Shown here piece after piece: positions 1-60,790 of a stretch of 60,790 nucleotides of DNA. Positions within the stretch are counted from its first letter, which is position 1. Every line of letters begins with the position of its first letter. The DNA lies in assembly GCA_021372615.1 (NCBI GenBank), contig JAJFUB010000110.1:1-60790 (forward strand). The letters are read 5' to 3'. A model generated the notes under the pieces. It searched no databases. It was not told the origin of the DNA and worked only from the letters and a program-made list of their open reading frames with translations. Source of the DNA: a bacterium (GTDB taxonomy: Bacteria > Armatimonadota > Zipacnadia > Zipacnadales > UBA11051). A program made the position numbers and the translations under genes.

Positions 1-10
1 GTGCCATGCG

Positions 11-33
11 GGGCGGGGTACAAGCCCCCGCCC
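11..33. repeat. GC-rich palindrome downstream of the haem-protein gene
   Basis: An inverted repeat with arms GGGCGGGG and CCCCGCCC separated by about seven bases lies just past the stop of the minus-strand gene beginning at 44. It could act as a transcription terminator for that gene, although no T-run follows. It also resembles the dispersed palindromes found elsewhere in the window. Confidence 0.45.
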
Positions 34-43
34 TACAGCCCTT

Positions 44-3000
44 CTACAGCCCTCCTGCCAGCCACTCCGCCACGCCCTGGCGCTCCAGGGCGTCGGACAG
101 GCGGCGCTTCTGCAGGAGGTGGTCGTACTTCGCCTTCTCCGCGTCGGTCCAGCAGTTCGCCTCGGTGTAGTCGCCACAGTAGGGGATGTTCAGGTCAATC
201 CAGCAGGCCAGCCGCTCGTACTCCTCGGTTGAGAGCTTCACGCCGTGGTGGCCCGCGTCGAGCATGCCCAGCAGGCGACTCTGCGTGGCGCCAACGCTAT
301 TGGGCGGCAGGATCGGGGGCGCGCTCTGGGCGCCCACCCAGTTCACCAGGGGCGTCGGGTGTCCGGCCAGGTAGCCCTGGCCGGGGTTGACGTAGGCGTT
401 CGTGAGTGCGAGGTAGGCATCGCTCCACTGCCGCCCAGAGGCCGCCTCGGGGGTCTGCGTGCCCAGGAGGCTGAAGACCCGGAGGGGCCGGCTATCAGCC
501 GGCCCGCCGTTGCGCATGGGCCGGATGGTATCCGGCCCCTCCACGGCCCCCAGGTCCAGCAGCACCACGGACACGCCCTGGCCGCCGACGGTCTGGTGGC
601 AGTGCACCGCGATCGTGTTCACGCCCCGGTGCAGGGCCGCCGCCGCCGCCGGCTTGACCGCCAGCGGATGGGCGGCGACCACATAGCCCGTCGCCTCCGC
701 CGCCCGCACGCCGTTGAGGTAGATCTCCACGTCCTCATCGTGGTAGGTCATGGCCGCAAGCTGGTGGCCCGCCAGGTCACGGTCGAGGGTGAAGCTGCCC
801 CGCAGCCAGATATCCGGGGTCCGCCAGACGGTCTTGACCTGGATCCCGGGCGTGCCCTGGGTGCCGAAGCCTGGGACGCCGCTCGCCCACCGGCCGGCGT
901 CAGACGCCGGCTGCTCCCAGCCCGTCGGGGGCTTGTCGGTGGTGAACTGCCAGGCCATGTCCGCCGGGTGGAGCGGGGTCGCGCGGTCGAGGCGCTCGCG
1001 GCTGACGACCTCGGCCGCCCCGGGGCGGGACGCGCTGCGGTCGGCATGGCAGGCGATGCAGCGGCGGTCCAGCAGCGGCTGGACCTCGCGGATGAAGCTG
1101 AAGCCGCGCGGGAGGCCATAGAAGGGGCGCAGGGCCTGCGGACCGGCCGGCGTCGCCGGGCGGGAGACGACGGGAGCGGCGGGCTTGGGCTCGTGGCAGC
1201 CGACGCACGAGGCGTACTCGCCGGGCTGGAGCGTGGCCCAGGAGCGCATGGTCTGCACCGCCCGGCCACGGGCATCGAGGGCCTGGAAGTACAGCGCCGT
1301 GCGCGCCGGGGCGGTGAACCAGGCCGACCCGTCCGCCTGTACCTCGGCCTCACCGTAGACGGTCTTCACGTCCCAGGAGCCGTTGCCGACCGCGATCGGT
1401 GTGCTGGCCATGGCAGCCCCGGCGGGGCCGTTGCTGCCGTTGGCACGAATGCCGGCGGCACGGAAGTCGAGTCCCACGACTCGCAGACGCTTGATCGCGC
1501 CCCGCGCCACGCCCGACAGACCCGCCCCCGCATAGATGTCCTGCAGGAAGAACGTGCCCTGGGTCTGGCGGTAGTCTACCGCACTGGGACGGGTCGGCGG
1601 CCGGGCGCGCGGCACCAGCGCGACCGGCTGGTTGCAGGGCCGCGCCGCGTCCCAGGCCAGCAGCTCCCGCCGGCCGTCCATGTCCATCCAGTAGAGCCCG
1701 AAGTGCCCCTTGGCGAAGAGACCCTCGCGCGGCTCGCCCGCCGGGGCATAGGCGACGAGAAAGGTGTGACTGTCCACAGGGTACGGGTAGCCGAACTGCT
1801 CGCCGTCCTGGCCGTAGGCATCCACACGCACCGCCGGGGTGTCGCGCACCGGGGCGATCAACTGCACGCCCTCGTTCTCCTGCTGCCCCCGGGTGCGGTC
1901 CACGACCACCAGCTTGCCGCTCTGGTCGCTGTGGTGGCCGGTGGCGATGGCCAGGAGGCGGTCTTCGCCGGGGAGCGGCCGCGCGTGGATCAGCGTGGTG
2001 GGGAACCAGGAGTTGTTGCCATAGTACTCGGCCTGGCCGGTGCCGTCGGGGTTCATCTGGAACAGCGCCTGGGGGAAGATCTGCCCGCGGTCGTTGTAGT
2101 CCCAGCGCGTGTAGACGACCCGCCCGTCACCCAGTACCTGGGGGCAGTTCGTGTGGACCTGGTCGTAGCCCAGCCGCCGCAGGGCCCGCCCGTCGCGCCG
2201 GCAGAGGTACAGGTTGCTCACTTCCGTCCACCAGCAATCCACTATCTGCACGCAACGGGTGGAGTTGAAGAGGATCTGACCGTCGGGCAGGTACACGCCC
2301 TCATAGTCGGCAAAGCCCAGGCCCTCGGTGATCTGCCGCACCTGCCCGGTCTCCATGTCGTATTCGTAGAGATGGTAGTCATCCTCGCGGTCGGACTTCT
2401 TCCACGAGAACAGGACATGCCGCCCGTCGTAGTCCACGTCGGGGTCGCGAATGACGCCCGTGGGGGCGTCCACGAGGGTCGCCGTCTGCGCGAAGGGCCC
2501 GTCCAGCTTCAGCAGGCACAGTGCCGCGCCGGCCACGAAGTGCCGCTCTGCCTGGGCATCCGACTGCCCCTCGGTGTAGGCGTAGTGGGACCCGCCGAGG
2601 TTGTAGTGGCGGGTGTAGACGAAGGAGCGCGGCTCTCCAGAGCCGCTACCCGTGCGGGCCTGGAGGCCCGCGGTCCAGGAGAGACGCTCCTGCCGCCGGG
2701 CGGTGCAGACACGGTCGTACAGGTCGCGCCAGCGGGCGTCCGTGCCCGGCGCCCCGGCGGCGACGAGGGCCTGCAGCTCCCGCCGGAAGGCCTCTCCGGC
2801 GGCCCGGTCCTGTAGACTGGAGAGGGCGTGCTCGACGGCGGCACGCTCGGCGGCATGGCCCCGGGCCTCGGTGAAGCAGGCGCCGGGGTCAGCGCCGTCC
2901 TGTTGCAGCCAGTCACGCAGGATCTGGTCGCGCGGGGCAGCCTCGGTCCACTGCAGCACCGGCCCGGCCAAGGCCGGCGTTGTCAGCAGAGCGAGGCTGG

Positions 3001-3058
3001 CCATGGCCAACCAGCGTACACCACCGAACGGACGCATCCTGTGCCCTCGCATGGTCAC
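44..3058 (-). CDS. Secreted TolB-like propeller / c-type haem protein with inserted jelly-roll domain (HzsA-like)
   Basis: This is a 1004-residue exported protein. A signal peptide (hydrophobic stretch ending TPALAGP) covers about the first 32 residues. Residues about 140-480 look like TolB/WD40-type propeller blades, with repeated D-P-D-V-D-Y-D-G-like turns. Two c-type haem motifs follow, CVGCH near residue 618 and CIACH near residue 666. Residues about 700-850 resemble a galactose-binding/beta-galactosidase jelly roll (Y-L-N-G-V, N-T-I-A-V-H). The C-terminus has the G-H-H-G-V-K-L-S and C-W-I-D-L-N-I-P pattern seen in proteins annotated as hydrazine synthase alpha-subunit-like in Planctomycetes and related phyla. 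Family membership suggests a periplasmic redox or binding role, but hydrazine synthesis is not implied. It is transcribed divergently from the autotransporter gene. Confidence 0.75.
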   Translation of the reverse strand: MTMRGHRMRPFGGVRWLAMASLALLTTPALAGPVLQWTEAAPRDQILRDWLQQDGADPGACFTEARGHAAERAAVEHALSSLQDRAAGEAFRRELQALVAAGAPGTDARWRDLYDRVCTARRQERLSWTAGLQARTGSGSGEPRSFVYTRHYNLGGSHYAYTEGQSDAQAERHFVAGAALCLLKLDGPFAQTATLVDAPTGVIRDPDVDYDGRHVLFSWKKSDREDDYHLYEYDMETGQVRQITEGLGFADYEGVYLPDGQILFNSTRCVQIVDCWWTEVSNLYLCRRDGRALRRLGYDQVHTNCPQVLGDGRVVYTRWDYNDRGQIFPQALFQMNPDGTGQAEYYGNNSWFPTTLIHARPLPGEDRLLAIATGHHSDQSGKLVVVDRTRGQQENEGVQLIAPVRDTPAVRVDAYGQDGEQFGYPYPVDSHTFLVAYAPAGEPREGLFAKGHFGLYWMDMDGRRELLAWDAARPCNQPVALVPRARPPTRPSAVDYRQTQGTFFLQDIYAGAGLSGVARGAIKRLRVVGLDFRAAGIRANGSNGPAGAAMASTPIAVGNGSWDVKTVYGEAEVQADGSAWFTAPARTALYFQALDARGRAVQTMRSWATLQPGEYASCVGCHEPKPAAPVVSRPATPAGPQALRPFYGLPRGFSFIREVQPLLDRRCIACHADRSASRPGAAEVVSRERLDRATPLHPADMAWQFTTDKPPTGWEQPASDAGRWASGVPGFGTQGTPGIQVKTVWRTPDIWLRGSFTLDRDLAGHQLAAMTYHDEDVEIYLNGVRAAEATGYVVAAHPLAVKPAAAAALHRGVNTIAVHCHQTVGGQGVSVVLLDLGAVEGPDTIRPMRNGGPADSRPLRVFSLLGTQTPEAASGRQWSDAYLALTNAYVNPGQGYLAGHPTPLVNWVGAQSAPPILPPNSVGATQSRLLGMLDAGHHGVKLSTEEYERLACWIDLNIPYCGDYTEANCWTDAEKAKYDHLLQKRRLSDALERQGVAEWLAGGL

Positions 3059-3125
3059 TTGAGTCCGACGCTCTGTTGGCCGCCCGACCGGGAGATTCCT
3101 GCGCGGAAGGCGCCCCGGAAGGTGC

Positions 3126-3155
3126 TTGACAGATGGCGCGGAACGTACATACTAT
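3126..3155 (+). promoter_or_regulatory. Candidate sigma-70 promoter of the autotransporter gene
   Basis: A consensus -35 box TTGACA lies at 3126-3131. Possible -10 boxes are CATACT (16-base spacer) or TACTAT (18-base spacer). This leaves a 5' untranslated leader of about 135 bases before the ATG at 3295, which is preceded by a good ribosome binding site GGGAGG at 3281-3286. The -35 match is strong and the -10 is moderate. Confidence 0.5.
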
Positions 3156-3294
3156 CGTACTCTACTATTACTGTCCGGGTGCCCACTACACGCACGCTTC
3201 TATCGGGGGGGCGGTGTGGTCCATCGCAGCCCAGCGGGCGCTGGATGACGAGCCGTCGCCGGTCGTCTGATCTTGCGCATCGGGAGGCGTCCGC

Positions 3295-6200
3295 ATGAGT
3301 CGCGCTACCACGACGTCAGGTCTGCGTGCCCGGATAGTCGCGCGTCGTGTTCCTCCTGACCCATCTCGCCCTGCTGGTCCCCCCCTGCACCTGAGTCTAC
3401 TGCTACTGGCGGCACTGTGCGTGGCGGTCGTGTGCTTTGGCCCCGGCACGGCCTGGGCCGATGACGCTGCCACGATCAACGCCGACGGCTCGGTCACGAC
3501 CGAGGCCGTGATTCCGCCGATTCGTGAGGTCCGCAGCGGCAGCAACGGCGACTCCGGCGGCGACGGCGGTGTCGGCATCGGCGCCGACGACGGCGAGGAC
3601 GGCAGCAACGCCAGCTCCATCAGCATCAACGTCGGCGGCGACACCATCTCCCAGCCCGGGGGCTGGGCCTACCCGAGCATCAGCGCCCAGGGCACCGGTG
3701 GCACCGGCGGGCACGGTGGTGACATGTACATCGGCGGCAACGCCGCCGATGGCGGTAGCGGTGGCGATGGCTCCATCATCTCGATCACCAGCGCGGCCAC
3801 GATGTCGCCGACCAACACGCATGGCATCTGGGGCCAGAGCGTCGGCGGCAGGGGCGGAAGCGGCGGCGACTGCGATGTGTCCCTGGGTGGCAGCGCAGGC
3901 GATGGCGGGGCGGCCGGTAGCGGCCGCACGGTCACGATCAACAGCGCCGGCAGCATCACCACCAGCGCCGATAAGTCGAACGGCATCCTCGGGCAGAGCT
4001 TCGGCGGGAAGGGCGGTCAGGGCGGCAACAGCGGCGGCCTGTTCTACGCGGAGGCCGGCGCGGGCGCCAACAGCGGCCTCGGCGGCACAGTCAACATCAC
4101 CAGCGGCGGCAGCATCCAGACCTCCGGTAGCTACTCCTATGGCATCTTCGCCCAGAGCATCGGCGGCACCGCCGGCGGCTCGGGGAGTGGCGGCGGGCTC
4201 TTCGCCTTCGGTTCGGACGGCGGCACCGGCGGCGCCGGCGGCACGGCCGAAGTCACCAATACCGGCACCATTGCCACCACCGGCGCCTACGCCCACGCGA
4301 TCTTCGCCGAGAGCATCGGCGGCGGCGGCGGGAGTTCGGGCGGTGTGGGTGGTGTGCTGGCGCTCGGCGGCGACGGTGGCGGCGGCGGCAGCGGTGGTAG
4401 CGTGTCCATCACCAACAGTGGCGCCCTGAGCGCCACGGGCGCCGGCGCGCGCGGGATCTACGCTCAGAGCATCGGGGGTGGCGGCGGCGACGGCGGAGGT
4501 TCCGGCGGCCTCGTCTCCCTGGGCGGCAAGGGTTCGGGCGGCGGCAGCGGCGGCCACGTGACCGTCACGAACACTGGCGCCATCGTCTCGTCGGGCGATG
4601 CCATCTTCGCCCAGAGCGTCGGTGGCGGCGGCGGCAGCGGAGCCGGGTCGGGCGGCCTCGTGTCCATCGGCGGCTCGGGCGGCGGCAGCGGCAACGGCGG
4701 CAACGTGGAAGTCTCGAGCAGCGGCACGCTCACCGTCACCGGGGCCAACGCATCGGGCATCTTCGCCCAGAGCATTGGCGGCGGCGGCGGTGACGGGCGC
4801 GGCTCGGGCGGGCTGGTGTCCGTGGGTGGCTCGGGCGGTGGCGGCGGCAACGCTGGCAGCGTCACCGTCCACAATGAGGGGGACATCAACTCTACCTGGC
4901 ACGCGATCTTCGCCCAGAGCGTGGGCGGCGGCGGCGGCAGCGGCTCCGGGTCGGGCGGCCTGGTGTCCATCGGCGGCAGCGGCAGCACCGGCGGCAATGG
5001 CGGGAGTGTCACCGTCACCAGCGTCGGCAACCTCACTACCACGCAGCTCGGATCCAGCGGCATCTATGCCCAGAGCGTCGGTGGCGGCGGCGGCAACGGG
5101 GCGGCCTCCGGCGGGGCGGTCGCGATCGGCGGCAGCGGCGGCAGCGCCGGCAATGCCGGCAACGTCTCCGTCACCAGCAGCGGCAACATCACCGCCGTCC
5201 AGCACGCCATCTTTGCCCAGAGCATCGGCGGCGGCGGCGGCGACGGCGGCTTTGCCGGCGGCCTGTTCTCCTTCGGCGGCAAGGGCTTGTCCGGTGGCAA
5301 CGCTGGCGAGGTCTACGTCAGCAGCAGCGGCACCCTACAGACTTCGTCCGATGACGGCGCGGGCATCTTCGCCCAGAGCATTGGCGGCGGTGGCGGCACC
5401 GGCGGTGGCGCCGTGGCGGCCAGCGCCTACGTCTCGCTCAGCATCGGCGGCAAGGGCGGGCCCGGCGGCGACAGCAACAAGGTCACCATTGATAATGGCG
5501 CCGGCAGCATCACCACCTCGGGGGCGAACTCCCAGGGCATCTTCGCCCAGAGCGTCGGCGGCGGCGGCGGCAACGGCGGCTACAGCATCACCGTCGCGGT
5601 CGGCAACGAGGGCTCCCTGGCGGTCGCCATCGGCGGCAGCGGGGGCCAGGGCGGCGACGGCGGCGAGGTCAGCGTCGGCAACGGCAACTCGATCACCACC
5701 AGCGGGGCCAACTCACACGGCATCTTCGCCCAGAGCATCGGCGGCGGCGGCGGTTCGGGCGGCTTCAGCGTCGCGGCCAGCGGCAGCCTGGGCATCTCGG
5801 CCTCGGTCAGCGTCGGCGGCAGTGGCGGCGATGGCGGCAGCGCCAACGCCGTGACCGTCAACACCTCCGGTGATATCGCAACCGGCGGCGAGCACGCCTA
5901 TGGCGTCCTGGCCCAGAGCGTGGGCGGCGGCGGCGGCGACGGCGGCTTTGCGGCGGCGGGGAGCCTCAGCCTGGGCACCGCCATACAGATTGGTGTGGGC
6001 GGCGGCGGCGGCAACGCCGGCAATGCCTCCAGCGTAAGCCTGACCAGCGGCGGCAGTGTCGCGACCAGCGGCGCTGACGCGCACGGCCTGGCCGCCCAGA
6101 GCATCGGTGGCGGCGGCGGCACGGGCGGGTTCAGCGTGGCCGGAGGCATCTCGGCCCTCGGCGCCACGGTCGGGGCCAGCGTCGGCGGCTTCGGCGGCGG

Positions 6201-9200
6201 CGGCGGCGCGGCGGGCAACGTGGCCCTCGGCAGCACCGGCGCGACGATCACGACCGCCGGCGAGCGCTCCATCGGCATTCTCGCCCAGAGCCTGGGCGGC
6301 GGTGGTGGTGACGGCGGCTTCAGCGTTTCGGGCGGCATCTCCAACGCCATCAGCGTCAGTCTCAGCCTCGGCGGCTTCGGCGGCAGCGCCGGCGCCGCAG
6401 GCACCGTGGATGTCACCAACTCCAGCAGCATCGGCACCCAGGGCGCCGACTCCGGCGGCATTCTCGCCCAGAGCATCGGCGGCGGCGGCGGCTCGGGTGG
6501 CTTCAGCGTAGCTGCCGGCATCTCCGCCTCGGGCGCGCAGATCGGGGCGAGCGTCGGTGGCTTCGGCGACAGCGGCGGCGACGGCTCCAGCGTGACAGTG
6601 AACACCACCGGCGTGCTGATCGAGACGCAGGGCGATCGGTCCAGTGGCGTGCTGGCCCAGAGCCTGGGTGGCGGCGGCGGCAACGGCGGCTTCAGCGTGG
6701 CCGGCGGCATCGGCAACTCCGCAGCCGTGAACCTCAGCCTCGGCGGGTTCGGCGACGGCGGCGGCGCAGGCGGCAACGTCAGCGTCACCAGCGCGGGCGA
6801 TGTCAGCACGGCGGGGGCCGACTCGCATGGCCTGGCCGCCCAGAGCATCGGCGGCGGTGGCGGCAACGGCGGCTTCAGCGTGGCTGGCGCTCTGAGCAGC
6901 TCCAACGGCGTCAGCGTCAGCGTCGGCGGCTTCGGTGGCGGCGGGGGCAGCGCAGGCAGCGTCGCGGTCGCCAATACCGGGCAGACCATCCAGACCGTGG
7001 GCGACCGTTCCACCGGCATCCTGGCCCAGAGCCTGGGCGGGGGCGGCGGCAACGGCGGCTTCAGCGTGTCCGGCGCCATCGGCGGCGGCGGCGGCCTGGC
7101 TCTCAGCCTCGGCGGCTTCGGCGGCGACGCCGGCAGCGCCAGCACGGTGGATGTCAGTAACGCAGCCGACATCGGCACCTCCGGCGCGCAGTCCCATGGC
7201 ATTGAGGCCCAGAGCATCGGCGGGGGCGGCGGCAACGGCGGCTTCAGCGTGGGCGGCAGCGTGGGCGGCGCGGCGCAGGTCAGCGCCAGCGTGGGCGGCT
7301 TCGGCGGCGGCGGCGGGGATGCGGCCGCGGTCACCGTGACCAACACCGGCTCCCTGCTCACCACGGTCGGCGACGGCTCGTGCGGCATCCTGGCGCAGGC
7401 CCTGGGCGGGGGCGGCGGCAACGGCGGCTTCAGCGTGGCGGCCGGGATCAGCGGCTACGCGGCCGTCAACCTCGCTGTCGGCGGCTTCGCCGGCGACGGC
7501 GGGGCGGCGGGCAATGTGAGCGTCAGCAGCACGGCAGACACGTATACGCAGGGCGCCGAGGCCCATGGCATCATGGCCCAGAGCATCGGTGGCGGCGGCG
7601 GCTCGGGCGGCTTCGCCGTCACGGGCGGGATCTCCGTCCAGGGCGCACAGGTCGGGGCCAGCGTCGGTGGCTTCGGCGGGGGCGGCGGGGACGGCCTGAG
7701 CGTCACGGTGAACAACACCGGCATGGCGCTCCAGACGATCGGCGACCGCTCGACAGGCGTCCTGGCCCAGAGCATCGGTGGGGGCGGCGGCGCGGGCGGC
7801 TTCAGCGTATCCGGTGGCATCAGCGATGTCACCTCTGTGAACCTGAGCCTCGGCGGCTTCGGCGGCACGGGCGGCAGCGGCGGGGTCGTCAGCGTCAGTA
7901 GTGCGGCGGACGTCGCGACGGGCGGGGCCGAGTCGCACGGCCTGGTCGCCCAGAGCCTGGGTGGCGGCGGCGGCGCGGGTGGCTTCAGCGTCGTGGGCGG
8001 CATCAGCGCCGAAGGCGCGACGGTCGGCATCAGCGTCGGCGGGTTCGGCGGCGACGGTGGGGCCGGCGGACAGGTCACACTCACCAACTCCGGGACGCTG
8101 CTCACGACCGCCGGGGAGCGCGCCTACGGCATTCTGGCGCAGAGCATTGGCGGCGGCGGCGGCGACGGCGGCTTCAGTGTGGCGGGCGGCATCAGCAACT
8201 CCGCCACGGTCAACCTGAGCCTCGGCGGCTTCGGCGCCAATGCCGGCATCGCCGACACGGTCTCCGTCACCAACAGTGCCGACATCGGCACCACCGGCGC
8301 CGACTCCGGCGCCATCGTCGCACAGAGCATCGGCGGGGGCGGCGGCTCGGGCGGCTTCAGCGTCACCGGCGGCATCACGGTAGGCGGGCCTAGCATCGGG
8401 GCAAGCGTGGGCGGGTTCGGTGACGGCGGCGGAGACGCCGGCGCGGTCACGGTCAACAACACCGGCGCCACCATCAGCACCCAGGGCGACCGGGCGGATG
8501 GCATCCTGGCCCAGAGCCTCGGCGGTGGCGGTGGCAATGGTGGCTTCAGCGTCGCGGCCGGCATCAGCGAGTCCGCGGCCGTGAACCTGAGCCTCGGCGG
8601 CTTCGGCGGGGGCGGCGGCAACGCCGGCACCGTGGGTGTGAGCAACGCCGCCAACATCGGTACCACCGGACATGACTCCAGCGCCGTGGTGGCCCAGAGC
8701 ATCGGCGGGGGCGGCGGCAACGGCGGCTTCAGCGTCACCGGCGGCATCTCCACCAGCAGCGCGGCAGTAGGCGCCAGCGTCGGCGGCTTCGGCGCCGGCG
8801 GCGGCAACGCGGCGGCTGTGAGCGTGAGCAACACCGGCGCGATCATCAGCACCGAGGGCGACCGGGCCGACGGCATCCTGGCCCAGAGCCTCGGTGGCGG
8901 CGGCGGCAACGGCGGCTTTAGCGTGGCCGGCAGCATCAGCAACTCGGCAGCCGTGAACCTGAGCCTTGGCGGCTTCGGCGACACCGGCGGCGCCGCCGGC
9001 ACCGTGGACGTCAGCAACACGGCCGACGTCGGCACACAGGGCGCCGACTCCGGCGGTCTCGTGGCGCAGAGCATCGGCGGCGGCGGTGGCAACGGCGGCT
9101 TCAGCGTGACGGGCAGCATCTCCACGAGCAGTGCGGCGGTCGGCGCCAGCGTCGGCGGCTTCGGCGGCGGCGGCGGCGACGCAGCGGCTGTGACGGTCAC

Positions 9201-12200
9201 CAACACCGGGTCGGTCATCACCACCGCCGGCGACCGGGCCGATGGCGTACTGGCCCAGAGCCTCGGCGGCGGTGGCGGCAACGGCGGCTTCAGCGTGGCG
9301 GCCGGGATCAGCAACTCCGCGGCGGTCAACCTCAGCCTCGGCGGCTTCGGCGACGGCGGCGGCAACGCCGACACGGTGGCGGTCAGCAATACCGCCGAGG
9401 TCGGCACTCAGGGCGCCGACTCCGGCGGCCTTGTGGCGCAGAGCATCGGCGGCGGCGGCGGCAACGGCGGCTTCAGCGTCACGGGCGGCATCTCGACCAA
9501 CAGCGCTGCCGTGGGGCTCAGCGTCGGCGGCTTCGGCGCCGGCGGTGGCAACGCGGCGGCCGTGACGGTAGACAACACCGGGGCTGTCATCACGACGGCC
9601 GGCGACCGCGCGGACGGCATCCTGGCTCAGAGCCTGGGTGGCGGCGGCGGCAACGGCGGCTTCAGCGTGTCGGCCGGGATCAGTAATTCGGCGGCGGTGA
9701 ACCTCAGCGTGGGCGGGGCCGGCGATGGCGGCGGCAACGCGGACAGCGTGACCGTGGGCAGCCTGGCCAGCATCAGCACCCAGGGCGCCGACTCCCGTGG
9801 CATCGCGGCGCAGAGCATCGGCGGGGGCGGCGGCAACGGCGGCTTCAGCGTCGTGGGCGGCGTCTCGACCAACAGCGCCGCAGTCGGGCTGAGCGTCGGC
9901 GGCTTCGGTGGCGGCGGTGGGGCGGCAGGCGCCGTCAGCGTCACCAGCGGCGGCGTAAGCACGGCGGCCGTCGGCGACGGCAGCGGCACCACCATCTTCA
10001 CCGACGGCGACCGGTCCGACGGCATCCTGGCGCAGAGCATCGGCGGGGGCGGCGGTAACGGTGGCTTCAGCATCGCGGGCAGCATCAGCAAGTCCGCTGC
10101 AGTCAACCTCAGCCTCGGCGGCTTTGGCGGGAATGCCGGCGCGTCGGGCACCGTAGACGTGACCAGTTCAACTAGCATCCACACTGCGGGCGCCGACTCC
10201 AATGGCATTCTGGCGCAGAGCATCGGCGGGGGCGGCGGCAACGGCGGCTTCAGCGTGACCGGCAGCATCTCCACCGACAGCGCGGCGGTAGGCTTGAGCA
10301 TCGGCGGCTTCGGCATGGGCGGCGGCGACGGCTCGGCAGTCACCGTGACAGACACCGCGCAGTACATCCACACGCTGGGTGACCGGTCCGCGGGCATCCT
10401 GGCCCAGAGCCTCGGCGGCGGCGGCGGCAACGGCGGCTTTAGCGTCGCGGGCGGGATCGCCAAGTCCGCCGCCGTCAACCTCAGCCTCGGCGGCAGTGGC
10501 GGCGGCGGTGGCAACGGCAGCACGGTGGGTGTCAGCAGCACCTCCACGGTCATCACTGAGGGCGCCGACGCCAACGGGATCGCGGCCCAGAGCATCGGCG
10601 GGGGCGGCGGCAACGGTGGCTTCAGCGCCGTCCTGGGCATCTCCACCGACAGTTCGGCGGTCGGCCTGAGCGTCGGCGGCTTCGGGGCCGGCGGCGGCAA
10701 TGGCGGGGCCGTGACCCTGGCGAGCACCGGGGACTCCGTCGTGACCTCCGGCGATCGGAGCAACGCGATACTCGCGCAGAGCGTGGGGGGCGGCGGTGGT
10801 AACGGCGGCTTCAGCGTGGCCGGCGGCATCAGCAAGTCCACCAGCGTCACCCTCGCTCTCGGCGGCTGGGGCGCGCAGGGCGGGGACGGCTCCAGTGTGA
10901 CCGTCACCAGTTGCAGCAACCTGTCCACCAAGGGAGCATACGCCTACGGCATCCTCGCCGAGAGCGTGGGCGGTGGCGGCGGGGCGGGCGGGTTCAGCGT
11001 CGCTGGGGGCATCAGCACCGACGGCAACGCCATCGGCGCTTCCATCGGCGGCTTCGGCGGTGGCGGCGGTGACGCCGGATCGGTGAGTGTCACCAACACC
11101 GGCCAGGTCGTCGTCACCTCCGGCGACAACGCTGGGGGCGTGGTGGCCCAGAGCGTGGGCGGTGGTGGCGGGGCCGGCGGCTTCAGCATCGCTGGTGGGG
11201 CCAGCAAGAACCGGGCGCTCGCATTCAGTGTTGGCGGCTTCGGCGGCGAGGGCGGCGACGGTGGCGATGTGACCCTGTCCAACAGCGCGAGTGTCGCAAC
11301 CTATGGCGGCGTATCGTGGGGCGTCCTGGCGCAGAGCCTCGGCGGCGGCGGCGGCATCGGCGGCTTCAGTCTCGCCGGCAGCTTCTCCAAGGAGAGCGGC
11401 GGCCTGACCGCCAGCATGGGCGGTTTCGGCGGCGCGGGCGGCGATGCCGCGACCGTGCTGCTGACCAACACCGGCCAGGTCTACACCGAAGGTGACGGCT
11501 CACACGGTGTCTTCGCCCAGAGCGTCGGTGGCGGCGGCGGCGCCGGTGGCTTCAGCGGCTCGTTCACCGGCGGCTTCGGCGACGGGACGAACCTCGCTGT
11601 CTCCGTCGGCGGCGCCGGTGGCGTGGCCGGCAACGGGGATCAGGTCACTCTCAACAACAGCGCCCTGGTCACCACGCACGGGGCGGCGGCATACGGCCTG
11701 TTCGCCCAGAGCGTGGGTGGCGGTGGCGGCGATGGCGGTGGCAGTCTGGCGGCAGCCATCGGCACGGACGAGAAGCAAGTCAACCTGTCGCTCTCCATCG
11801 GTGGCTTCGGCGCCGCGGCGGGCGATGGCGGCGCCGTGACCCTCAGCAATACGGGCGATGTCGTCACCGAGGGCGACAAGTCGCACGGGATCCTCGCCCA
11901 GAGCATCGGTGGTGGCGGCGGCACGGGCGGCTTCAGCGCCAGCGGCGCGCTGGGCAAGGGCACCAACTCCAAGGACATCTCGCTGAGCCTCGGCGGGTTC
12001 GGCGGCGCGGGCGGCAATGGCGGTACAGTGACCGTCACCAACTCCGGCCACATCCAGACCCTTGCCGGGTTCGATGGGTTCATAGACCCCGACGAGTTGG
12101 CCGAGGAGCCGTCCATTGACCCGATCGGCGCGTACAGTTACGGCGCTGTCGGCATCCTGGCGCAGAGCATCGGTGGCGGCGGCGGTAACGGTGGGTATGC

Positions 12201-15200
12201 CTTCGCCGGGTCGGTCGGCGGCACCGAGGCCAAGTCCATCGCGGTCAGCATGGGCGGCTGGGGTGGCGCCGGCGGCTACTCCAGCGACGTGACCGTGGTG
12301 AACGACGGCCAGATTGACACTCACGGGATCCAGTCCACCGGCATCCTGGCGCAGAGCATCGGCGGGGGCGGCGGCAACGGCGGCTCGTCCATGTCCCTGG
12401 GCGCTGGCTTCGGCGGCGGCAAGGACACCTACAATGTCAACGCGGCAGTCTCCATCGGCGGCGTCGGCGGCAGCGGCAACTACGCCGGCAATGTCTCGGT
12501 CACCAGCAACGCGGCGATCGTGACGCGCGGCGATGACTCCTACGGCATCCTGGCTCAGAGCATCGGCGGCGGCGGCGGCAACGGTGGCGACAGCTTCGCT
12601 GTCACCATCGCTCGCGGCGCGGCCAACCAGGGCCACTCGATTGACGCGAATGTCTCGGTCGGCGGTGTCGGCGGTGACGGCAACGTCGCCGGCAACGTGG
12701 ACGTCACCAACACGGCGACCATCGCGACCCTCGGCAACCTGTCCGACGGCATCCGCGCCCAGAGCATCGGCGGGGGCGGCGGCAACGGCGGCGCGGCGCG
12801 GTCTCTCGCCATCCTCCTGAAGCAGGGCAGCAGCAAGCTCCAGGAAGGCGAGACGATGGGCAGCAACTGGAAGCTGCAGATGGTCATCGGCGGCAACGGC
12901 GGTACGGCGGCCGACGCCGGCGAGGTGGTCGTCAACAACTCCGGCATGATCTACACCGAGGGCGCCTGCTCCAACGGCATCTTCGCCCAGAGCGTGGGCG
13001 CCGGCGGCGGCGCCGGCGGCGACGGCATCCTCGGCACCGGCACGATGGCCGACGGCCCGTGGGCCATCGCCGGCCTGATCCTTGAGGAAGCCGGCGGCGG
13101 CGGGAACAAGATCGTCAAGACGGCCCTGGGCATGGCACGTGACCTGTCGCTGGTCGTTGGTGGTAGCCAGGGCGCCCATGGCGACGCCAAGGACGTGACT
13201 GTCACTAACAGCGGCACCATCCTGACCAAGGGGAATGCCTCGATCGGCATCCTCGCCCAGAGCGTGGGCGGCGGCGGCGGCTTGGCCCGCAGCTTCGCCC
13301 AGTCCGAAGACTCGACGGGCAAGGCGGTCATCGGCGCGACGGGCAAGTGCGGCATCGGCGGCTCGGGCGGCGCCGGAGGCGACGCAGGCGCCGTCACGGT
13401 GACCAACAGCGCCCGGATTGACACCTATGGCGACGGCGCCCACGGCATCGAGGCGCAGAGCGTCGGCGGTGGCGGCGGGATCGCAGGCAATGTGGACCGC
13501 TGTCTGGCCGATGTGTTCGGCTTCGCCGGCATCGGTCTCGGCCTGGCCATCGGCGGCGATGGCGGCGCGGGTGGCAACGGCGCGGCCGTCAGCGTCACCA
13601 GCAGCGGCGACATCGAGACCCGTGGCATTGCCGCCTGTGGCATCTACGCCCAGAGCGTGGGCGGCGGCGGTGGCGTCAGCGGCAACAACGGGTACGGCAT
13701 CAACTTCAGCGGCAGCGTGGGCGCCCCGGGCGATGCCGGCGACGTGACCGTGGTGGTGGACGGCAACATCCGCACCGCCGGCCCGAACACGTTGGGTGAG
13801 GACGGCACCATTGACTACACCAAGGGCTCGCACGGCGTCTTCGCCCAGAGCGTAGCCGGCGACGGCAAGGCCGGAAATGTGACGATCTCCGTCACCGGCA
13901 ACATCATCGCCGAGGGCCAGTACTCCTGCGGCATCGTCGCGCAAAGCCAGGGCCTGCAGGGGAAGGGCGACATCACCATCAACATCGCCGAAGGCGGCTC
14001 GGTATCTGGCGGCACCGGCGAGCATGTGGGCGCGATCGTCCTGATGGACGGCAACAACAACACCGTCAACAACTACGGCACCATCCGGTCGCTCAACGGG
14101 ATAGACGGCATCGCGGTGCTCGGCAACCGCACCATCGCGACGGTCAACAACTGGGGCGTCATCATCGGCAACATCGAGATGAACATCGAGGCCGACACGG
14201 TCCAGGGCGACACCGGGACGGCCTCGGTCACTACCGCCGCCGTCGTGACGCAGCAGATGACCAACAACGAGGGCTGCACCATCCTGTCCGGTCAGGTCAT
14301 TGACCTGAACGGCGGCCTGTTCACCAACGCCGGCCTGCTCAGCCCCGGCGGCACGGAGAAGCTGCAGGTGACGAACCTGACCGGTGACTACACGCAGACC
14401 GCGACCGGCTCGTTCGATCTGCAGGTAGACCTCTCCAACCCGGGCGGCCAGGACGCGCTGCTCACCACCGGCAAAGTCACGCTGGACGGCCAGGTGAACC
14501 TGACGCTGCTGCACCCCGGGTCCATCCAGTCCGGACACCGCGACGGGGTGCTCTTCTCGGGCAACCAGGCGATTGACGTGTCGGGCGTCGAGTTCAACCA
14601 CCCGACCTCGGCGATCGTGAGCTTCGACCTGACCCCGGGCACGAACAACGTGCTGCTGGCGACCGACGTGGACTTCGCCCCCGACGGCCTGGCCCGCAAC
14701 CAGGGCCAGATCGGCGACTGCTTCAATCGCATCCAGGCTCCCGGCGTGGAGACCGACATGTCTCCGATCGTGTCCGAGCTGGTGGGCATGGAGACCGTCG
14801 CCGAGGTGGCGGCAGCCTACGACCAACTCTCCCCGGCCGCCCACGACGCGGCGACGCGGGCGACGATAGACACCACGCAGAGCACCGTGGCGAACGTGCT
14901 GCAGCACCTGCAGCGGCGCCGCGAGGAAGTCCGCCGGCAGGTGGTGCCGACCGCGCTGGGCGATGGCAGCAAGCCGCAGCACGAAGCGGTGAACGCCTTC
15001 TGGGCGGACCACTACATCGAGAACGGCACGCAGGATCCGGACCCGGGTCTGCCGGGCTACAAGTTCGACCTGCAGAGCAACAGCATGGCCTACGAGCACC
15101 GGCTGTCCGGCGGCTTCACGGTCGGCGCCGCGTACATCCAGAATGCGCTCGACCTCACGGTGGACATCGGCCCGGCGAAGGCCAGCGTCAACAGCAAGCT

Positions 15201-15810
15201 GGGCGCGCTGTACGCCGATTACCTGGGCCGCCAGTACTACGTCGAGGGCGCCCTGGCCATCGGCTCGCACGAGTTCCAACTGATGCGCGGCATCGCGGTC
15301 GGGTCCTACGTGCGCAATGCCGAGGGTAGCCATGACGGCAGCTCCTTCTCGGGGCTGTTGACCGCCGGGCTATACCGGCGCATGGGCTCGGTCAACGTGG
15401 ACCCGTACGCCTCCCTGTACTACACCTCGCTGCATGAGGACGGCTTCACCGAGACCGGCGCTGACGCCGTGAATCTGATCGTGGACAGTCGCACTTCGCA
15501 GTCCCTGGCCACCGAGCTGGGTGTCCGGGTGACGTGCGTGATCCCGTCGGGCGAGAACGTGTTCGTGCCGGAGTTGCTGCTCGCGTGGAACCATGAGTTC
15601 TGCGGCGCGGAGGACGTCTCGGCGGCCTTCGCCGGCGCGCCCACCGAGTTGTTGACCATTGACGGGCGCGAGCGCACCGACCGCTTCCGCATCGCCGCCG
15701 GCGTCACGTTCACCGGCCACAACGTATCCGTGGCGGGGCGCTACTTCGCCGAGTTCGGCAGTGGCTACGACAACCACGGTGGCCTGGCCAGTCTGCTGGT
15801 GGCCTTCTAG
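3295..15810 (+). CDS. Giant glycine-rich repeat autotransporter (type V secretion)
   Basis: This 4171-residue protein has three visible parts. A long N-terminal export signal ends near residue 55 (P-G-T-A-W-A followed by D-D). A passenger to about residue 3550 consists of about 56 repeats around the core AQSIGGGGGNGGFSV. A spacer follows with a helix typical of the family (Y-D-Q-L-S-P-A-A, then V-A-N-V-L-Q-H-L-Q-R-R). The C-terminal 275 residues look like an autotransporter beta-barrel of amphipathic strands ending in a terminal phenylalanine (LLVAF). The family rule is that the barrel inserts in the outer membrane and the passenger, a predicted beta-helix, reaches the cell surface. Adhesion or a surface layer is the likely use but is inferred. 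The start is fixed by the GGGAGG site 8 bases upstream. The gene is about four times longer than common autotransporters. Confidence 0.9.
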   Translation: MSRATTTSGLRARIVARRVPPDPSRPAGPPLHLSLLLLAALCVAVVCFGPGTAWADDAATINADGSVTTEAVIPPIREVRSGSNGDSGGDGGVGIGADDGEDGSNASSISINVGGDTISQPGGWAYPSISAQGTGGTGGHGGDMYIGGNAADGGSGGDGSIISITSAATMSPTNTHGIWGQSVGGRGGSGGDCDVSLGGSAGDGGAAGSGRTVTINSAGSITTSADKSNGILGQSFGGKGGQGGNSGGLFYAEAGAGANSGLGGTVNITSGGSIQTSGSYSYGIFAQSIGGTAGGSGSGGGLFAFGSDGGTGGAGGTAEVTNTGTIATTGAYAHAIFAESIGGGGGSSGGVGGVLALGGDGGGGGSGGSVSITNSGALSATGAGARGIYAQSIGGGGGDGGGSGGLVSLGGKGSGGGSGGHVTVTNTGAIVSSGDAIFAQSVGGGGGSGAGSGGLVSIGGSGGGSGNGGNVEVSSSGTLTVTGANASGIFAQSIGGGGGDGRGSGGLVSVGGSGGGGGNAGSVTVHNEGDINSTWHAIFAQSVGGGGGSGSGSGGLVSIGGSGSTGGNGGSVTVTSVGNLTTTQLGSSGIYAQSVGGGGGNGAASGGAVAIGGSGGSAGNAGNVSVTSSGNITAVQHAIFAQSIGGGGGDGGFAGGLFSFGGKGLSGGNAGEVYVSSSGTLQTSSDDGAGIFAQSIGGGGGTGGGAVAASAYVSLSIGGKGGPGGDSNKVTIDNGAGSITTSGANSQGIFAQSVGGGGGNGGYSITVAVGNEGSLAVAIGGSGGQGGDGGEVSVGNGNSITTSGANSHGIFAQSIGGGGGSGGFSVAASGSLGISASVSVGGSGGDGGSANAVTVNTSGDIATGGEHAYGVLAQSVGGGGGDGGFAAAGSLSLGTAIQIGVGGGGGNAGNASSVSLTSGGSVATSGADAHGLAAQSIGGGGGTGGFSVAGGISALGATVGASVGGFGGGGGAAGNVALGSTGATITTAGERSIGILAQSLGGGGGDGGFSVSGGISNAISVSLSLGGFGGSAGAAGTVDVTNSSSIGTQGADSGGILAQSIGGGGGSGGFSVAAGISASGAQIGASVGGFGDSGGDGSSVTVNTTGVLIETQGDRSSGVLAQSLGGGGGNGGFSVAGGIGNSAAVNLSLGGFGDGGGAGGNVSVTSAGDVSTAGADSHGLAAQSIGGGGGNGGFSVAGALSSSNGVSVSVGGFGGGGGSAGSVAVANTGQTIQTVGDRSTGILAQSLGGGGGNGGFSVSGAIGGGGGLALSLGGFGGDAGSASTVDVSNAADIGTSGAQSHGIEAQSIGGGGGNGGFSVGGSVGGAAQVSASVGGFGGGGGDAAAVTVTNTGSLLTTVGDGSCGILAQALGGGGGNGGFSVAAGISGYAAVNLAVGGFAGDGGAAGNVSVSSTADTYTQGAEAHGIMAQSIGGGGGSGGFAVTGGISVQGAQVGASVGGFGGGGGDGLSVTVNNTGMALQTIGDRSTGVLAQSIGGGGGAGGFSVSGGISDVTSVNLSLGGFGGTGGSGGVVSVSSAADVATGGAESHGLVAQSLGGGGGAGGFSVVGGISAEGATVGISVGGFGGDGGAGGQVTLTNSGTLLTTAGERAYGILAQSIGGGGGDGGFSVAGGISNSATVNLSLGGFGANAGIADTVSVTNSADIGTTGADSGAIVAQSIGGGGGSGGFSVTGGITVGGPSIGASVGGFGDGGGDAGAVTVNNTGATISTQGDRADGILAQSLGGGGGNGGFSVAAGISESAAVNLSLGGFGGGGGNAGTVGVSNAANIGTTGHDSSAVVAQSIGGGGGNGGFSVTGGISTSSAAVGASVGGFGAGGGNAAAVSVSNTGAIISTEGDRADGILAQSLGGGGGNGGFSVAGSISNSAAVNLSLGGFGDTGGAAGTVDVSNTADVGTQGADSGGLVAQSIGGGGGNGGFSVTGSISTSSAAVGASVGGFGGGGGDAAAVTVTNTGSVITTAGDRADGVLAQSLGGGGGNGGFSVAAGISNSAAVNLSLGGFGDGGGNADTVAVSNTAEVGTQGADSGGLVAQSIGGGGGNGGFSVTGGISTNSAAVGLSVGGFGAGGGNAAAVTVDNTGAVITTAGDRADGILAQSLGGGGGNGGFSVSAGISNSAAVNLSVGGAGDGGGNADSVTVGSLASISTQGADSRGIAAQSIGGGGGNGGFSVVGGVSTNSAAVGLSVGGFGGGGGAAGAVSVTSGGVSTAAVGDGSGTTIFTDGDRSDGILAQSIGGGGGNGGFSIAGSISKSAAVNLSLGGFGGNAGASGTVDVTSSTSIHTAGADSNGILAQSIGGGGGNGGFSVTGSISTDSAAVGLSIGGFGMGGGDGSAVTVTDTAQYIHTLGDRSAGILAQSLGGGGGNGGFSVAGGIAKSAAVNLSLGGSGGGGGNGSTVGVSSTSTVITEGADANGIAAQSIGGGGGNGGFSAVLGISTDSSAVGLSVGGFGAGGGNGGAVTLASTGDSVVTSGDRSNAILAQSVGGGGGNGGFSVAGGISKSTSVTLALGGWGAQGGDGSSVTVTSCSNLSTKGAYAYGILAESVGGGGGAGGFSVAGGISTDGNAIGASIGGFGGGGGDAGSVSVTNTGQVVVTSGDNAGGVVAQSVGGGGGAGGFSIAGGASKNRALAFSVGGFGGEGGDGGDVTLSNSASVATYGGVSWGVLAQSLGGGGGIGGFSLAGSFSKESGGLTASMGGFGGAGGDAATVLLTNTGQVYTEGDGSHGVFAQSVGGGGGAGGFSGSFTGGFGDGTNLAVSVGGAGGVAGNGDQVTLNNSALVTTHGAAAYGLFAQSVGGGGGDGGGSLAAAIGTDEKQVNLSLSIGGFGAAAGDGGAVTLSNTGDVVTEGDKSHGILAQSIGGGGGTGGFSASGALGKGTNSKDISLSLGGFGGAGGNGGTVTVTNSGHIQTLAGFDGFIDPDELAEEPSIDPIGAYSYGAVGILAQSIGGGGGNGGYAFAGSVGGTEAKSIAVSMGGWGGAGGYSSDVTVVNDGQIDTHGIQSTGILAQSIGGGGGNGGSSMSLGAGFGGGKDTYNVNAAVSIGGVGGSGNYAGNVSVTSNAAIVTRGDDSYGILAQSIGGGGGNGGDSFAVTIARGAANQGHSIDANVSVGGVGGDGNVAGNVDVTNTATIATLGNLSDGIRAQSIGGGGGNGGAARSLAILLKQGSSKLQEGETMGSNWKLQMVIGGNGGTAADAGEVVVNNSGMIYTEGACSNGIFAQSVGAGGGAGGDGILGTGTMADGPWAIAGLILEEAGGGGNKIVKTALGMARDLSLVVGGSQGAHGDAKDVTVTNSGTILTKGNASIGILAQSVGGGGGLARSFAQSEDSTGKAVIGATGKCGIGGSGGAGGDAGAVTVTNSARIDTYGDGAHGIEAQSVGGGGGIAGNVDRCLADVFGFAGIGLGLAIGGDGGAGGNGAAVSVTSSGDIETRGIAACGIYAQSVGGGGGVSGNNGYGINFSGSVGAPGDAGDVTVVVDGNIRTAGPNTLGEDGTIDYTKGSHGVFAQSVAGDGKAGNVTISVTGNIIAEGQYSCGIVAQSQGLQGKGDITINIAEGGSVSGGTGEHVGAIVLMDGNNNTVNNYGTIRSLNGIDGIAVLGNRTIATVNNWGVIIGNIEMNIEADTVQGDTGTASVTTAAVVTQQMTNNEGCTILSGQVIDLNGGLFTNAGLLSPGGTEKLQVTNLTGDYTQTATGSFDLQVDLSNPGGQDALLTTGKVTLDGQVNLTLLHPGSIQSGHRDGVLFSGNQAIDVSGVEFNHPTSAIVSFDLTPGTNNVLLATDVDFAPDGLARNQGQIGDCFNRIQAPGVETDMSPIVSELVGMETVAEVAAAYDQLSPAAHDAATRATIDTTQSTVANVLQHLQRRREEVRRQVVPTALGDGSKPQHEAVNAFWADHYIENGTQDPDPGLPGYKFDLQSNSMAYEHRLSGGFTVGAAYIQNALDLTVDIGPAKASVNSKLGALYADYLGRQYYVEGALAIGSHEFQLMRGIAVGSYVRNAEGSHDGSSFSGLLTAGLYRRMGSVNVDPYASLYYTSLHEDGFTETGADAVNLIVDSRTSQSLATELGVRVTCVIPSGENVFVPELLLAWNHEFCGAEDVSAAFAGAPTELLTIDGRERTDRFRIAAGVTFTGHNVSVAGRYFAEFGSGYDNHGGLASLLVAF
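3823..13950 (+). repeat. About 56 tandem glycine-rich coding repeats
   Basis: Each unit carries a G-[IV]-[LFA]-A-[QE]-S-[IVL]-G-G-G-G-G core. Counting the core by eye gives about 56 copies. Spacing measured between cores is 49-52 codons in the first block (for example 4609, 4765, 4912) and 61-63 codons in the central block (for example 8509, 8692, 8881). In the central block two unit types alternate, giving a higher-order period of about 124 codons. One type has GDR..GILAQSL and N-S-A-A-V-N-L-S-L-G-G-F. The other has GADS..AQSI and S-S-A-A-V-G-A-S-V-G-G-F. The last units degenerate toward the barrel. Confidence 0.9.
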
Positions 15811-15850
15811 CAGCCGCACCACGCCGCTCAAACCTGGAGTGATGTGACTC

Positions 15851-16462
15851 ATGACAAGGACCGCAAGAACCCTGTCGCTCGCCGCTGCCGCGCTGTGGCT
15901 GTGCGTCTGTGCGTCAGCGCAGCAACAGCCGGCTGCGCAGGGCGCCCCCGCACAGCAGCAACCCGCCCAGCGGCAGATCGTACTGACGATCATGGCCCCG
16001 CAGGTCAACAACTTCGCCCCGGGCATTGACGCGACGGTGTCGCTGACCCAGGAGCAGGCCAACCAGGTCGCCGCGGCCTATCGCGAGACCCTCGAGTCCG
16101 CCGCGGCCATCCTGGCCCAGATGGTGCTGCAGGACAGCAGCACCTCGCCCGAGCAGCGGCGCGTCGCCACCATCACGTTGCAGCAGGCGCAGTTGGCCTT
16201 CCAGGCGCGCGCCCGCGCGGTCTTCACCGATCAGCAGCGGGAGCTGATTGACAAGGTGCAGGCCGCCTTCACCAAGGTCGCCGAAGCAGTGCAGGCCGAC
16301 ATGAACGCCCGCATCAAGGCCAACTTCGCCGCGGAGCTGGAGCGCATTCTGACCCCCGAGCAGAAGCAGGCCATGATGAAGGCCCGCCGGGCCATCGAAG
16401 AGGCCCAGGCCAAGCAGCAGCAACAGCAGCAGCAGAAGCCGGCTACCCCGCCCGCGCAGTAG
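15851..16462 (+). CDS. Spy/CpxP-like periplasmic protein with poly-Gln tail
   Basis: This 203-residue protein has a signal peptide ending around C-A-S-A-Q. A mostly helical body contains two L-T-x-x-Q elements (SLTQEQANQ and ILTPEQKQA), the hallmark pattern of Spy/CpxP-type LTXXQ proteins, which are periplasmic chaperones or stress sensors. Low-complexity Q/A/P stretches follow the signal and fill the C-terminus (seven consecutive Gln). It starts 40 bases after the autotransporter stop with a GGAGTG ribosome site, so co-transcription is likely. A chaperone role for the giant passenger in the periplasm is a reasonable inference from position. The family call rests on motif and composition only. 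Confidence 0.6.
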   Translation: MTRTARTLSLAAAALWLCVCASAQQQPAAQGAPAQQQPAQRQIVLTIMAPQVNNFAPGIDATVSLTQEQANQVAAAYRETLESAAAILAQMVLQDSSTSPEQRRVATITLQQAQLAFQARARAVFTDQQRELIDKVQAAFTKVAEAVQADMNARIKANFAAELERILTPEQKQAMMKARRAIEEAQAKQQQQQQQKPATPPAQ

Positions 16463-16487
16463 CCACTGGCCATCGTGCAGCACCTCA

Positions 16488-16519
16488 CCGTCCGTCCCGC
16501 ACCAGCGCGGGGCGGACGG
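16488..16519 (+). terminator. Strong GC hairpin, probable terminator
   Basis: Thirteen-base arms (CCGTCCGTCCCGC and GCGGGGCGGACGG, one mismatch that can pair as a G-U wobble) enclose a six-base loop ACCAGC. The hairpin lies between the Spy-like gene and the marR promoter. Only a weak T-rich stretch follows (GTTGCTTG), so termination may be partial. Confidence 0.6.
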
Positions 16520-16536
16520 GTTGCTTGCGGAGCACA

Positions 16537-16569
16537 TTAGTTGACACCTAAACAATTGAGGACTATCAT
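16537..16569 (+). promoter_or_regulatory. marR promoter with overlapping MarR-type operator
   Basis: TTGACA (16541-16546), a 17-base spacer and TATCAT (16564-16569) form an almost consensus sigma-70 promoter. The imperfect palindrome TTAGTTGACACCTAA (16537-16551) covers the -35 box and looks like a MarR-family binding site, so autorepression is expected. The predicted transcription start, about 7 bases after the -10, falls on the A of the ATG at 16576, implying a leaderless message. Confidence 0.7.
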
Positions 16570-16575
16570 AAAGGC

Positions 16576-17070
16576 ATGGCGACCTCTACCGACCGGCAGC
16601 TCTCCCTCGACCTGTGGCAGGCCATGCTGAACGCCTTCCTCCGCCTGCGACAGAGCATCCGCCCGATCTTTGCGGCCCATGACCTGACCGGGCCACAGTG
16701 GCGCGTGTTCCGCCTGCTGGGCGAGCAGCGCGGCCCAGGCCTGACGCCGGGACAGATCAGCGAGGCGCTGCACGTGACGCCGGGTAATATCACGGGCGTC
16801 GTGGACAATCTCGATGAGGCGGGGTTGGTGCAGCGGCTGCCTCATCCTGACGACCGACGCGCCCAGTTGATCGTGTTCACCCCGGCCGGGGAGGCGCTGT
16901 ACCGCCAGGTGCGACCGGCCTTCGATAAGCGTGTTGCGGAGCTGTTTGCGTGCCTGGAGCCGGAGGAGCGACGGGCGATGATTGCGGGGCTGGAACGGCT
17001 GTTGGCCCACGCCGACCGCGTGGACCCCGACGCTGCGGACCGTCCGTGTGGGACGGGGGCGCCGCGATGA
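16576..17070 (+). CDS. MarR-family transcriptional regulator
   Basis: This is a 164-residue winged-helix regulator. An N-terminal helix for dimerisation precedes the DNA-binding core around residues 45-115. The recognition region (P-G-Q-I-S-E-A-L-H-V-T-P-G-N-I-T-G-V-V-D-N-L) is followed by the wing (L-P-H-P-D-D-R-R-A-Q-L). These are standard MarR features. MarR proteins usually repress adjacent efflux genes and are released by small aromatic ligands. The stop codon overlaps the ATG of the ABC exporter in ATGA, so the two are translationally coupled. It heads a five-gene efflux operon and probably controls it. Confidence 0.88.
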   Translation: MATSTDRQLSLDLWQAMLNAFLRLRQSIRPIFAAHDLTGPQWRVFRLLGEQRGPGLTPGQISEALHVTPGNITGVVDNLDEAGLVQRLPHPDDRRAQLIVFTPAGEALYRQVRPAFDKRVAELFACLEPEERRAMIAGLERLLAHADRVDPDAADRPCGTGAPR

Positions 17071-19019
17071 TGCGGGGGATGGGCGGGCCCTGGCGCAGCC
17101 TGGGCGGCATGCAGCGCACCTTCGGCCTGCAGCGGCAGGCCGATCGTGAGGACGTGCCGCCGGTGCCGCTGACCGGCCCACTCGTGCGCCGGGTGCTGGG
17201 GCAGTTCCGGCCCTACCGCGGGTGGTGGGTCTGCATTCTGGGCTGTGTGGCGGTGGCGGCGGGCCTGGGGGTCGTGCCGCCCCTGCTGGTGCGAGGCATT
17301 CTTGACCACGCCATCCCCGGCAAAGACCCGCACCTGCTGTACCTGCTGGTCGGGGCCATGGTCGGGCTGACGGTGGTGAGCAGCCTGCTGGGCGTGCTGC
17401 AAAACTACCTGACGATGCGGGTCGGGCAGGGCCTCATGTTCGACCTGCGCAACCAGCTCTATCAGCACTTGCAGCGCCAGTCGCTGGGGTTCTACACCAC
17501 GACCCGCGCCGGCGAGATCGTCTCCCGCCTCAACAACGACGTGGCGGCCGTGCAGGAGGTCGCCACCAACACCCCCGTCTCCATCGCCAGCAACCTCTTC
17601 ACCCTCACCTTCACGCTGGTCGTCATCTTCTCGATGAACGCCTGGCTGGCGTTCCTGGCCATTGTCATCGTGCCGACCTTCTACCTGCCCACCCGCTACG
17701 TCGGGCGCATTCGGCGGAACCTATCGCGGCGCACGCAGGAGCAGCAGGCCGAGTTGGTGTCCTTCATGGAGGAGCGGCTGAACATCGGCGGGATGCTGCT
17801 GACCAAGCTGTTCGGGCAGGCCGAGAGCGAAGCTGACACCTTCGCCCAGCACAGCCGTGAGGTCATGGACCTGAATGTGCGCCAATCCATGGCCGGGCGC
17901 TGGCTCTTCATGTGCCTGGCCATCTTCAGCGTGCTGGGCCCGGCCGCGATCTACTGCTACGGCGGCTTGCAGGCCATCCACGGCGCCCTCACCGTCGGCA
18001 CGATCATCGCCTTCGTGGCCTACCTGGCGAGCCTGTACCGTCCCGTGGGACAGTTGGCCGATGTCTACGTCTCGCTGCAGGGAGCGCTGGCAGTATTCGA
18101 GCGCATCTACGAGTACCTGGACCGGGAGCCCGAGGTAGCCGACGCCCCCGGCGCGGTCGTGCTGCCTCCCGTGCAGGGCGACATCCGCTTCGAGGATGTG
18201 AGCTTCGAGTACCCGCGCCAGGCGGCGCCCACGGTCAACGGGGAGCCCGAGGCCCCGCCCGGCGACGGCGCCGACCGGCGGGCGCTCAAGGACATCAGCC
18301 TGCACATCCGGCCCGGACAGCGCGTGGCGCTGGTGGGACCCAGCGGCGCGGGGAAGACGACGATCACGTATCTGTTGCCGCGGCTGTATGACCCCACGAG
18401 CGGCTGCATCACGCTCGACGGGCACGACCTGCGCGAAGCCACCCAGGACAGCCTGCGGGCGCAGATGGCGGCGGTGACGCAGGACACGTTCCTGTTCCAC
18501 GCCAGCGTGCGCGATAACCTGATCTACGCCCGGCCGCAGGCCACGGCGGAGCAGGTCATGGCCGCCGCCCGCGCCGCCCACATCCATGACTTCGTCATGG
18601 CTCTACCCGACGGCTACGACACCATTGTGGGCGAGCGAGGTTTCCGCCTCTCGGGCGGCGAAAAGCAGCGTCTCGCCATCGCCCGGGCACTGCTGAAGGA
18701 CCCGCGCATCCTGGTGCTGGATGAGGCGACGAGCAATCTGGACGCCACCAGCGAGTACCTGATCCAGCAGGCGCTGGAGACGCTGTTGCAGGGCCGCACC
18801 TCACTCATCATCGCTCACCGGCTGTCCACGATCCTGGGCGCCGACCAGATCATCGTCCTCGATGAGGGGCGGATCGTGGAGCACGGCCGGCACGCCGAGC
18901 TACTGGCGGCGGGCGGCCTGTATGCGACGTTGTACCACCAGCAGTTCGCGAAGGTCATCGCTCGCGCCGGGGGCCTTCCGGCCGCACCCGCTCCGGCTGC
19001 AGACACACCCGTTCCCTGA
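17067..19019 (+). CDS. ABC exporter, fused permease and ATPase
   Basis: This 650-residue half-transporter starts at the ATG in the ATGA overlap with marR (a second ATG follows immediately). Residues about 45-330 form a six-helix exporter membrane domain. Residues about 365-620 form the nucleotide-binding domain: Walker A GPSGAGKTT near residue 425, Q-loop in A-V-T-Q-D-T-F, signature LSGGEKQR near 530, Walker B ILVLDEATSNLD and H-loop IIAHRLST. This is the MsbA/BmrA/LmrA type, which works as a dimer to export lipids, drugs or peptides. The substrate is not readable from sequence. It is unusual that the ABC half-transporter shares an operon with a complete RND system. Confidence 0.9.
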   Translation: MMRGMGGPWRSLGGMQRTFGLQRQADREDVPPVPLTGPLVRRVLGQFRPYRGWWVCILGCVAVAAGLGVVPPLLVRGILDHAIPGKDPHLLYLLVGAMVGLTVVSSLLGVLQNYLTMRVGQGLMFDLRNQLYQHLQRQSLGFYTTTRAGEIVSRLNNDVAAVQEVATNTPVSIASNLFTLTFTLVVIFSMNAWLAFLAIVIVPTFYLPTRYVGRIRRNLSRRTQEQQAELVSFMEERLNIGGMLLTKLFGQAESEADTFAQHSREVMDLNVRQSMAGRWLFMCLAIFSVLGPAAIYCYGGLQAIHGALTVGTIIAFVAYLASLYRPVGQLADVYVSLQGALAVFERIYEYLDREPEVADAPGAVVLPPVQGDIRFEDVSFEYPRQAAPTVNGEPEAPPGDGADRRALKDISLHIRPGQRVALVGPSGAGKTTITYLLPRLYDPTSGCITLDGHDLREATQDSLRAQMAAVTQDTFLFHASVRDNLIYARPQATAEQVMAAARAAHIHDFVMALPDGYDTIVGERGFRLSGGEKQRLAIARALLKDPRILVLDEATSNLDATSEYLIQQALETLLQGRTSLIIAHRLSTILGADQIIVLDEGRIVEHGRHAELLAAGGLYATLYHQQFAKVIARAGGLPAAPAPAADTPVP

Positions 19020-19081
19020 TCACCAGGCGCACTCGCGCCACAGCGCCGGCGCTGCAGCGCCCGCCCAGAGGGTTCCTCGCC

Positions 19082-20791
19082 ATGAAACGGCTCCTGGTCA
19101 TCATCCTGCCACTGCTCATCCTTGGGTCGCTGATCGCCTGGCGCCTGACCGTCAAGCGCGGCGAGGCGGCCGCGATGGCCAAGCAGCGAGCGGCGCGTGC
19201 CGGCGCCGTGCCGCAGGTCACCGTGGCGGCGGCCGAGCTACGCGACCTGGTCGCCCGCTTTGACGCCACCGGCAGCCTCGAGGCCCCGCTGAACGTGAAG
19301 ATCTCCTCGAAGGTCAGCGGGCGCATCGAGTACTTGACGGTCCACGAGGGCGACCGCGTCGGCCGCGGACAGGTGCTGGTGCGGCTGGATGGCTCGGAGG
19401 TCGAGGCCGATGTGCGGCGGGCCCAGGCGGCGGTGGCCGAAGCGAAGTACCGTCTGGCCCAGGCGCAACTGAACCAGGGGCCAACCACCGTCAACGTCGC
19501 CACGCAGATCAAGCAGCAGATGGCGGCGGTAGCCAGCGCCCGGGCCGACTATGACCAGGTGCAGCAGAACCTCACCTCGCAGATCGCCGCCGCTGAGGCC
19601 GATGTGGCCGACATCGAGGCGCGCATCGGCATCGCGGACGCCGCCATCGCCAACGCGAAGGCTGACATCAAGCGCGTCCAGGCGACCCTCAACAACGCCC
19701 ACACGAAGCTGAACCGCATTCTGGACCTCTACAAGCAGGGCTTCACCGCGGCGCAGGATGTGGATGACGCCAAGGCCGAGGTGGCGGTGGAGCAGGCGAC
19801 CCTGGAGGCGGCACAGGGGCAACTGCAGTCGGCCCAGGGCGCGCGCGAGTCGGTGGTGGCGCAGAAGCGCTCCGCCGAGCAGCAGGTGAAGATCGTGCGC
19901 ACCAAGGGCGCCGCCGACATCGAAGCAGCCCGGCAGAAGGTGCGGCAGGCCGAGGCGGCCCTGGAGATGGCCAAGGCCAACACCGCCCAGAACCCCGCCT
20001 ACCAGCAGGGCCTGGCGGCGTTGCGCGCCTCGCTGGCGGCCACCCAGGCCAGTCTGGCCGCCGCCAAAGCCCAGCGGGCCGAGACCGTGCTGACCTCCCC
20101 GCTCGACGGCTATGTCACTGGCCGCACCGCCGACCCGGGTAGCATGGCTACCCCCGGGCAGACGCTGCTGACGGTGCAGTTCTTCAAGCGCGTGTGGGTC
20201 AGCGTCTCGGCGCCGGCGGACATCAGCGCCCGCATGAGAACAGGTCAGTCCGTGGATGTGACCCTCGACACCATGCCCGGCAAGACCTTCGCCGCCACCG
20301 TGGTGCAGATCAACCCGTCAGCCGATACGGAGGCCCGGCAGTTCACCGTGCGGGCGGCGCTGGACAACCCCGACGGCAGCTTCCGCCCGGGCATGTTCGC
20401 CCATGTCTCCATCGTGACCGAGAAGGTCGTGGGGGCCGTGGCCGTCCCGCGCGAGGCGGTGCAGAATGACACCGACGGGCAGTACGTCAACGTCGTGGAC
20501 GCCGAGAGCAAGGTCCATCGGCGGGCGGTCAAGACCGGCCTGGCAGATGCCACCCACGTGTCCATCACCGAGGGCCTGCAGGCGGGCGAGCAAGTCGTGA
20601 CGCTGTGCGCCGTGCCGCTGAAAGAGGGCCAGACCGTCAAGTCGGGCGAGGGCGGGCGGGGAGAGGGGAGAGGCAGAGCCGGCGCGTCCGGGACATCTGA
20701 GCCTGGCGCATCCGGGGCGTCTGCGCCTACGCCTGGCGCGTCCGGGACGTCCGCGCCCACAGGCGCCCTGCCCCAACCGGTTGCGCACTGA
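19082..20791 (+). CDS. Periplasmic adaptor (membrane fusion protein) of RND efflux pump
   Basis: This 569-residue adaptor has one N-terminal membrane anchor (residues about 4-23). A biotinyl-lipoyl half (V-S-G-R-I-E-Y-L-T-V-H-E-G-D-R-V) is followed by a very long helical hairpin from about residue 105 to 335. The second lipoyl half comes next (L-T-S-P-L-D-G-Y-V), then beta-barrel and membrane-proximal domains. The family joins the inner-membrane pump to TolC. Usual members have about 380-420 residues, and the excess here is in the hairpin and in a Gly/Ala/Ser/Pro-rich C-terminal tail. The following gene is the RND pump (27-base gap). Confidence 0.88.
   Translation: MKRLLVIILPLLILGSLIAWRLTVKRGEAAAMAKQRAARAGAVPQVTVAAAELRDLVARFDATGSLEAPLNVKISSKVSGRIEYLTVHEGDRVGRGQVLVRLDGSEVEADVRRAQAAVAEAKYRLAQAQLNQGPTTVNVATQIKQQMAAVASARADYDQVQQNLTSQIAAAEADVADIEARIGIADAAIANAKADIKRVQATLNNAHTKLNRILDLYKQGFTAAQDVDDAKAEVAVEQATLEAAQGQLQSAQGARESVVAQKRSAEQQVKIVRTKGAADIEAARQKVRQAEAALEMAKANTAQNPAYQQGLAALRASLAATQASLAAAKAQRAETVLTSPLDGYVTGRTADPGSMATPGQTLLTVQFFKRVWVSVSAPADISARMRTGQSVDVTLDTMPGKTFAATVVQINPSADTEARQFTVRAALDNPDGSFRPGMFAHVSIVTEKVVGAVAVPREAVQNDTDGQYVNVVDAESKVHRRAVKTGLADATHVSITEGLQAGEQVVTLCAVPLKEGQTVKSGEGGRGEGRGRAGASGTSEPGASGASAPTPGASGTSAPTGALPQPVAH
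20681..20760 (+). repeat. Short tandem repeat in adaptor C-terminal tail
   Basis: Three imperfect copies of a unit beginning GGCGC(G/A)TCCGGG encode G-A-S-G-T-S / G-A-S-G-A-S / G-A-S-G-T-S separated by E-P or A-P-T-P. The tail lies beyond the conserved adaptor fold, so copy number could vary without affecting the core. Confidence 0.7.
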
Positions 20792-20818
20792 CGCCAGACA
20801 CCGAGAGCCAGAGCCCCC

Positions 20819-23800
20819 ATGAACATTGCGCGGATATCGGTCAGTCGTCCCGTCGCCATCACCATGCTGGTCGCGGCGCCCACCCTCATGGGCCTGGTGT
20901 GCCTGTTCCGCCTGCCGGTGGACCTGCTGCCCAAGGTGTCGCTGCCGACCATCGCGGTCAGCACCACCTGGCCTAATGTGGCCCCGCAGGAGATCGAGTC
21001 GCAGGTGACGCGGCCGATTGAGGAGGCGGTGTCGGCAGCGCCCAATCTGTACGAGGTCAGCTCAACCACGTCCGAGGGCAGCAGCTCGGTGCGCGTGCGC
21101 TTCCAGTGGGGGACGGACATCGGGCAGGCGGCCGTGGATGTGCTGCAACTGGTCGAGCGCGCCAAGCAGAGCTTCCCGACCGATGACACGCTGAAGACCC
21201 CTATCATCCGCAAGTTCGACCCCAACCAGTTCCCCATCATGGTCTATGGCGTGACCGGCGAGAGCGACCTGGTCAAACTGCGGACCATCTTCGAGAACCA
21301 GATCGTGCCCATCGTGGAGTCGGCCAACGGTGTGGCCTCGGCGAGCGTTACCGGTGGCGATGAGCGCGCCATCATCGTGGATGTGGACCCCGCGCGCCTG
21401 CAAGCCCACCAGCTCTCGGCCAACGACATCATCCGCCGCATCGCCCAGGAGAACATGAACCTCCCCGCGGGCATCGGCAAGCAGGGCAAGACCGAATACG
21501 TGATCCGCAGCCTGGGCTGGTTGCTGAGCCCCGACGAGCTGCGCCGCCTGCCGGTGGCGACCGTCAACGGGCAGCAGGTGACCATCGGCGAGGTTGCAGA
21601 GGTCCGCGACAGCCACGAGGAGACACGCGTCTACTCCCGCTTCAACCAGGAGCCGGCCGTGGGCCTGGTGGTCGCCAAGCAGAGCGGTGCCAACACCATC
21701 GAGACCGCGACCGAGGTCGCCAAGAAGATCGAGCGCATCAAGCAGCTCTACCCGAACCTGAGATTCGGCCTGTCCTACAACCAGGGCGAGTACATCGCCA
21801 ACTCCATCAAGGACGTGAAGATCAGCGCACTCATCGGCGGCTTCCTGGCCATCATGATTCTGCTGTTCTTCCTGCGCAATGTCCGCAGCACCATCGTGGT
21901 CGGCCTCTCCATCCCCGTCGCCATCGTCTCCACCTTCACGCTGCTGTACCTGTGCGGTTTCACGCTCAACACCATGTCCCTGGGCGGGCTGGCGCTGGCG
22001 ACCGGCCTGATCGTGGATGACGCGGTCGTGGTCATCGAGAACATCTTCCGCCACCTCGAGCGCGACCGCAAGGGCATCTGGGACGCGGCAGTGGACGGGA
22101 CGAACGAGATCCTGTCCGCGGTGTTCGCCTCCACCTGGACGGTCATGGTCGTGTTCCTGCCGCTGGTGTTCATCAAGGGCCAGGCCGGGCAGATGTACAT
22201 GCAGTTCGCGCTGGTAGTCATCTTCTCGCTCGGCATCTCCTACATGGTAGCCGCCACTCTGGTGCCGATGCTGGCGACGCGGCTGATCTCGGGCGAGGCG
22301 CACCACGAGAGCCTCAACGGCACCAGCCCGCACCTGACCCTCGGCCAGCGCATCTTCCGCACGTGGGGCCGGTGGTTCGAGGGGCTCGACGCCACCTATC
22401 GCGCCGGGCTGCAGTGGGCGATGCACCACCGTCTGTGGGTCGTGGGTGGGGCCCTGGGCATTACCCTCGCGACGATCCCCCTCATGACGCAGATCGGCCG
22501 CGAGCTGATGCCGATGGCCGACAGTGGCGACTTCACCGTCAGCATCAAGATGCCCATCGGCACCTCGCTGGAGACGACGAACCGCGTCATCAAGCAGGCC
22601 GAGAAGATCGTGTTCAGCCACCCGGACGTGGCGGCAGGCTTCGCCGCCGCCGGCACCGGGGTGCGCATGACCGGCATCGGCGGCTCACAAGCCCCCTTCC
22701 AGGGCGGGCTCAGCGTGAAGCTCAAGCGCGACCGGAAGAGCTCAACCCTCGACGTCATCCGCCAACTGCGGCGGAAGCTGTCAGTGCTGCCCGGCGTGAC
22801 AGCCCGGCTGGAGCAGAACGATCTGGTCTCCATGCTGATGACCGGCGGCGGGCAGAACGTCGAGGTGAACATCTTCGGGAACGACCTGAGCGTGCTATCC
22901 CGGTTGGCCGACGACGCGATGGCGCGCATCCGCACCATCCCCGGCCTGGAGAACCTGGATGTCAACTGGGATGAGGCCATGCCCGAGATCCAGTGGCAGG
23001 TGAACCGGCAGAAGGCCAACCAACTCGGGTGCAGCTTCTCCGACATCGCCGACACGATTGACACGGCGACCAACGGCAGCATCGCCAGCTACTACCAGGA
23101 GGCCGGCTTCCAGTACCCGATCATCGTGCAAGTGCCCGAGCGCCGGCGCAAGACGGTCGAGGACATGCTCAGCCTGATCGTCACGCCCTCCGGCGGTGGG
23201 CCGGGGGTCGTGCTGAGCCAGGTCGCGACTGCCAAGTACGGCGTCGGCCCCAGCCAGATCACCCGCCTGAACCGGCAGCGGTACATCTCGGTGCGCGGCG
23301 CGCCGCAGGGCCGCTCGGCTGGTGAGGTCCAGGCTGATGTCGAGAAGGCCCTTGCCGACATGACCATGCCCAGCGGCTACTACTGGGACTGGGGCACCCA
23401 CCAGAAGCAGCGCGCCGAGGAGTTCGGTGGACTGTGGCTGGCGGTGATACTGGCCATCGGCCTGATCTACATGCTGCTCGCCTCGCAGTTCGAGGCCTTC
23501 CTGCACCCCTTCACCATCCTGCTCACGGTGCCCCTGGCGGCTACCGGCGTGGCCCTGGGGCTGTTCCTGACGGGCCGCTCCTTCGGCCTGACCGCCTTCA
23601 TCGGCACCCTGATGCTGGTGGGCATCGTCGTCAAGAACGGCATCCTGCTGGTGGACTACACGAACCGGCTGCGGGCGCGGGGGCTGCCGCGTGACAAGGC
23701 CCTGTTGCAGGCGGGCCCGACCCGTCTGCGGCCCATCCTCATGACCGCCTCTGCCGCCATCCTGGGGATGCTGCCCATCGCCACCGGCATTGGCGAGGGC

Positions 23801-23974
23801 GCCGAGGTGCAGGCCCCGATGGCCACAGCGGTCATCGGCGGGCTGGCCACCTCCACCGTGCTCACGCTGTTCGTCGTGCCGGTCGTGTACTCGCTGCTGG
23901 ATGACATCGCCGGGTACCTGCAGAAGAAGCGCAACCACAGCGCGCCTGAGGCCTCGTTAGGAACTGATGACTGA
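20819..23974 (+). CDS. RND efflux pump, HAE1/AcrB type
   Basis: This 1051-residue protein has the complete RND layout. TM1 follows the N-terminal sequence N-I-A-R-I-S-V-S-R-P-V-A. A first periplasmic loop, a TM2-TM6 bundle, a second loop and a TM7-TM12 bundle follow. TM4 carries the proton-relay acidic pair in GLIVDDAVVVIEN near residue 400. The sequence TFTLLYLCGFTLNTMSLGG and the C-terminal TLMLVGIVVKNGILLVDYTN are hallmark HAE1 motifs. The family exports drugs, detergents or hydrophobic compounds by proton antiport as a trimer. Its stop overlaps the TolC start by one base, so adaptor, pump and channel form one transcriptional and translational unit. Confidence 0.93.
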   Translation: MNIARISVSRPVAITMLVAAPTLMGLVCLFRLPVDLLPKVSLPTIAVSTTWPNVAPQEIESQVTRPIEEAVSAAPNLYEVSSTTSEGSSSVRVRFQWGTDIGQAAVDVLQLVERAKQSFPTDDTLKTPIIRKFDPNQFPIMVYGVTGESDLVKLRTIFENQIVPIVESANGVASASVTGGDERAIIVDVDPARLQAHQLSANDIIRRIAQENMNLPAGIGKQGKTEYVIRSLGWLLSPDELRRLPVATVNGQQVTIGEVAEVRDSHEETRVYSRFNQEPAVGLVVAKQSGANTIETATEVAKKIERIKQLYPNLRFGLSYNQGEYIANSIKDVKISALIGGFLAIMILLFFLRNVRSTIVVGLSIPVAIVSTFTLLYLCGFTLNTMSLGGLALATGLIVDDAVVVIENIFRHLERDRKGIWDAAVDGTNEILSAVFASTWTVMVVFLPLVFIKGQAGQMYMQFALVVIFSLGISYMVAATLVPMLATRLISGEAHHESLNGTSPHLTLGQRIFRTWGRWFEGLDATYRAGLQWAMHHRLWVVGGALGITLATIPLMTQIGRELMPMADSGDFTVSIKMPIGTSLETTNRVIKQAEKIVFSHPDVAAGFAAAGTGVRMTGIGGSQAPFQGGLSVKLKRDRKSSTLDVIRQLRRKLSVLPGVTARLEQNDLVSMLMTGGGQNVEVNIFGNDLSVLSRLADDAMARIRTIPGLENLDVNWDEAMPEIQWQVNRQKANQLGCSFSDIADTIDTATNGSIASYYQEAGFQYPIIVQVPERRRKTVEDMLSLIVTPSGGGPGVVLSQVATAKYGVGPSQITRLNRQRYISVRGAPQGRSAGEVQADVEKALADMTMPSGYYWDWGTHQKQRAEEFGGLWLAVILAIGLIYMLLASQFEAFLHPFTILLTVPLAATGVALGLFLTGRSFGLTAFIGTLMLVGIVVKNGILLVDYTNRLRARGLPRDKALLQAGPTRLRPILMTASAAILGMLPIATGIGEGAEVQAPMATAVIGGLATSTVLTLFVVPVVYSLLDDIAGYLQKKRNHSAPEASLGTDD

Positions 23975-25395
23975 TGCACAAGCGATCACTTCTCGCGGCG
24001 CTGCACCTATGCGGCCTGCTCGTCTGGTCGGTCGCGGGCGCCCAGCCGACCCCGCCGGTCATGCCGAAGCTGGAGGAGGTGCAGTTGCCCCCGGCAGTGG
24101 AGTTGCCCGGCCCGGCCACGCCGTCGGCGGATACGCCTACGGCGCCAATCACGGCCGCCGAGGCCGCGGCGCTGGCCCTGCACCACCAGCCCGCCATCGC
24201 CGCCGCCACCGCTGGTGTCAGCGCCGCCCAGGGCCGGACGCTGGTGGCGCGGGCGGGTCTGAAGATGCAACTGGCGGTCACCGCCGGGCTGAACGCCTCC
24301 GAGGTGCATGGCGCCGGCTCGGGCAGCGGTGGGGCTCCGTCGAACGTCACCGCGACGGCGACCCTCCGCCAACTCGTCTACGACTACAACCACACGCGTG
24401 ATCTCGTCCGCCAGGCGCAAGCGCAGGAGAGCATCGCACAGGCGGTGCTCACGACAGTGCAGGCGGACCTGGTGCTCGACGTGAAGCACGCCTTCTACAC
24501 GTACCTGCAAGATGTGCGCTTGGTCGGCGTGGCCGAGACCAATGTGCGCAACCAGCAGCAGCACCTGGCGCTGGCGCAGGCCCGGCTGCAGAGCGGCCTG
24601 GGTCTGCCCTATGACGTGGTGCGCGCGCAGACCGCCGTCTCATCGGCGATCTACGGACTCACGGTGGCTCGCAACACGGCCTCGCAGTCACGGGTGGTCT
24701 TGGCGGAGCTGATCGGCCTGGATCCGCGCACGCCGCTTGTGCCTGCCGACAGCGCCGAGACCCCGCCCCTGTCCCGCACCGTGCAGGACCTCGTGGACGA
24801 GGCGACGGTCGCCCGCCCGGAGATGGCGCAGGTGAATGCCTCGCTGCTCTCGGCCCGTTGCGCGGCCGCGGCGGCGCGGACGGTCAACTCGCCGGTCGTC
24901 ACCGGCAGCCTGGGCATGAGCCGCAAGGGTGACAACTTCCCGCCCGAGATTCAGCTCGTGACGCTGGGCGTGGGGGTATCGTGGAGCGCGATTGATGGCG
25001 GTGTGACGAAGGGGCGCATCCAGGAGGCGGAGGCGAACGTGCAGATCGCCGCCGCCGAGGTGGAGTCGGTACGGCTGCAGATCGTCGCGCAGGTGTCGGA
25101 GGCCTACTTGGACCTGCGCACCGCCGAGCAGCGGAGCATCACCGCGCAGGCCGAGGTCGCCAATGCGACGGAGGCTCTGCGCCTGGCCGAGGGCCGCTAC
25201 CGCTCCGGCCTGGGGGTCTTCATAGACGTCCTCGATGCGCAGGCCGCGCTCGACGAGGCCAACACGGCGCTGGTGAACACGCGGTCCGAGGTGGAGCAGG
25301 CGCGGGCCGCCATGGAGCATGCCATCGGCCGGAACCTGCCGGACCAGGCTCCCGCCGCCGCCCCTGCGCCGCCAGCGGCAAGCACTACCCCGTAG
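23974..25395 (+). CDS. TolC-family outer-membrane efflux channel
   Basis: This 473-residue protein has a signal peptide (residues about 1-23, ending V-A-G-A-Q). Two homologous coiled-coil/beta-strand halves of the outer-membrane efflux protein family follow, with the typical A-x-A-R-L-Q-S-G-L-G-L-P-Y-D-V and A-E-G-R-Y-R-S-G-L-G-V-F-I-D-V-L-D-A-Q elements ending each half. It forms the trimeric tunnel for the RND pump just upstream. The last residues are Ala/Pro-rich. The TAG stop codon is part of a palindromic repeat that follows immediately. Confidence 0.9.
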   Translation: MHKRSLLAALHLCGLLVWSVAGAQPTPPVMPKLEEVQLPPAVELPGPATPSADTPTAPITAAEAAALALHHQPAIAAATAGVSAAQGRTLVARAGLKMQLAVTAGLNASEVHGAGSGSGGAPSNVTATATLRQLVYDYNHTRDLVRQAQAQESIAQAVLTTVQADLVLDVKHAFYTYLQDVRLVGVAETNVRNQQQHLALAQARLQSGLGLPYDVVRAQTAVSSAIYGLTVARNTASQSRVVLAELIGLDPRTPLVPADSAETPPLSRTVQDLVDEATVARPEMAQVNASLLSARCAAAAARTVNSPVVTGSLGMSRKGDNFPPEIQLVTLGVGVSWSAIDGGVTKGRIQEAEANVQIAAAEVESVRLQIVAQVSEAYLDLRTAEQRSITAQAEVANATEALRLAEGRYRSGLGVFIDVLDAQAALDEANTALVNTRSEVEQARAAMEHAIGRNLPDQAPAAAPAPPAASTTP

Positions 25396-25421
25396 CGCGG
25401 GCGGCCTCGCCCGCGCGCTAG
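25392..25421. repeat. Palindromic repeat between convergent genes, supplying both stop codons
   Basis: The palindrome GTAGCGCGGGCGGCC / TCGCCCGCGCGCTAG ends in TAG on both strands. The plus-strand TAG (25393-25395) is the stop of the TolC gene, and the minus-strand TAG (25418-25420) is the stop of the DUF4091 gene. It probably also works as a bidirectional terminator hairpin. Related copies lie near 36863, 51023, 56435 and 60765. Confidence 0.8.
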
Positions 25422-28400
25422 GGCCGTCGGCCGCTCTCCAGCGCGGCCGCGATCTGCCGGCGCCGCTCCTGCAGCACCCGCGGGTCCTTCGTGAAGTGTG
25501 TGAAGTCCCGCGAGATGTCCTCCCCCACTGTCAGCAGCTTGCTTTGCGGCGCTCGCTCGCGCAGCAGGCAAAGATACTCGTAGTCCTCGATGCCGTCGCG
25601 GATGTTCTCCAGCCGCACCGATGGCCACGGCGTCCAGTCCGGCCCCGGGTAGATCAGGAAGCCATCCCCGTTGACCTTGAACTCGCGGTAGGTCGCCACC
25701 TTGGTCTGGTCCCACGGCTCGGCGGGCCAGCGCGGCTCCTCGGCTGTCGGCGGCATCATGCCATGCCAGTAGTCCGTCTCCCAGTACAGGAGGCCGGTGC
25801 AGTGGCGCTGCCAGGCCTGCCAGAAGAGCACGCGGTGGTCCACGCCGGGCTGGTCAATGAAGAAGTTGGCGTACGGGGGATGGGGACCGCAGCACACGTA
25901 GAGCCATGTCTTCTCCCCGGCTCGGCGCCGGGCGCTCAGGAAGTCCTCGTCATAGATCGAGGTGATGGCGCACCAGATCTTGATGAGGCCGACCAGCTCC
26001 TGCGGCGTGCGGTTGACATAGTACGTCTGCATGAGCCGCGCATCAGGCACGGCCTGCAGCGCCTGCCGGTACCGCGGCAGAACCTGCGCGTATTCCACCG
26101 GCTGGATCTCGTCCTTGGCGTAGACATGGCCCCACTGCAGCCAGCCCCGGTCGCGGAAGTGGCGTATCTGCTGCCCCAGGCTCTCCCGCATGTGGCGCAC
26201 CTCAGACTCCGCCTCGAAGTCGTCGAGCACGACCGCGCCGCCGTCGCACTCGGCCACGATGTCATCCAGCAGGTAGCTGACGGCGCGGCTCTTCTTGCTA
26301 ATGACGAACTGGAAGTCGTTGCAGGTGCGCAGGCCGGCCAGGTCCAGCTTCGCGCCGGTCGTGTTGTGGTGGTACTGTTCGACGGGAATCCGCACCTCGT
26401 GCCAGTCCGTGCCGCCGACCTTGAACGTCGTGACCCAGCGGTTCGGGAAGCAGTTGACGAAGGCGACGATCTCCTCGCCCGCGTCGGCGGGGTCGAGGGC
26501 TTTGACCCAGAAGCGGAAAGCCCGGCAGCCGCGCTCCGCCAGCAGCCTCCCGTCCATGGCGTGATCCAGCGCCGCCCACGAGTCCGTCTTGGGCCAGCTC
26601 ACCCGGCCTGAGCGCCGGCCGGTGTGGGCGTCCGTGTCCACGGGCTGGCACGTGGCCCCACGGTTGACCATCCAGCCGATGTCGCCGATCCCCGCCACGG
26701 CCACGCCATCGGCCGGGAGGCGGTCCAGCACATCGCGCATGCAGTCGTCAGTGACGCTGTAGTCATACTGCACGCTGCCGTCGGGCCGCCGCACCTCCTT
26801 GACATAGGCCCGGGCGACGTGGGTCGGCGTGATACGGTAGTCGAGCAGGAAGCGGTTCCAGCGCTTCCACACCTCGGGCGGCATGTGGGTCATGTAGTCG
26901 CTGCTGCCGGTGTACCACTGGGAGAGCGTACCCGGGGCGCAGCCGAAGGGGGTGGCGAGGTGCTGGCGCCGGGGCAACTCGAAGTCGAAGACCCGCAGTT
27001 GCACGGCCATGCGCTTGTCCTGGACGCCCGCGCTGACCGTCACGGCGCCCCGGTACAGCCCCGGCCGCGTCCCTGGCGGCACGTAGGCGCGCAGCCACAG
27101 CGGCTGGACTTGCCCCGCCGCCACGGTGAACGGCTGCAGGGGCAGGATCGGGTCCGGCCAGTCGCCGACATACGCCGTCTCGTAGCCCGGCTTCGCCGTG
27201 GTGATGTAGCCGACCAGGCTGAGCTGCAGGCACTCGGGGCCCAGCGTCGCCCCGTTCGGGCCGGTGAGCGGCGAGATGCTCGCGCGGCAGCCGGTCAGTT
27301 CCTCCCCCGACAGCGACACGACGACGATCTGCCCGCTCTCGTACTCATTGCGCGCGGCCGACAGGTTCAGCTCGCGGCTGACCTCGCCGCCGAAGTCCTG
27401 GCCATCGCGCCGCACCTTGACCATCGCCGGGGCGGTGGCGAGACCGAACCGGGGCTCGGCGGCGCCGGGCTCGCGCCAGGTACTCCAAGCCCGCAGGCGC
27501 AGGCTGGCGGCGCGGAGCGCCTCGATGTCAGCAGTCAGCTGGGCCGCGACCGGCCGCACCTGTGCCCAGTCCTGCGGAGTGGCCCCTTTCGGGTCGGCCA
27601 GCAGCTTCTCCAGGCGCGCCAACGCGGCGGTGATCGCGGGCATGCGCTCCTGCACCGGCGCGGCCACTGCCGTCGGGGCGTGGGTCAGGTCCAGGCCGGC
27701 AACGGTCGCCTCGTATGCCTGGCGCACAGCCACGGTGCGGGTGCGGGCGTCCTGCTGATAGTATGGCAGCAGGTCGAGGTCCAGGCCCAGCAGCCGCCCG
27801 AAGCGGCCGGGATTGTGGAAGCCGCCGAAGGCCGCCGACCACGAGCTGGCCTGACTCGCCAGCTTGTCCCCGCGCCCCACGTTCACGCACCAGTCGCGCC
27901 CCACGGTCAGGTCCAGGGCGAAGCTGCGGATCGGGAGGGCGATCTCGACCACCCAGTGCTGCGGCGTCTGCCGCGTGGCCACCTGCCAGTCGGCGTTCCA
28001 GGAGGCATCCGTGCCGTGAGAGTCATACCGTGTGCCCAGCGGGTTGACGATGAACTGGTAGTAGTCGCCGAAGTTGCCGCGCGGGTTGACGAAGACCTCG
28101 ATCTCGTCATCCGACCACACCACGCCGTCCCGCTGCTTCACGGTGGCCCGCAGCTTGTCGCCGGGCTGCTTCTCGCAGTCAAAGAGGAAGTAGAGCGTCT
28201 GGCTGTCGCACAGCGCCTTCACGCTCGTCCGGCGCTCGGGCGAGCCGGCGCCCTCGTTAAGGGCGAACCCTTCCAGCGTCGCGGCGCCGGCCCAACAGGC
28301 GTCACTGCCGTCCCCGTCAACTCGCGGCGGGGCGGCAGCACGGGGCACGTTGGCCGAGGGTGTGCCATAGAGCCGGAAGTCGTCGCACCACACCGTGCCG

Positions 28401-28921
28401 TTGCCGTACAGCAGCGGCACGACACAGAGGTGGTCCGCGCCCTCGGGCACGACCAAGCGATGGGTCATCAGCTTCCAGTCGAAGCTGCCCTTCACGTTCG
28501 CCATCCCCGCGCTGCCGACGATCTTGTCGGGGCCCTGACGGAGCTGCACATCGCACCCGGCGCGGTCCACGACGTTCTCGGCCTTCACCCAGAACTGCAG
28601 GACAAGTTCCTGCCCGGCAACCACGGGCACGGCGGGGTGGTGCCAGGTGCAGATGCCCGCGAAGTCGGGAGCAGTGATGCGCAGGCGGCCGCTGTACTGG
28701 CCGGAGTGATGGACGTTGGCATCGCGCAGGCTACTCACGCCGGGGGTGGCGCCGTGGGGCGGCCAGAGGCCCCAGTCGGCGGCCCGCTCCCCGTCCCCGC
28801 GCTCGAAACCCACATTGGCGAGCAGCTGCGGGGTCGCGCCGAGGTTCTCTTCGGCCCCGATCGCGACGCCCCCGCCTACCAGGAGCAGCACAGCGCACAG
28901 CAACATCAGCTTCCGCGACAT
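25418..28921 (-). CDS. Secreted glycoside-hydrolase-like protein with DUF4091 and carbohydrate-binding modules
   Basis: This is a 1167-residue exported protein. A signal peptide covers residues 1-23 (A-I-G-A-E). Residues about 30-180 look like a jelly-roll carbohydrate-binding module. Residues about 195-350 resemble a family-9 (DOMON-like) sugar-binding domain (W-A-G-A-A-T-L-E-G-F, then D-D-E-I-E-V-F-V). A beta-sandwich of the kind preceding GH123-type catalytic domains spans about 500-640 (P-L-W-L-R-A-Y-V-P-P-G). An (alpha/beta) barrel follows, interrupted by another binding-like segment, and residues about 1080-1150 match the DUF4091 signature R-D-G-I-E-D-Y-E-Y-L. GH123 and DUF4091 proteins act on amino-sugar glycans, but the substrate here is unknown. 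Confidence 0.75.
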   Translation of the reverse strand: MSRKLMLLCAVLLLVGGGVAIGAEENLGATPQLLANVGFERGDGERAADWGLWPPHGATPGVSSLRDANVHHSGQYSGRLRITAPDFAGICTWHHPAVPVVAGQELVLQFWVKAENVVDRAGCDVQLRQGPDKIVGSAGMANVKGSFDWKLMTHRLVVPEGADHLCVVPLLYGNGTVWCDDFRLYGTPSANVPRAAAPPRVDGDGSDACWAGAATLEGFALNEGAGSPERRTSVKALCDSQTLYFLFDCEKQPGDKLRATVKQRDGVVWSDDEIEVFVNPRGNFGDYYQFIVNPLGTRYDSHGTDASWNADWQVATRQTPQHWVVEIALPIRSFALDLTVGRDWCVNVGRGDKLASQASSWSAAFGGFHNPGRFGRLLGLDLDLLPYYQQDARTRTVAVRQAYEATVAGLDLTHAPTAVAAPVQERMPAITAALARLEKLLADPKGATPQDWAQVRPVAAQLTADIEALRAASLRLRAWSTWREPGAAEPRFGLATAPAMVKVRRDGQDFGGEVSRELNLSAARNEYESGQIVVVSLSGEELTGCRASISPLTGPNGATLGPECLQLSLVGYITTAKPGYETAYVGDWPDPILPLQPFTVAAGQVQPLWLRAYVPPGTRPGLYRGAVTVSAGVQDKRMAVQLRVFDFELPRRQHLATPFGCAPGTLSQWYTGSSDYMTHMPPEVWKRWNRFLLDYRITPTHVARAYVKEVRRPDGSVQYDYSVTDDCMRDVLDRLPADGVAVAGIGDIGWMVNRGATCQPVDTDAHTGRRSGRVSWPKTDSWAALDHAMDGRLLAERGCRAFRFWVKALDPADAGEEIVAFVNCFPNRWVTTFKVGGTDWHEVRIPVEQYHHNTTGAKLDLAGLRTCNDFQFVISKKSRAVSYLLDDIVAECDGGAVVLDDFEAESEVRHMRESLGQQIRHFRDRGWLQWGHVYAKDEIQPVEYAQVLPRYRQALQAVPDARLMQTYYVNRTPQELVGLIKIWCAITSIYDEDFLSARRRAGEKTWLYVCCGPHPPYANFFIDQPGVDHRVLFWQAWQRHCTGLLYWETDYWHGMMPPTAEEPRWPAEPWDQTKVATYREFKVNGDGFLIYPGPDWTPWPSVRLENIRDGIEDYEYLCLLRERAPQSKLLTVGEDISRDFTHFTKDPRVLQERRRQIAAALESGRRP

Positions 28922-29109
28922 CGTTCGTCACCTCCGCCGGGAGTGCAGACGCCCCGGTCCCTTCTCTTCGCCGCGGCAGTTCCCTCCGCCGCCGGGGAGA
29001 AGGGGAAGACGCCGCCGCTGCTGAACAGCCTGGCATCAGACGGCCTGCGCCGCGCAGTGGTCCGTCTCGCGGGGACCGCCGGAGCGGCAGGCCTCAGCAG
29101 AGGAGAGCC

Positions 29110-32100
29110 ATGCGACACCAAGCGCACGTCCGGCTGCCGAGCCTGGTCTCGTGGACAGCACTCAGCCTCCTGCTCGTCGCCGCCGGCGGGGCGGCGGCGG
29201 CCAACCTGATCGCCGATGCGAGCTTCGAGGGGGCTGTGAGCGCCGGCACTCTCGCCGAAGGCTGGACCAGCGCGGGTACGCCGCCTGGCGGCGGGGCGAA
29301 CTGCGTCACCGATGGCCGGGCCCACAGCGGGCGCTTCTCCCACCAACTCATCGTGCCCGACGCGGCCCCGGTGAACTGGTACCAGATCCGCCAGAGCATC
29401 CCCGGGCTGCGGCCCGGTCAGACCGTCACCCTCAGCGTGTACGTGGCCGCCGAGAACGTGCGCGATGGCGCCGGCGCCTACTGCTCGCTCAACTGCTACG
29501 CCGGGGCCGAGGAGCGCATCGGCATCTTCGACGCGCCCGTGAAGACCACCGGCACCCAGGCAGACTGGGTCCGGCAGACCGTGACGGCCACGATCCCGCC
29601 CCGCGCCAACCAGGTCGTCGTGATCCTGACGCTGCACGGCCATGGCACGGCGTGGTTTGATGATGCGCAACTGGAGGACGGCGCCCAGGCCACGCCCTAC
29701 CAGACCTCGGCGGTGGATATCGAGGCGGCCCAGCGTGCGGCGGCGCAACGGCAGGAAGCCGAGGCCCTGGCCCCGAGCCTGCGCGCGCAGCCGGGCAAGC
29801 TGGGGCTGGTGGCGATCCTCAAGGACACGCTCCCCGCTGACGGTTGCGCCTCCTCGCCCGACCGCCTGGCGACCTGGCTGCGAGAGGCCGGCTATGGCGT
29901 CGTCTTCGTCACCGGCCGGCAGTTGGCGAACCCCTTCATCCTGCGCGGGCCCGCCTCCGGCGCGGGTCCCCTGCCGCCCTTTGACCTGGTGGTGCTGCCC
30001 TATGGCGGGGCCTTCCCCGCCCCGGCGGCCAAGTCCCTCAAGAGCTACCTGCGCCAGCGCGGCGCCTTCCTGTCCACGGGTGGCTATGCCTTCGACACGC
30101 TGCTGGTGGAGCACGAGGGCAAGTGGTTGCGACCCGACGACGTGCCGCTGCCTCGGGGGCCGGGGCTGCCGGTCCTGAGCCCGGGGCAGGCGGAGGACGC
30201 CGAGGCGAACTGGAGCCTCGGGTGCGATGTCGGTGGCAACAAGCCGACCCTGAAGACCGTGCCGGGGCGGCTCGCAGGGGAAACCGCGCTGGAGTTCGCC
30301 GTCGCCCCAATGCGCATCTGGGCGACAGCCACCCGCGATGTGCAGGCCCGCCTCCCGGCCCCGGAAGCCACCGGGGGCCGCCAGTGGACCGTCACCCGCT
30401 TCTGGGCTCGCGGCGATGCGAACACCCCCAAGATGGCGTTCGAGTGGGACGAGGTGGATGGCTCGCGCTGGAAGGTGAACGTGCCGCTGACCACCGAGTG
30501 GCGCGAGGTGGTGCTGACCCCGGCGGACTTCAGCTACTGGCATGACAACCCGAGCGTGGGGCGCGGCGGGGCCGGCGACACCTTCCACCCCGAGCGCGCG
30601 CGGGCCCTGCAACTGGGGCTGGCGCTGGACATCGCGGCGCGCGACGAACCGCACTCCTACCAGATCAGCCAGGTGTGCGTGCAGGCGGACCCGCTGGGTG
30701 ACCTGCGCGCCCGGCCCGGCTGCCTCAACACCCGTGCGGCCCGCATCCGCGATGCCATGTGGCCCGACCCGGACCAGATCCCCGTGTTCGATCCGGCCAA
30801 CCGCCTGGAGTTCGTGACCGGTGCGCGCCCCGCGCCCGATCAGTTCGTGGCGACAGGCGCCCCCTGGGCCGGGCGGTTCGCAGGCTACAGCGCGACGGCC
30901 ATGATCTCCAATCAGGGCCATGGCTTCGGGCCGAACCTGTCGCGGCTCGTGCCGCTGCTGCAGGCCACCGACCGCTTCGGGCGGCACCGAGGCTACCTGG
31001 GCTCCCTCGTCTACCACTACGACGGCTTCTATCGCGGCTCGGCGGCGGCGTTCTTCGGCGTGAGCAGTGACGACCTCTTCGGCCCGGCGTACCCGCAGGC
31101 CCGGCCGCTGTTGCTGAACACGGTGGCCGCCCTGCTACGCCGCACGTACCTGCACGACACCGACACCGAGTTCTCCAGCGTTCGCCCCGGCGAGACCGTG
31201 CGCTTCCGCACACGCGCCAGCAATGACGGTCGGCAGCCCGTCGCCGCCCAGGTGCGCCTGACGGTGGACACTGCATCGGCGGCGGGGCAGACCCAGAGCC
31301 TCACGCTCCAGGCCGGCGAGACGCGGGACTTGACCTTCGAGTGGCCCGTGCCCGCACAGGGCGTGGGGGGCCTGTGCCGCTTCCACTGCGACCTGCTGAT
31401 TGGCGGGCAGCCGATAGACCGCGAGCAAAACGCGGTGGTCATCTGGCCGGGCGCCACCGCGCCGGGGCTGGCGGCCGTGACGCGGCAGGGGCCGTACTTC
31501 ACCCTCGGCGACCGGCCCATGTTCCTGATGGGCTCGCAGGCGTACTGGGGCCAGAACGGCTCCGTGACCGCGCGATCGCCCCTGAACTTCGAGCGCGACT
31601 TCAGCCTGATGCAGGACTACGGGCTGCATCTCTCACGCTCGTTCGTACCCTTCAAGACCGACAGCGACCGCCGCCAGAGCGATGCCATGGTGCATCTGGC
31701 GCAGCAGCACCGGGTGGTGTTCTACCATGCCCCCAACCTGAGCAACACGGCGGTCCCGGAGAAGCTGGCGGAAGAGACGGCTCTCGCCCGAACGCTGGGC
31801 AAGCGCTACCGCGGCGTGCCCTGGCTGGCGGTGGATGTGTGCAACGAGCCCAGCCTGTGGGTGACCGACGAGACACTGGTGGCGCCCTTCAACGAGTACC
31901 TGCAGCAGCGCTACCAGACGACGGCAGCCTTGCGCCAGGCGTGGGGGACGGACGAGGTCGAGCTGGGACAGGTGAAGCTGGCGCGGATCAGCGACCGCTG
32001 GGACGACCTGCGGGCTTACGACACGCACCGGTTCCTCGCACTGGTCCAGCAACGCTGGGCCGACGCCAACCGGGCCGCGGTGCGCGACGCCGACCCCACC

Positions 32101-33705
32101 CGCCTGGTCTCGGTGGGGCTCATGCAGAACTTCGGCGACAGCGTCCACCTGTGGGACCCGCCGGTGTGCCATGCCAACCTGGACTTCACCGACCGTCACT
32201 ACTACGGCCCGCCCGTCGGCCAGCCGGCGCAACTGCAGAGCATTGACCAGCGCCTGGTGGGCAAGCCGCTCATCATGGGCGAGTGCGGCGCCAAGGACCA
32301 CCCGACCTTCGCCGCCGCCGACCCATGGGGCATGGGCGACGACGACGAGCGGTACAGCCAGCGGTTTGACTACCTGGTCCACCATGCCTTCGGCCTGGGA
32401 GCGACGGCGCTGTGCAGTTGGCACTGGCGTGACCCGATCGAGGGCATCTTCCCGTGCGGGCAGGTGCGCAGCGACCGCGTGCCCCGACCCTCGGCCTCGG
32501 TCATGCGGGCGCTGGCCTTCACCCTGGGCCGCCTGCGCCCCCGGTATGAGGTGCCTGCCGTGGCCGTCGTCGTGCCCGAGACGCATCGCTTTGGCGGCTC
32601 GCGGACGGCGGTCAATGCCGCCCTGGCGCGGACGGGCGAGGTCCTGATGAGCTGCCAGGTGGACTGCGGCTTCATCAGCGAAGCGAAGCTCGGCGAGCTG
32701 CCCGCCGGGGTCAAAGCGCTGATCTACCCGGTGCCCTACTGCCCGCCGGATGAGGTCGTCGCGCAGCTCCGGTCGTTCGTCGAGCAGGGCGGGAGCCTGT
32801 ACTTCTCCGGCGACATCAGCTACGACCCGAGCCGCAAGCTGACGCGCGCGGGACGGTTGGTGGAGCTGGCGGGGGTCGAGCGCACGGGGGTCGGCGACCC
32901 GAAAGCAGCGCCCTGTGCGACGGCGACCACGTTCCGGCTGCGCGGCGCGGAGGCCCTGCCCGGTGACGCTCCGGCCACGCTCTTCAAGCTCGGCCGCGGG
33001 CAGGTGGTCTTCTGCGCCGACCCGGCCGAGGTCCGCAAGGAGCAGCCGCCGTGGCTGCGCCCACTCTACCTGGACTTCCTGCGGCGAGCCGGCATCGCCC
33101 GCAACCCCGTTACGCCGAACGGCCCGGAGCTGCAGTGCTTCCGCGTGCCCCTGCAGGGCGACGGCAAGGCTTTCGTGCTCCACAACAGCGGCGACAAGCC
33201 GACGAGCGCGACCCTCACCCTTGCGGAGGGTGCGCCAGACGACAGCGTAGGCGTAGGGCTGGCGGCGCAGGGCTCGGGGCTGGTGGTCGTCGACGGACAG
33301 GGGCGCCTGACGGCGGTGGAGACGCAGGGAGTGGTCACTCGGCGCGGACGGACGGTACTAACCGCGACCGGTCACGTGATCGTCCAGAGCCTGGACGGTC
33401 GCGACCTGACCGCTGCCACGCAACTGCTGATCCTGCCCTTCCCGGGGCACGGCTCGACGCCGCCCGTCGGCGAGCAGCGCGCGTCCGTGACACTGGCCAG
33501 CTTGGTCGGCATGCGGAGCGAACTGGGGGAGTTGCAGGCGACGCAGTGGACGCGCCTGGAGGCCCTGCCGGCCGACCGGGCAGGCCGCCTTGCCTACGAC
33601 GCCGAGCAGGCGCTGCAGATGATCCTGGCCGCGCGGCCAGGCGAGTTCGCGACGGCAAGCAAGACGGTGGAGCGCTTCGCCCAGGATCCCGCCGGCACCC
33701 CGTGA
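29110..33705 (+). CDS. Secreted multidomain clan GH-A glycoside hydrolase
   Basis: This 1531-residue protein starts after a clear AGAGGAG ribosome site and has a signal peptide (residues 1-30, cleaved after A-A-A-A). Residues about 33-170 form a carbohydrate-binding jelly roll. Residues about 210-310 resemble a glutamine-amidotransferase-like fold (F-D-L-V-V-L-P-Y-G-G). A second binding-like region follows near 350-500. The TIM barrel is about residues 785-1110, with a likely acid/base Glu in VCNEPSLW (residue 913) and nucleophile Glu in IMGECGA (residue 1058), the clan GH-A arrangement. A further amidotransferase-like/trimerisation domain lies at 1170-1310. This suggests a beta-galactosidase- or beta-mannanase-like activity at the cell surface. 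The exact family is uncertain. Confidence 0.75.
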   Translation: MRHQAHVRLPSLVSWTALSLLLVAAGGAAAANLIADASFEGAVSAGTLAEGWTSAGTPPGGGANCVTDGRAHSGRFSHQLIVPDAAPVNWYQIRQSIPGLRPGQTVTLSVYVAAENVRDGAGAYCSLNCYAGAEERIGIFDAPVKTTGTQADWVRQTVTATIPPRANQVVVILTLHGHGTAWFDDAQLEDGAQATPYQTSAVDIEAAQRAAAQRQEAEALAPSLRAQPGKLGLVAILKDTLPADGCASSPDRLATWLREAGYGVVFVTGRQLANPFILRGPASGAGPLPPFDLVVLPYGGAFPAPAAKSLKSYLRQRGAFLSTGGYAFDTLLVEHEGKWLRPDDVPLPRGPGLPVLSPGQAEDAEANWSLGCDVGGNKPTLKTVPGRLAGETALEFAVAPMRIWATATRDVQARLPAPEATGGRQWTVTRFWARGDANTPKMAFEWDEVDGSRWKVNVPLTTEWREVVLTPADFSYWHDNPSVGRGGAGDTFHPERARALQLGLALDIAARDEPHSYQISQVCVQADPLGDLRARPGCLNTRAARIRDAMWPDPDQIPVFDPANRLEFVTGARPAPDQFVATGAPWAGRFAGYSATAMISNQGHGFGPNLSRLVPLLQATDRFGRHRGYLGSLVYHYDGFYRGSAAAFFGVSSDDLFGPAYPQARPLLLNTVAALLRRTYLHDTDTEFSSVRPGETVRFRTRASNDGRQPVAAQVRLTVDTASAAGQTQSLTLQAGETRDLTFEWPVPAQGVGGLCRFHCDLLIGGQPIDREQNAVVIWPGATAPGLAAVTRQGPYFTLGDRPMFLMGSQAYWGQNGSVTARSPLNFERDFSLMQDYGLHLSRSFVPFKTDSDRRQSDAMVHLAQQHRVVFYHAPNLSNTAVPEKLAEETALARTLGKRYRGVPWLAVDVCNEPSLWVTDETLVAPFNEYLQQRYQTTAALRQAWGTDEVELGQVKLARISDRWDDLRAYDTHRFLALVQQRWADANRAAVRDADPTRLVSVGLMQNFGDSVHLWDPPVCHANLDFTDRHYYGPPVGQPAQLQSIDQRLVGKPLIMGECGAKDHPTFAAADPWGMGDDDERYSQRFDYLVHHAFGLGATALCSWHWRDPIEGIFPCGQVRSDRVPRPSASVMRALAFTLGRLRPRYEVPAVAVVVPETHRFGGSRTAVNAALARTGEVLMSCQVDCGFISEAKLGELPAGVKALIYPVPYCPPDEVVAQLRSFVEQGGSLYFSGDISYDPSRKLTRAGRLVELAGVERTGVGDPKAAPCATATTFRLRGAEALPGDAPATLFKLGRGQVVFCADPAEVRKEQPPWLRPLYLDFLRRAGIARNPVTPNGPELQCFRVPLQGDGKAFVLHNSGDKPTSATLTLAEGAPDDSVGVGLAAQGSGLVVVDGQGRLTAVETQGVVTRRGRTVLTATGHVIVQSLDGRDLTAATQLLILPFPGHGSTPPVGEQRASVTLASLVGMRSELGELQATQWTRLEALPADRAGRLAYDAEQALQMILAARPGEFATASKTVERFAQDPAGTP

Positions 33706-33718
33706 TCGTCACGGAGCG

Positions 33719-34762
33719 TCAGACGTGCCAGATGTACAGGTCGCGGTTCGCGACGGGCAGCTCCACCCGGCGGCCGCCCTGTACGTGGCTCTCCGCCACC
33801 GCCATGCAGATCTCCATCGAGTGGTGGCACTGCGCGATGTGGTTGAGCGTCGGGCGCTGCTGCTCGAGGGCGTCCACCAGGTCCTCGAGGCAGTTGAGGG
33901 TGGAGCTGCGGAAGCCCACCTGCGGGTACGCCGCCTCGCGGTACGCCACCCACTTGTCGGCGTCCTTGGTCGGCTTGCGCCAGGACCAGTCAATGCCGTT
34001 GTTGGTCGCGCGGATCGAGCCCCCGCTCCCGAACACCTCGATGTCCCAGCCCCCGCCGCTGATGGCGTAGCCGGTCGCGCCGCCCGCGAAGCTCACCTCG
34101 AAGATGGCGCGCGGGTCGTTGCTGAAGCGGTTGCTGTCGAAGGTGATGTCGCCGAGGGTCAACTCCCCGCGAACGCTCGTCGCCTGCGGGTCGCCCAGGA
34201 AGTACATCATGGTGTCCACGATGTGGATGCCGCCGTGCAGCAGGTTGCCGCCCGAGTACTGCACGACGGTGTGCGGCGTGCCGATCTCGCCGCGCTCGAT
34301 GAGCTGGCGGGCCCACCAGTAGCGCTCGTCAAAGCGCCGCAGCACGCCAGTGTTGAAGGCGGTGGCGCAGCGGACGATCGCGTCGCGCAGGGCGTCGGCC
34401 TCGGTCATCGAGCAGGCCATGGCCTTCTCCAAATACATCATCGGCACGCCCAGCTCCGCGACGGCGATCCCCAGCTCGGCATGGTTCTCGCCTCTGGTGC
34501 AGATGGCGACCATGTCCGGCCGCTCGTGCTCGATCATGCGACGGAAGTCGTCATAGAGTGCGGTGACGCCCCAGCGCTCGCGGAAGGCGTCGCGCTTCTC
34601 GGGGAGCAGGTCGCAGCCGCAGGCCAACTCCAGCCGGTCGCTGGCGCGGACCGAGGCGGCGATGGAGTAGGGGAGAGCAAAGGCGGGGTAGCCGACGATC
34701 TCGTCACAGATGGTGCTGCCCATGCGGCCAAGGCCAATGATGCCGACGCGGTAGGTGGACAT
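33719..34762 (-). CDS. Gfo/Idh/MocA-family oxidoreductase
   Basis: This 347-residue cytoplasmic dehydrogenase has an N-terminal Rossmann fold (V-G-I-I-G-L-G-R-M-G-S, residues about 5-15) for NAD(P). The Y-L-E-K-A-M-A motif near residue 130 is equivalent to the EKP catalytic/nucleotide element. A C-terminal alpha/beta substrate domain includes the G-G-I-H-I-V-D-T-M sequence near residue 205, where the family's histidine and aspartate participate in catalysis. Members oxidise or epimerise sugars, inositols and related polyols. Its setting among glycosidase genes supports a role in sugar catabolism. It ends 14 bases from the convergent end of the GH-A gene. Confidence 0.88.
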   Translation of the reverse strand: MSTYRVGIIGLGRMGSTICDEIVGYPAFALPYSIAASVRASDRLELACGCDLLPEKRDAFRERWGVTALYDDFRRMIEHERPDMVAICTRGENHAELGIAVAELGVPMMYLEKAMACSMTEADALRDAIVRCATAFNTGVLRRFDERYWWARQLIERGEIGTPHTVVQYSGGNLLHGGIHIVDTMMYFLGDPQATSVRGELTLGDITFDSNRFSNDPRAIFEVSFAGGATGYAISGGGWDIEVFGSGGSIRATNNGIDWSWRKPTKDADKWVAYREAAYPQVGFRSSTLNCLEDLVDALEQQRPTLNHIAQCHHSMEICMAVAESHVQGGRRVELPVANRDLYIWHV

Positions 34763-34811
34763 GAGTTCTCCCTATCTGGTGCTATGGCATGCGACACAAT
34801 GTAGGCTCTGG

Positions 34812-36848
34812 CTACGGCAGTGGCACGGTCAGCCGCTCCAGGTCCGGCGACTCGGCGACGAGGTCGCCGTTGACGTACACGCTCAAGCCCCGTGGTACGC
34901 CCGGGGGGCGTCTGCGGTCCGCACGCCGATCCCAGACGATGGTGATGCGGCGCCCCCGGTAGGGCACGTCGCGCACCGCGAACCAATCCCAGCCCGTGCA
35001 CAGCGGCGCGACTTCCAGCGTGTCGTCCGACCGGGGCGTCAGGCCCGCCACGTGGCGGATCAGCAGATCGTTGAAGCTGCTTTGCAGGCAGTCGCTGGCG
35101 CCGAGGCCCTCGCCGGTGTCGCTCGCGTAGGCCTCACGCGCGAGCGGCCGGGCGAGGTCATCGGCCTCGAACTGCAGCCTGGCGTACAGCCACAGGAAGT
35201 CCATGAGCCGGCGACGGGTGAGGTGGCGCTGCTTGAGGGAGCGGATCGCGAAGGCCATGGCCTCGGCGATGAGGCTGTTGGTGTACGGCAGGGCCAGGCC
35301 GGCCAACGGGTCAGGCGAGCCGTTCGCGCTGCGGGCGGCGCAACTGACCTGCGCGACCGGGTGCTCGGTCCAGAAATGCCCCTCGTCCACCAGCAGCGCC
35401 AACGCGCGCGCGTACTGCGGGTCATCCGGCACGAGCCCGAACGCGAAGGGCGCGAAGCCGCCGACGTGGAGGGTGCGCAGGGGCTCGCCGGTGGCGGCGT
35501 CGCGGTCGTAGAAGCAGTGGTCCCACTCGTCCCACAGATGCTCGAGCAGGGCGTCGCGGCAGCGCTCGGCCAGCCCCGTGTGCCAGCGGGCATCCACCTC
35601 GCGCCCCGCGCGGGCGAGCATCTCGCCCGCGGCCTGCAGCGACGCCGCGTACATGGCGCTGTGGTCCACCGCCTCCGTCGTCGCCAGCGCGGCCTCGGCC
35701 TCCGACCCCAGCGGGCCGACGCCGCCGGACAGCAGCAGGTCGTTGTTCGGGTCGCAGCACTCCCGGACCGCCGCCAGGTGGCGCAGGGCATACTCGGCGG
35801 CCTGCGCGGTCAACTCCTCGTCGGGCCACACCTGTAGGGCCTGCCAGAAAGCCGCCGGCAGCCACTCCTTGACCGGCACGGCGGCGGGACTCCCGTCGGG
35901 CCGGGCCGTCGCAGCCGCGTCCTGACGCCGCATGAGCGCCCGCATCTCCCCGTGCGTGAAGGCCGCGTCGCGCAGCCAGCGCGCCTCTTGCAGCACCAGT
36001 GGTGCGCCGACCGGCGCCACGTCTGTGTGGTCGCCCTGCCGCGCCTCGTGGAACGCGGGGGCCGCGTCGCACACGAGGTTGTGGCGCAGTAGGAACCAGC
36101 GATACCACCACAGACGCAGGAAGCGCTCGTCGGGGCACTCGAGGGTCGGGCAGTTCCGGACGAACCACTCCTGGTATTCCTGCTGGTGCCGGGCGAGCGG
36201 GTCGGGATCGAGGGCCCAGCGCTTCATGGCCGTCTGGGCCTCGCCCTGCCGCAGGCCCACGGCGAGGGCGATGAGCAGGCTGGTGGACTCGCCGGGGTCG
36301 AGCGTGAGGTCACACACGAGCGTCTGGGGGGGCACGCCCCGGGTCGTGGGCATGGCCAGCAGCACGCGGGCGCGCTCGCCCAGGATCGGCCCGGTGCCGG
36401 CCAGCGTGTCGCGCCCGGCGCGGGTCACGTCCGGCACCGCCCCCGTCTCCGCCTCGACCCGCACGGCCAGCGGCTCGGCCGCGTGGTTGGTCAGGCTCAG
36501 GACATCGCAGACCACGTCATCCCAGGTGATGAACTTGTGCTCGACGAGTCCCAGCCCGGCTTCCTTCGTCTGACGCCGGGCGTGGCTGGGATACCACATG
36601 CACGCCGCGCGTGGGGCGGCCACGGGTTCGTTATTGACACTCAGGCGGAGGATGATCGGGTCGGGGAGCGCGGCCTCGTCCCGGTCGTGAAGCACGCAGA
36701 AGCGCCCACGCACGCCCAGGGCATTCTCCAGGCGGCGGCAGAACACGCGCGCGCCGGTCGGCCCCAGTGTGTGGCGCCGCAGGCCGCGGGTGGCCAGTAG
36801 CCGGTCCAGGTCCGGCACGCCGCTTTCGTTCGTGTGCGATGAACTCAC
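34812..36848 (-). CDS. Cytoplasmic (alpha/alpha)6-barrel glycosidase-like protein
   Basis: This 678-residue protein has no signal peptide and begins with GTG after a GAGGAC site. An N-terminal beta-sandwich (residues about 20-200) contains L-S-V-N-N-E-P and V-C-D-V-L-S-L-T-N-H-A-A-E-P-L. A helical region (about 240-640) carries W-Y-R-W-F-L-L-R, D-H-S-A-M-Y-A-A-S-L and Y-T-N-S-L-I-A-E-A-M, reminiscent of the trehalase/GH63/MGH1-like alpha-toroid. A short beta-rich tail closes the protein, as in those enzymes. Hydrolysis of imported oligosaccharides is a plausible role, but the family call is by pattern and the substrate is unknown. It is probably co-transcribed with the neighbouring minus-strand genes. 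Confidence 0.6.
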   Translation of the reverse strand: MSSSHTNESGVPDLDRLLATRGLRRHTLGPTGARVFCRRLENALGVRGRFCVLHDRDEAALPDPIILRLSVNNEPVAAPRAACMWYPSHARRQTKEAGLGLVEHKFITWDDVVCDVLSLTNHAAEPLAVRVEAETGAVPDVTRAGRDTLAGTGPILGERARVLLAMPTTRGVPPQTLVCDLTLDPGESTSLLIALAVGLRQGEAQTAMKRWALDPDPLARHQQEYQEWFVRNCPTLECPDERFLRLWWYRWFLLRHNLVCDAAPAFHEARQGDHTDVAPVGAPLVLQEARWLRDAAFTHGEMRALMRRQDAAATARPDGSPAAVPVKEWLPAAFWQALQVWPDEELTAQAAEYALRHLAAVRECCDPNNDLLLSGGVGPLGSEAEAALATTEAVDHSAMYAASLQAAGEMLARAGREVDARWHTGLAERCRDALLEHLWDEWDHCFYDRDAATGEPLRTLHVGGFAPFAFGLVPDDPQYARALALLVDEGHFWTEHPVAQVSCAARSANGSPDPLAGLALPYTNSLIAEAMAFAIRSLKQRHLTRRRLMDFLWLYARLQFEADDLARPLAREAYASDTGEGLGASDCLQSSFNDLLIRHVAGLTPRSDDTLEVAPLCTGWDWFAVRDVPYRGRRITIVWDRRADRRRPPGVPRGLSVYVNGDLVAESPDLERLTVPLP

Positions 36849-36862
36849 TCTCGTCCTCAGAG

Positions 36863-36888
36863 GCGCGGGCAGCCCGCCCGCGCGTTAG
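36863..36888. repeat. Palindromic repeat between two minus-strand genes
   Basis: Eight-base arms GCGCGGGC (36863-36870) and GCCCGCGC (36876-36883) enclose AGCCC, followed by GTTAG. The TTA at 36885-36887 is the complement of the TAA stop of the upstream minus-strand gene, so the repeat edge again supplies a stop codon. It belongs with the palindrome at 25392. Confidence 0.7.
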
Positions 36889-38981
36889 GCTAGGCTGACT
36901 GCCTGGTGGACGCCCAACTCCGGCAGGATGAAGCCCTCGTCGGTCAGCGGCAACGCCGGTCCGTTGGGCTCCACGCGCGCGGCCGTCACAGTCTGTCGCA
37001 ACGCCGGGGCCAGGCGCACCGGCAGGTCGCGCAGGAACTGCGTCTCGCCCAGGCCATGCATGTAGGGCCCAGCCCCGTACAGGTGGTTGACGAAGTGCAG
37101 CAGCAACCGTCCGGGCTGGCGGCAGAGGTTCACCTCGACCTGGTTGTACGCCCCCGCCGACACCATCGGCTCGCCCAGCAGATAGCGCACGCAGTTGCGG
37201 GCCAGCATCTCCGGCCACGGGCAGCGGTCCTCGTCGCGGTTGGCCACCGTTAGAGGCAGCACGGTGGACAGGACCAGCCCCGCGCCGAGGCGGTTGACGA
37301 CGATCCCCGGCGGGCGCGGCAGGTCGTCCTCGCGCGCCCAGAAGTTCGCCACGGTCTGGATGTCGCTGGTCCGCACCTTGTCGCGGAACTGGAAGACGAG
37401 GTCGGCGACAGCCTGCGCCCCCTGCAACTCCAGCTCCACGGCCTGCTTGGCGTACAGCATCACCGGGTCACCGGTGAGGCCCGCTCCCAGCGGCTCGAGA
37501 CGAGGGTCGAGGTAGAAGGCATAGGCCTGGTGGTCGCGCAACTGCCGCGCGCCGGTCAGCTCCTCGATCCACGGCTGGTGGTCACGCCAGGCGGCAGCGG
37601 GGCACTCGAAAAGCAACTTCCCACCCGCGACCACGTAGTCGCGCAGCACCGCCGTCTCGTCCGCCCTAACGGGCCGGGTCTGGGGGATGAGGATCAGCGG
37701 AGGGGGTCTGTCCCCGGTGGCGCTCGCGACGGGGTCAGCCCCCTGCGGGGCCTGCGGCCCCTCCGGGGACAGACCCCTCGGGACGTCCATGAACACATCG
37801 AACAGGAAGTGGCCTTTGCGCAGCCACTCGGCCCACTTCTCGATGCCGGTGGGGCCCAGCTCCGGGGCGAGCAGGCCCATCTCGTAGACCGGCTCGGCCG
37901 GGCGGAAGAGGTCCCGGCGCGCGTTGATCCACTGGCCCCAGTCGGCCAGGCGCCGCACGTTCGGCTCCGACAGCCGCCCGTCCGGCGCCTGGGTGATGCC
38001 CATGGTGTACGTCCCGCCGGCGATGAGTGTGGAGAGGCTCTCGAGCTTGATGAGCGTATCGGGCTTGAGCTGGTTGTGCGACCAGCAGACCTCGGAGCAA
38101 CTGAGCAGCTCGAACGTCCGCCCCGAGTGCCGATGGCTCTTGCTGGTGATCGAGAGCGAGGTGGGGTTGTGGGCCTCGCCGGAGAAGAAGTCCGTCAGAT
38201 CGTCGCAGATCTTGTAGCCCGGCATCCGCCGCCGCCCCGCGCCGTTGAAGGTCAGCGCGATGGGGCGGTCCTTGCTCATGAGCATCGTCTTGAGGCTCAC
38301 CAGGAAGTTGCGATACGTGAGCGCGCGGAACTCATTGGCCCGCGGCGTGCCCGCGGCATCCAGCAGGTGCTCGCCGCCGGTCCACTCCGAGTACTGCCGG
38401 TGGCAGTGGTCGCAAAAGCACGTGTCGCGCTCCAACTCCTCGGTGTGCCCCGGCAGATAGAGGATGTCAATCCACACGCCCTCGACGTCGTAGTGGTCCA
38501 CGACCTCCTCGAGCTGCGCGACAACGTACTCACGGTACGGGCTGTTGAGACACAGCCAGTGGTAGTGCGAGAACTGCTCGTAGTTGGGTGGGTAGATGCG
38601 GCCGGCCATGTCACGCACGCGCCACTCGGGATGCTCACTGCCCACGAGGCTGTCGAGCGTGAGCGAGTAGTACGCCATGACGTGCATACCGCGCTGGCGA
38701 CAGGCCGCCACCTGTTCCCCGAAGTAGTCGCGGTCGGGCTGCTGGCGCTGCAGCTTGCTCGGGTACAGCAGGTAGCCGTCATGGTGTCCCGTCAGCAGCG
38801 TCGCCGAGCCGAAGCCGATCCTCTGCCACCATTCAGCCCACAGCTCAGCGTCGAACTGCGAGCGGTCCTTGCCCCAGGCGGGACTGATGAAGTGTGGGAT
38901 CCCGCGGATGAGGTCCTCCCGCAGCCAGGGGAAGAGTCGGTCCACTTCTTCGGGGGTGCGCATGAGGTGCGAGATGTCCAT
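36885..38981 (-). CDS. Glycosidase-like TIM-barrel protein with trimerisation-type domain
   Basis: The likely start is the ATG at 38981 (M-D-I-S-H-L-M-R-T-P), giving 698 residues. A longer upstream reading frame is basic and unlike a protein start. The barrel (about residues 15-400) has L-L-T-G-H-H-D-G-Y-L-L-Y-P as in fucosidase-like barrels, a putative catalytic Asp in E-G-V-W-I-D-I, and a Cys/His cluster CFCDHCHRQY that may bind metal. Residues about 430-560 look like the amidotransferase-fold trimerisation domain of GH42 enzymes. There is no signal peptide. These features match uncharacterised hypothetical glycosyl hydrolase (GHL) families. A palindrome insertion encodes a Pro/Gly-rich stretch around residue 410-430. 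Confidence 0.68.
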   Translation of the reverse strand: MDISHLMRTPEEVDRLFPWLREDLIRGIPHFISPAWGKDRSQFDAELWAEWWQRIGFGSATLLTGHHDGYLLYPSKLQRQQPDRDYFGEQVAACRQRGMHVMAYYSLTLDSLVGSEHPEWRVRDMAGRIYPPNYEQFSHYHWLCLNSPYREYVVAQLEEVVDHYDVEGVWIDILYLPGHTEELERDTCFCDHCHRQYSEWTGGEHLLDAAGTPRANEFRALTYRNFLVSLKTMLMSKDRPIALTFNGAGRRRMPGYKICDDLTDFFSGEAHNPTSLSITSKSHRHSGRTFELLSCSEVCWSHNQLKPDTLIKLESLSTLIAGGTYTMGITQAPDGRLSEPNVRRLADWGQWINARRDLFRPAEPVYEMGLLAPELGPTGIEKWAEWLRKGHFLFDVFMDVPRGLSPEGPQAPQGADPVASATGDRPPPLILIPQTRPVRADETAVLRDYVVAGGKLLFECPAAAWRDHQPWIEELTGARQLRDHQAYAFYLDPRLEPLGAGLTGDPVMLYAKQAVELELQGAQAVADLVFQFRDKVRTSDIQTVANFWAREDDLPRPPGIVVNRLGAGLVLSTVLPLTVANRDEDRCPWPEMLARNCVRYLLGEPMVSAGAYNQVEVNLCRQPGRLLLHFVNHLYGAGPYMHGLGETQFLRDLPVRLAPALRQTVTAARVEPNGPALPLTDEGFILPELGVHQAVSLA
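37703..37777. repeat. Palindromic repeat inside a glycosidase-like coding region
   Basis: A perfect 15-base inverted repeat, GGGGTCTGTCCCCGG (37703-37717) and CCGGGGACAGACCCC (37763-37777), encloses further small GC-rich hairpins. On the minus strand it is read through in frame as a low-complexity segment rich in Pro and Gly (R-G-L-S-P-E-G-P-Q-A-P-Q-G), probably a surface loop between the barrel and the next domain. Confidence 0.8.
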
Positions 38982-39042
38982 GAGGGCTCCGTTGAATCGT
39001 TGAGTCGTTGAGACGCCGATCGCTGATGGGCCGGGCGGCGGC

Positions 39043-41757
39043 CTAATCCGCTGCCTTGCGGATCGCGGGCTCCCGCTCGCGCCTCGCCGTTTCCATTTGC
39101 TGCGGGCGAACGATCGTGTCCTGCTTGCTGCCGGTCCGGTACGGTTCGAGAACGAAGAACGCATATCTCAGGGCCCCGGCATGGAGCAGTACGCCCTTGC
39201 TCAGGTCTGCCGCTGACAGCGTGCCATCGGTGTTCTGTGAGAAGCAGCGGCCCGTCGCTGGCTCGGTCAGCGCATACTTCCCGGGCGGCGCCTGCACCGT
39301 CAGCCTGAAGAAGCACTCGCCGCGCTCCCAGAAGTTGCCCACGGCAAACAGGCGCTGGTCGTCGCGCTCGAACTCCCAGCTCTGCAGCAGCGACGCCTGC
39401 TGCCAGCGCTCGACGTCGGCCGCCGCCATGCACCCACTCTGCAGAAAGCGCGGGTCGGGCGGCGGCAGTGGCGTCACGGGCTGCACCTTGTGTCGTCTGG
39501 CCGGGCGGCCCTGCATGACGAACGGCTCGAAGCGCGCGATCTGCGTGTTGGCTGCGGCTATGGCCCGCCAATGGCGCGCATCATAGCCGCCCGGGTACAG
39601 GTACACAATCGCGCCCCGGTAGCCATCCAGGAAGTAGGTCTGCAGCTCGAAGCCGATGGCCTCGGGCTCGGTCGCGCCCTCGTAGGTGCCGTATGGGAAG
39701 GCGTACAGGTCCGGCTGCTTGTCCGCCGGGAGCCGGGAGCGCAGGAAGTCCTTCACCTGCAGCGCCGTGGCGTGACAGTTCAGGTGCAACCCCCGCACAT
39801 ACTCATAGGGCCCGCGCCCGAAGACATACCAGTTGTACGGCCCCCAGGCGTTGAACGCCGGCAGCTTGTCCAGGTAGTCCACTGCCGCGAACTCCCCGGC
39901 GTCACCCGACTTCTCCCAACCCGAGGTGAGTAGCCCGTAGTGCAGTTCGGGGATGAAGTGCATCTCCCGCCCGGCCTCTTTGCCGAGCGCCTGCACCGTC
40001 TCCTCGAGGGTCGCCATGAACTGCGCGTGCTGCCAGCGGCGGAACCGGCGCAGGACCTCACCGTGCTTCTCGGCCACCGTCCGCGGCCAGGTCGCCTCCA
40101 CCTCCGCGGCCGGGAGCTTGCTGAAGGCCTGGAACTCCTCCTGGCAGCGACTGCAATAGCAGCCCTTCCCGACGTACATGTACGGCTCCCAGTTGCACAT
40201 GAGCTGGTCGGCCTTGCGGTCCGTCACCAGCAACTGGCGCAGCATGTCGCCCACGATGGCGCTCTGGAAGTACGGCCCCCGGCGGTAGACTTCAGTCGGG
40301 CAGATGGCCCCCGCCACAGCCTTGCCCTCGATATCACGGAACGCCACGTTGTCGGGCTTCTGGCCGCCCATGGAGTAGCCATTGGCGAACGGCTGGGTGA
40401 AGCGCTCGATGCCGCGCTTCCCCAGATCGTCACCGATCGGCGAGGGCGAGCAGTGCACGCAGTTGAAGCCGACGCGCTCGTAGGTATGGCCGAACCCCGC
40501 CACGGTCTCGGGCTGCCGCGCCGACCAGATCCCGAAGGGATGGGCGCCGGTGCGGAAGAGCTTGGGCCGCTCCGCCGTGGGGAGGCTGGGCACGACCTGC
40601 AGGCTGAAGCGCTGCGCCTCGCCCCGGGTCGTCCCGTCCTCCATCCAGTACGTCGCCTCGTGCAGCTTCTCGCCCGGTGGCTCGCCCGTGCGCACGAACA
40701 GACATAGCCCGCCCCACTGGTGCCACGGATACGGGAAGTCGCTCCCACGGATGTTGCCCCGCAGCGGCGTCAGGTCGAAGCGGTGCTCAGTGCGGCCATC
40801 GGCCAGGGGCGTCTGCTCGCGCTTCACCGCCGGAGCTGTCTCCATGACCTCCACCCACGCCGGCAACTGCAGCACAAGCTGCGGCCGGTCCAGCTTGCGG
40901 TCGTCGCCGTTGCGGAAGCCGAAGATCATCGTCAGCAGGTCGCCGCTGGACAGGCAGATGCGGTTGTCGAGCATGGCTCCAGGCATCAGGCGGGCGCTCA
41001 GCCCGGTGTCCTGCTCCTGCGCCTGGTGGAGGGCTACATCATCGAACTCGACCTCGCCCACACCGGTGAGGGCGATCCGCACATCGAGCACGCGCGTGGC
41101 CTGCGGGACGGTCGTGACCAACTGTCCCGGCTTCCAGGCATTGCTCGGCTGGAACAGCGCCTGGTCGTACACGCGGGTCTGCTTGGCTTGCGCCGGGTTC
41201 TCGCTGTCATAGAACGTGATCCGCGTGTAGGCGCGGCAGTTGGGCATGTCCTGGCCGCACCAGCCGCGGTAGCGGTAGGTCAGCACTACGCGCATCGGCC
41301 GCGTCAGCGGCGGCAACACGACGCGCTGGTGGTACATGGCGCAAAACTCGTGGCCGGACGGATCGTCAGGGCTGAAGGCGGGCTGAGGAATGGCCAGACG
41401 CGCGGCATGTTGCCCGGCGAAGGCCCCCGTGTCCTGCACGCGCCACTGCAGGTGCGGCTTGACGCGCTGCTCGATCTGCGCCTGCCGGGCCGCATCGGGT
41501 ACGGCCAGCCAGACATACCAGTCCGGCTGCCAGTCGGTCAGCTTCTGCGCGGCGTCGAGTTGCTCCATGCCGCCATTGCGCAGCAGGTCGGGCCCCGTCA
41601 GGGCCGTGAGGCCACAGCCGGTGAAGTCCATCGAGACGCCGCCGGGGTCGAGCACCAGCGTGTTCCCCGCGCCCACAGCCGCCCCCGCAGACAGCGCGGC
41701 CATGGCGGAGATGGCAATCGCCCACCGGCAACGGCAGACCAGGCATGGGTGGCTCAT
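39043..41757 (-). CDS. Secreted uncharacterised glycosidase-like protein with binding modules
   Basis: The start at 41757 gives a 904-residue protein with a proper signal peptide (residues about 1-31, A-A-V-G-A-G). An upstream in-frame ATG would add a highly basic stretch. Residues about 35-260 look like a ligand-binding jelly roll (D-L-L-R-N-G-G-M-E-Q-L, then V-E-F-D-D-V-A-L). A barrel-like region follows, with E-R-V-G-F-N-C-V-H-C-S-P and the Cys cluster CYCSRCQEEF near residue 540. A C-terminal beta-domain carries G-K-Y-A-L-T-E-P. The Cys-cluster barrel resembles that of the neighbour at 36885 (CFCDHCHRQY). A role in polysaccharide breakdown is inferred from domains and neighbourhood. No family is firmly recognised. 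Confidence 0.6.
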   Translation of the reverse strand: MSHPCLVCRCRWAIAISAMAALSAGAAVGAGNTLVLDPGGVSMDFTGCGLTALTGPDLLRNGGMEQLDAAQKLTDWQPDWYVWLAVPDAARQAQIEQRVKPHLQWRVQDTGAFAGQHAARLAIPQPAFSPDDPSGHEFCAMYHQRVVLPPLTRPMRVVLTYRYRGWCGQDMPNCRAYTRITFYDSENPAQAKQTRVYDQALFQPSNAWKPGQLVTTVPQATRVLDVRIALTGVGEVEFDDVALHQAQEQDTGLSARLMPGAMLDNRICLSSGDLLTMIFGFRNGDDRKLDRPQLVLQLPAWVEVMETAPAVKREQTPLADGRTEHRFDLTPLRGNIRGSDFPYPWHQWGGLCLFVRTGEPPGEKLHEATYWMEDGTTRGEAQRFSLQVVPSLPTAERPKLFRTGAHPFGIWSARQPETVAGFGHTYERVGFNCVHCSPSPIGDDLGKRGIERFTQPFANGYSMGGQKPDNVAFRDIEGKAVAGAICPTEVYRRGPYFQSAIVGDMLRQLLVTDRKADQLMCNWEPYMYVGKGCYCSRCQEEFQAFSKLPAAEVEATWPRTVAEKHGEVLRRFRRWQHAQFMATLEETVQALGKEAGREMHFIPELHYGLLTSGWEKSGDAGEFAAVDYLDKLPAFNAWGPYNWYVFGRGPYEYVRGLHLNCHATALQVKDFLRSRLPADKQPDLYAFPYGTYEGATEPEAIGFELQTYFLDGYRGAIVYLYPGGYDARHWRAIAAANTQIARFEPFVMQGRPARRHKVQPVTPLPPPDPRFLQSGCMAAADVERWQQASLLQSWEFERDDQRLFAVGNFWERGECFFRLTVQAPPGKYALTEPATGRCFSQNTDGTLSAADLSKGVLLHAGALRYAFFVLEPYRTGSKQDTIVRPQQMETARREREPAIRKAAD

Positions 41758-41891
41758 GCTGACCTCGGGGAGCGACGGATTGGTGGCAGCAGCGGCAGAG
41801 GCGTCACGCGATCCCCATCCGCTTGCGCTCGGACGAGGCCGCGGGTGCAACGTTCGTGCGCGGCGGCGCCGGGACCTGCCCGGCCGCGCGC

Positions 41892-43418
41892 TCATTGCGG
41901 CAGGTACGAATACAGATCCGCGTTCTTGGCGAAGAAGCGCACCTTCTTGTCGCCCTCGGTCTGCTCAGGCGCGAAGGCCGCCGCCCTCCACGTCAGCACA
42001 TGCCGCACGGAGTCACCCTTGAAGGGCACGCAGTCCTGGCGCGAGCAGCCCGCCAGCACCTTGTTGTCCTTATCGAGCAGCTCGGCGACGATGTATCCGC
42101 CCGTCCTGCAGGCGGCGTTGATCACCACGCGCGGCTGCTTCATCTCCTCCCGCCGCGAGATGAGCCAGCCCTCCTGCGCCCCGGCCTGCATGGAGCAGAA
42201 GCCGTCGAGCCGCAGTGTCGCCAGGCCAATGCTCGCCTTCGCGTTCGTCGCGTTGTGCGGGCCATCCCAGCCGCCGTAGTAGAAGTAGAGCTGGTCGCCC
42301 ACCTGGACCGGCGCGCGGGCCGTGTAGATCATCGCGTCATCCCACGTGCCCTCCGCCCCGCGCGGGATGAACTGCTCGCGCTGGGTCGGGCGCGTCCAGC
42401 GGATCAGGTCCCAGCTCCACGCCAGTTGCACATCCATCGTGCAGGAGCTGTCCTTCTCCACCTCGTACATGCGCTGGTCGGTGTAGCTGCCGTACTTGAA
42501 CCAGCGTGAGTTGTAGATCCACGGCTGCCCCAGGTACAGCCCCTGGTAGCAGAAGACCGGCATGCCGTAGACCTGCGTCGCGTCGGGGTCGAGGTCGTCC
42601 GCGCCGAAGACCGGCGTCTCCACCGGCTTGGTCCAGTTCAGCCCGTCGGGCGAGACGGCCACACCCGCGGCCCGGCCCCGGCGGTCCCCCGTCTTCCAGG
42701 TGGCAAAGTAGCGTCTCTTGTAGGGGTCCCAGGTGAAGTTGGTCACGTCGCCGGAGCTGAACAGACCCTTCTGCGCGGTCTCCCGAACGAAGGTCCAATG
42801 CAGGCCATCGGGCGAGAAGGCCACGCGCGTGCGGCGGTACTCGACGCCATAGCAGAACAGGGCATAGCGCTGCTGCGGGTCGGGCTCCCAGGGGCGCTTG
42901 ATGATCGAGGGGTTGTGGCACTTGCCGGCGCCCTTGTACAGGTCCGGGAACTCGACCTCCGCCTGCGGCGTGACGCCCAGGACGATGTTGTTGTCCTTCG
43001 AGCCGTGGAAGTCCACCAGCCCCAGCGAGGGCTTGGTCCAGTGCACGCCGTCGGCCGACTCCGCATAGCAGTTCAGGTACCCACCCTCGCCATGCACGTG
43101 GTACCACATGCGCAGCTTGCCTTCATCCCACATGACGGTGCCGTACAGGTATGGCCCGCCGAAGGTGGCGTACTGCTCCCACGGCCTATCGGCCTTGATG
43201 ACGGGATTGCCGGGGTGCTTGGTGGCCTGGTGAAAGACGCGCTGCAGGCCCTGCTGCTGCTCGGTGACCATGGCATCGAGGAACAGCCGCCGCCATGGAC
43301 CGGCGGGCGGGCCGGCAATGAGGTCGTCCGGTGGCGGCGCCGGTTGCGCCGAGGCAGCAACGCCGATGAGGAGCAACAGCAGGAGCACAATGAGCAGTGA
43401 CTGGGGCAAGCCTCTCAC
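41892..43418 (-). CDS. Secreted five-bladed beta-propeller glycosidase-like protein (GH32/GH43-like)
   Basis: This 508-residue protein has a strong signal peptide (poly-Leu core, ending V-A-A-S-A-Q). The body shows five propeller-like repeats with W-D-E-G-K-L-R-M-W-Y-H, A-F-S-P-D-G-L-H-W, A-V-S-P-D-G-L-N-W and Y-F-Y-Y-G-G-W-D motifs, typical of the GH32/43/68-like superfamily that hydrolyses furanosides or arabinosides. A C-terminal beta-sandwich (about 430-508) contains A-E-L-L-D-K-D-N-K-V-L-A-G as in GH32-like enzymes. Catalytic Asp/Glu residues cannot be assigned with certainty. It is probably transcribed as the first gene of the minus-strand glycosidase block running to 33719. Confidence 0.72.
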   Translation of the reverse strand: MRGLPQSLLIVLLLLLLIGVAASAQPAPPPDDLIAGPPAGPWRRLFLDAMVTEQQQGLQRVFHQATKHPGNPVIKADRPWEQYATFGGPYLYGTVMWDEGKLRMWYHVHGEGGYLNCYAESADGVHWTKPSLGLVDFHGSKDNNIVLGVTPQAEVEFPDLYKGAGKCHNPSIIKRPWEPDPQQRYALFCYGVEYRRTRVAFSPDGLHWTFVRETAQKGLFSSGDVTNFTWDPYKRRYFATWKTGDRRGRAAGVAVSPDGLNWTKPVETPVFGADDLDPDATQVYGMPVFCYQGLYLGQPWIYNSRWFKYGSYTDQRMYEVEKDSSCTMDVQLAWSWDLIRWTRPTQREQFIPRGAEGTWDDAMIYTARAPVQVGDQLYFYYGGWDGPHNATNAKASIGLATLRLDGFCSMQAGAQEGWLISRREEMKQPRVVINAACRTGGYIVAELLDKDNKVLAGCSRQDCVPFKGDSVRHVLTWRAAAFAPEQTEGDKKVRFFAKNADLYSYLPQ

Positions 43419-43503
43419 CCTCTTGGCAGGAAGTGTGGCTGCCCCAGCCTATTCGTGACGCCGCGCGGACAGCCCTCCCCCGCGTGTCGCCCGTGGCGGT
43501 GGC

Positions 43504-43599
43504 GGTACGCCCGACACTCCTGTCGGGCGACATGACGATCCGCCCGACAGGGGTGTCGGGCGACACGACGATCCGCCCGACAGGAGTGTCGGGCGTACC
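43504..43599. repeat. Cluster of three palindromes upstream of the trp promoter
   Basis: Three hairpin units built on CGCCCGACA...TGTCGGGCG are joined by GACGATCC linkers. The outermost arms, from GGTACGCCCGACACTCC at 43504 to its complement ending at 43599, form a perfect 26-base inverted repeat, so the whole block can also fold as one structure. It separates the divergent glycosidase and trpB transcription units. Confidence 0.85.
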
Positions 43600-43615
43600 A
43601 GCCTCCACCCCCGCC

Positions 43616-43644
43616 TTGACAGCCCCGCCCGGCCGCAATATGAT
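43616..43644 (+). promoter_or_regulatory. trpB promoter
   Basis: TTGACA (43616-43621), a 17-base spacer and TATGAT (43639-43644) form a near-consensus sigma-70 promoter. The expected transcription start, near 43651, is only about three bases before the ATG of the Trp-rich leader peptide. Confidence 0.8.
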
Positions 43645-43653
43645 AGGCGCACC

Positions 43654-43701
43654 ATGAGCAGCAGGTTCACCTTCGTCTGGTGCTGGCGCTGGTTCGCTTA
43701 A
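43654..43701 (+). CDS. trpL: Tryptophan leader peptide of attenuator
   Basis: This short frame encodes 15 residues, MSSRFTFVWCWRWFA, with three Trp codons clustered as W-C-W-R-W near its end. The stop codon TAA lies in the loop of a hairpin that forms with downstream sequence. By established attenuation logic, a ribosome stalled at the Trp codons when charged tRNA-Trp is scarce would cover the 5' arm of that hairpin. It would thereby favour the antiterminator over the terminator. No Shine-Dalgarno site is possible if transcription starts at 43651. The peptide itself is expected to have no other function. Confidence 0.85.
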   Translation: MSSRFTFVWCWRWFA

Positions 43702-43765
43702 CTGAGCGGGCGCCTGATCTGCTGCTTCCCAAACTAGCCGTACCCGACACGCCACAGGCACCCGT
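43685..43765 (+). promoter_or_regulatory. trp attenuator: pause hairpin and alternative antiterminator
   Basis: Hairpin 1:2 pairs GGCGC (43685-43689) with GCGCC (43710-43714) and CGCT (43695-43698) with AGCG (43705-43708), overlapping the last Trp codons and enclosing the leader stop codon. The competing antiterminator pairs GCGGGCGCCTG... (43706-43716) with CAGGCACCCGT (43755-43765) through ten pairs, including one G-U, around a single C-A mismatch. This captures the 5' arm of the terminator. The structures are mutually exclusive, as in classical amino-acid attenuators. Confidence 0.8.
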
Positions 43766-43787
43766 ACCCGCCTGTGGCGCTTTTGTT
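43750..43787 (+). terminator. Intrinsic terminator of the trp attenuator
   Basis: A perfect ten-base stem CGCCACAGGC (43750-43759) / GCCTGTGGCG (43770-43779) with a ten-base loop is followed by CTTTTGTTTG. The hairpin lies 62 bases before the trpB start codon, so when it forms, trpB is not transcribed. Confidence 0.9.
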
Positions 43788-43839
43788 TGTGCCAGTCTAC
43801 TTGCCATCCTGCCATAGCTTTGCAGAAAGGACCCAACTC

Positions 43840-45036
43840 ATGTCTGCCGCCACCCCTTCTCCCGCTGGTCGCTTTGGTCGCTACGGCGGCCAGTACGTGC
43901 CCGAGACGCTCATCGCCGCGCTCGGCGAGATCGAGGCCGCCTACAACGCCTGTAAGGATACCCCAGAGTTCCGCGCGGAGTTCGCGGGGCTCTTGCAGGA
44001 CTACGCCGGGCGGCCCAGCCCCCTGTACTATGCCGGGCGGCTGAGCCAGATGATCGGCTGCAAGGTCTATCTGAAGCGCGAGGACCTCAACCACACCGGC
44101 TCCCACAAGATCAACAACTGCCTGGGCCAGGCGCTGGTGGCCCGGCGGATGGGCAAGCCCCGGCTGCTGGCCGAGACGGGCGCCGGGCAGCATGGCGTGG
44201 CCACCGCCACCGTCGCCGCGCTGCTGGGGATGCAGGGCGTCGTCTACATGGGCGAGGAGGACGTGCGCCGCCAGGCCCTCAACGTCTTCCGCATGAAGCT
44301 GCTGGGTACGGAAGTCGTGCCCGTGACCAGCGGCACCCGCACGCTCAAGGACGCCATCAACGAAGCCTTCCGCGACTGGATGGAGAACGTGGACAGCACG
44401 TACTATCTGTTCGGCACGGTGGCCGGCCCGCACCCGTTCCCGACCATGGTCAAGGACTTCCAGTCCGTCATCGGCCGCGAAGTGCGCGCGCAGTGCCTGG
44501 AGAAGGAGGGGCGGCTGCCCAGCCGCGTCATCGCCTGCGTGGGCGGGGGCAGCAACTCCATGGGCCTCTTCGCCGACTTCATCCCCGACACGGAGGTCCA
44601 GCTCATCGGCGCCGAGGCGGGTGGGCGTGGCCTGCGGGTCGGCGATCACTCGGCGGCCCTGAACCTGGGCACCTTCGGCGTGCTGCACGGCTCGGCCCAG
44701 TACGTGCTGCAAGACGAGGACGGCCAGGTCGCCCCGGCCCATTCCATCGCCGCGGGTCTGGACTACCCCGGCGTGGGTCCCGAGCACTGCTACCTCAAGG
44801 ACATCGGCCGCGCGCGCTATGAGATCGTGGACGACATGGAGGCGGTGCGGGCCTTCAGGATTCTCTCGGAGACAGAGGGCATCATCCCCGCCCTCGAGAG
44901 CGCGCACGCCGTCGCCCTGGCCCTGCGCCTCAAAGACGAGTTCAGCCCCGACGAGATCGTAGTGGTGAACATCTCGGGGCGAGGGGATAAGGACTGCGCG
45001 GAGGTGGCGGAGGTGTTGGAGAGGGAGGGGTTGTAA
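43840..45036 (+). CDS. trpB: Tryptophan synthase beta chain
   Basis: This 398-residue enzyme starts at the ATG preceded by AGAAAGGA. A longer upstream frame would begin inside the terminator hairpin and is not used. It joins indole and L-serine to make tryptophan with pyridoxal phosphate. Signature features are [13 protein letters not shown] at the N-terminus, the PLP lysine in HTGSHKINN (residue 90), ETGAGQHG for the catalytic Glu, and [10 protein letters not shown] for phosphate binding. These identify the TrpB1 type that pairs with TrpA. No trpA or other trp gene is adjacent, so trpB is regulated as a separate unit through the attenuator. Confidence 0.96.
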
Positions 45037-45095
45037 GAGCACAAGCGGCTGTCCCCGATAGAAGACGAGTGGGCGGAGAAACGACCGGGCGTGAA

Positions 45096-46880
45096 CTACT
45101 CAGTCTCAGTAGGGAATGCCTCCCCTTTCTCGATGGCGCTCACAACCATCACGACCTCTCCGGGTAGGTCGCTCTCGCGCACTGCACGCGCTACTCTGAC
45201 GGGCGCGAGCGAGATACCGTACTCAGTCTGTGACCATCCCGACAGTCGGCTGAAGACCGCTTTCCCGGACACGACACCCCATCGGCCGTCTTGGCTCTGC
45301 CACACTCTGTTGAGATAGGTGCGCACCTGTTGCATGACTGTCTTGATGTCGGGTGGCGGCTTGCCCTCCTGCCTGGCTGCCCTCGTCTGGTAAGCCCACC
45401 ACGAGCTGGCTAGCGACTGGAAGCAGTCTTCTTCCATGGAGCCAACAACCTCGTCAATCTTGAGCGCTACCAGGTCCGCTAGATCGGTCCCGGCCGAGCC
45501 TTGCTCGGCGGGACGCAGCAACCTCGCGATCACCTCGGGTAGAAGCAGGTAGTTCTCGATCTCCTTCCGTCGCCACACATAGAGGTTCACCCCGTTCTGG
45601 CGAGACTCGCTGATCATCCCCCTGATCTCGTCCTCTGGCTTGAAGTCCCTGTCCAGAACGCAGTAGACGGAGACATCGGCCATGACGGTCTGCCGCAGCA
45701 GCTCTGGCCACGATACCACACTTCCCCACTGGCCCTGCCCACCTACACCGGCACCCGGAAGGGCGTCGAAGGGGGTCTCACTCCGCGGGAAAAGCGTGTT
45801 CTGGAATGACTTGAGGAGAGGCAAGTCCTGACCTTCCCAGACGAGGAACTTGCGCCTCGACCCTAACCTACTGAGCGCTATGTTGTGCATGGACCCCAAC
45901 TCATAGACGGCGCCTTGAGCCTGGGTCCTATCCGCCAAGCGGGCTGACCGCGCGGCCGTGCGATTTACGCTGACGATATCAGAAGGCTCGACTTCGTCGA
46001 TAATCTCCGTTGAGTGGGTGGCGATGATCGTCTGGACGTAGCGCCCCTTGAGGAGCCTGATGATCTTCCGCTGGAGGTCGGCGTGCATGTAGATGTCGGG
46101 TTCGTCAAGTACGACACTCGCAGTGCTTGGGGTGCGGACCATGAACCACAGCGTCTGCAACCACATCTGCAGACCATGCCCCATCAACGCCAGTTCGCCC
46201 GTGAAGTCGCCCACCCGGACCATGAGCTGATGAACCCATCCCTCTTGGCGATGGATGCGGCTCAGGTCATGAAGCTGAAGTCCCTTCCACGTGTCTTCGG
46301 CAAGCGTCCTCAGCCTCTCATAACCGAGCGGGAACATCGCCAACTCGTTGCGGAAGTGTGCTGGGCTCAAATGAGAACCGAGATGCCGCAGGACGGTCTC
46401 TCTCTGCAGTACCCTCTCATATCGCGCGACGGGCCCAACGCGCGGCAGAACACGCATGTCGGGAACGGCCTCGAAAGCGGAGTCCGCAGTCGAGTGTGGA
46501 TGGGCAGAATCGAGCTGCGGGCACGACGCATGTACTGACAGGTCTGCGCCAAGGTAGATCGTGAACACGGCTGAGTCGAAGGATGCTGTGAGAATGGCAG
46601 GCGGGTCGCCCAGGTTGTTGAAGAGCCCATCAACTGGCACATCCACGCCCGCGAGTGACGGTCTTCTCCCCCAGCCTACCGGCAGATGCGAGAGCCATGG
46701 CGGCGCTTCTTGTCGCGGCTTGCTCCTGTACCCGCTAACCACGCGAGACACGATTGTGAGAGCCTCGACGATCGTTGACTTGCCCGCATTGTTGATGCCG
46801 GCCAGGATTGTTAGGGGCCCGAACTCCACGGCGTGGTCTCGGAAGCCTCTGTAGTTTTGCAGTCGCAGCTCCTGCAGCAT
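45096..46880 (-). CDS. OLD-family ATPase with TOPRIM nuclease domain
   Basis: The ATG at 46880 gives 594 residues (an upstream TTG would add five). The N-terminal ABC-type ATPase begins L-R-L-Q-N-Y-R-G-F and has Walker [10 protein letters not shown] near residue 35. The Walker B region [11 protein letters not shown] and the H-loop I-I-A-T-H-S-T-E lie near residues 260-300. The C-terminal part (about 370-480) carries a TOPRIM-like D-x-D (V-L-D-R-D-F) and E-I-E-N-Y-L-L, as in overcoming-lysogenization-defect nucleases. Such proteins act in DNA repair or anti-phage defence. No obvious partner (for example a UvrD-like helicase) adjoins, so it is probably a solitary class. It is convergent with trpB. 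Confidence 0.8.
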
Positions 46881-46965
46881 CTCAAGAACCCCCAATGGCG
46901 ATAGTCCCTGAGTCTACATGCCGGCAGCGGCAGGGTCAACCAGCAGTATCGAGAGGAAGGGCCCT

Positions 46966-47150
46966 CGGCAGGTCCCCCTCCCACCCCCCAACGAACCCTC
47001 GCCGCATGACCACCGACCCCTCCTGGTTCCGCGAAGCGCGCTATGGGATGTTCATCCACTTCGGCCTGTACTCTGTCATCGGGCGGCATGAGTGGGCCAT
47101 GTGCCATGACCGCATTCCGCCCGATGAGTATCGCCGCCTGACCGCCGGCT
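46966..47150 (+). repeat. Direct repeat, left copy (fucosidase 5' end)
   Basis: This 185-base segment matches 48050-48233 at roughly 92% by eye, including about 40 bases upstream of the ATG and 48 codons of coding sequence, with one single-base indel before the start codon. It is the left member of a pair flanking the prepilin gene. Confidence 0.85.
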
Positions 47151-47287
47151 CGTTGCTCTTCCCCAGATCGACCGACGAGTCCCAGGGCGGCGCGCCGCTC
47201 GGGCCCGACCTGGTCGGCGATGCCGTGCCAGGGCCGCACCCAACCGCAAAACGCCGTGAGATCTCCTACCACACTGACAGGAGATGA
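47006..47287 (+). pseudogene. Decayed 5' fragment of an alpha-L-fucosidase gene
   Basis: The frame starts [14 protein letters not shown] and is nearly identical to the start of the intact gene at 48089 for 48 codons. It then jumps: L-F-P-x-x-T-D and G-P-D-L-V-G-D match L-F-P-T-A-T-D-D and G-R-D-L-V-G-E of the intact protein after an internal loss of about 37 codons. Beyond that the similarity ends and the frame closes at 47287. The catalytic barrel is missing, so it cannot be a working fucosidase. Confidence 0.82.
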
Positions 47288-47352
47288 CACACCAGCGACG
47301 AACTACCATCATGAGAGCTGTAGCTATCCGCCTTCCTGGGAGGTAGCTCGCC

Positions 47353-47988
47353 ATGCGACGAGGCTTCACGCTCATCGAGTTGCTGGTGGTGATCGCCATT
47401 ATCGCCATCCTGGCCGCGATTCTGTTCCCGGTCTTCGCACGGGCGAGGGAGAAGGCCAGACAGGTTAGCTGCCTGAGCAACGTTCGGCAGTTGGGCACGG
47501 CAGCCTCTTCGTACATACAGGACTACGATGGCACCTACCCCGGGTTCTACCACGCAGTCACGGTGGACCGCTATCAGAGCGCCGTCCAGGTTCTGAACCC
47601 CTACATCAAGAATCAGCAGATATGGCGGTGTCCCTCATCCAGAGTCACAGGCAATACCGGGGGCGTGAGCTGTACCTACTTCGCCAACGCCGTGGTCTTC
47701 GTGAGGTGGGTTGACGACACCACGCTGAACGACCCCGTGGCGGCAGTCCTCATGTGGGAAGGTGACGAGGCGAACGGGTACTCCTATACTCGGCCGCGCT
47801 ACGTCGGCGGCGGCTATGGTGATTTTGTGAACCACGGCCACTGGGGCGCGCCTCATAGCGGCGGCGGCAACTGTGTCTATGCCGACGGCCACGCCAAGTG
47901 GCGCAAGGAGCAGGGGCACACCGCCGGCATCTTCTGCCTGACCCCGGACGACCGAAGCGAGTCGAGCCTCCACTTCCCGCGTTACTAG
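47353..47988 (+). CDS. Prepilin-like protein, DUF1559 type with H-X9-DG motif
   Basis: This 211-residue protein has a type IV prepilin N-terminus (R-G-F-T-L-I-E-L-L, cleavage before the Phe, then a hydrophobic helix ending I-L-F-P-V-F-A). The motif A-R-E-K-A-R-Q-x-S-C-L-S-N-V is the family continuation. The C-terminal globular part carries [12 protein letters not shown], the H-X9-DG pattern. A GGGAGGTAG ribosome site precedes the ATG. Such pseudopilins are numerous in Armatimonadota and Planctomycetes-like genomes, probably forming extracellular fibres or secretion pseudopili; the specific role is unknown. It sits between the decayed and intact fucosidase genes. Confidence 0.88.
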
Positions 47989-48049
47989 CGCCTCATTGCC
48001 GGCGTCACGGGTGCATGCAGCAGAGGCTCCGGAGCGGGCGTCACCGTGT

Positions 48050-48233
48050 CGGCAGGTCCCCCTCCCACCCCTCACGAACCCTTGCCGCATGACCCCCGAC
48101 ACCTCCTGGTTCCGCGAAGCGCGCTATGGGATGTTCATCCACTTCGGTCTGTACTCCGTGCTCGGGCGGCATGAGTGGGCCATGTGCCACGAGCGCATCC
48201 CCGTGGATGAGTACCGCCGCCTGACCGCCGGCT
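48050..48233 (+). repeat. Direct repeat, right copy (fucosidase 5' end)
   Basis: This is the partner of 46966-47150 and includes the upstream segment CGGCAGGTCCCCCTCCCACC and the first 48 codons of the intact fucosidase gene. The pair brackets about 900 bases containing the prepilin gene. Confidence 0.85.
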
Positions 48234-49282
48234 TCAGCCCCGACGCTGACTGCACCACTCAGTGGGCCAACCTCGCCGCGCAAAGCGGCATGCGGTACGT
48301 GTGCCTGACCGCCCGGCACCATGACGGCTTCTCGCTCTTCCCCACCGCCACCGACGACTACCACAGCGGCTCACTGCTGGGGCGCGATCTCGTCGGCGAG
48401 TACGTGGAGGCCTGCCGTGCGGCGGGCTTGCGCGTGGGCATCTACTACTCGGTGCTGGACTGGAGCGACCCGCGGTGTGTGGCCGGGCCGAAGGGGGACC
48501 GCGCCGGGTGGGACGCGTTCATCGGCGACTGCCGCACCGAGCTGCTGGAGCTCATGACGGGCTACGGCCCGGTGGACTACCTGTTCTACGACGGTTGCCC
48601 GCCGGTGAACACCTGGGACCCGGCGGAGGTCAATGCCCAAATCCGGCGGCGGCAGCCGGGCATTCTCATCAGCAGCCGCTGCGGGCTGCCCGAGGATGTG
48701 GACAGCGCCGAGCAGCACACCATCGCCGACCCGGGCAAGCTGTGGGAAAGCTGCATGACCGCCAACGGGAGCTGGGGCTACAACGCCGGCGACCCGGACT
48801 GGAAGACCGCGCGGCAGGTTGTGCAGACGCTGGCGATATGCGCGCACAACGGGGGGAACCTGCTCTTCAACATGGGGCCCGACGGACACGGGCGCATCCC
48901 GCCCGAGGGGCAGCGGCTGCTGGGCGAGGTAGGGCGGTGGCTCGAGCGCAACGGCGAGGCGATCTACGGCACCGACCCGCATCCGTTCGACTACCAGGAC
49001 CAGCGGCTCACCACCAGCCGGGGGAACACGGCGTACTTCGCGCTGTTCCATTACCACGGGCCGGCGACGACGCTGATCAGCATCGCGAACGAAGTGCAGG
49101 GTGTGCGCGTGCTGGGGACGGGGCAGGAGGTGGCGTTCCGGCAGGAGGGCCCGCGGCTGTTCCTGGAGGGGCTGCCGGTCGCGTCGCCCGACCCGATCAT
49201 GACGGTGCTGGCCGTCGAACTCGACGGCCCGCCGCGGGCGCTGCCGCACCCGTTGCTGGACCGGAGCAAGTACGAAGTGTAG
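48089..49282 (+). CDS. Alpha-L-fucosidase (GH29-like)
   Basis: This 397-residue protein starts at the ATG where the duplicated segment begins to match a protein ([20 protein letters not shown]). Family marks are G-M-F-I-H-F-G near residue 15, T-A-R-H-H-D-G-F-S-L-F near residue 75, and a likely nucleophile Asp in L-F-Y-D-G (residue 168). G-G-N-L-L-F-N-M-G-P-D-G-H-G-R-I near residue 255 is typical of GH29. There is no export signal, so a cytoplasmic site or start uncertainty must be considered. Length fits the short bacterial members with a small C-terminal beta-domain. It would release terminal fucose from oligosaccharides. Confidence 0.88.
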   Translation: MTPDTSWFREARYGMFIHFGLYSVLGRHEWAMCHERIPVDEYRRLTAGFSPDADCTTQWANLAAQSGMRYVCLTARHHDGFSLFPTATDDYHSGSLLGRDLVGEYVEACRAAGLRVGIYYSVLDWSDPRCVAGPKGDRAGWDAFIGDCRTELLELMTGYGPVDYLFYDGCPPVNTWDPAEVNAQIRRRQPGILISSRCGLPEDVDSAEQHTIADPGKLWESCMTANGSWGYNAGDPDWKTARQVVQTLAICAHNGGNLLFNMGPDGHGRIPPEGQRLLGEVGRWLERNGEAIYGTDPHPFDYQDQRLTTSRGNTAYFALFHYHGPATTLISIANEVQGVRVLGTGQEVAFRQEGPRLFLEGLPVASPDPIMTVLAVELDGPPRALPHPLLDRSKYEV

Positions 49283-49291
49283 GAGGTCGCG

Positions 49292-50071
49292 ATGGCAACG
49301 CCGCGGGAGGTTCTGGAGCAGGCGGACGGCATGGAGTTGGTGGATGAGGACGGCAACAAGTCAACCATCGAGCTACTCCCGCCGCTCGCCGCGACTGAGA
49401 TGGCCAAGCTCGAGGAGCGGATCGGGCCGCTGCCTGAGGACGTGCGCGAGCTACTCGAGTTCAGCCGTGGCTTCTCTGGCGTGATGGAGTCCGTGGACCT
49501 GTACGGACAGCACGACTACTTCAGCGCGCGAGAGGCGTTCCCCCATGGGCATCCCATCGCCTCCGATGGGTTCGGCAACTTCTGGGTGGTGGACGTGCGC
49601 CCCGGGGCCGCAACGTGGGACGGCATCTTCTTCGCCTGCCATGACCCGGCGGTGTTCGTGTTCCAGACGGACTCCCTGGCCGAGTTCCTGGCCGAGGTGA
49701 TCCGCTTTGGCAACCCTCCCTGGGAGAGTGCGATCAACGATGTGCATGAGGACCACGCCATGCGCATCTGGCACGAGAAGTCACGAGGCCTGACCGTGGC
49801 GGACAGCCTCGCCTCGGACGACGACACGCTCGCGGAGTTCGCCGCGACGTTGGACGACACGTTCGAGATCTTCGACCTGCGCGAGGCAGGCTGCGGCGAC
49901 GGCTTCGCGTGGGGGAGGTACGGACCATGCACCGTCCTCCGGCGGCACGGCATGGAGCGCCTCTTCGCCATCCAGATACCTCCCCGCAAGCCGTCGCTGT
50001 TAGGCAGGCTGTTCGGCCGTTCGGCCAAGGCGGGTGGACCTGGACCGCGACAAGCACAAGATCTGAGGTGA
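49292..50071 (+). CDS. SMI1/KNR4 (SUKH) family protein
   Basis: This 259-residue cytoplasmic protein starts 9 bases after the fucosidase stop with GGAGGT upstream. The region from about residue 25 to 145 has the SUKH pattern: L-P-E-D-V-R-E-L-L-E-F-S-R-G-F, then I-A-S-D-G-F-G-N-F-W-V-V-D, then F-F-A-C-H-D-P-A-V-F-V-F-Q. SUKH proteins are often immunity proteins against polymorphic nuclease toxins, but many have general roles. No toxin gene adjoins here. The C-terminal 100 residues are not recognised. Confidence 0.75.
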   Translation: MATPREVLEQADGMELVDEDGNKSTIELLPPLAATEMAKLEERIGPLPEDVRELLEFSRGFSGVMESVDLYGQHDYFSAREAFPHGHPIASDGFGNFWVVDVRPGAATWDGIFFACHDPAVFVFQTDSLAEFLAEVIRFGNPPWESAINDVHEDHAMRIWHEKSRGLTVADSLASDDDTLAEFAATLDDTFEIFDLREAGCGDGFAWGRYGPCTVLRRHGMERLFAIQIPPRKPSLLGRLFGRSAKAGGPGPRQAQDLR

Positions 50072-50078
50072 TGCCGCC

Positions 50079-50993
50079 TTGCGCATCCTCGCATTCATTG
50101 CCCTTCCACTCGCGCTCGTCTCTGTCGCCCTGGCCGACATTGAGGTCGGGGGGATTGTGCTCAAGGAAGGCCCGCAGGACCTTGTGCAGGTCAAGGCCAG
50201 CGAATGGGCCTGGGGGGGCGGGGCCGAGAGCTACCCCTGCATCTCCTTTGTCCTCAAGTCCGGCCGCTTCACCTATCAGATCCGCCATGACCGCAAGTCC
50301 GGCAATGGCACCGTCGGGCTGTCGCTGCCGACCCAGTGCAACTGGTACCAGGCGGGCATGATGCACCTGCTGCTGGACGGCAAGCGGTTCGAGCTGCTGC
50401 CGGCCAACGGGGAGACCGTGCAGACCGTGTCCGGGCGCAAGGGGATGGTGCGGCTGGGGTGGGAGAACGAACAGGCGAAGCTGCAGATGACCTTCGTCCT
50501 CGTGGCGGGCGAGGACCGGCTGTTTGCGGAGATGCTGCTGGAGCCGAAGACGCCGCTGCACGAGCTCGCCGTGGACTTCCAGAACTACGTCTCCGGCTTC
50601 AACCGCGAGCCGAAGCATGTGCTGTGGACGCCGGTGCGGACGCTCGACCAACCCGGGCGGCAGGCCCTCGATGTCGGCAAGGAAAGCGCGGTGTTCTTCA
50701 GCGATGTAGCCCTCGACCCCGAGACCAACCCCGCCGCCGCCGGGCCCAGCGCCTTCGTGTTCGACGCGACGCAGGCGACCGGGGCGTTCGTCAATGTCGG
50801 CGGCTACGGCGTCAGCGGGCGGATCACATACAAGCCCGAGGCGCGGCGGCTCCGGTTCTGCCTATGGGAGTATCCCGCGCGCGGGAATGCCGAGGCGCTG
50901 GAAGCCTTCCGCGGCGCGTACCGGCAGGCCGCCGAGGAGATGATGCAGCCCGGCCTGTTTGATGTGCCGGCCGGGGAAGGGGGTGCGAGATGA
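50079..50993 (+). CDS. Secreted protein of unknown function
   Basis: The predicted start is TTG at 50079, preceded by GAGGTG at a good distance, giving 304 residues. The first 19 residues form a signal peptide (I-A-L-P-L-A-L-V-S-V-A-L-A, cleaved before D-I). The rest appears all-beta (alternating V-x-L-x patterns, G-W-E-N-E-Q-A-K-L-Q-M-T-F), like sugar-binding or processing sandwiches, but no family is recognised. Its stop overlaps the start of the GH42-like gene in ATGA, so the two are coupled and probably act together outside the cytoplasm. Confidence 0.7.
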   Translation: MRILAFIALPLALVSVALADIEVGGIVLKEGPQDLVQVKASEWAWGGGAESYPCISFVLKSGRFTYQIRHDRKSGNGTVGLSLPTQCNWYQAGMMHLLLDGKRFELLPANGETVQTVSGRKGMVRLGWENEQAKLQMTFVLVAGEDRLFAEMLLEPKTPLHELAVDFQNYVSGFNREPKHVLWTPVRTLDQPGRQALDVGKESAVFFSDVALDPETNPAAAGPSAFVFDATQATGAFVNVGGYGVSGRITYKPEARRLRFCLWEYPARGNAEALEAFRGAYRQAAEEMMQPGLFDVPAGEGGAR

Positions 50994-53900
50994 TACGAGC
51001 CCATCTGCTACTCCCAAGGTCAGTAGGGCAGGCGGCTCGCCTGCCCGCGCGGGCGAGGCCGCCCGCGCTACTAGCGTATGTCAGGGCACTTGCGGGCGTG
51101 GGGACACGCCCGCCCACGCGACTGCTTGTCGCTCTGCTCGTCCTCGCCCTCGGGCCGCTCGTCCAGGCCGCCGAGTTGCAGGACAACCTCTACACCGGCG
51201 TCTCCACCGAGGTCGTGACACCGCACCTCACCTGGGCCAAGCCATACGCGGGCGGGACGACGCGGGTGCTGGTGATCGCGCCCGCCTGGAGCCAGCGCGA
51301 AACGGTTGAGCTGCAGCAGCGCTTCGACTTCGACTGCCGCGCGGTCATGACCGAGACGCACATGAACCTGGCGCAGGAGGCCGGCTTCCTCGCGCCGGAC
51401 AAGGTGGCCCTGCGCTTCGACCAGGGGCTGGCCTGGAAGCCGGATGTCATCGTCATCGGCGGGCTGAACTGGGGGATGCTGCTGCTGGAGCACCGGGCGG
51501 AGATCCTCCGGCAGGTCCAGGCAGGCGCGGGGCTGGTCTACGTCGGCCCGCCCAAGAACGACGAACTGGCGCAGCTCTTCAGCCGCGGCGTCGAGGACCG
51601 CGGCGTGACCATCGCCGCCGGTCTGCCATGGGACCTGCTGACTGCCTTCCGTGAGCGCCGGATCGCCGACGTCATCCAGAGCGGCACGTTCGGCCAGGGC
51701 CGCTGGGTGGCGCTGCGCTACCAGACCAACTCGACCAACCAGTCGCTGACGCCGAGCCTGTGGCCGTGGCCCGCGCCCTGGGAATACGAGCCGTACATCG
51801 CGCTCGTCGGGCGCGCGGTGCTGTGCGCGGCGAAGCGCGAGCCCGCGTCGGTGCTGTCGCCGCCGCTGCAGGACGCCTTCGCCCAGGCCGATCTGCCCGC
51901 CACGCTGGTCGTGCCGGTGAAGCTGCCGGCAGACCGGCCGACGCGTGTGACCGGCTCCGTGCTGCGCGTGCCCAATGGGCCGTCGCAGCCGCTCGCACCC
52001 GCCGCCGTGGCGGAGGGGCAGGCACGACTGTCCCTGCCGGTGCTGCCCGATGGGCGCTACGTGGCACACCTCGTGGCTGCAGATGCGCAGGGCCGGGCGC
52101 TCGACTGGGGCAGCTTCCCCTTCACGGTGTCGGCCCCGCGCCAGGGTGTGCTGCACCTGCCGCAAGCCGCGTACGACGCGGGCGACACCATCAGCGGCGA
52201 GGTGACGCTGATCGCGCCGCTGGCGCCGGGGCAGTGGCTCCGCGTGCGGCTGTGGGACAACCACGGGCGCCTGCTGGGCGAGCAGCGGGGCGTGGCCGGG
52301 CAGGAGCTGAAGTTCAGCTTCCCCAACGTGCGGCCCCTCGGCACGTCCCTGGTGCGCCTGGAAGCGTCGGTCCTGGATCCGCGCGGCGCAGTGCGGACGA
52401 GCGCCGCGACCTTGCCGGTGCGCTACCGACAGCGCCCGGACTTCCACCTCGCCTGCTGGGAGGAGTCGGAGGTGGACTACATCTCCGGCCTGTGGTACCG
52501 GCGCTTCCGCGAGCTGGGGATGGATGCGATCTTCTACCGGGGCGACCGCAGCAACCGTGAGGCCGCCGCGCGGATGATCGCCGAGGCGGACCTCTTCGGC
52601 GCCTCGGCCTTTGCGGGGTACTACCCGAAGACCGAGCAGAGCGACCTGGGGCCGGTGCACAACCCGTGCCTACATGACCCGGCCTACCAGCAGGCCAGCC
52701 GCGAGGCAGCGGACAAGTCGCGGCCCTTCGCGCTCTGCGACAACCTGTTCTACCCCTCCGGCAGCGACGCCGGGATGCGCGGCAACTGCTTCTCACACCA
52801 GACGCTGGCGGCGTTCCGGCAGTGGCTGCAGGGGCGCTACAAGAGTCTGGAGGAGCTGAATGCGGCGTGGGGGACGACGTTTGGGAGTTGGGGGGCAGTG
52901 GTGCCCGACAGCCTCGACAGGGCGAAGGCGCGACTCGCGAACGGCGTCCTACCCCCTACCCCCTCCTTACAGGGAGGGGGATTCGCGTCGTGGGTGGAGC
53001 ATACGCGCTTCATGGAGCAGAGCTACCGCGAGCATCTGCAGGATGTCACGCGGGAGATCAGGAGCTTCGACCCGCCGGCGCTGGTGGGCGAGGACGGCTA
53101 TGGGCGGCTGAACTCGACCGACGGGGCCGACTGGTGGAACCTGCTGCACGACTGGGGCTTCGTCAACCTGTATACCTATCAGGACCCACCGCAGATGGAG
53201 ATCGTGCGGTCGCTGGCGCAGAGCTGCCCGAACCTGAAGCTGCGCAGCCTGTACTGGGGGTCGTACGACGGGCAGTTCGGCAACCAGCGGTTCATGCGCT
53301 GGCTGCCCTGGTATGCCCTGCTGCATGACTACAACGGGCTGTTCTGGTGGATCGCCAACGGCAAGGCGACCTACGGCTCCGCGCCGGGGATCGCCGGGCC
53401 GGACTTCCGCCTCACGCGCACCTATGCCACGAGTCTGAACGAGGTCCAGGACATCCGGCGGGGCCTCGCCGAGCTGATCCAGCCCGCGCAGCGCCACCAT
53501 GACGGCGTGGCGATCTTCTATGACCAGACGGCCGTCCATGCCGTCACGGCCTACAAGCACCCCTCGGCGCTGGTCAACGCCTACACGGTGTTCCAGGGCC
53601 TGCTGGAGGACCTGGGGCTGCAGTACGACTACGTCGCGGGGGCACAGGTGGAGCAGGGCCTGCTCGGCCGGCAGGGCTACCGGGTGCTCGTGATGGCCCA
53701 GGCGCTGGCCCTGTCGGAGGGGGCGGCCAAGCAGATCCGCGACTTCGTCAACCAGGGCGGCCTGGTCATCGCCGACGTGCTGCCGGGCCAGTACGACGCG
53801 CTGCTGCGGCCGGCGTTCGGCGGGTCGCTGCTGGCTGACCTGTTCGGGAAGCCCGGCGAGGTCAAGCACACCGGCACCGGAATGACCGTCGTGATGAATG

Positions 53901-54565
53901 CCTTCCCGAGCGACTATCCGCGTCGCCGCAATGAGGACGTGGGCAAGCAGGCGCGCGCGCAACTGCAGGCGTGGCTAGAGCCGCTGCACCTCGCGCCGTT
54001 GGCCCGCTTCAGTAGCGACAACGGGGACATCGCGCCGGGGGTCGAGGTGGTGACATACACCCACCGCGGCACGAGCTTCGTCGGCGTCATCAACGACACC
54101 GGCAAGCCCGTGAGCGGTCGCCTGAAGGCCGGCGGGCAGGCCTGCGTGACCGATGTGCGGACGCGCCGGTACCTGGGGGAGGTCGCGGACTGGCCGGTCA
54201 CGCTGGAGCCGGGCGAGACGAAGCTGTTCGCCCTGTGTCCGTACGAGGTGACCGGCCTGATCCTCAAGCCCGAGCGGGCCGGTGTCGTCGCGGGTCAGAC
54301 GTGGCAGGCGCGCGTGCAGGCCGTCCCCAGCCGGGGCCGGGCCAACGCCGCCCACAGCTTCGTGACCGAGGTCCTCGACCCGGCGGGGCAGCCGCACCCG
54401 CTCTACGCCCAGGCCCTCACCGCCGGCGGCGAGGCGGCGGCGACGCTCAGCATCCCCTTCGCCCTCAACGACGCGCCCGGTCAGTGGCGTGTGCGCGTGA
54501 CAGAGACCATCAGCGGCCGAGCCGCCGACGCGGCGGTCACGGTCACGGCGCCGCCGCGCCCGTAG
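50990..54565 (+). CDS. Secreted GH42-like beta-galactosidase family protein
   Basis: The ATG at 50990 overlaps the previous stop (ATGA) and gives 1191 residues. A GTG at 51098 would start right at the clear signal peptide (R-L-L-V-A-L-L-V-L-A-L-G, cleaved near V-Q-A-A-E) and is the alternative start. Residues 11-28 are encoded by an inserted palindrome. After beta-sandwich domains, the barrel begins near residue 480 (H-L-A-C-W-E-E-S-E-V-D-Y). It includes W-L-Q-G-R-Y-K-S-L-E-E-L-N-A-A-W-G-T, a GH42 hallmark, and a candidate catalytic Glu in L-V-G-E-D-G-Y. Residues about 850-990 match the amidotransferase-fold trimerisation domain. C-terminal beta-domains follow. It probably cleaves beta-galactosides or related glycans. 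Confidence 0.78.
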   Translation: MIRAHLLLPRSVGQAARLPARARPPALLAYVRALAGVGTRPPTRLLVALLVLALGPLVQAAELQDNLYTGVSTEVVTPHLTWAKPYAGGTTRVLVIAPAWSQRETVELQQRFDFDCRAVMTETHMNLAQEAGFLAPDKVALRFDQGLAWKPDVIVIGGLNWGMLLLEHRAEILRQVQAGAGLVYVGPPKNDELAQLFSRGVEDRGVTIAAGLPWDLLTAFRERRIADVIQSGTFGQGRWVALRYQTNSTNQSLTPSLWPWPAPWEYEPYIALVGRAVLCAAKREPASVLSPPLQDAFAQADLPATLVVPVKLPADRPTRVTGSVLRVPNGPSQPLAPAAVAEGQARLSLPVLPDGRYVAHLVAADAQGRALDWGSFPFTVSAPRQGVLHLPQAAYDAGDTISGEVTLIAPLAPGQWLRVRLWDNHGRLLGEQRGVAGQELKFSFPNVRPLGTSLVRLEASVLDPRGAVRTSAATLPVRYRQRPDFHLACWEESEVDYISGLWYRRFRELGMDAIFYRGDRSNREAAARMIAEADLFGASAFAGYYPKTEQSDLGPVHNPCLHDPAYQQASREAADKSRPFALCDNLFYPSGSDAGMRGNCFSHQTLAAFRQWLQGRYKSLEELNAAWGTTFGSWGAVVPDSLDRAKARLANGVLPPTPSLQGGGFASWVEHTRFMEQSYREHLQDVTREIRSFDPPALVGEDGYGRLNSTDGADWWNLLHDWGFVNLYTYQDPPQMEIVRSLAQSCPNLKLRSLYWGSYDGQFGNQRFMRWLPWYALLHDYNGLFWWIANGKATYGSAPGIAGPDFRLTRTYATSLNEVQDIRRGLAELIQPAQRHHDGVAIFYDQTAVHAVTAYKHPSALVNAYTVFQGLLEDLGLQYDYVAGAQVEQGLLGRQGYRVLVMAQALALSEGAAKQIRDFVNQGGLVIADVLPGQYDALLRPAFGGSLLADLFGKPGEVKHTGTGMTVVMNAFPSDYPRRRNEDVGKQARAQLQAWLEPLHLAPLARFSSDNGDIAPGVEVVTYTHRGTSFVGVINDTGKPVSGRLKAGGQACVTDVRTRRYLGEVADWPVTLEPGETKLFALCPYEVTGLILKPERAGVVAGQTWQARVQAVPSRGRANAAHSFVTEVLDPAGQPHPLYAQALTAGGEAAATLSIPFALNDAPGQWRVRVTETISGRAADAAVTVTAPPRP
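51023..51071. repeat. Composite palindrome inside the N-terminal coding region
   Basis: Two hairpin types are fused: GTAGGGCAGGCGGCTCGCCTGCC, broken here as GTAGGGCAGGCG / CGCCTGCC, followed by GCGCGGGCGAGG / CCGCCCGCGCTAC. It reads in frame as S-V-G-Q-A-A-R-L-P-A-R-A-R-P-P-A-L-L before the signal peptide if the upstream ATG is used. The arms match the intergenic repeats at 25392 and 56435. Confidence 0.75.
52959..52980. repeat. Small palindrome inside the GH42-like barrel
   Basis: Arms CCCCCTCC (52959-52966) and GGAGGGGG (52973-52980) enclose TTACAG. The segment is translated in frame as L-P-P-T-P-S-L-Q-G-G-G, a sequence unlike the surrounding enzyme, suggesting an inserted repeat in a surface loop. 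Confidence 0.65.
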
Positions 54566-55583
54566 CGGGCAGGGCGCTCATCGGGTCAGTCATCAGGGCC
54601 TCATCGGCGACGAGGGCCTCGGTGCGCTGCGACAGGTCCGCCGTGGGATAGCCCAGCAGCGTGTTGGCCCGTTCGACGACCGCGCGCCACCTGTGCATGT
54701 CGGCACTGATCGCGGCGGCCTCGGTCGCCCCGCCCGCTCGCCCGGACGGGCTGAGCCGGACTTCGCGCAGGAACACGAACATCTCGCGGTAGGCGTTGCG
54801 CTCGTCAGGAGCCTTGTAGAGCAGGCGCGGATCGTCGCCCGCCACCGCGTAGGCCCAGCGGATGTGCTCGGCCTCGTGCACCAACGCCGCGGCGACCTTC
54901 CATGGCGGCCGCGGCTGCCCGGTGATCGGGTCGCGCGCGGTCAGGAACACCGTGCCCGACCACACCTCCGCAGCGCCCTCGCACTTGAGGGGTAGGTCGG
55001 GGCTGAGGAACGCCGGGTCCTCGACGATCACCACACGTCGCACCCAGCGGCTCACGAAGCCTGCGTACGAGCCCTCCCCCGTCTTCACTGCGCGCAGCAG
55101 CCGACGCACGGCCGGGTCTACCATACCCGGTGACAGCAGCCGCACACCTAGCACGGGTTGCTCTCTGGTCGCGTGGCGCGCCGCTGGTGGCACTGCCGCC
55201 TTGCCCAGGCCGACTGCCCGCCGCACCTCCCCCGCCGACAGCCGCGCCCGGCGCGCGGCCATGCCCAGCTCCCACAGCCGCTGCAGCACGGGCAGGACTG
55301 GAGCGTTCGCCTCCGACAGCTCCGCGAACGCGGCCGCATACGTCTTCAGGAACGCCTGGCGCTTCGGGGCGTCCGCAGCCACCGCCCCGCGATCCACGAC
55401 CGCAATGAGCGCCTCGGTGGCCTGCAGTTCGTCGGGATGGAGCCACTGCCAGCGGGGCACGGCGGGCCGGGAGGGCGCCGGCTGCGTCGTCGTCGGCGGC
55501 GGAGCGGGCCGGCAACCGACCAGCAGCAACAGCACGCCCGAGGCCGGCCACAGCGGCCACCTCGGACGTGAAGGGGTGCGCAC
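54543..55583 (-). CDS. Lipoprotein with HExxH metallopeptidase-like motif
   Basis: The GTG at 55583 is the preferred start (346 residues). A longer frame would run into the upstream prepilin gene. A short signal with a lipobox ending V-L-L-L-L-V-G-C indicates a lipid-anchored envelope protein, followed by a Pro/Thr-rich linker. The motif A-L-V-H-E-A-E-H-I-R near residue 235 is an HExxH zinc site, and a downstream E-R-N-A-Y-R-E could supply the third ligand. The overall fold is not recognised, so peptidase activity is inferred from the motif. The 3' end overlaps the convergent GH42-like gene by 23 bases. Confidence 0.7.
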   Translation of the reverse strand: MRTPSRPRWPLWPASGVLLLLVGCRPAPPPTTTQPAPSRPAVPRWQWLHPDELQATEALIAVVDRGAVAADAPKRQAFLKTYAAAFAELSEANAPVLPVLQRLWELGMAARRARLSAGEVRRAVGLGKAAVPPAARHATREQPVLGVRLLSPGMVDPAVRRLLRAVKTGEGSYAGFVSRWVRRVVIVEDPAFLSPDLPLKCEGAAEVWSGTVFLTARDPITGQPRPPWKVAAALVHEAEHIRWAYAVAGDDPRLLYKAPDERNAYREMFVFLREVRLSPSGRAGGATEAAAISADMHRWRAVVERANTLLGYPTADLSQRTEALVADEALMTDPMSALPATGAAAP

Positions 55584-55636
55584 AACCCTGGCCCGGCGCA
55601 CCCGCGGGCGGTTCACCGGCGATGGTTGGGTGATGG

Positions 55637-56266
<630 letters not shown>

Positions 56267-56434
56267 GGGCTGCCTCCCTATGTCGAGCTGTTGTACGCGC
56301 CGCTGTCGTCACACTCCTCGTTGGGGCTATTCGACCGCTTGCGTACGACTTCCTGCCGAGACTTCCCACAGAGTTCCTAGGGCGTACTCAGCCGGCCTGC
56401 TCGCTGCTCCTGCAAGGGGTGCCCGCGGAATCAA

Positions 56435-56462
56435 GTAGGGCAGGCGGAATCGCCTGCCCTAC
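56435..56462. repeat. Perfect palindrome GTAGGGCAGGCG/CGCCTGCCCTAC
   Basis: Perfect twelve-base arms around GAAT lie 31 bases beyond the end of the vapC-linked small gene (minus strand). It may terminate that operon. The arms match the first half of the composite repeat at 51023. Confidence 0.85.
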
Positions 56463-56493
56463 TCGGGTTGCGTCTCATCTGCGTCGCGTCAGA

Positions 56494-56673
56494 CTACTCA
56501 GACCGAGGACCCTTCCGCCGCCACAGCCGCGCCACGGCCCGCACGAGCCAGGCGATGCCGGTCACGATCCACGTGACCAGGGCGACGAACGGTCACCCGT
56601 AGCTGGGCTGGTCGAGACGGCAACTGGGGCCGGAGGGTTCCGGCTGTCTGTCGTCGTGCGGGTCGTAGCTCAT
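56494..56673 (-). pseudogene. Small membrane-protein frame interrupted by one UGA
   Basis: ATG at 56673 overlaps the vapC stop in ATGA. The frame reads M-S-Y-D-P-H-D-D-R-Q-P for 26 codons, meets TGA at 56593-56595, and continues in the same frame with P-F-V-A-L-V-T-W-I-V-T-G-I-A-W-L-V-R-A-V and a basic end (L-W-R-R-K-G) to TAG. The second part looks like a single membrane helix with a positive cytoplasmic tail. The UGA could be a mutated Trp codon (TGG), a sequencing error, or read through. It was too short and broken for standard gene finding. Confidence 0.5.
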
Positions 56674-57134
56674 TGGTCTCGCAGCAGGCTGGCCAGGTCG
56701 AACCCGTCGGCGAGGGGGTCGCGGAAGAGCACGCCCTCAATGGTGCGGCCGTCGTGGCAGTCCTCACTCAGGACGATGGGAACATGGTTGCATTTCGCTG
56801 TGGCCCAGATCAGGCCATCATAGTACGCGAACTGGTGCTCCATCGTGCCGCGGATGGCCTCCATGACCGTGTCGGAGTCTACCGCGCAGACATGCCAGTG
56901 CGCGACATAGTAGCGCACCCGGCGCACGATGTGCTCGTGCGATAGCCGTGGCTCCAGCCGTCGCAGACCCACAAAGAACTCTCCGAGGATCTGGGCGCTC
57001 ACGAGCCCCCGCCTGCCCTGACTAAGCGCCCTGACCACCTCCAGTGCGCGGCGGCCCTTGCTCACCTGCGCCGGGTCATACTGGTACAGTAGGACGTTTG
57101 TGTCCACCAGGCAGCTTGGATAGGCGCTCCCCAT
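56670..57134 (-). CDS. vapC: PIN-domain toxin, VapC type
   Basis: This 154-residue ribonuclease-like protein has the PIN acidic cluster: Asp in V-D-T-N-V-L-L (residue 11), a Glu in I-L-G-E-F-F (near residue 50), Asp in Y-Y-D-G-L-I-W-A (near 105) and an acidic end motif S-E-D-C-H-D-G. VapC toxins cleave tRNA or rRNA and are held inactive by the paired antitoxin. The first Asp lies at residue 11, so the start cannot be much later, which means the gene overlaps the antitoxin gene by 59 bases. The stop overlaps the start of the following small frame. Confidence 0.87.
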   Translation of the reverse strand: MGSAYPSCLVDTNVLLYQYDPAQVSKGRRALEVVRALSQGRRGLVSAQILGEFFVGLRRLEPRLSHEHIVRRVRYYVAHWHVCAVDSDTVMEAIRGTMEHQFAYYDGLIWATAKCNHVPIVLSEDCHDGRTIEGVLFRDPLADGFDLASLLRDQ

Positions 57135-57387
57135 AGAGGTCCTCCCGCCTCCAGGCGTGCCGACGCTGCGGCACTCTGATGCTCAGGCGCTCCCGGATGA
57201 AAGCCTCCTCCGCAGCCCACGCCTCATCAGGGGCGAGCCCATCTCCGGACTCCGCGAGCGCGGCCGCCAGGCCCTGGCGAATGATGTCGGCCTCGGACCG
57301 GCCCTCGCGCAGCGCGCGCCGCTTCAGTCGCTCTTCGAGTTCCTGCGTGATGTAGACCTGCTTGCGGACCATGCGTGTGGTGGTCAT
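57076..57387 (-). CDS. vapB: Ribbon-helix-helix antitoxin, VapB type
   Basis: This 103-residue protein (ATG at 57387 with GAGAG upstream; ATG at 57399 is the alternative) has an N-terminal ribbon-helix-helix DNA-binding segment, R-K-Q-V-Y-I-T-Q-E-L-E-E-R-L-K-R-R-A, then G-R-S-E-A-D-I-I-R-Q-G-L. The C-terminal half, rich in charged residues (W-R-R-E-D-L-Y-G-E-R-L), is the toxin-binding tail, encoded partly within vapC. It should neutralise VapC and, with it, repress the promoter at the inverted repeat just upstream. Confidence 0.82.
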   Translation of the reverse strand: MTTTRMVRKQVYITQELEERLKRRALREGRSEADIIRQGLAAALAESGDGLAPDEAWAAEEAFIRERLSIRVPQRRHAWRREDLYGERLSKLPGGHKRPTVPV

Positions 57388-57401
57388 GGTTGCTCTCATT
57401 C

Positions 57402-57429
57402 GTGATGTATACATCGCAGTATACATCAC
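57402..57429. promoter_or_regulatory. vapBC operator, perfect inverted repeat
   Basis: GTGATGTATAC (57402-57412) and GTATACATCAC (57419-57429) form a perfect 11-base inverted repeat with a six-base spacer. It lies 14 bases upstream of the antitoxin start, overlaps the predicted -10 box and start of transcription, and is the expected size for two ribbon-helix-helix dimers, so toxin-antitoxin autorepression is likely. Confidence 0.82.
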
Positions 57430-57446
57430 TATGCCCCGCCGCACAA
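57418..57446 (-). promoter_or_regulatory. vapBC promoter
   Basis: On the minus strand TTGTGC (57446-57441), a 17-base spacer and TATACT (57423-57418) form a sigma-70-like promoter. The -35 is moderate and the -10 strong. It begins within the 3' end region of the upstream aminotransferase, so vapBC need not depend on read-through. Confidence 0.6.
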
Positions 57447-57453
57447 GACCCGC

Positions 57454-58839
57454 CTACAGCCACTTTCTCCCCTTCGCGTCCGGCGTGCAGTACGCGCTCA
57501 ACACCTTGTTGATCGCTGCAGCGATGTGCTTGCAGTCGCTGGCACTGTACCACTGGTTGAGGCCCACGCTGATCATGCGGTCGAACAGGTCGTCGGCCAC
57601 CGGGCACTGGCCCTTCTTGTACTCCGCCTTGCCGCCGGCCTTCAGGTAGCGCTCGCACCCAAACGGGCAGTTGTCCTTCCCGGTCGCGCCCTGCTGGAGC
57701 ACCAGCGGGAACATGCAGTGGTAGATGTGCCAGTCCGGCGGGGCGGCGTCGCCGCGCATCCCGCAGCCCACGCCTTCGGCGTTCAGCGCGGTCACGATCT
57801 TGCGACCCAGCTCGATGCTCTCGGGGAAGAACCTGAGTGTGTAGCCGACCTCGCCGTCGGGGTCGTTGAGCCGCTGCGGAGTGATCTCGGCAAAGGTCTG
57901 CAGTTGCCCCAGGATGCGCATCTTCACACTGTGGAAGCGCTTGAACAGGGCCGGCATCTTCTTGAGCTGCACGGCGTCAATGGCGGCCTCCAGCTCGGAC
58001 ATGCGGTAGTTGGTGCCGACAAACAGCTCACCGGGGTAGCGCTCCGGGGCGAAGCGCACCGGGCGCGTGAGGCCGCCGCCCTCGGCCAGGATGCAGGCCG
58101 CGTCGTACAGCTTCTCCTTGTCGGTCACGAGCATCCCGCCCTCGCCGCCGCCGACGATCTTGTACGAGGAGATGCTGAAGATTCCCAGGTCGCCCCAGGT
58201 GCCCACATACTTGCCCTTGACCTGCCCGCCGCACGACTGCGCGCAGTCCTCGACGACCGGAATCTTGTGCTTCTTCGCGACCTTCATGATCGCGTCCATC
58301 TTCGCGACACTGCCCATGACATGGGTGGGGGCGATGCAGGCGGTGCGCTTGTTGATGAGCGCCTCGATCTTGGTCGGGTCCATGTGCAGCGACTCATCCA
58401 CATCGCAGAACACCGGCACACCCTTGGCCATGACAACCGCCGCGGCGGTGGCGTAGAAGCCGATGGCGCTGCAGATGACCTCCGTGCCGGGCTTGACGCC
58501 GGCAGCCACGAAGGCGGCATGCAGGGCCGCGGTGCCCGAGCTGGTGGGCAGAGCGTACTTGACGCCGAAGGCCTCACGGGCCACGCGCGCGAAGGCCTGG
58601 TTGCAGGTCTCCTTCATGCTCGAGTAGTAGTTGGCGAGATACGGCCCGCCGGCGAAGTCCTCGTCGGAGAGGGCATCACTCACGCGCTGGACGGCCTCAG
58701 GCGGCAGGGCGAACCGCTCGATGACGGCCATGAGTTCGGCCTTGGCGATCTTGGGCTTGCCCTTGCCCTGGATGGTGGTCACGGCCTTGAGCCCGCCTTC
58801 GAGGGCGAGCTTTTGCTGCTGGCGTTCTTGCTTGGACAC
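57454..58839 (-). CDS. DegT/DnrJ/EryC1/StrS-family aminotransferase
   Basis: This 461-residue PLP enzyme starts at GTG with AGAGAGGT upstream. The N-terminal tail (S-K-Q-E-R-Q-Q-Q-K-L-A-L-E-G-G) precedes the fold-type-I core. Y-A-L-P-T-S-S-G-T-A-A-L-H-A-A binds phosphate, the PLP aspartate is in V-V-E-D-C-A-Q-S, and the Schiff-base lysine is in I-S-S-Y-K-I-V-G-G-G-E-G-G near residue 230. The family aminates keto-sugars or inososes, usually from glutamate or glutamine. With the aldo/keto reductase upstream on the same strand it could form an amino-sugar or amino-inositol pathway. A decayed copy of its first 29 codons lies at 59440-59525. Confidence 0.9.
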   Translation of the reverse strand: MSKQERQQQKLALEGGLKAVTTIQGKGKPKIAKAELMAVIERFALPPEAVQRVSDALSDEDFAGGPYLANYYSSMKETCNQAFARVAREAFGVKYALPTSSGTAALHAAFVAAGVKPGTEVICSAIGFYATAAAVVMAKGVPVFCDVDESLHMDPTKIEALINKRTACIAPTHVMGSVAKMDAIMKVAKKHKIPVVEDCAQSCGGQVKGKYVGTWGDLGIFSISSYKIVGGGEGGMLVTDKEKLYDAACILAEGGGLTRPVRFAPERYPGELFVGTNYRMSELEAAIDAVQLKKMPALFKRFHSVKMRILGQLQTFAEITPQRLNDPDGEVGYTLRFFPESIELGRKIVTALNAEGVGCGMRGDAAPPDWHIYHCMFPLVLQQGATGKDNCPFGCERYLKAGGKAEYKKGQCPVADDLFDRMISVGLNQWYSASDCKHIAAAINKVLSAYCTPDAKGRKWL

Positions 58840-58930
58840 TGGGGTGACCTCTCTCGCTAGGAGCGGCAGGATGCGCGGTCAGATGACCCGTGTTGGTAAG
58901 GCCTGGACTGCGTGGGCCCTTGTCTACTGT

Positions 58931-59152
58931 TCAGACCCCGGCATGATAGATCAGGGGACGGTAGCGCGGGGGCGGGACGGGCCTGCCGGCTTGCTGCGCG
59001 GCCCGCAGCCAGGCGGCCTTGGCCCTCTCGACCTCGGCCAGGGCCTGCTCCGGGGTCTCCCCGAAGGCGGAGCAGTGCTCCAAGTCGGGGATGTCGGCGA
59101 TATACCCGCCGTCCTCTTCGCTATAGAAGATGTTGATGTGATAATGCGTCAT
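58931..59152 (-). CDS. hicB: HicB-like antitoxin
   Basis: This 73-residue protein has the HicB partial RNase-H-like fold: Y-H-I-N-I-F-Y-S-E-E-D-G-G-Y-I-A-D-I-P-D-L, then C-S-A-F-G-E-T-P-E-Q-A-L-A-E-V. It ends without an extra DNA-binding domain. ATG overlaps the hicA stop in ATGA, the usual hicA-hicB coupling, with the toxin first. It should bind and block HicA. Confidence 0.88.
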   Translation of the reverse strand: MTHYHINIFYSEEDGGYIADIPDLEHCSAFGETPEQALAEVERAKAAWLRAAQQAGRPVPPPRYRPLIYHAGV

Positions 59153-59406
59153 TTGTCGTCCTCCAGAACCAGCCTGTAGCGCTCCACGAGCTTCAGGAAC
59201 TGCCGAATCTGGTAGGGCTTGGCCTGCCCCTTGACCTCCTGCAGGTTCACCATCTCCGGGACGGAAGGGTGTCTGAGGATGTGATGGCTGCCGCTGACCC
59301 GCGCCACGTGGAACCCAAACTCTTCCACCAATCGTATCATATCCGCAAAGGCCACATTGTTCAACGCGCCTGAGGCCAGCCGTCCGAGCAGTTTCTCGGG
59401 GTTCAT
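59149..59406 (-). CDS. hicA: HicA-like mRNA interferase toxin
   Basis: This 85-residue protein starts at the ATG after GGAGGT. It shows the HicA double-stranded-RNA-binding-like fold, with F-A-D-M-I-R-L-V-E-E-F-G-F, the catalytic histidine in V-S-G-S-H-H-I-L-R-H-P and the terminal helix K-P-Y-Q-I-R-Q-F-L. HicA cleaves mRNA when free. Its ATG overlaps (ATGA) the end of the decayed aminotransferase 5' fragment. Confidence 0.87.
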   Translation of the reverse strand: MNPEKLLGRLASGALNNVAFADMIRLVEEFGFHVARVSGSHHILRHPSVPEMVNLQEVKGQAKPYQIRQFLKLVERYRLVLEDDK

Positions 59407-59439
59407 AGAGCGACCTCCGTCAGGCCCGGGTGGAACCGG

Positions 59440-59525
59440 GGCTTCCCCTTGCCCTGGATAGTGGTGACCGCCTTCAGGCCGCCCTCGAGAGCGAGCTTCT
59501 GCTGTTGGCGTTATTGTCTGGGCAT
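59440..59525 (-). pseudogene. Decayed 5' fragment of the DegT aminotransferase gene
   Basis: Minus-strand sequence from 59525 reads M-P-R-Q-stop-R-Q-Q-Q-K-L-A-L-E-G-G-L-K-A-V-T-T-I-Q-G-K-G-K-P. Apart from the first residues and the TAA in place of GAA, this matches codons 1-29 of the intact gene at 58839. After K-P the match ends and the frame runs into the hicA start. The two copies bracket hicBA. Confidence 0.85.
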
Positions 59526-59579
59526 GGGTGGGTGCTTCTCTCCTGGACTGCACTGGGCCTCGTGGTTGGTGAGCCGCCG

Positions 59580-60740
59580 CTACGCGCCCCTCAGCTTCTC
59601 CGCCAGCTCCGCCATCTGCCCCATGTAGTCGGGGATCGGCAGGTTCTGCGGGCACTTCTCGACACACGTGCCACAGCCAAGGCACTTGGCCGGGTCGGGG
59701 GCGCCGTCGGTTCCCATCTTCCTGACTTCATCCAGCCCGCTCTGCACACCGAAGACCTCGGCGAGCTGGTAGTGGCCGACCATCTGCCACACCGGCAGCT
59801 TCTCGGGGCACGAGCCGGCGCAGTAGCGGCAGCCTGAGCACAGCGGCTGGCCGCCGCTGAACTCCACGAAGGCCTCGACGAACCGCGCGCGCTGCTCGGC
59901 GGTCATCGTGTTGGCCGCGTCGGCGAAGCTCGCGTTCTGGTCCATCTGCGCGATCTCGTTCATCCCGGAGATGACCGTGGTGACCGACGGGCTGCCCCAC
60001 AGGAAGCGCAGGGCGATCTCCTGCACCGGCATTCCCGCCATCTCGGGCAGGGCGCGCGCGAAGACGGCCGACTGGCCCACCAGGAGCCCGCCGCGCAGTG
60101 GGCCCATGATGACACAGCCCGCGCCGTGCTCATGCGCGTAGTCCAGCATCCGCTCGGGCGCGCGGTCGTTGAAGTTGTAGTACGCGGTCACGATCCTGAA
60201 GTCCGGCACCTGCTGCAGCCAGCCGATGACCTCGTCCGGCAGCGGGTTGTGGGTCGTGAAGCCCAGGTGCTTGACGAGGCCCTGGTCGCGGGCTTCGCGC
60301 ATGGCCTGCAGCGGCGTATCCGGGCCGGGGCGGCAGGCGGCGTCGAAGTGGTCGGGCGCGCTCATGTCCCAGAACTGGAAGAAGTCGAGCTGCTCGACAC
60401 CCAGGCGCCCCAGCGCCCCCTCGATGGCCTGCCACATGCCGTCGCGGGTGTTGATGCTCAGGGCGCGGTCGCGCTTCTCCTCACCATGACGGGGCTGGGC
60501 CTTGCCCGACAGCACCATCTGCTCGCGCGGCACGCCCCGGATGGCCTCGCCGACATACGCCTCGGCGCAGTCGTCGGGGCCCTTGTAGCCGTAGGCCGTG
60601 CCGCAGTCGAAATAGTTGATGCCCAGCGACAGGCCGTGCCGCACCATCTCGATGGCGTTCTCACGGCCCTTGTAACGCATGGTCCCGTGTCCGAGCACCG
60701 AGACCTTGATACCGGTGTCACCCACTTCGCGATACTGCAT
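59580..60740 (-). CDS. Aldo/keto reductase with C-terminal 4Fe-4S domain
   Basis: This 386-residue protein starts at ATG with GGAGGT upstream. Residues about 1-290 form the aldo/keto reductase barrel: catalytic Asp and Tyr in Y-F-D-C-G-T-A-Y-G and Lys in V-L-S-G-K-A-Q. The usual catalytic His in the following strand is replaced by Trp in F-F-Q-F-W-D-M. The C-terminal part carries two ferredoxin-type clusters, CSGCRYCAGSCP and CLGCGTCVEKCP, as in the iron-sulfur branch of the family. The physiological electron carrier may therefore be an iron-sulfur protein as well as NAD(P)H. It probably acts on sugars or polyols and leads the minus-strand operon toward the aminotransferase. Confidence 0.85.
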   Translation of the reverse strand: MQYREVGDTGIKVSVLGHGTMRYKGRENAIEMVRHGLSLGINYFDCGTAYGYKGPDDCAEAYVGEAIRGVPREQMVLSGKAQPRHGEEKRDRALSINTRDGMWQAIEGALGRLGVEQLDFFQFWDMSAPDHFDAACRPGPDTPLQAMREARDQGLVKHLGFTTHNPLPDEVIGWLQQVPDFRIVTAYYNFNDRAPERMLDYAHEHGAGCVIMGPLRGGLLVGQSAVFARALPEMAGMPVQEIALRFLWGSPSVTTVISGMNEIAQMDQNASFADAANTMTAEQRARFVEAFVEFSGGQPLCSGCRYCAGSCPEKLPVWQMVGHYQLAEVFGVQSGLDEVRKMGTDGAPDPAKCLGCGTCVEKCPQNLPIPDYMGQMAELAEKLRGA

Positions 60741-60764
60741 ATCTACCTCCGTTTTGCATGCGCA

Positions 60765-60790
60765 GTAGCGCGGGCGGCCTCGCCCGCGCT
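60765..60790. repeat. Palindromic repeat at the window edge
   Basis: GTAGCGCGGGCGGCCTCGCC is followed by CGCGCT at the end of the window. It is the same as the core of the repeat at 25392 and lies upstream of the aldo/keto reductase gene. The right arm is cut by the window boundary. Confidence 0.8.

Follow-up and report, generated by a model that had tools for sequence, protein, structure and literature searches.

A giant autotransporter with strictly alternating repeat units in an Armatimonadota genome

Introduction

Why would a bacterial protein of 4171 residues be assembled from two kinds of repeat unit in strict alternation, and how does it come to stand in a phylum otherwise without the autotransporter domain? 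We examined a 60,790-nucleotide stretch of Armatimonadota DNA (the window), in which an earlier note, made from the sequence alone, had described a giant autotransporter with a dimeric repeat. We consider it probable that this is a type Va autotransporter displaying a surface-anchored fibre of one-rung units, whose alternating charges would act as a salt-bridge ladder.

Gene layout and secretion class

The gene is an uninterrupted frame of 4171 codons (Table 1). Judged by eye from the translation, the N-terminus resembles a signal peptide, with a hydrophobic run and a putative cleavage site between AWA and DD. When the C-terminus was scanned alone, it matched PF03797 over positions 1-254 of the 255-position profile (E = 2.2e-39), which bears out the designation as an autotransporter; the full-length protein gave no match to Pfam or NCBIfam, barrel included. 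The passenger is predicted to be beta-helical from structural models and their beta-helix matches (Z about 12). By its sequence, the protein is an autotransporter with a C-terminal PF03797 barrel, probably of type Va. The host encodes a BamA-type Omp85 protein (E = 2e-47) and TamB (E = 3e-17), two outer-membrane assembly genes that adjoin each other on another contig (C44). Two long antisense frames lie inside the gene (5713-8673, minus strand, 986 codons; 11500-15333, minus strand, 1277 codons) and are probably shadows of high GC content.

Table 1. Features of the autotransporter locus in window coordinates
Feature	Position	Strand	Basis
HZS_alpha-domain protein, divergent upstream gene	44-3058	-	domain scan
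Sigma-70-like promoter match 5' of the autotransporter gene	3126-3155	+	consensus match only: TTGACA, 16 or 18 nt spacing, 10/12
Giant autotransporter gene, 4171 aa	3295-15810	+	open frame, translation, PF03797
Predicted signal peptide with a long n-region (residues 1-55), cleavage after A-W-A	3295-3459	+	read from translation
Early array of 101-residue dimers (units 4-10), unit lengths 52 and 49 in turn	4306-5370	+	unit lengths, self-identity; 303-nt tandem period, score 720; model pLDDT 95.5
Central array of alternating unit types, A with 63 aa and B with 61 aa (units 12-42)	5545-11328	+	leave-one-out scores
Core with a 124-aa period (14 A-B dimers, units 15-42)	6094-11328	+	unit lengths, self-identity, leave-one-out scores
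Three modelled dimers (units 27-32), each unit predicted to combine one beta-helix coil with glycine-II segments	8320-9435	+	pLDDT 96.8, pTM 0.90; structural matches
Irregular tail, units 43-54, 62-90 residues	11329-13842	+	unit lengths, identities
Final anchor with the barrel linker and pre-barrel segment	13843-14997	+	translation; partly within region common to other C-termini
Autotransporter beta-domain PF03797; protein end ...LLVAF	14998-15744	+	domain scan
203-aa secreted protein, Spy/CpxP-like by its three LTxxQ-like motifs, 40 nt downstream of the autotransporter gene	15851-16462	+	motifs LTQEQ, FTDQQ, LTPEQ at residues 65, 125, 167
Gene run immediately downstream of the autotransporter region: MarR-type regulator, ABC exporter, HlyD-type MFP, AcrB-type RND pump, OEP	16576-25395

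Two unit types alternate along the array

The anchor [AG]QS[VIL]GG occurs 55 times and delimits 54 complete units; the glycine-rich tandem units of the earlier note are thus real, and its count of about 56 is slightly high. As a DNA pattern, the anchor has 47 matches in the window and none in 100 shuffles. Unit length changes by block, from 53-52 residues at the start through 52/49 (units 4-10), 58-61 (units 11-14) and 63/61 (units 15-42) to the long units of the tail. The early units of 49-52 residues were correctly described, and in units 4-10 they follow the order 52, 49, 52, 49, 52, 49, 52. Self-identity of this early array is 0.63 at a shift of 101 residues versus 0.41 at 52, and the identities of its 7 units alone fail to split them into two types (parity p = 0.31).

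The central block shows the alternation most clearly. Its self-identity is 0.605 at a shift of 124 residues versus 0.354 at 62, and the mean identity between units at lags 1 to 4 is 0.56, 0.68, 0.56 and 0.66, a same-parity excess matched by none of 10,000 label shuffles. Clustering that was blind to unit order returned the series 1212..., and the leave-one-out profile score changes sign at each of the 31 consecutive units 12-42. The claimed alternation of 61- and 63-residue types in a 124-residue dimer is therefore upheld: unit order is not random and the 124-residue period is present. Three units of this run depart from the 63/61 lengths: units 19 and 21 have 62 residues each, and unit 35 has 74. 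Type A differs from type B by two single-residue insertions, by a strand reading GASV rather than NLSL, and by GDR instead of GAD at positions 56-58. No alternation was found in the lengths or unit identities of the tail (units 43-54).

A widespread repeat family

A two-anchor DNA pattern run over 84,980 species genomes gave at least 120 matches. Those listed belong mostly to Alpha-, Beta- and Gammaproteobacteria, with several MAGs of Desulfobacterota or 'Deltaproteobacteria' and a few Synechococcus and Planctomycetota. A related-locus search with the whole 4171-aa protein returned no relative, and tblastn of the repeat alone against plasmids returned no match, probably because of low-complexity filtering. 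In viral contigs, single matches to the anchor pattern look like chance; the exception is one contig (L046) with 12 matches.

The relatives include Sphingobium sp. TKS, whose protein on pTK1 has 7174 aa (WP_145907795.1), and a Desulfuromonadaceae MAG with a frame of 7133 codons, the closest among the matches listed. This AQSxGGGGG family has in common with the window protein the anchor, the irregular tail, a PF03797-type C-terminus and, in several members, the block order from 52-residue units through units of 58-66 residues to the tail; the 52-49-52 motif recurs in Geobacter and Mesorhizobium. Open frames reach 7000-7400 codons in relatives among the matches listed, so the scale of the protein, which had been called unusual, is not exceptional. 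C-terminal identity between the window protein and its family relatives is 25-30%. A C-terminal tree places the window protein with Desulfobacterota at modest support (84/86) and 28% identity, which indicates that any transfer would not be recent.

Strict pairing is not a family trait. Among 40 members with at least ten consecutive units, a strong higher-order period was found in five: the window protein (period 2), three sphingomonads (period 3) and the marine gammaproteobacterium HTCC2148 (period 4). Compared with the period-3 Sphingobium protein and the Desulfuromonadaceae protein, in which period 2 is weak and local, the window protein alone has two strict types of 63 and 61 residues. Relatives with period 3, period 4 or none argue against the dimer as an intrinsic design. 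Family members carry no annotation more specific than 'autotransporter outer membrane beta-barrel domain-containing protein', and no relevant paper on the anchor motif was found in the open-access literature searched. We conclude that the window protein is a strictly alternating variant inside a common family that is undescribed in that literature.

Two further observations concern family members. The cyanobacterial assembly of Synechococcus sp. UW140 contains giant members at two loci (L123, L158), putatively its own, whose frames run to about 6000 and 7200 codons. On Sphingobium pTK1, the giant autotransporter is followed after 75 nt by a hypothetical gene of 2175 codons that lacks the anchor (L004, 13903-20427).

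Neighboring units avoid like charges

If units are stacked in register, equal columns of neighboring units should avoid like charges. We computed this for 101 non-redundant relatives, leaving out the window protein. The ratio of opposite to same charges was 1.04 at lag 1 (bootstrap 0.82-1.36) and 0.32 at lag 2, against 0.485 +/- 0.032 with unit order shuffled. In 33 of 35 testable proteins, opposite charges made up a larger fraction at lag 1 than they did at lag 2, and the effect was maximal at a column offset of 0. The strongest column is family column 53, which corresponds to window position 58; among 113 charged neighbors there in the relatives, 99 pairs are opposite versus 14 same (37 of the 40 contributing proteins).

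In the window protein, position 58 is Arg in type A and Asp or Glu in type B. Along the array it reads ...DRDRDRQGERERDRDRDRDRDRDRDR, and 22 of 22 charged neighbors are opposite. We propose that this series may form a ladder of salt bridges between rungs. The period-3 sphingomonad arrays (Sphingobium) have N, F and G at column 53, and a charge ladder would thus be one solution and not a universal one. The charge rule connects the alternation with direct contact of neighboring rungs and explains why added pairs are tolerated.

Predicted fold of the repeat units

The AlphaFold model of units 27-32 (27 aligned rows) is confident, as is that of early units 4-10 built from a separate alignment of 11 rows (pTM 0.89; Table 1). 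VIA-align ranks the same structure first for both, the whole 126-residue bundle of nine PPII helices in a springtail antifreeze protein (PDB: 7jjv). The central and early models superpose on it at 1.6 and 1.8 Å over 125 residues (Z = 13.8 and 13.2), and the bundle is spread over 4.1-4.3 units, as expected from two glycine segments per unit. Right-handed beta-helices come next, the Vag8 passenger first: six central units align over their full length with about 175 of its residues (Z = 12.2) and seven early units with about 180 (Z = 12.6), although Z values of 12-14 between repeat proteins can reflect shared arrangement. This points to about one coil per unit. Foldseek with the model gave no match in the PDB under E = 0.03, and the C-terminus had no match among PDB sequences. 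Two BFVD matches (E = 2e-4 and 5.5e-4) were rejected (TM 0.07, rmsd above 30 Å).

The simplest reading is that each unit comprises one right-handed beta-helix coil of about 26 residues plus two glycine-II segments, with one rung per unit suggested by the alignment ranges and the charge statistics. Types A and B would then be alternate rungs. Modeling three adjacent dimers, a check put forward in the earlier note, yields a confident predicted structure but not the two faces of a beta-helix imagined there, since both models have one unit per coil. Classical passenger coils have about 20-30 residues, and 62 residues could therefore hold two or three of them in a conventional narrow beta-helix with A and B on separate faces. 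Beta-helix passengers are indeed the nearest full-length structural matches. We nonetheless regard this reading as very unlikely, given the zero-offset charge effect and the structural matches: the six or seven units span 175-180 residues of Vag8 and not 370, the rest matches the PPII bundle, and direct stacking best accounts for charge avoidance between equal columns at lag 1.

Under the one-rung fold, the protein resembles known systems in part. Vag8 (7akv), pertactin (1dab) and Fap2 (9qe7) share type Va secretion and a beta-helical passenger with it and align with the models at Z = 10-12.6. Their passengers have no tandem 62-residue rungs, and the matches leave the glycine-II part of the model uncovered. 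The model's glycine segments superpose on the whole 7jjv bundle in geometry, with no homology claimed; in the window model, unlike in 7jjv, a single chain passes by turns through these segments and beta-helix strands. Nothing beyond this geometry points to ice binding. A related idea of glycine-rich PPII bundles has been put forward for PE_PGRS33 and the phage S16 adhesin (PMC7830552).

For the family as a whole, we consider it about as likely as not that the fold is composite, each solenoid turn of about 62 residues being half beta-helix coil and half polyglycine-II, with opposite charges alternating between rungs to stabilize it lengthwise, that the window protein represents this fold most regularly, and that pairwise amplification was selected because neighbors must differ.

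Age and growth of the array

Between dimers, pS averages 0.42 and dN/dS is 0.2-0.7, and identical amino acids use the same codon in 63-68% of cases versus the 59% expected from codon usage. Synonymous sites are therefore near saturation and the array is old. Growth by duplication of pairs, as suggested in the earlier note, fits the lag pattern of unit identities, but such growth would have to be old. On the evidence of these substitutions, the difference between A and B has outlasted most synonymous memory, and the pattern appears to be an ancient one kept by selection.

Alternation could instead be neutral: duplication of pairs would have left as its relic a higher-order repeat whose two rung types have no structural reason. 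The periods of 3 and 4 in relatives imply that multi-unit duplication is general, and unit similarity drops slightly with distance, both as such a relic would have it. We nonetheless judge this unlikely. The A and B residues persist although synonymous sites are near saturation, opposite charges also alternate in relatives whose period-2 repeat is weak or missing, and independent relatives converge on D/R alternation, as seen at one site.

Proposed mechanism and role

We propose that, after Sec-dependent targeting by the signal peptide, the C-terminal barrel would be inserted by BAM and the fibre-like passenger exported while remaining anchored at the surface. Each unit of about 62 residues would make one full turn, its right-handed coil flanked by two polyglycine-II segments that stack beside it as a slab, so that equivalent positions of successive units lie directly atop each other. 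Like charges would be disfavored between neighboring rungs, which in this protein may have become fixed as two alternating rung types through selection on ladder stability. Pairwise growth would preserve the complementarity, whereas duplication of a single unit would put like on like. At the usual 4.8 Å per rung, about 55 rungs would add up to a stalk of some 26 nm.

Type Va passengers usually serve as surface-anchored stalks or adhesins, and by analogy the 4171-aa protein may do so too. If our reading holds, a simple physical rule, that neighboring rungs differ electrostatically, would tie repeat amplification to structure in very long bacterial surface proteins. It would also describe a mixed beta-helix/polyglycine-II solenoid with no solved example among the structural matches obtained here.

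Host phylum and genomic setting

PF03797 was found in one of 291 genomes of the phylum, in the window protein only, and the repeat was not found in the other 290. The host is therefore as unusual for type V secretion as the earlier note had supposed, a lone autotransporter between native genes. Such isolation, together with a bin contamination of 2.9%, might suggest a misassembled or contaminant piece foreign to the phylum. The neighboring genes make this extremely improbable. The upstream gene (44-3058) is 65% identical to its counterpart in a genome of the same family, the downstream AcrB and MFP are 73% and 56% identical to those of a same-order genome, and the 203-aa protein has distant relatives within the phylum. 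Based on these flanking matches, the contig is native to the host phylum. MFP and AcrB are also kept in same-order genomes that lack the autotransporter.

The 203-aa protein has no Pfam match above cut-off. Its motifs make it a candidate Spy/CpxP-like periplasmic helper, which we offer as a lead only. The HZS_alpha-domain family to which the upstream gene belongs has many copies per genome in the order, with at least 20 matches in one genome (G275). Elsewhere in the window, an SMI1/KNR4 (SUKH) domain protein (49292-50071) adjoins two genes, one alpha-L-fucosidase-like and one DUF1559 pseudopilin-like.
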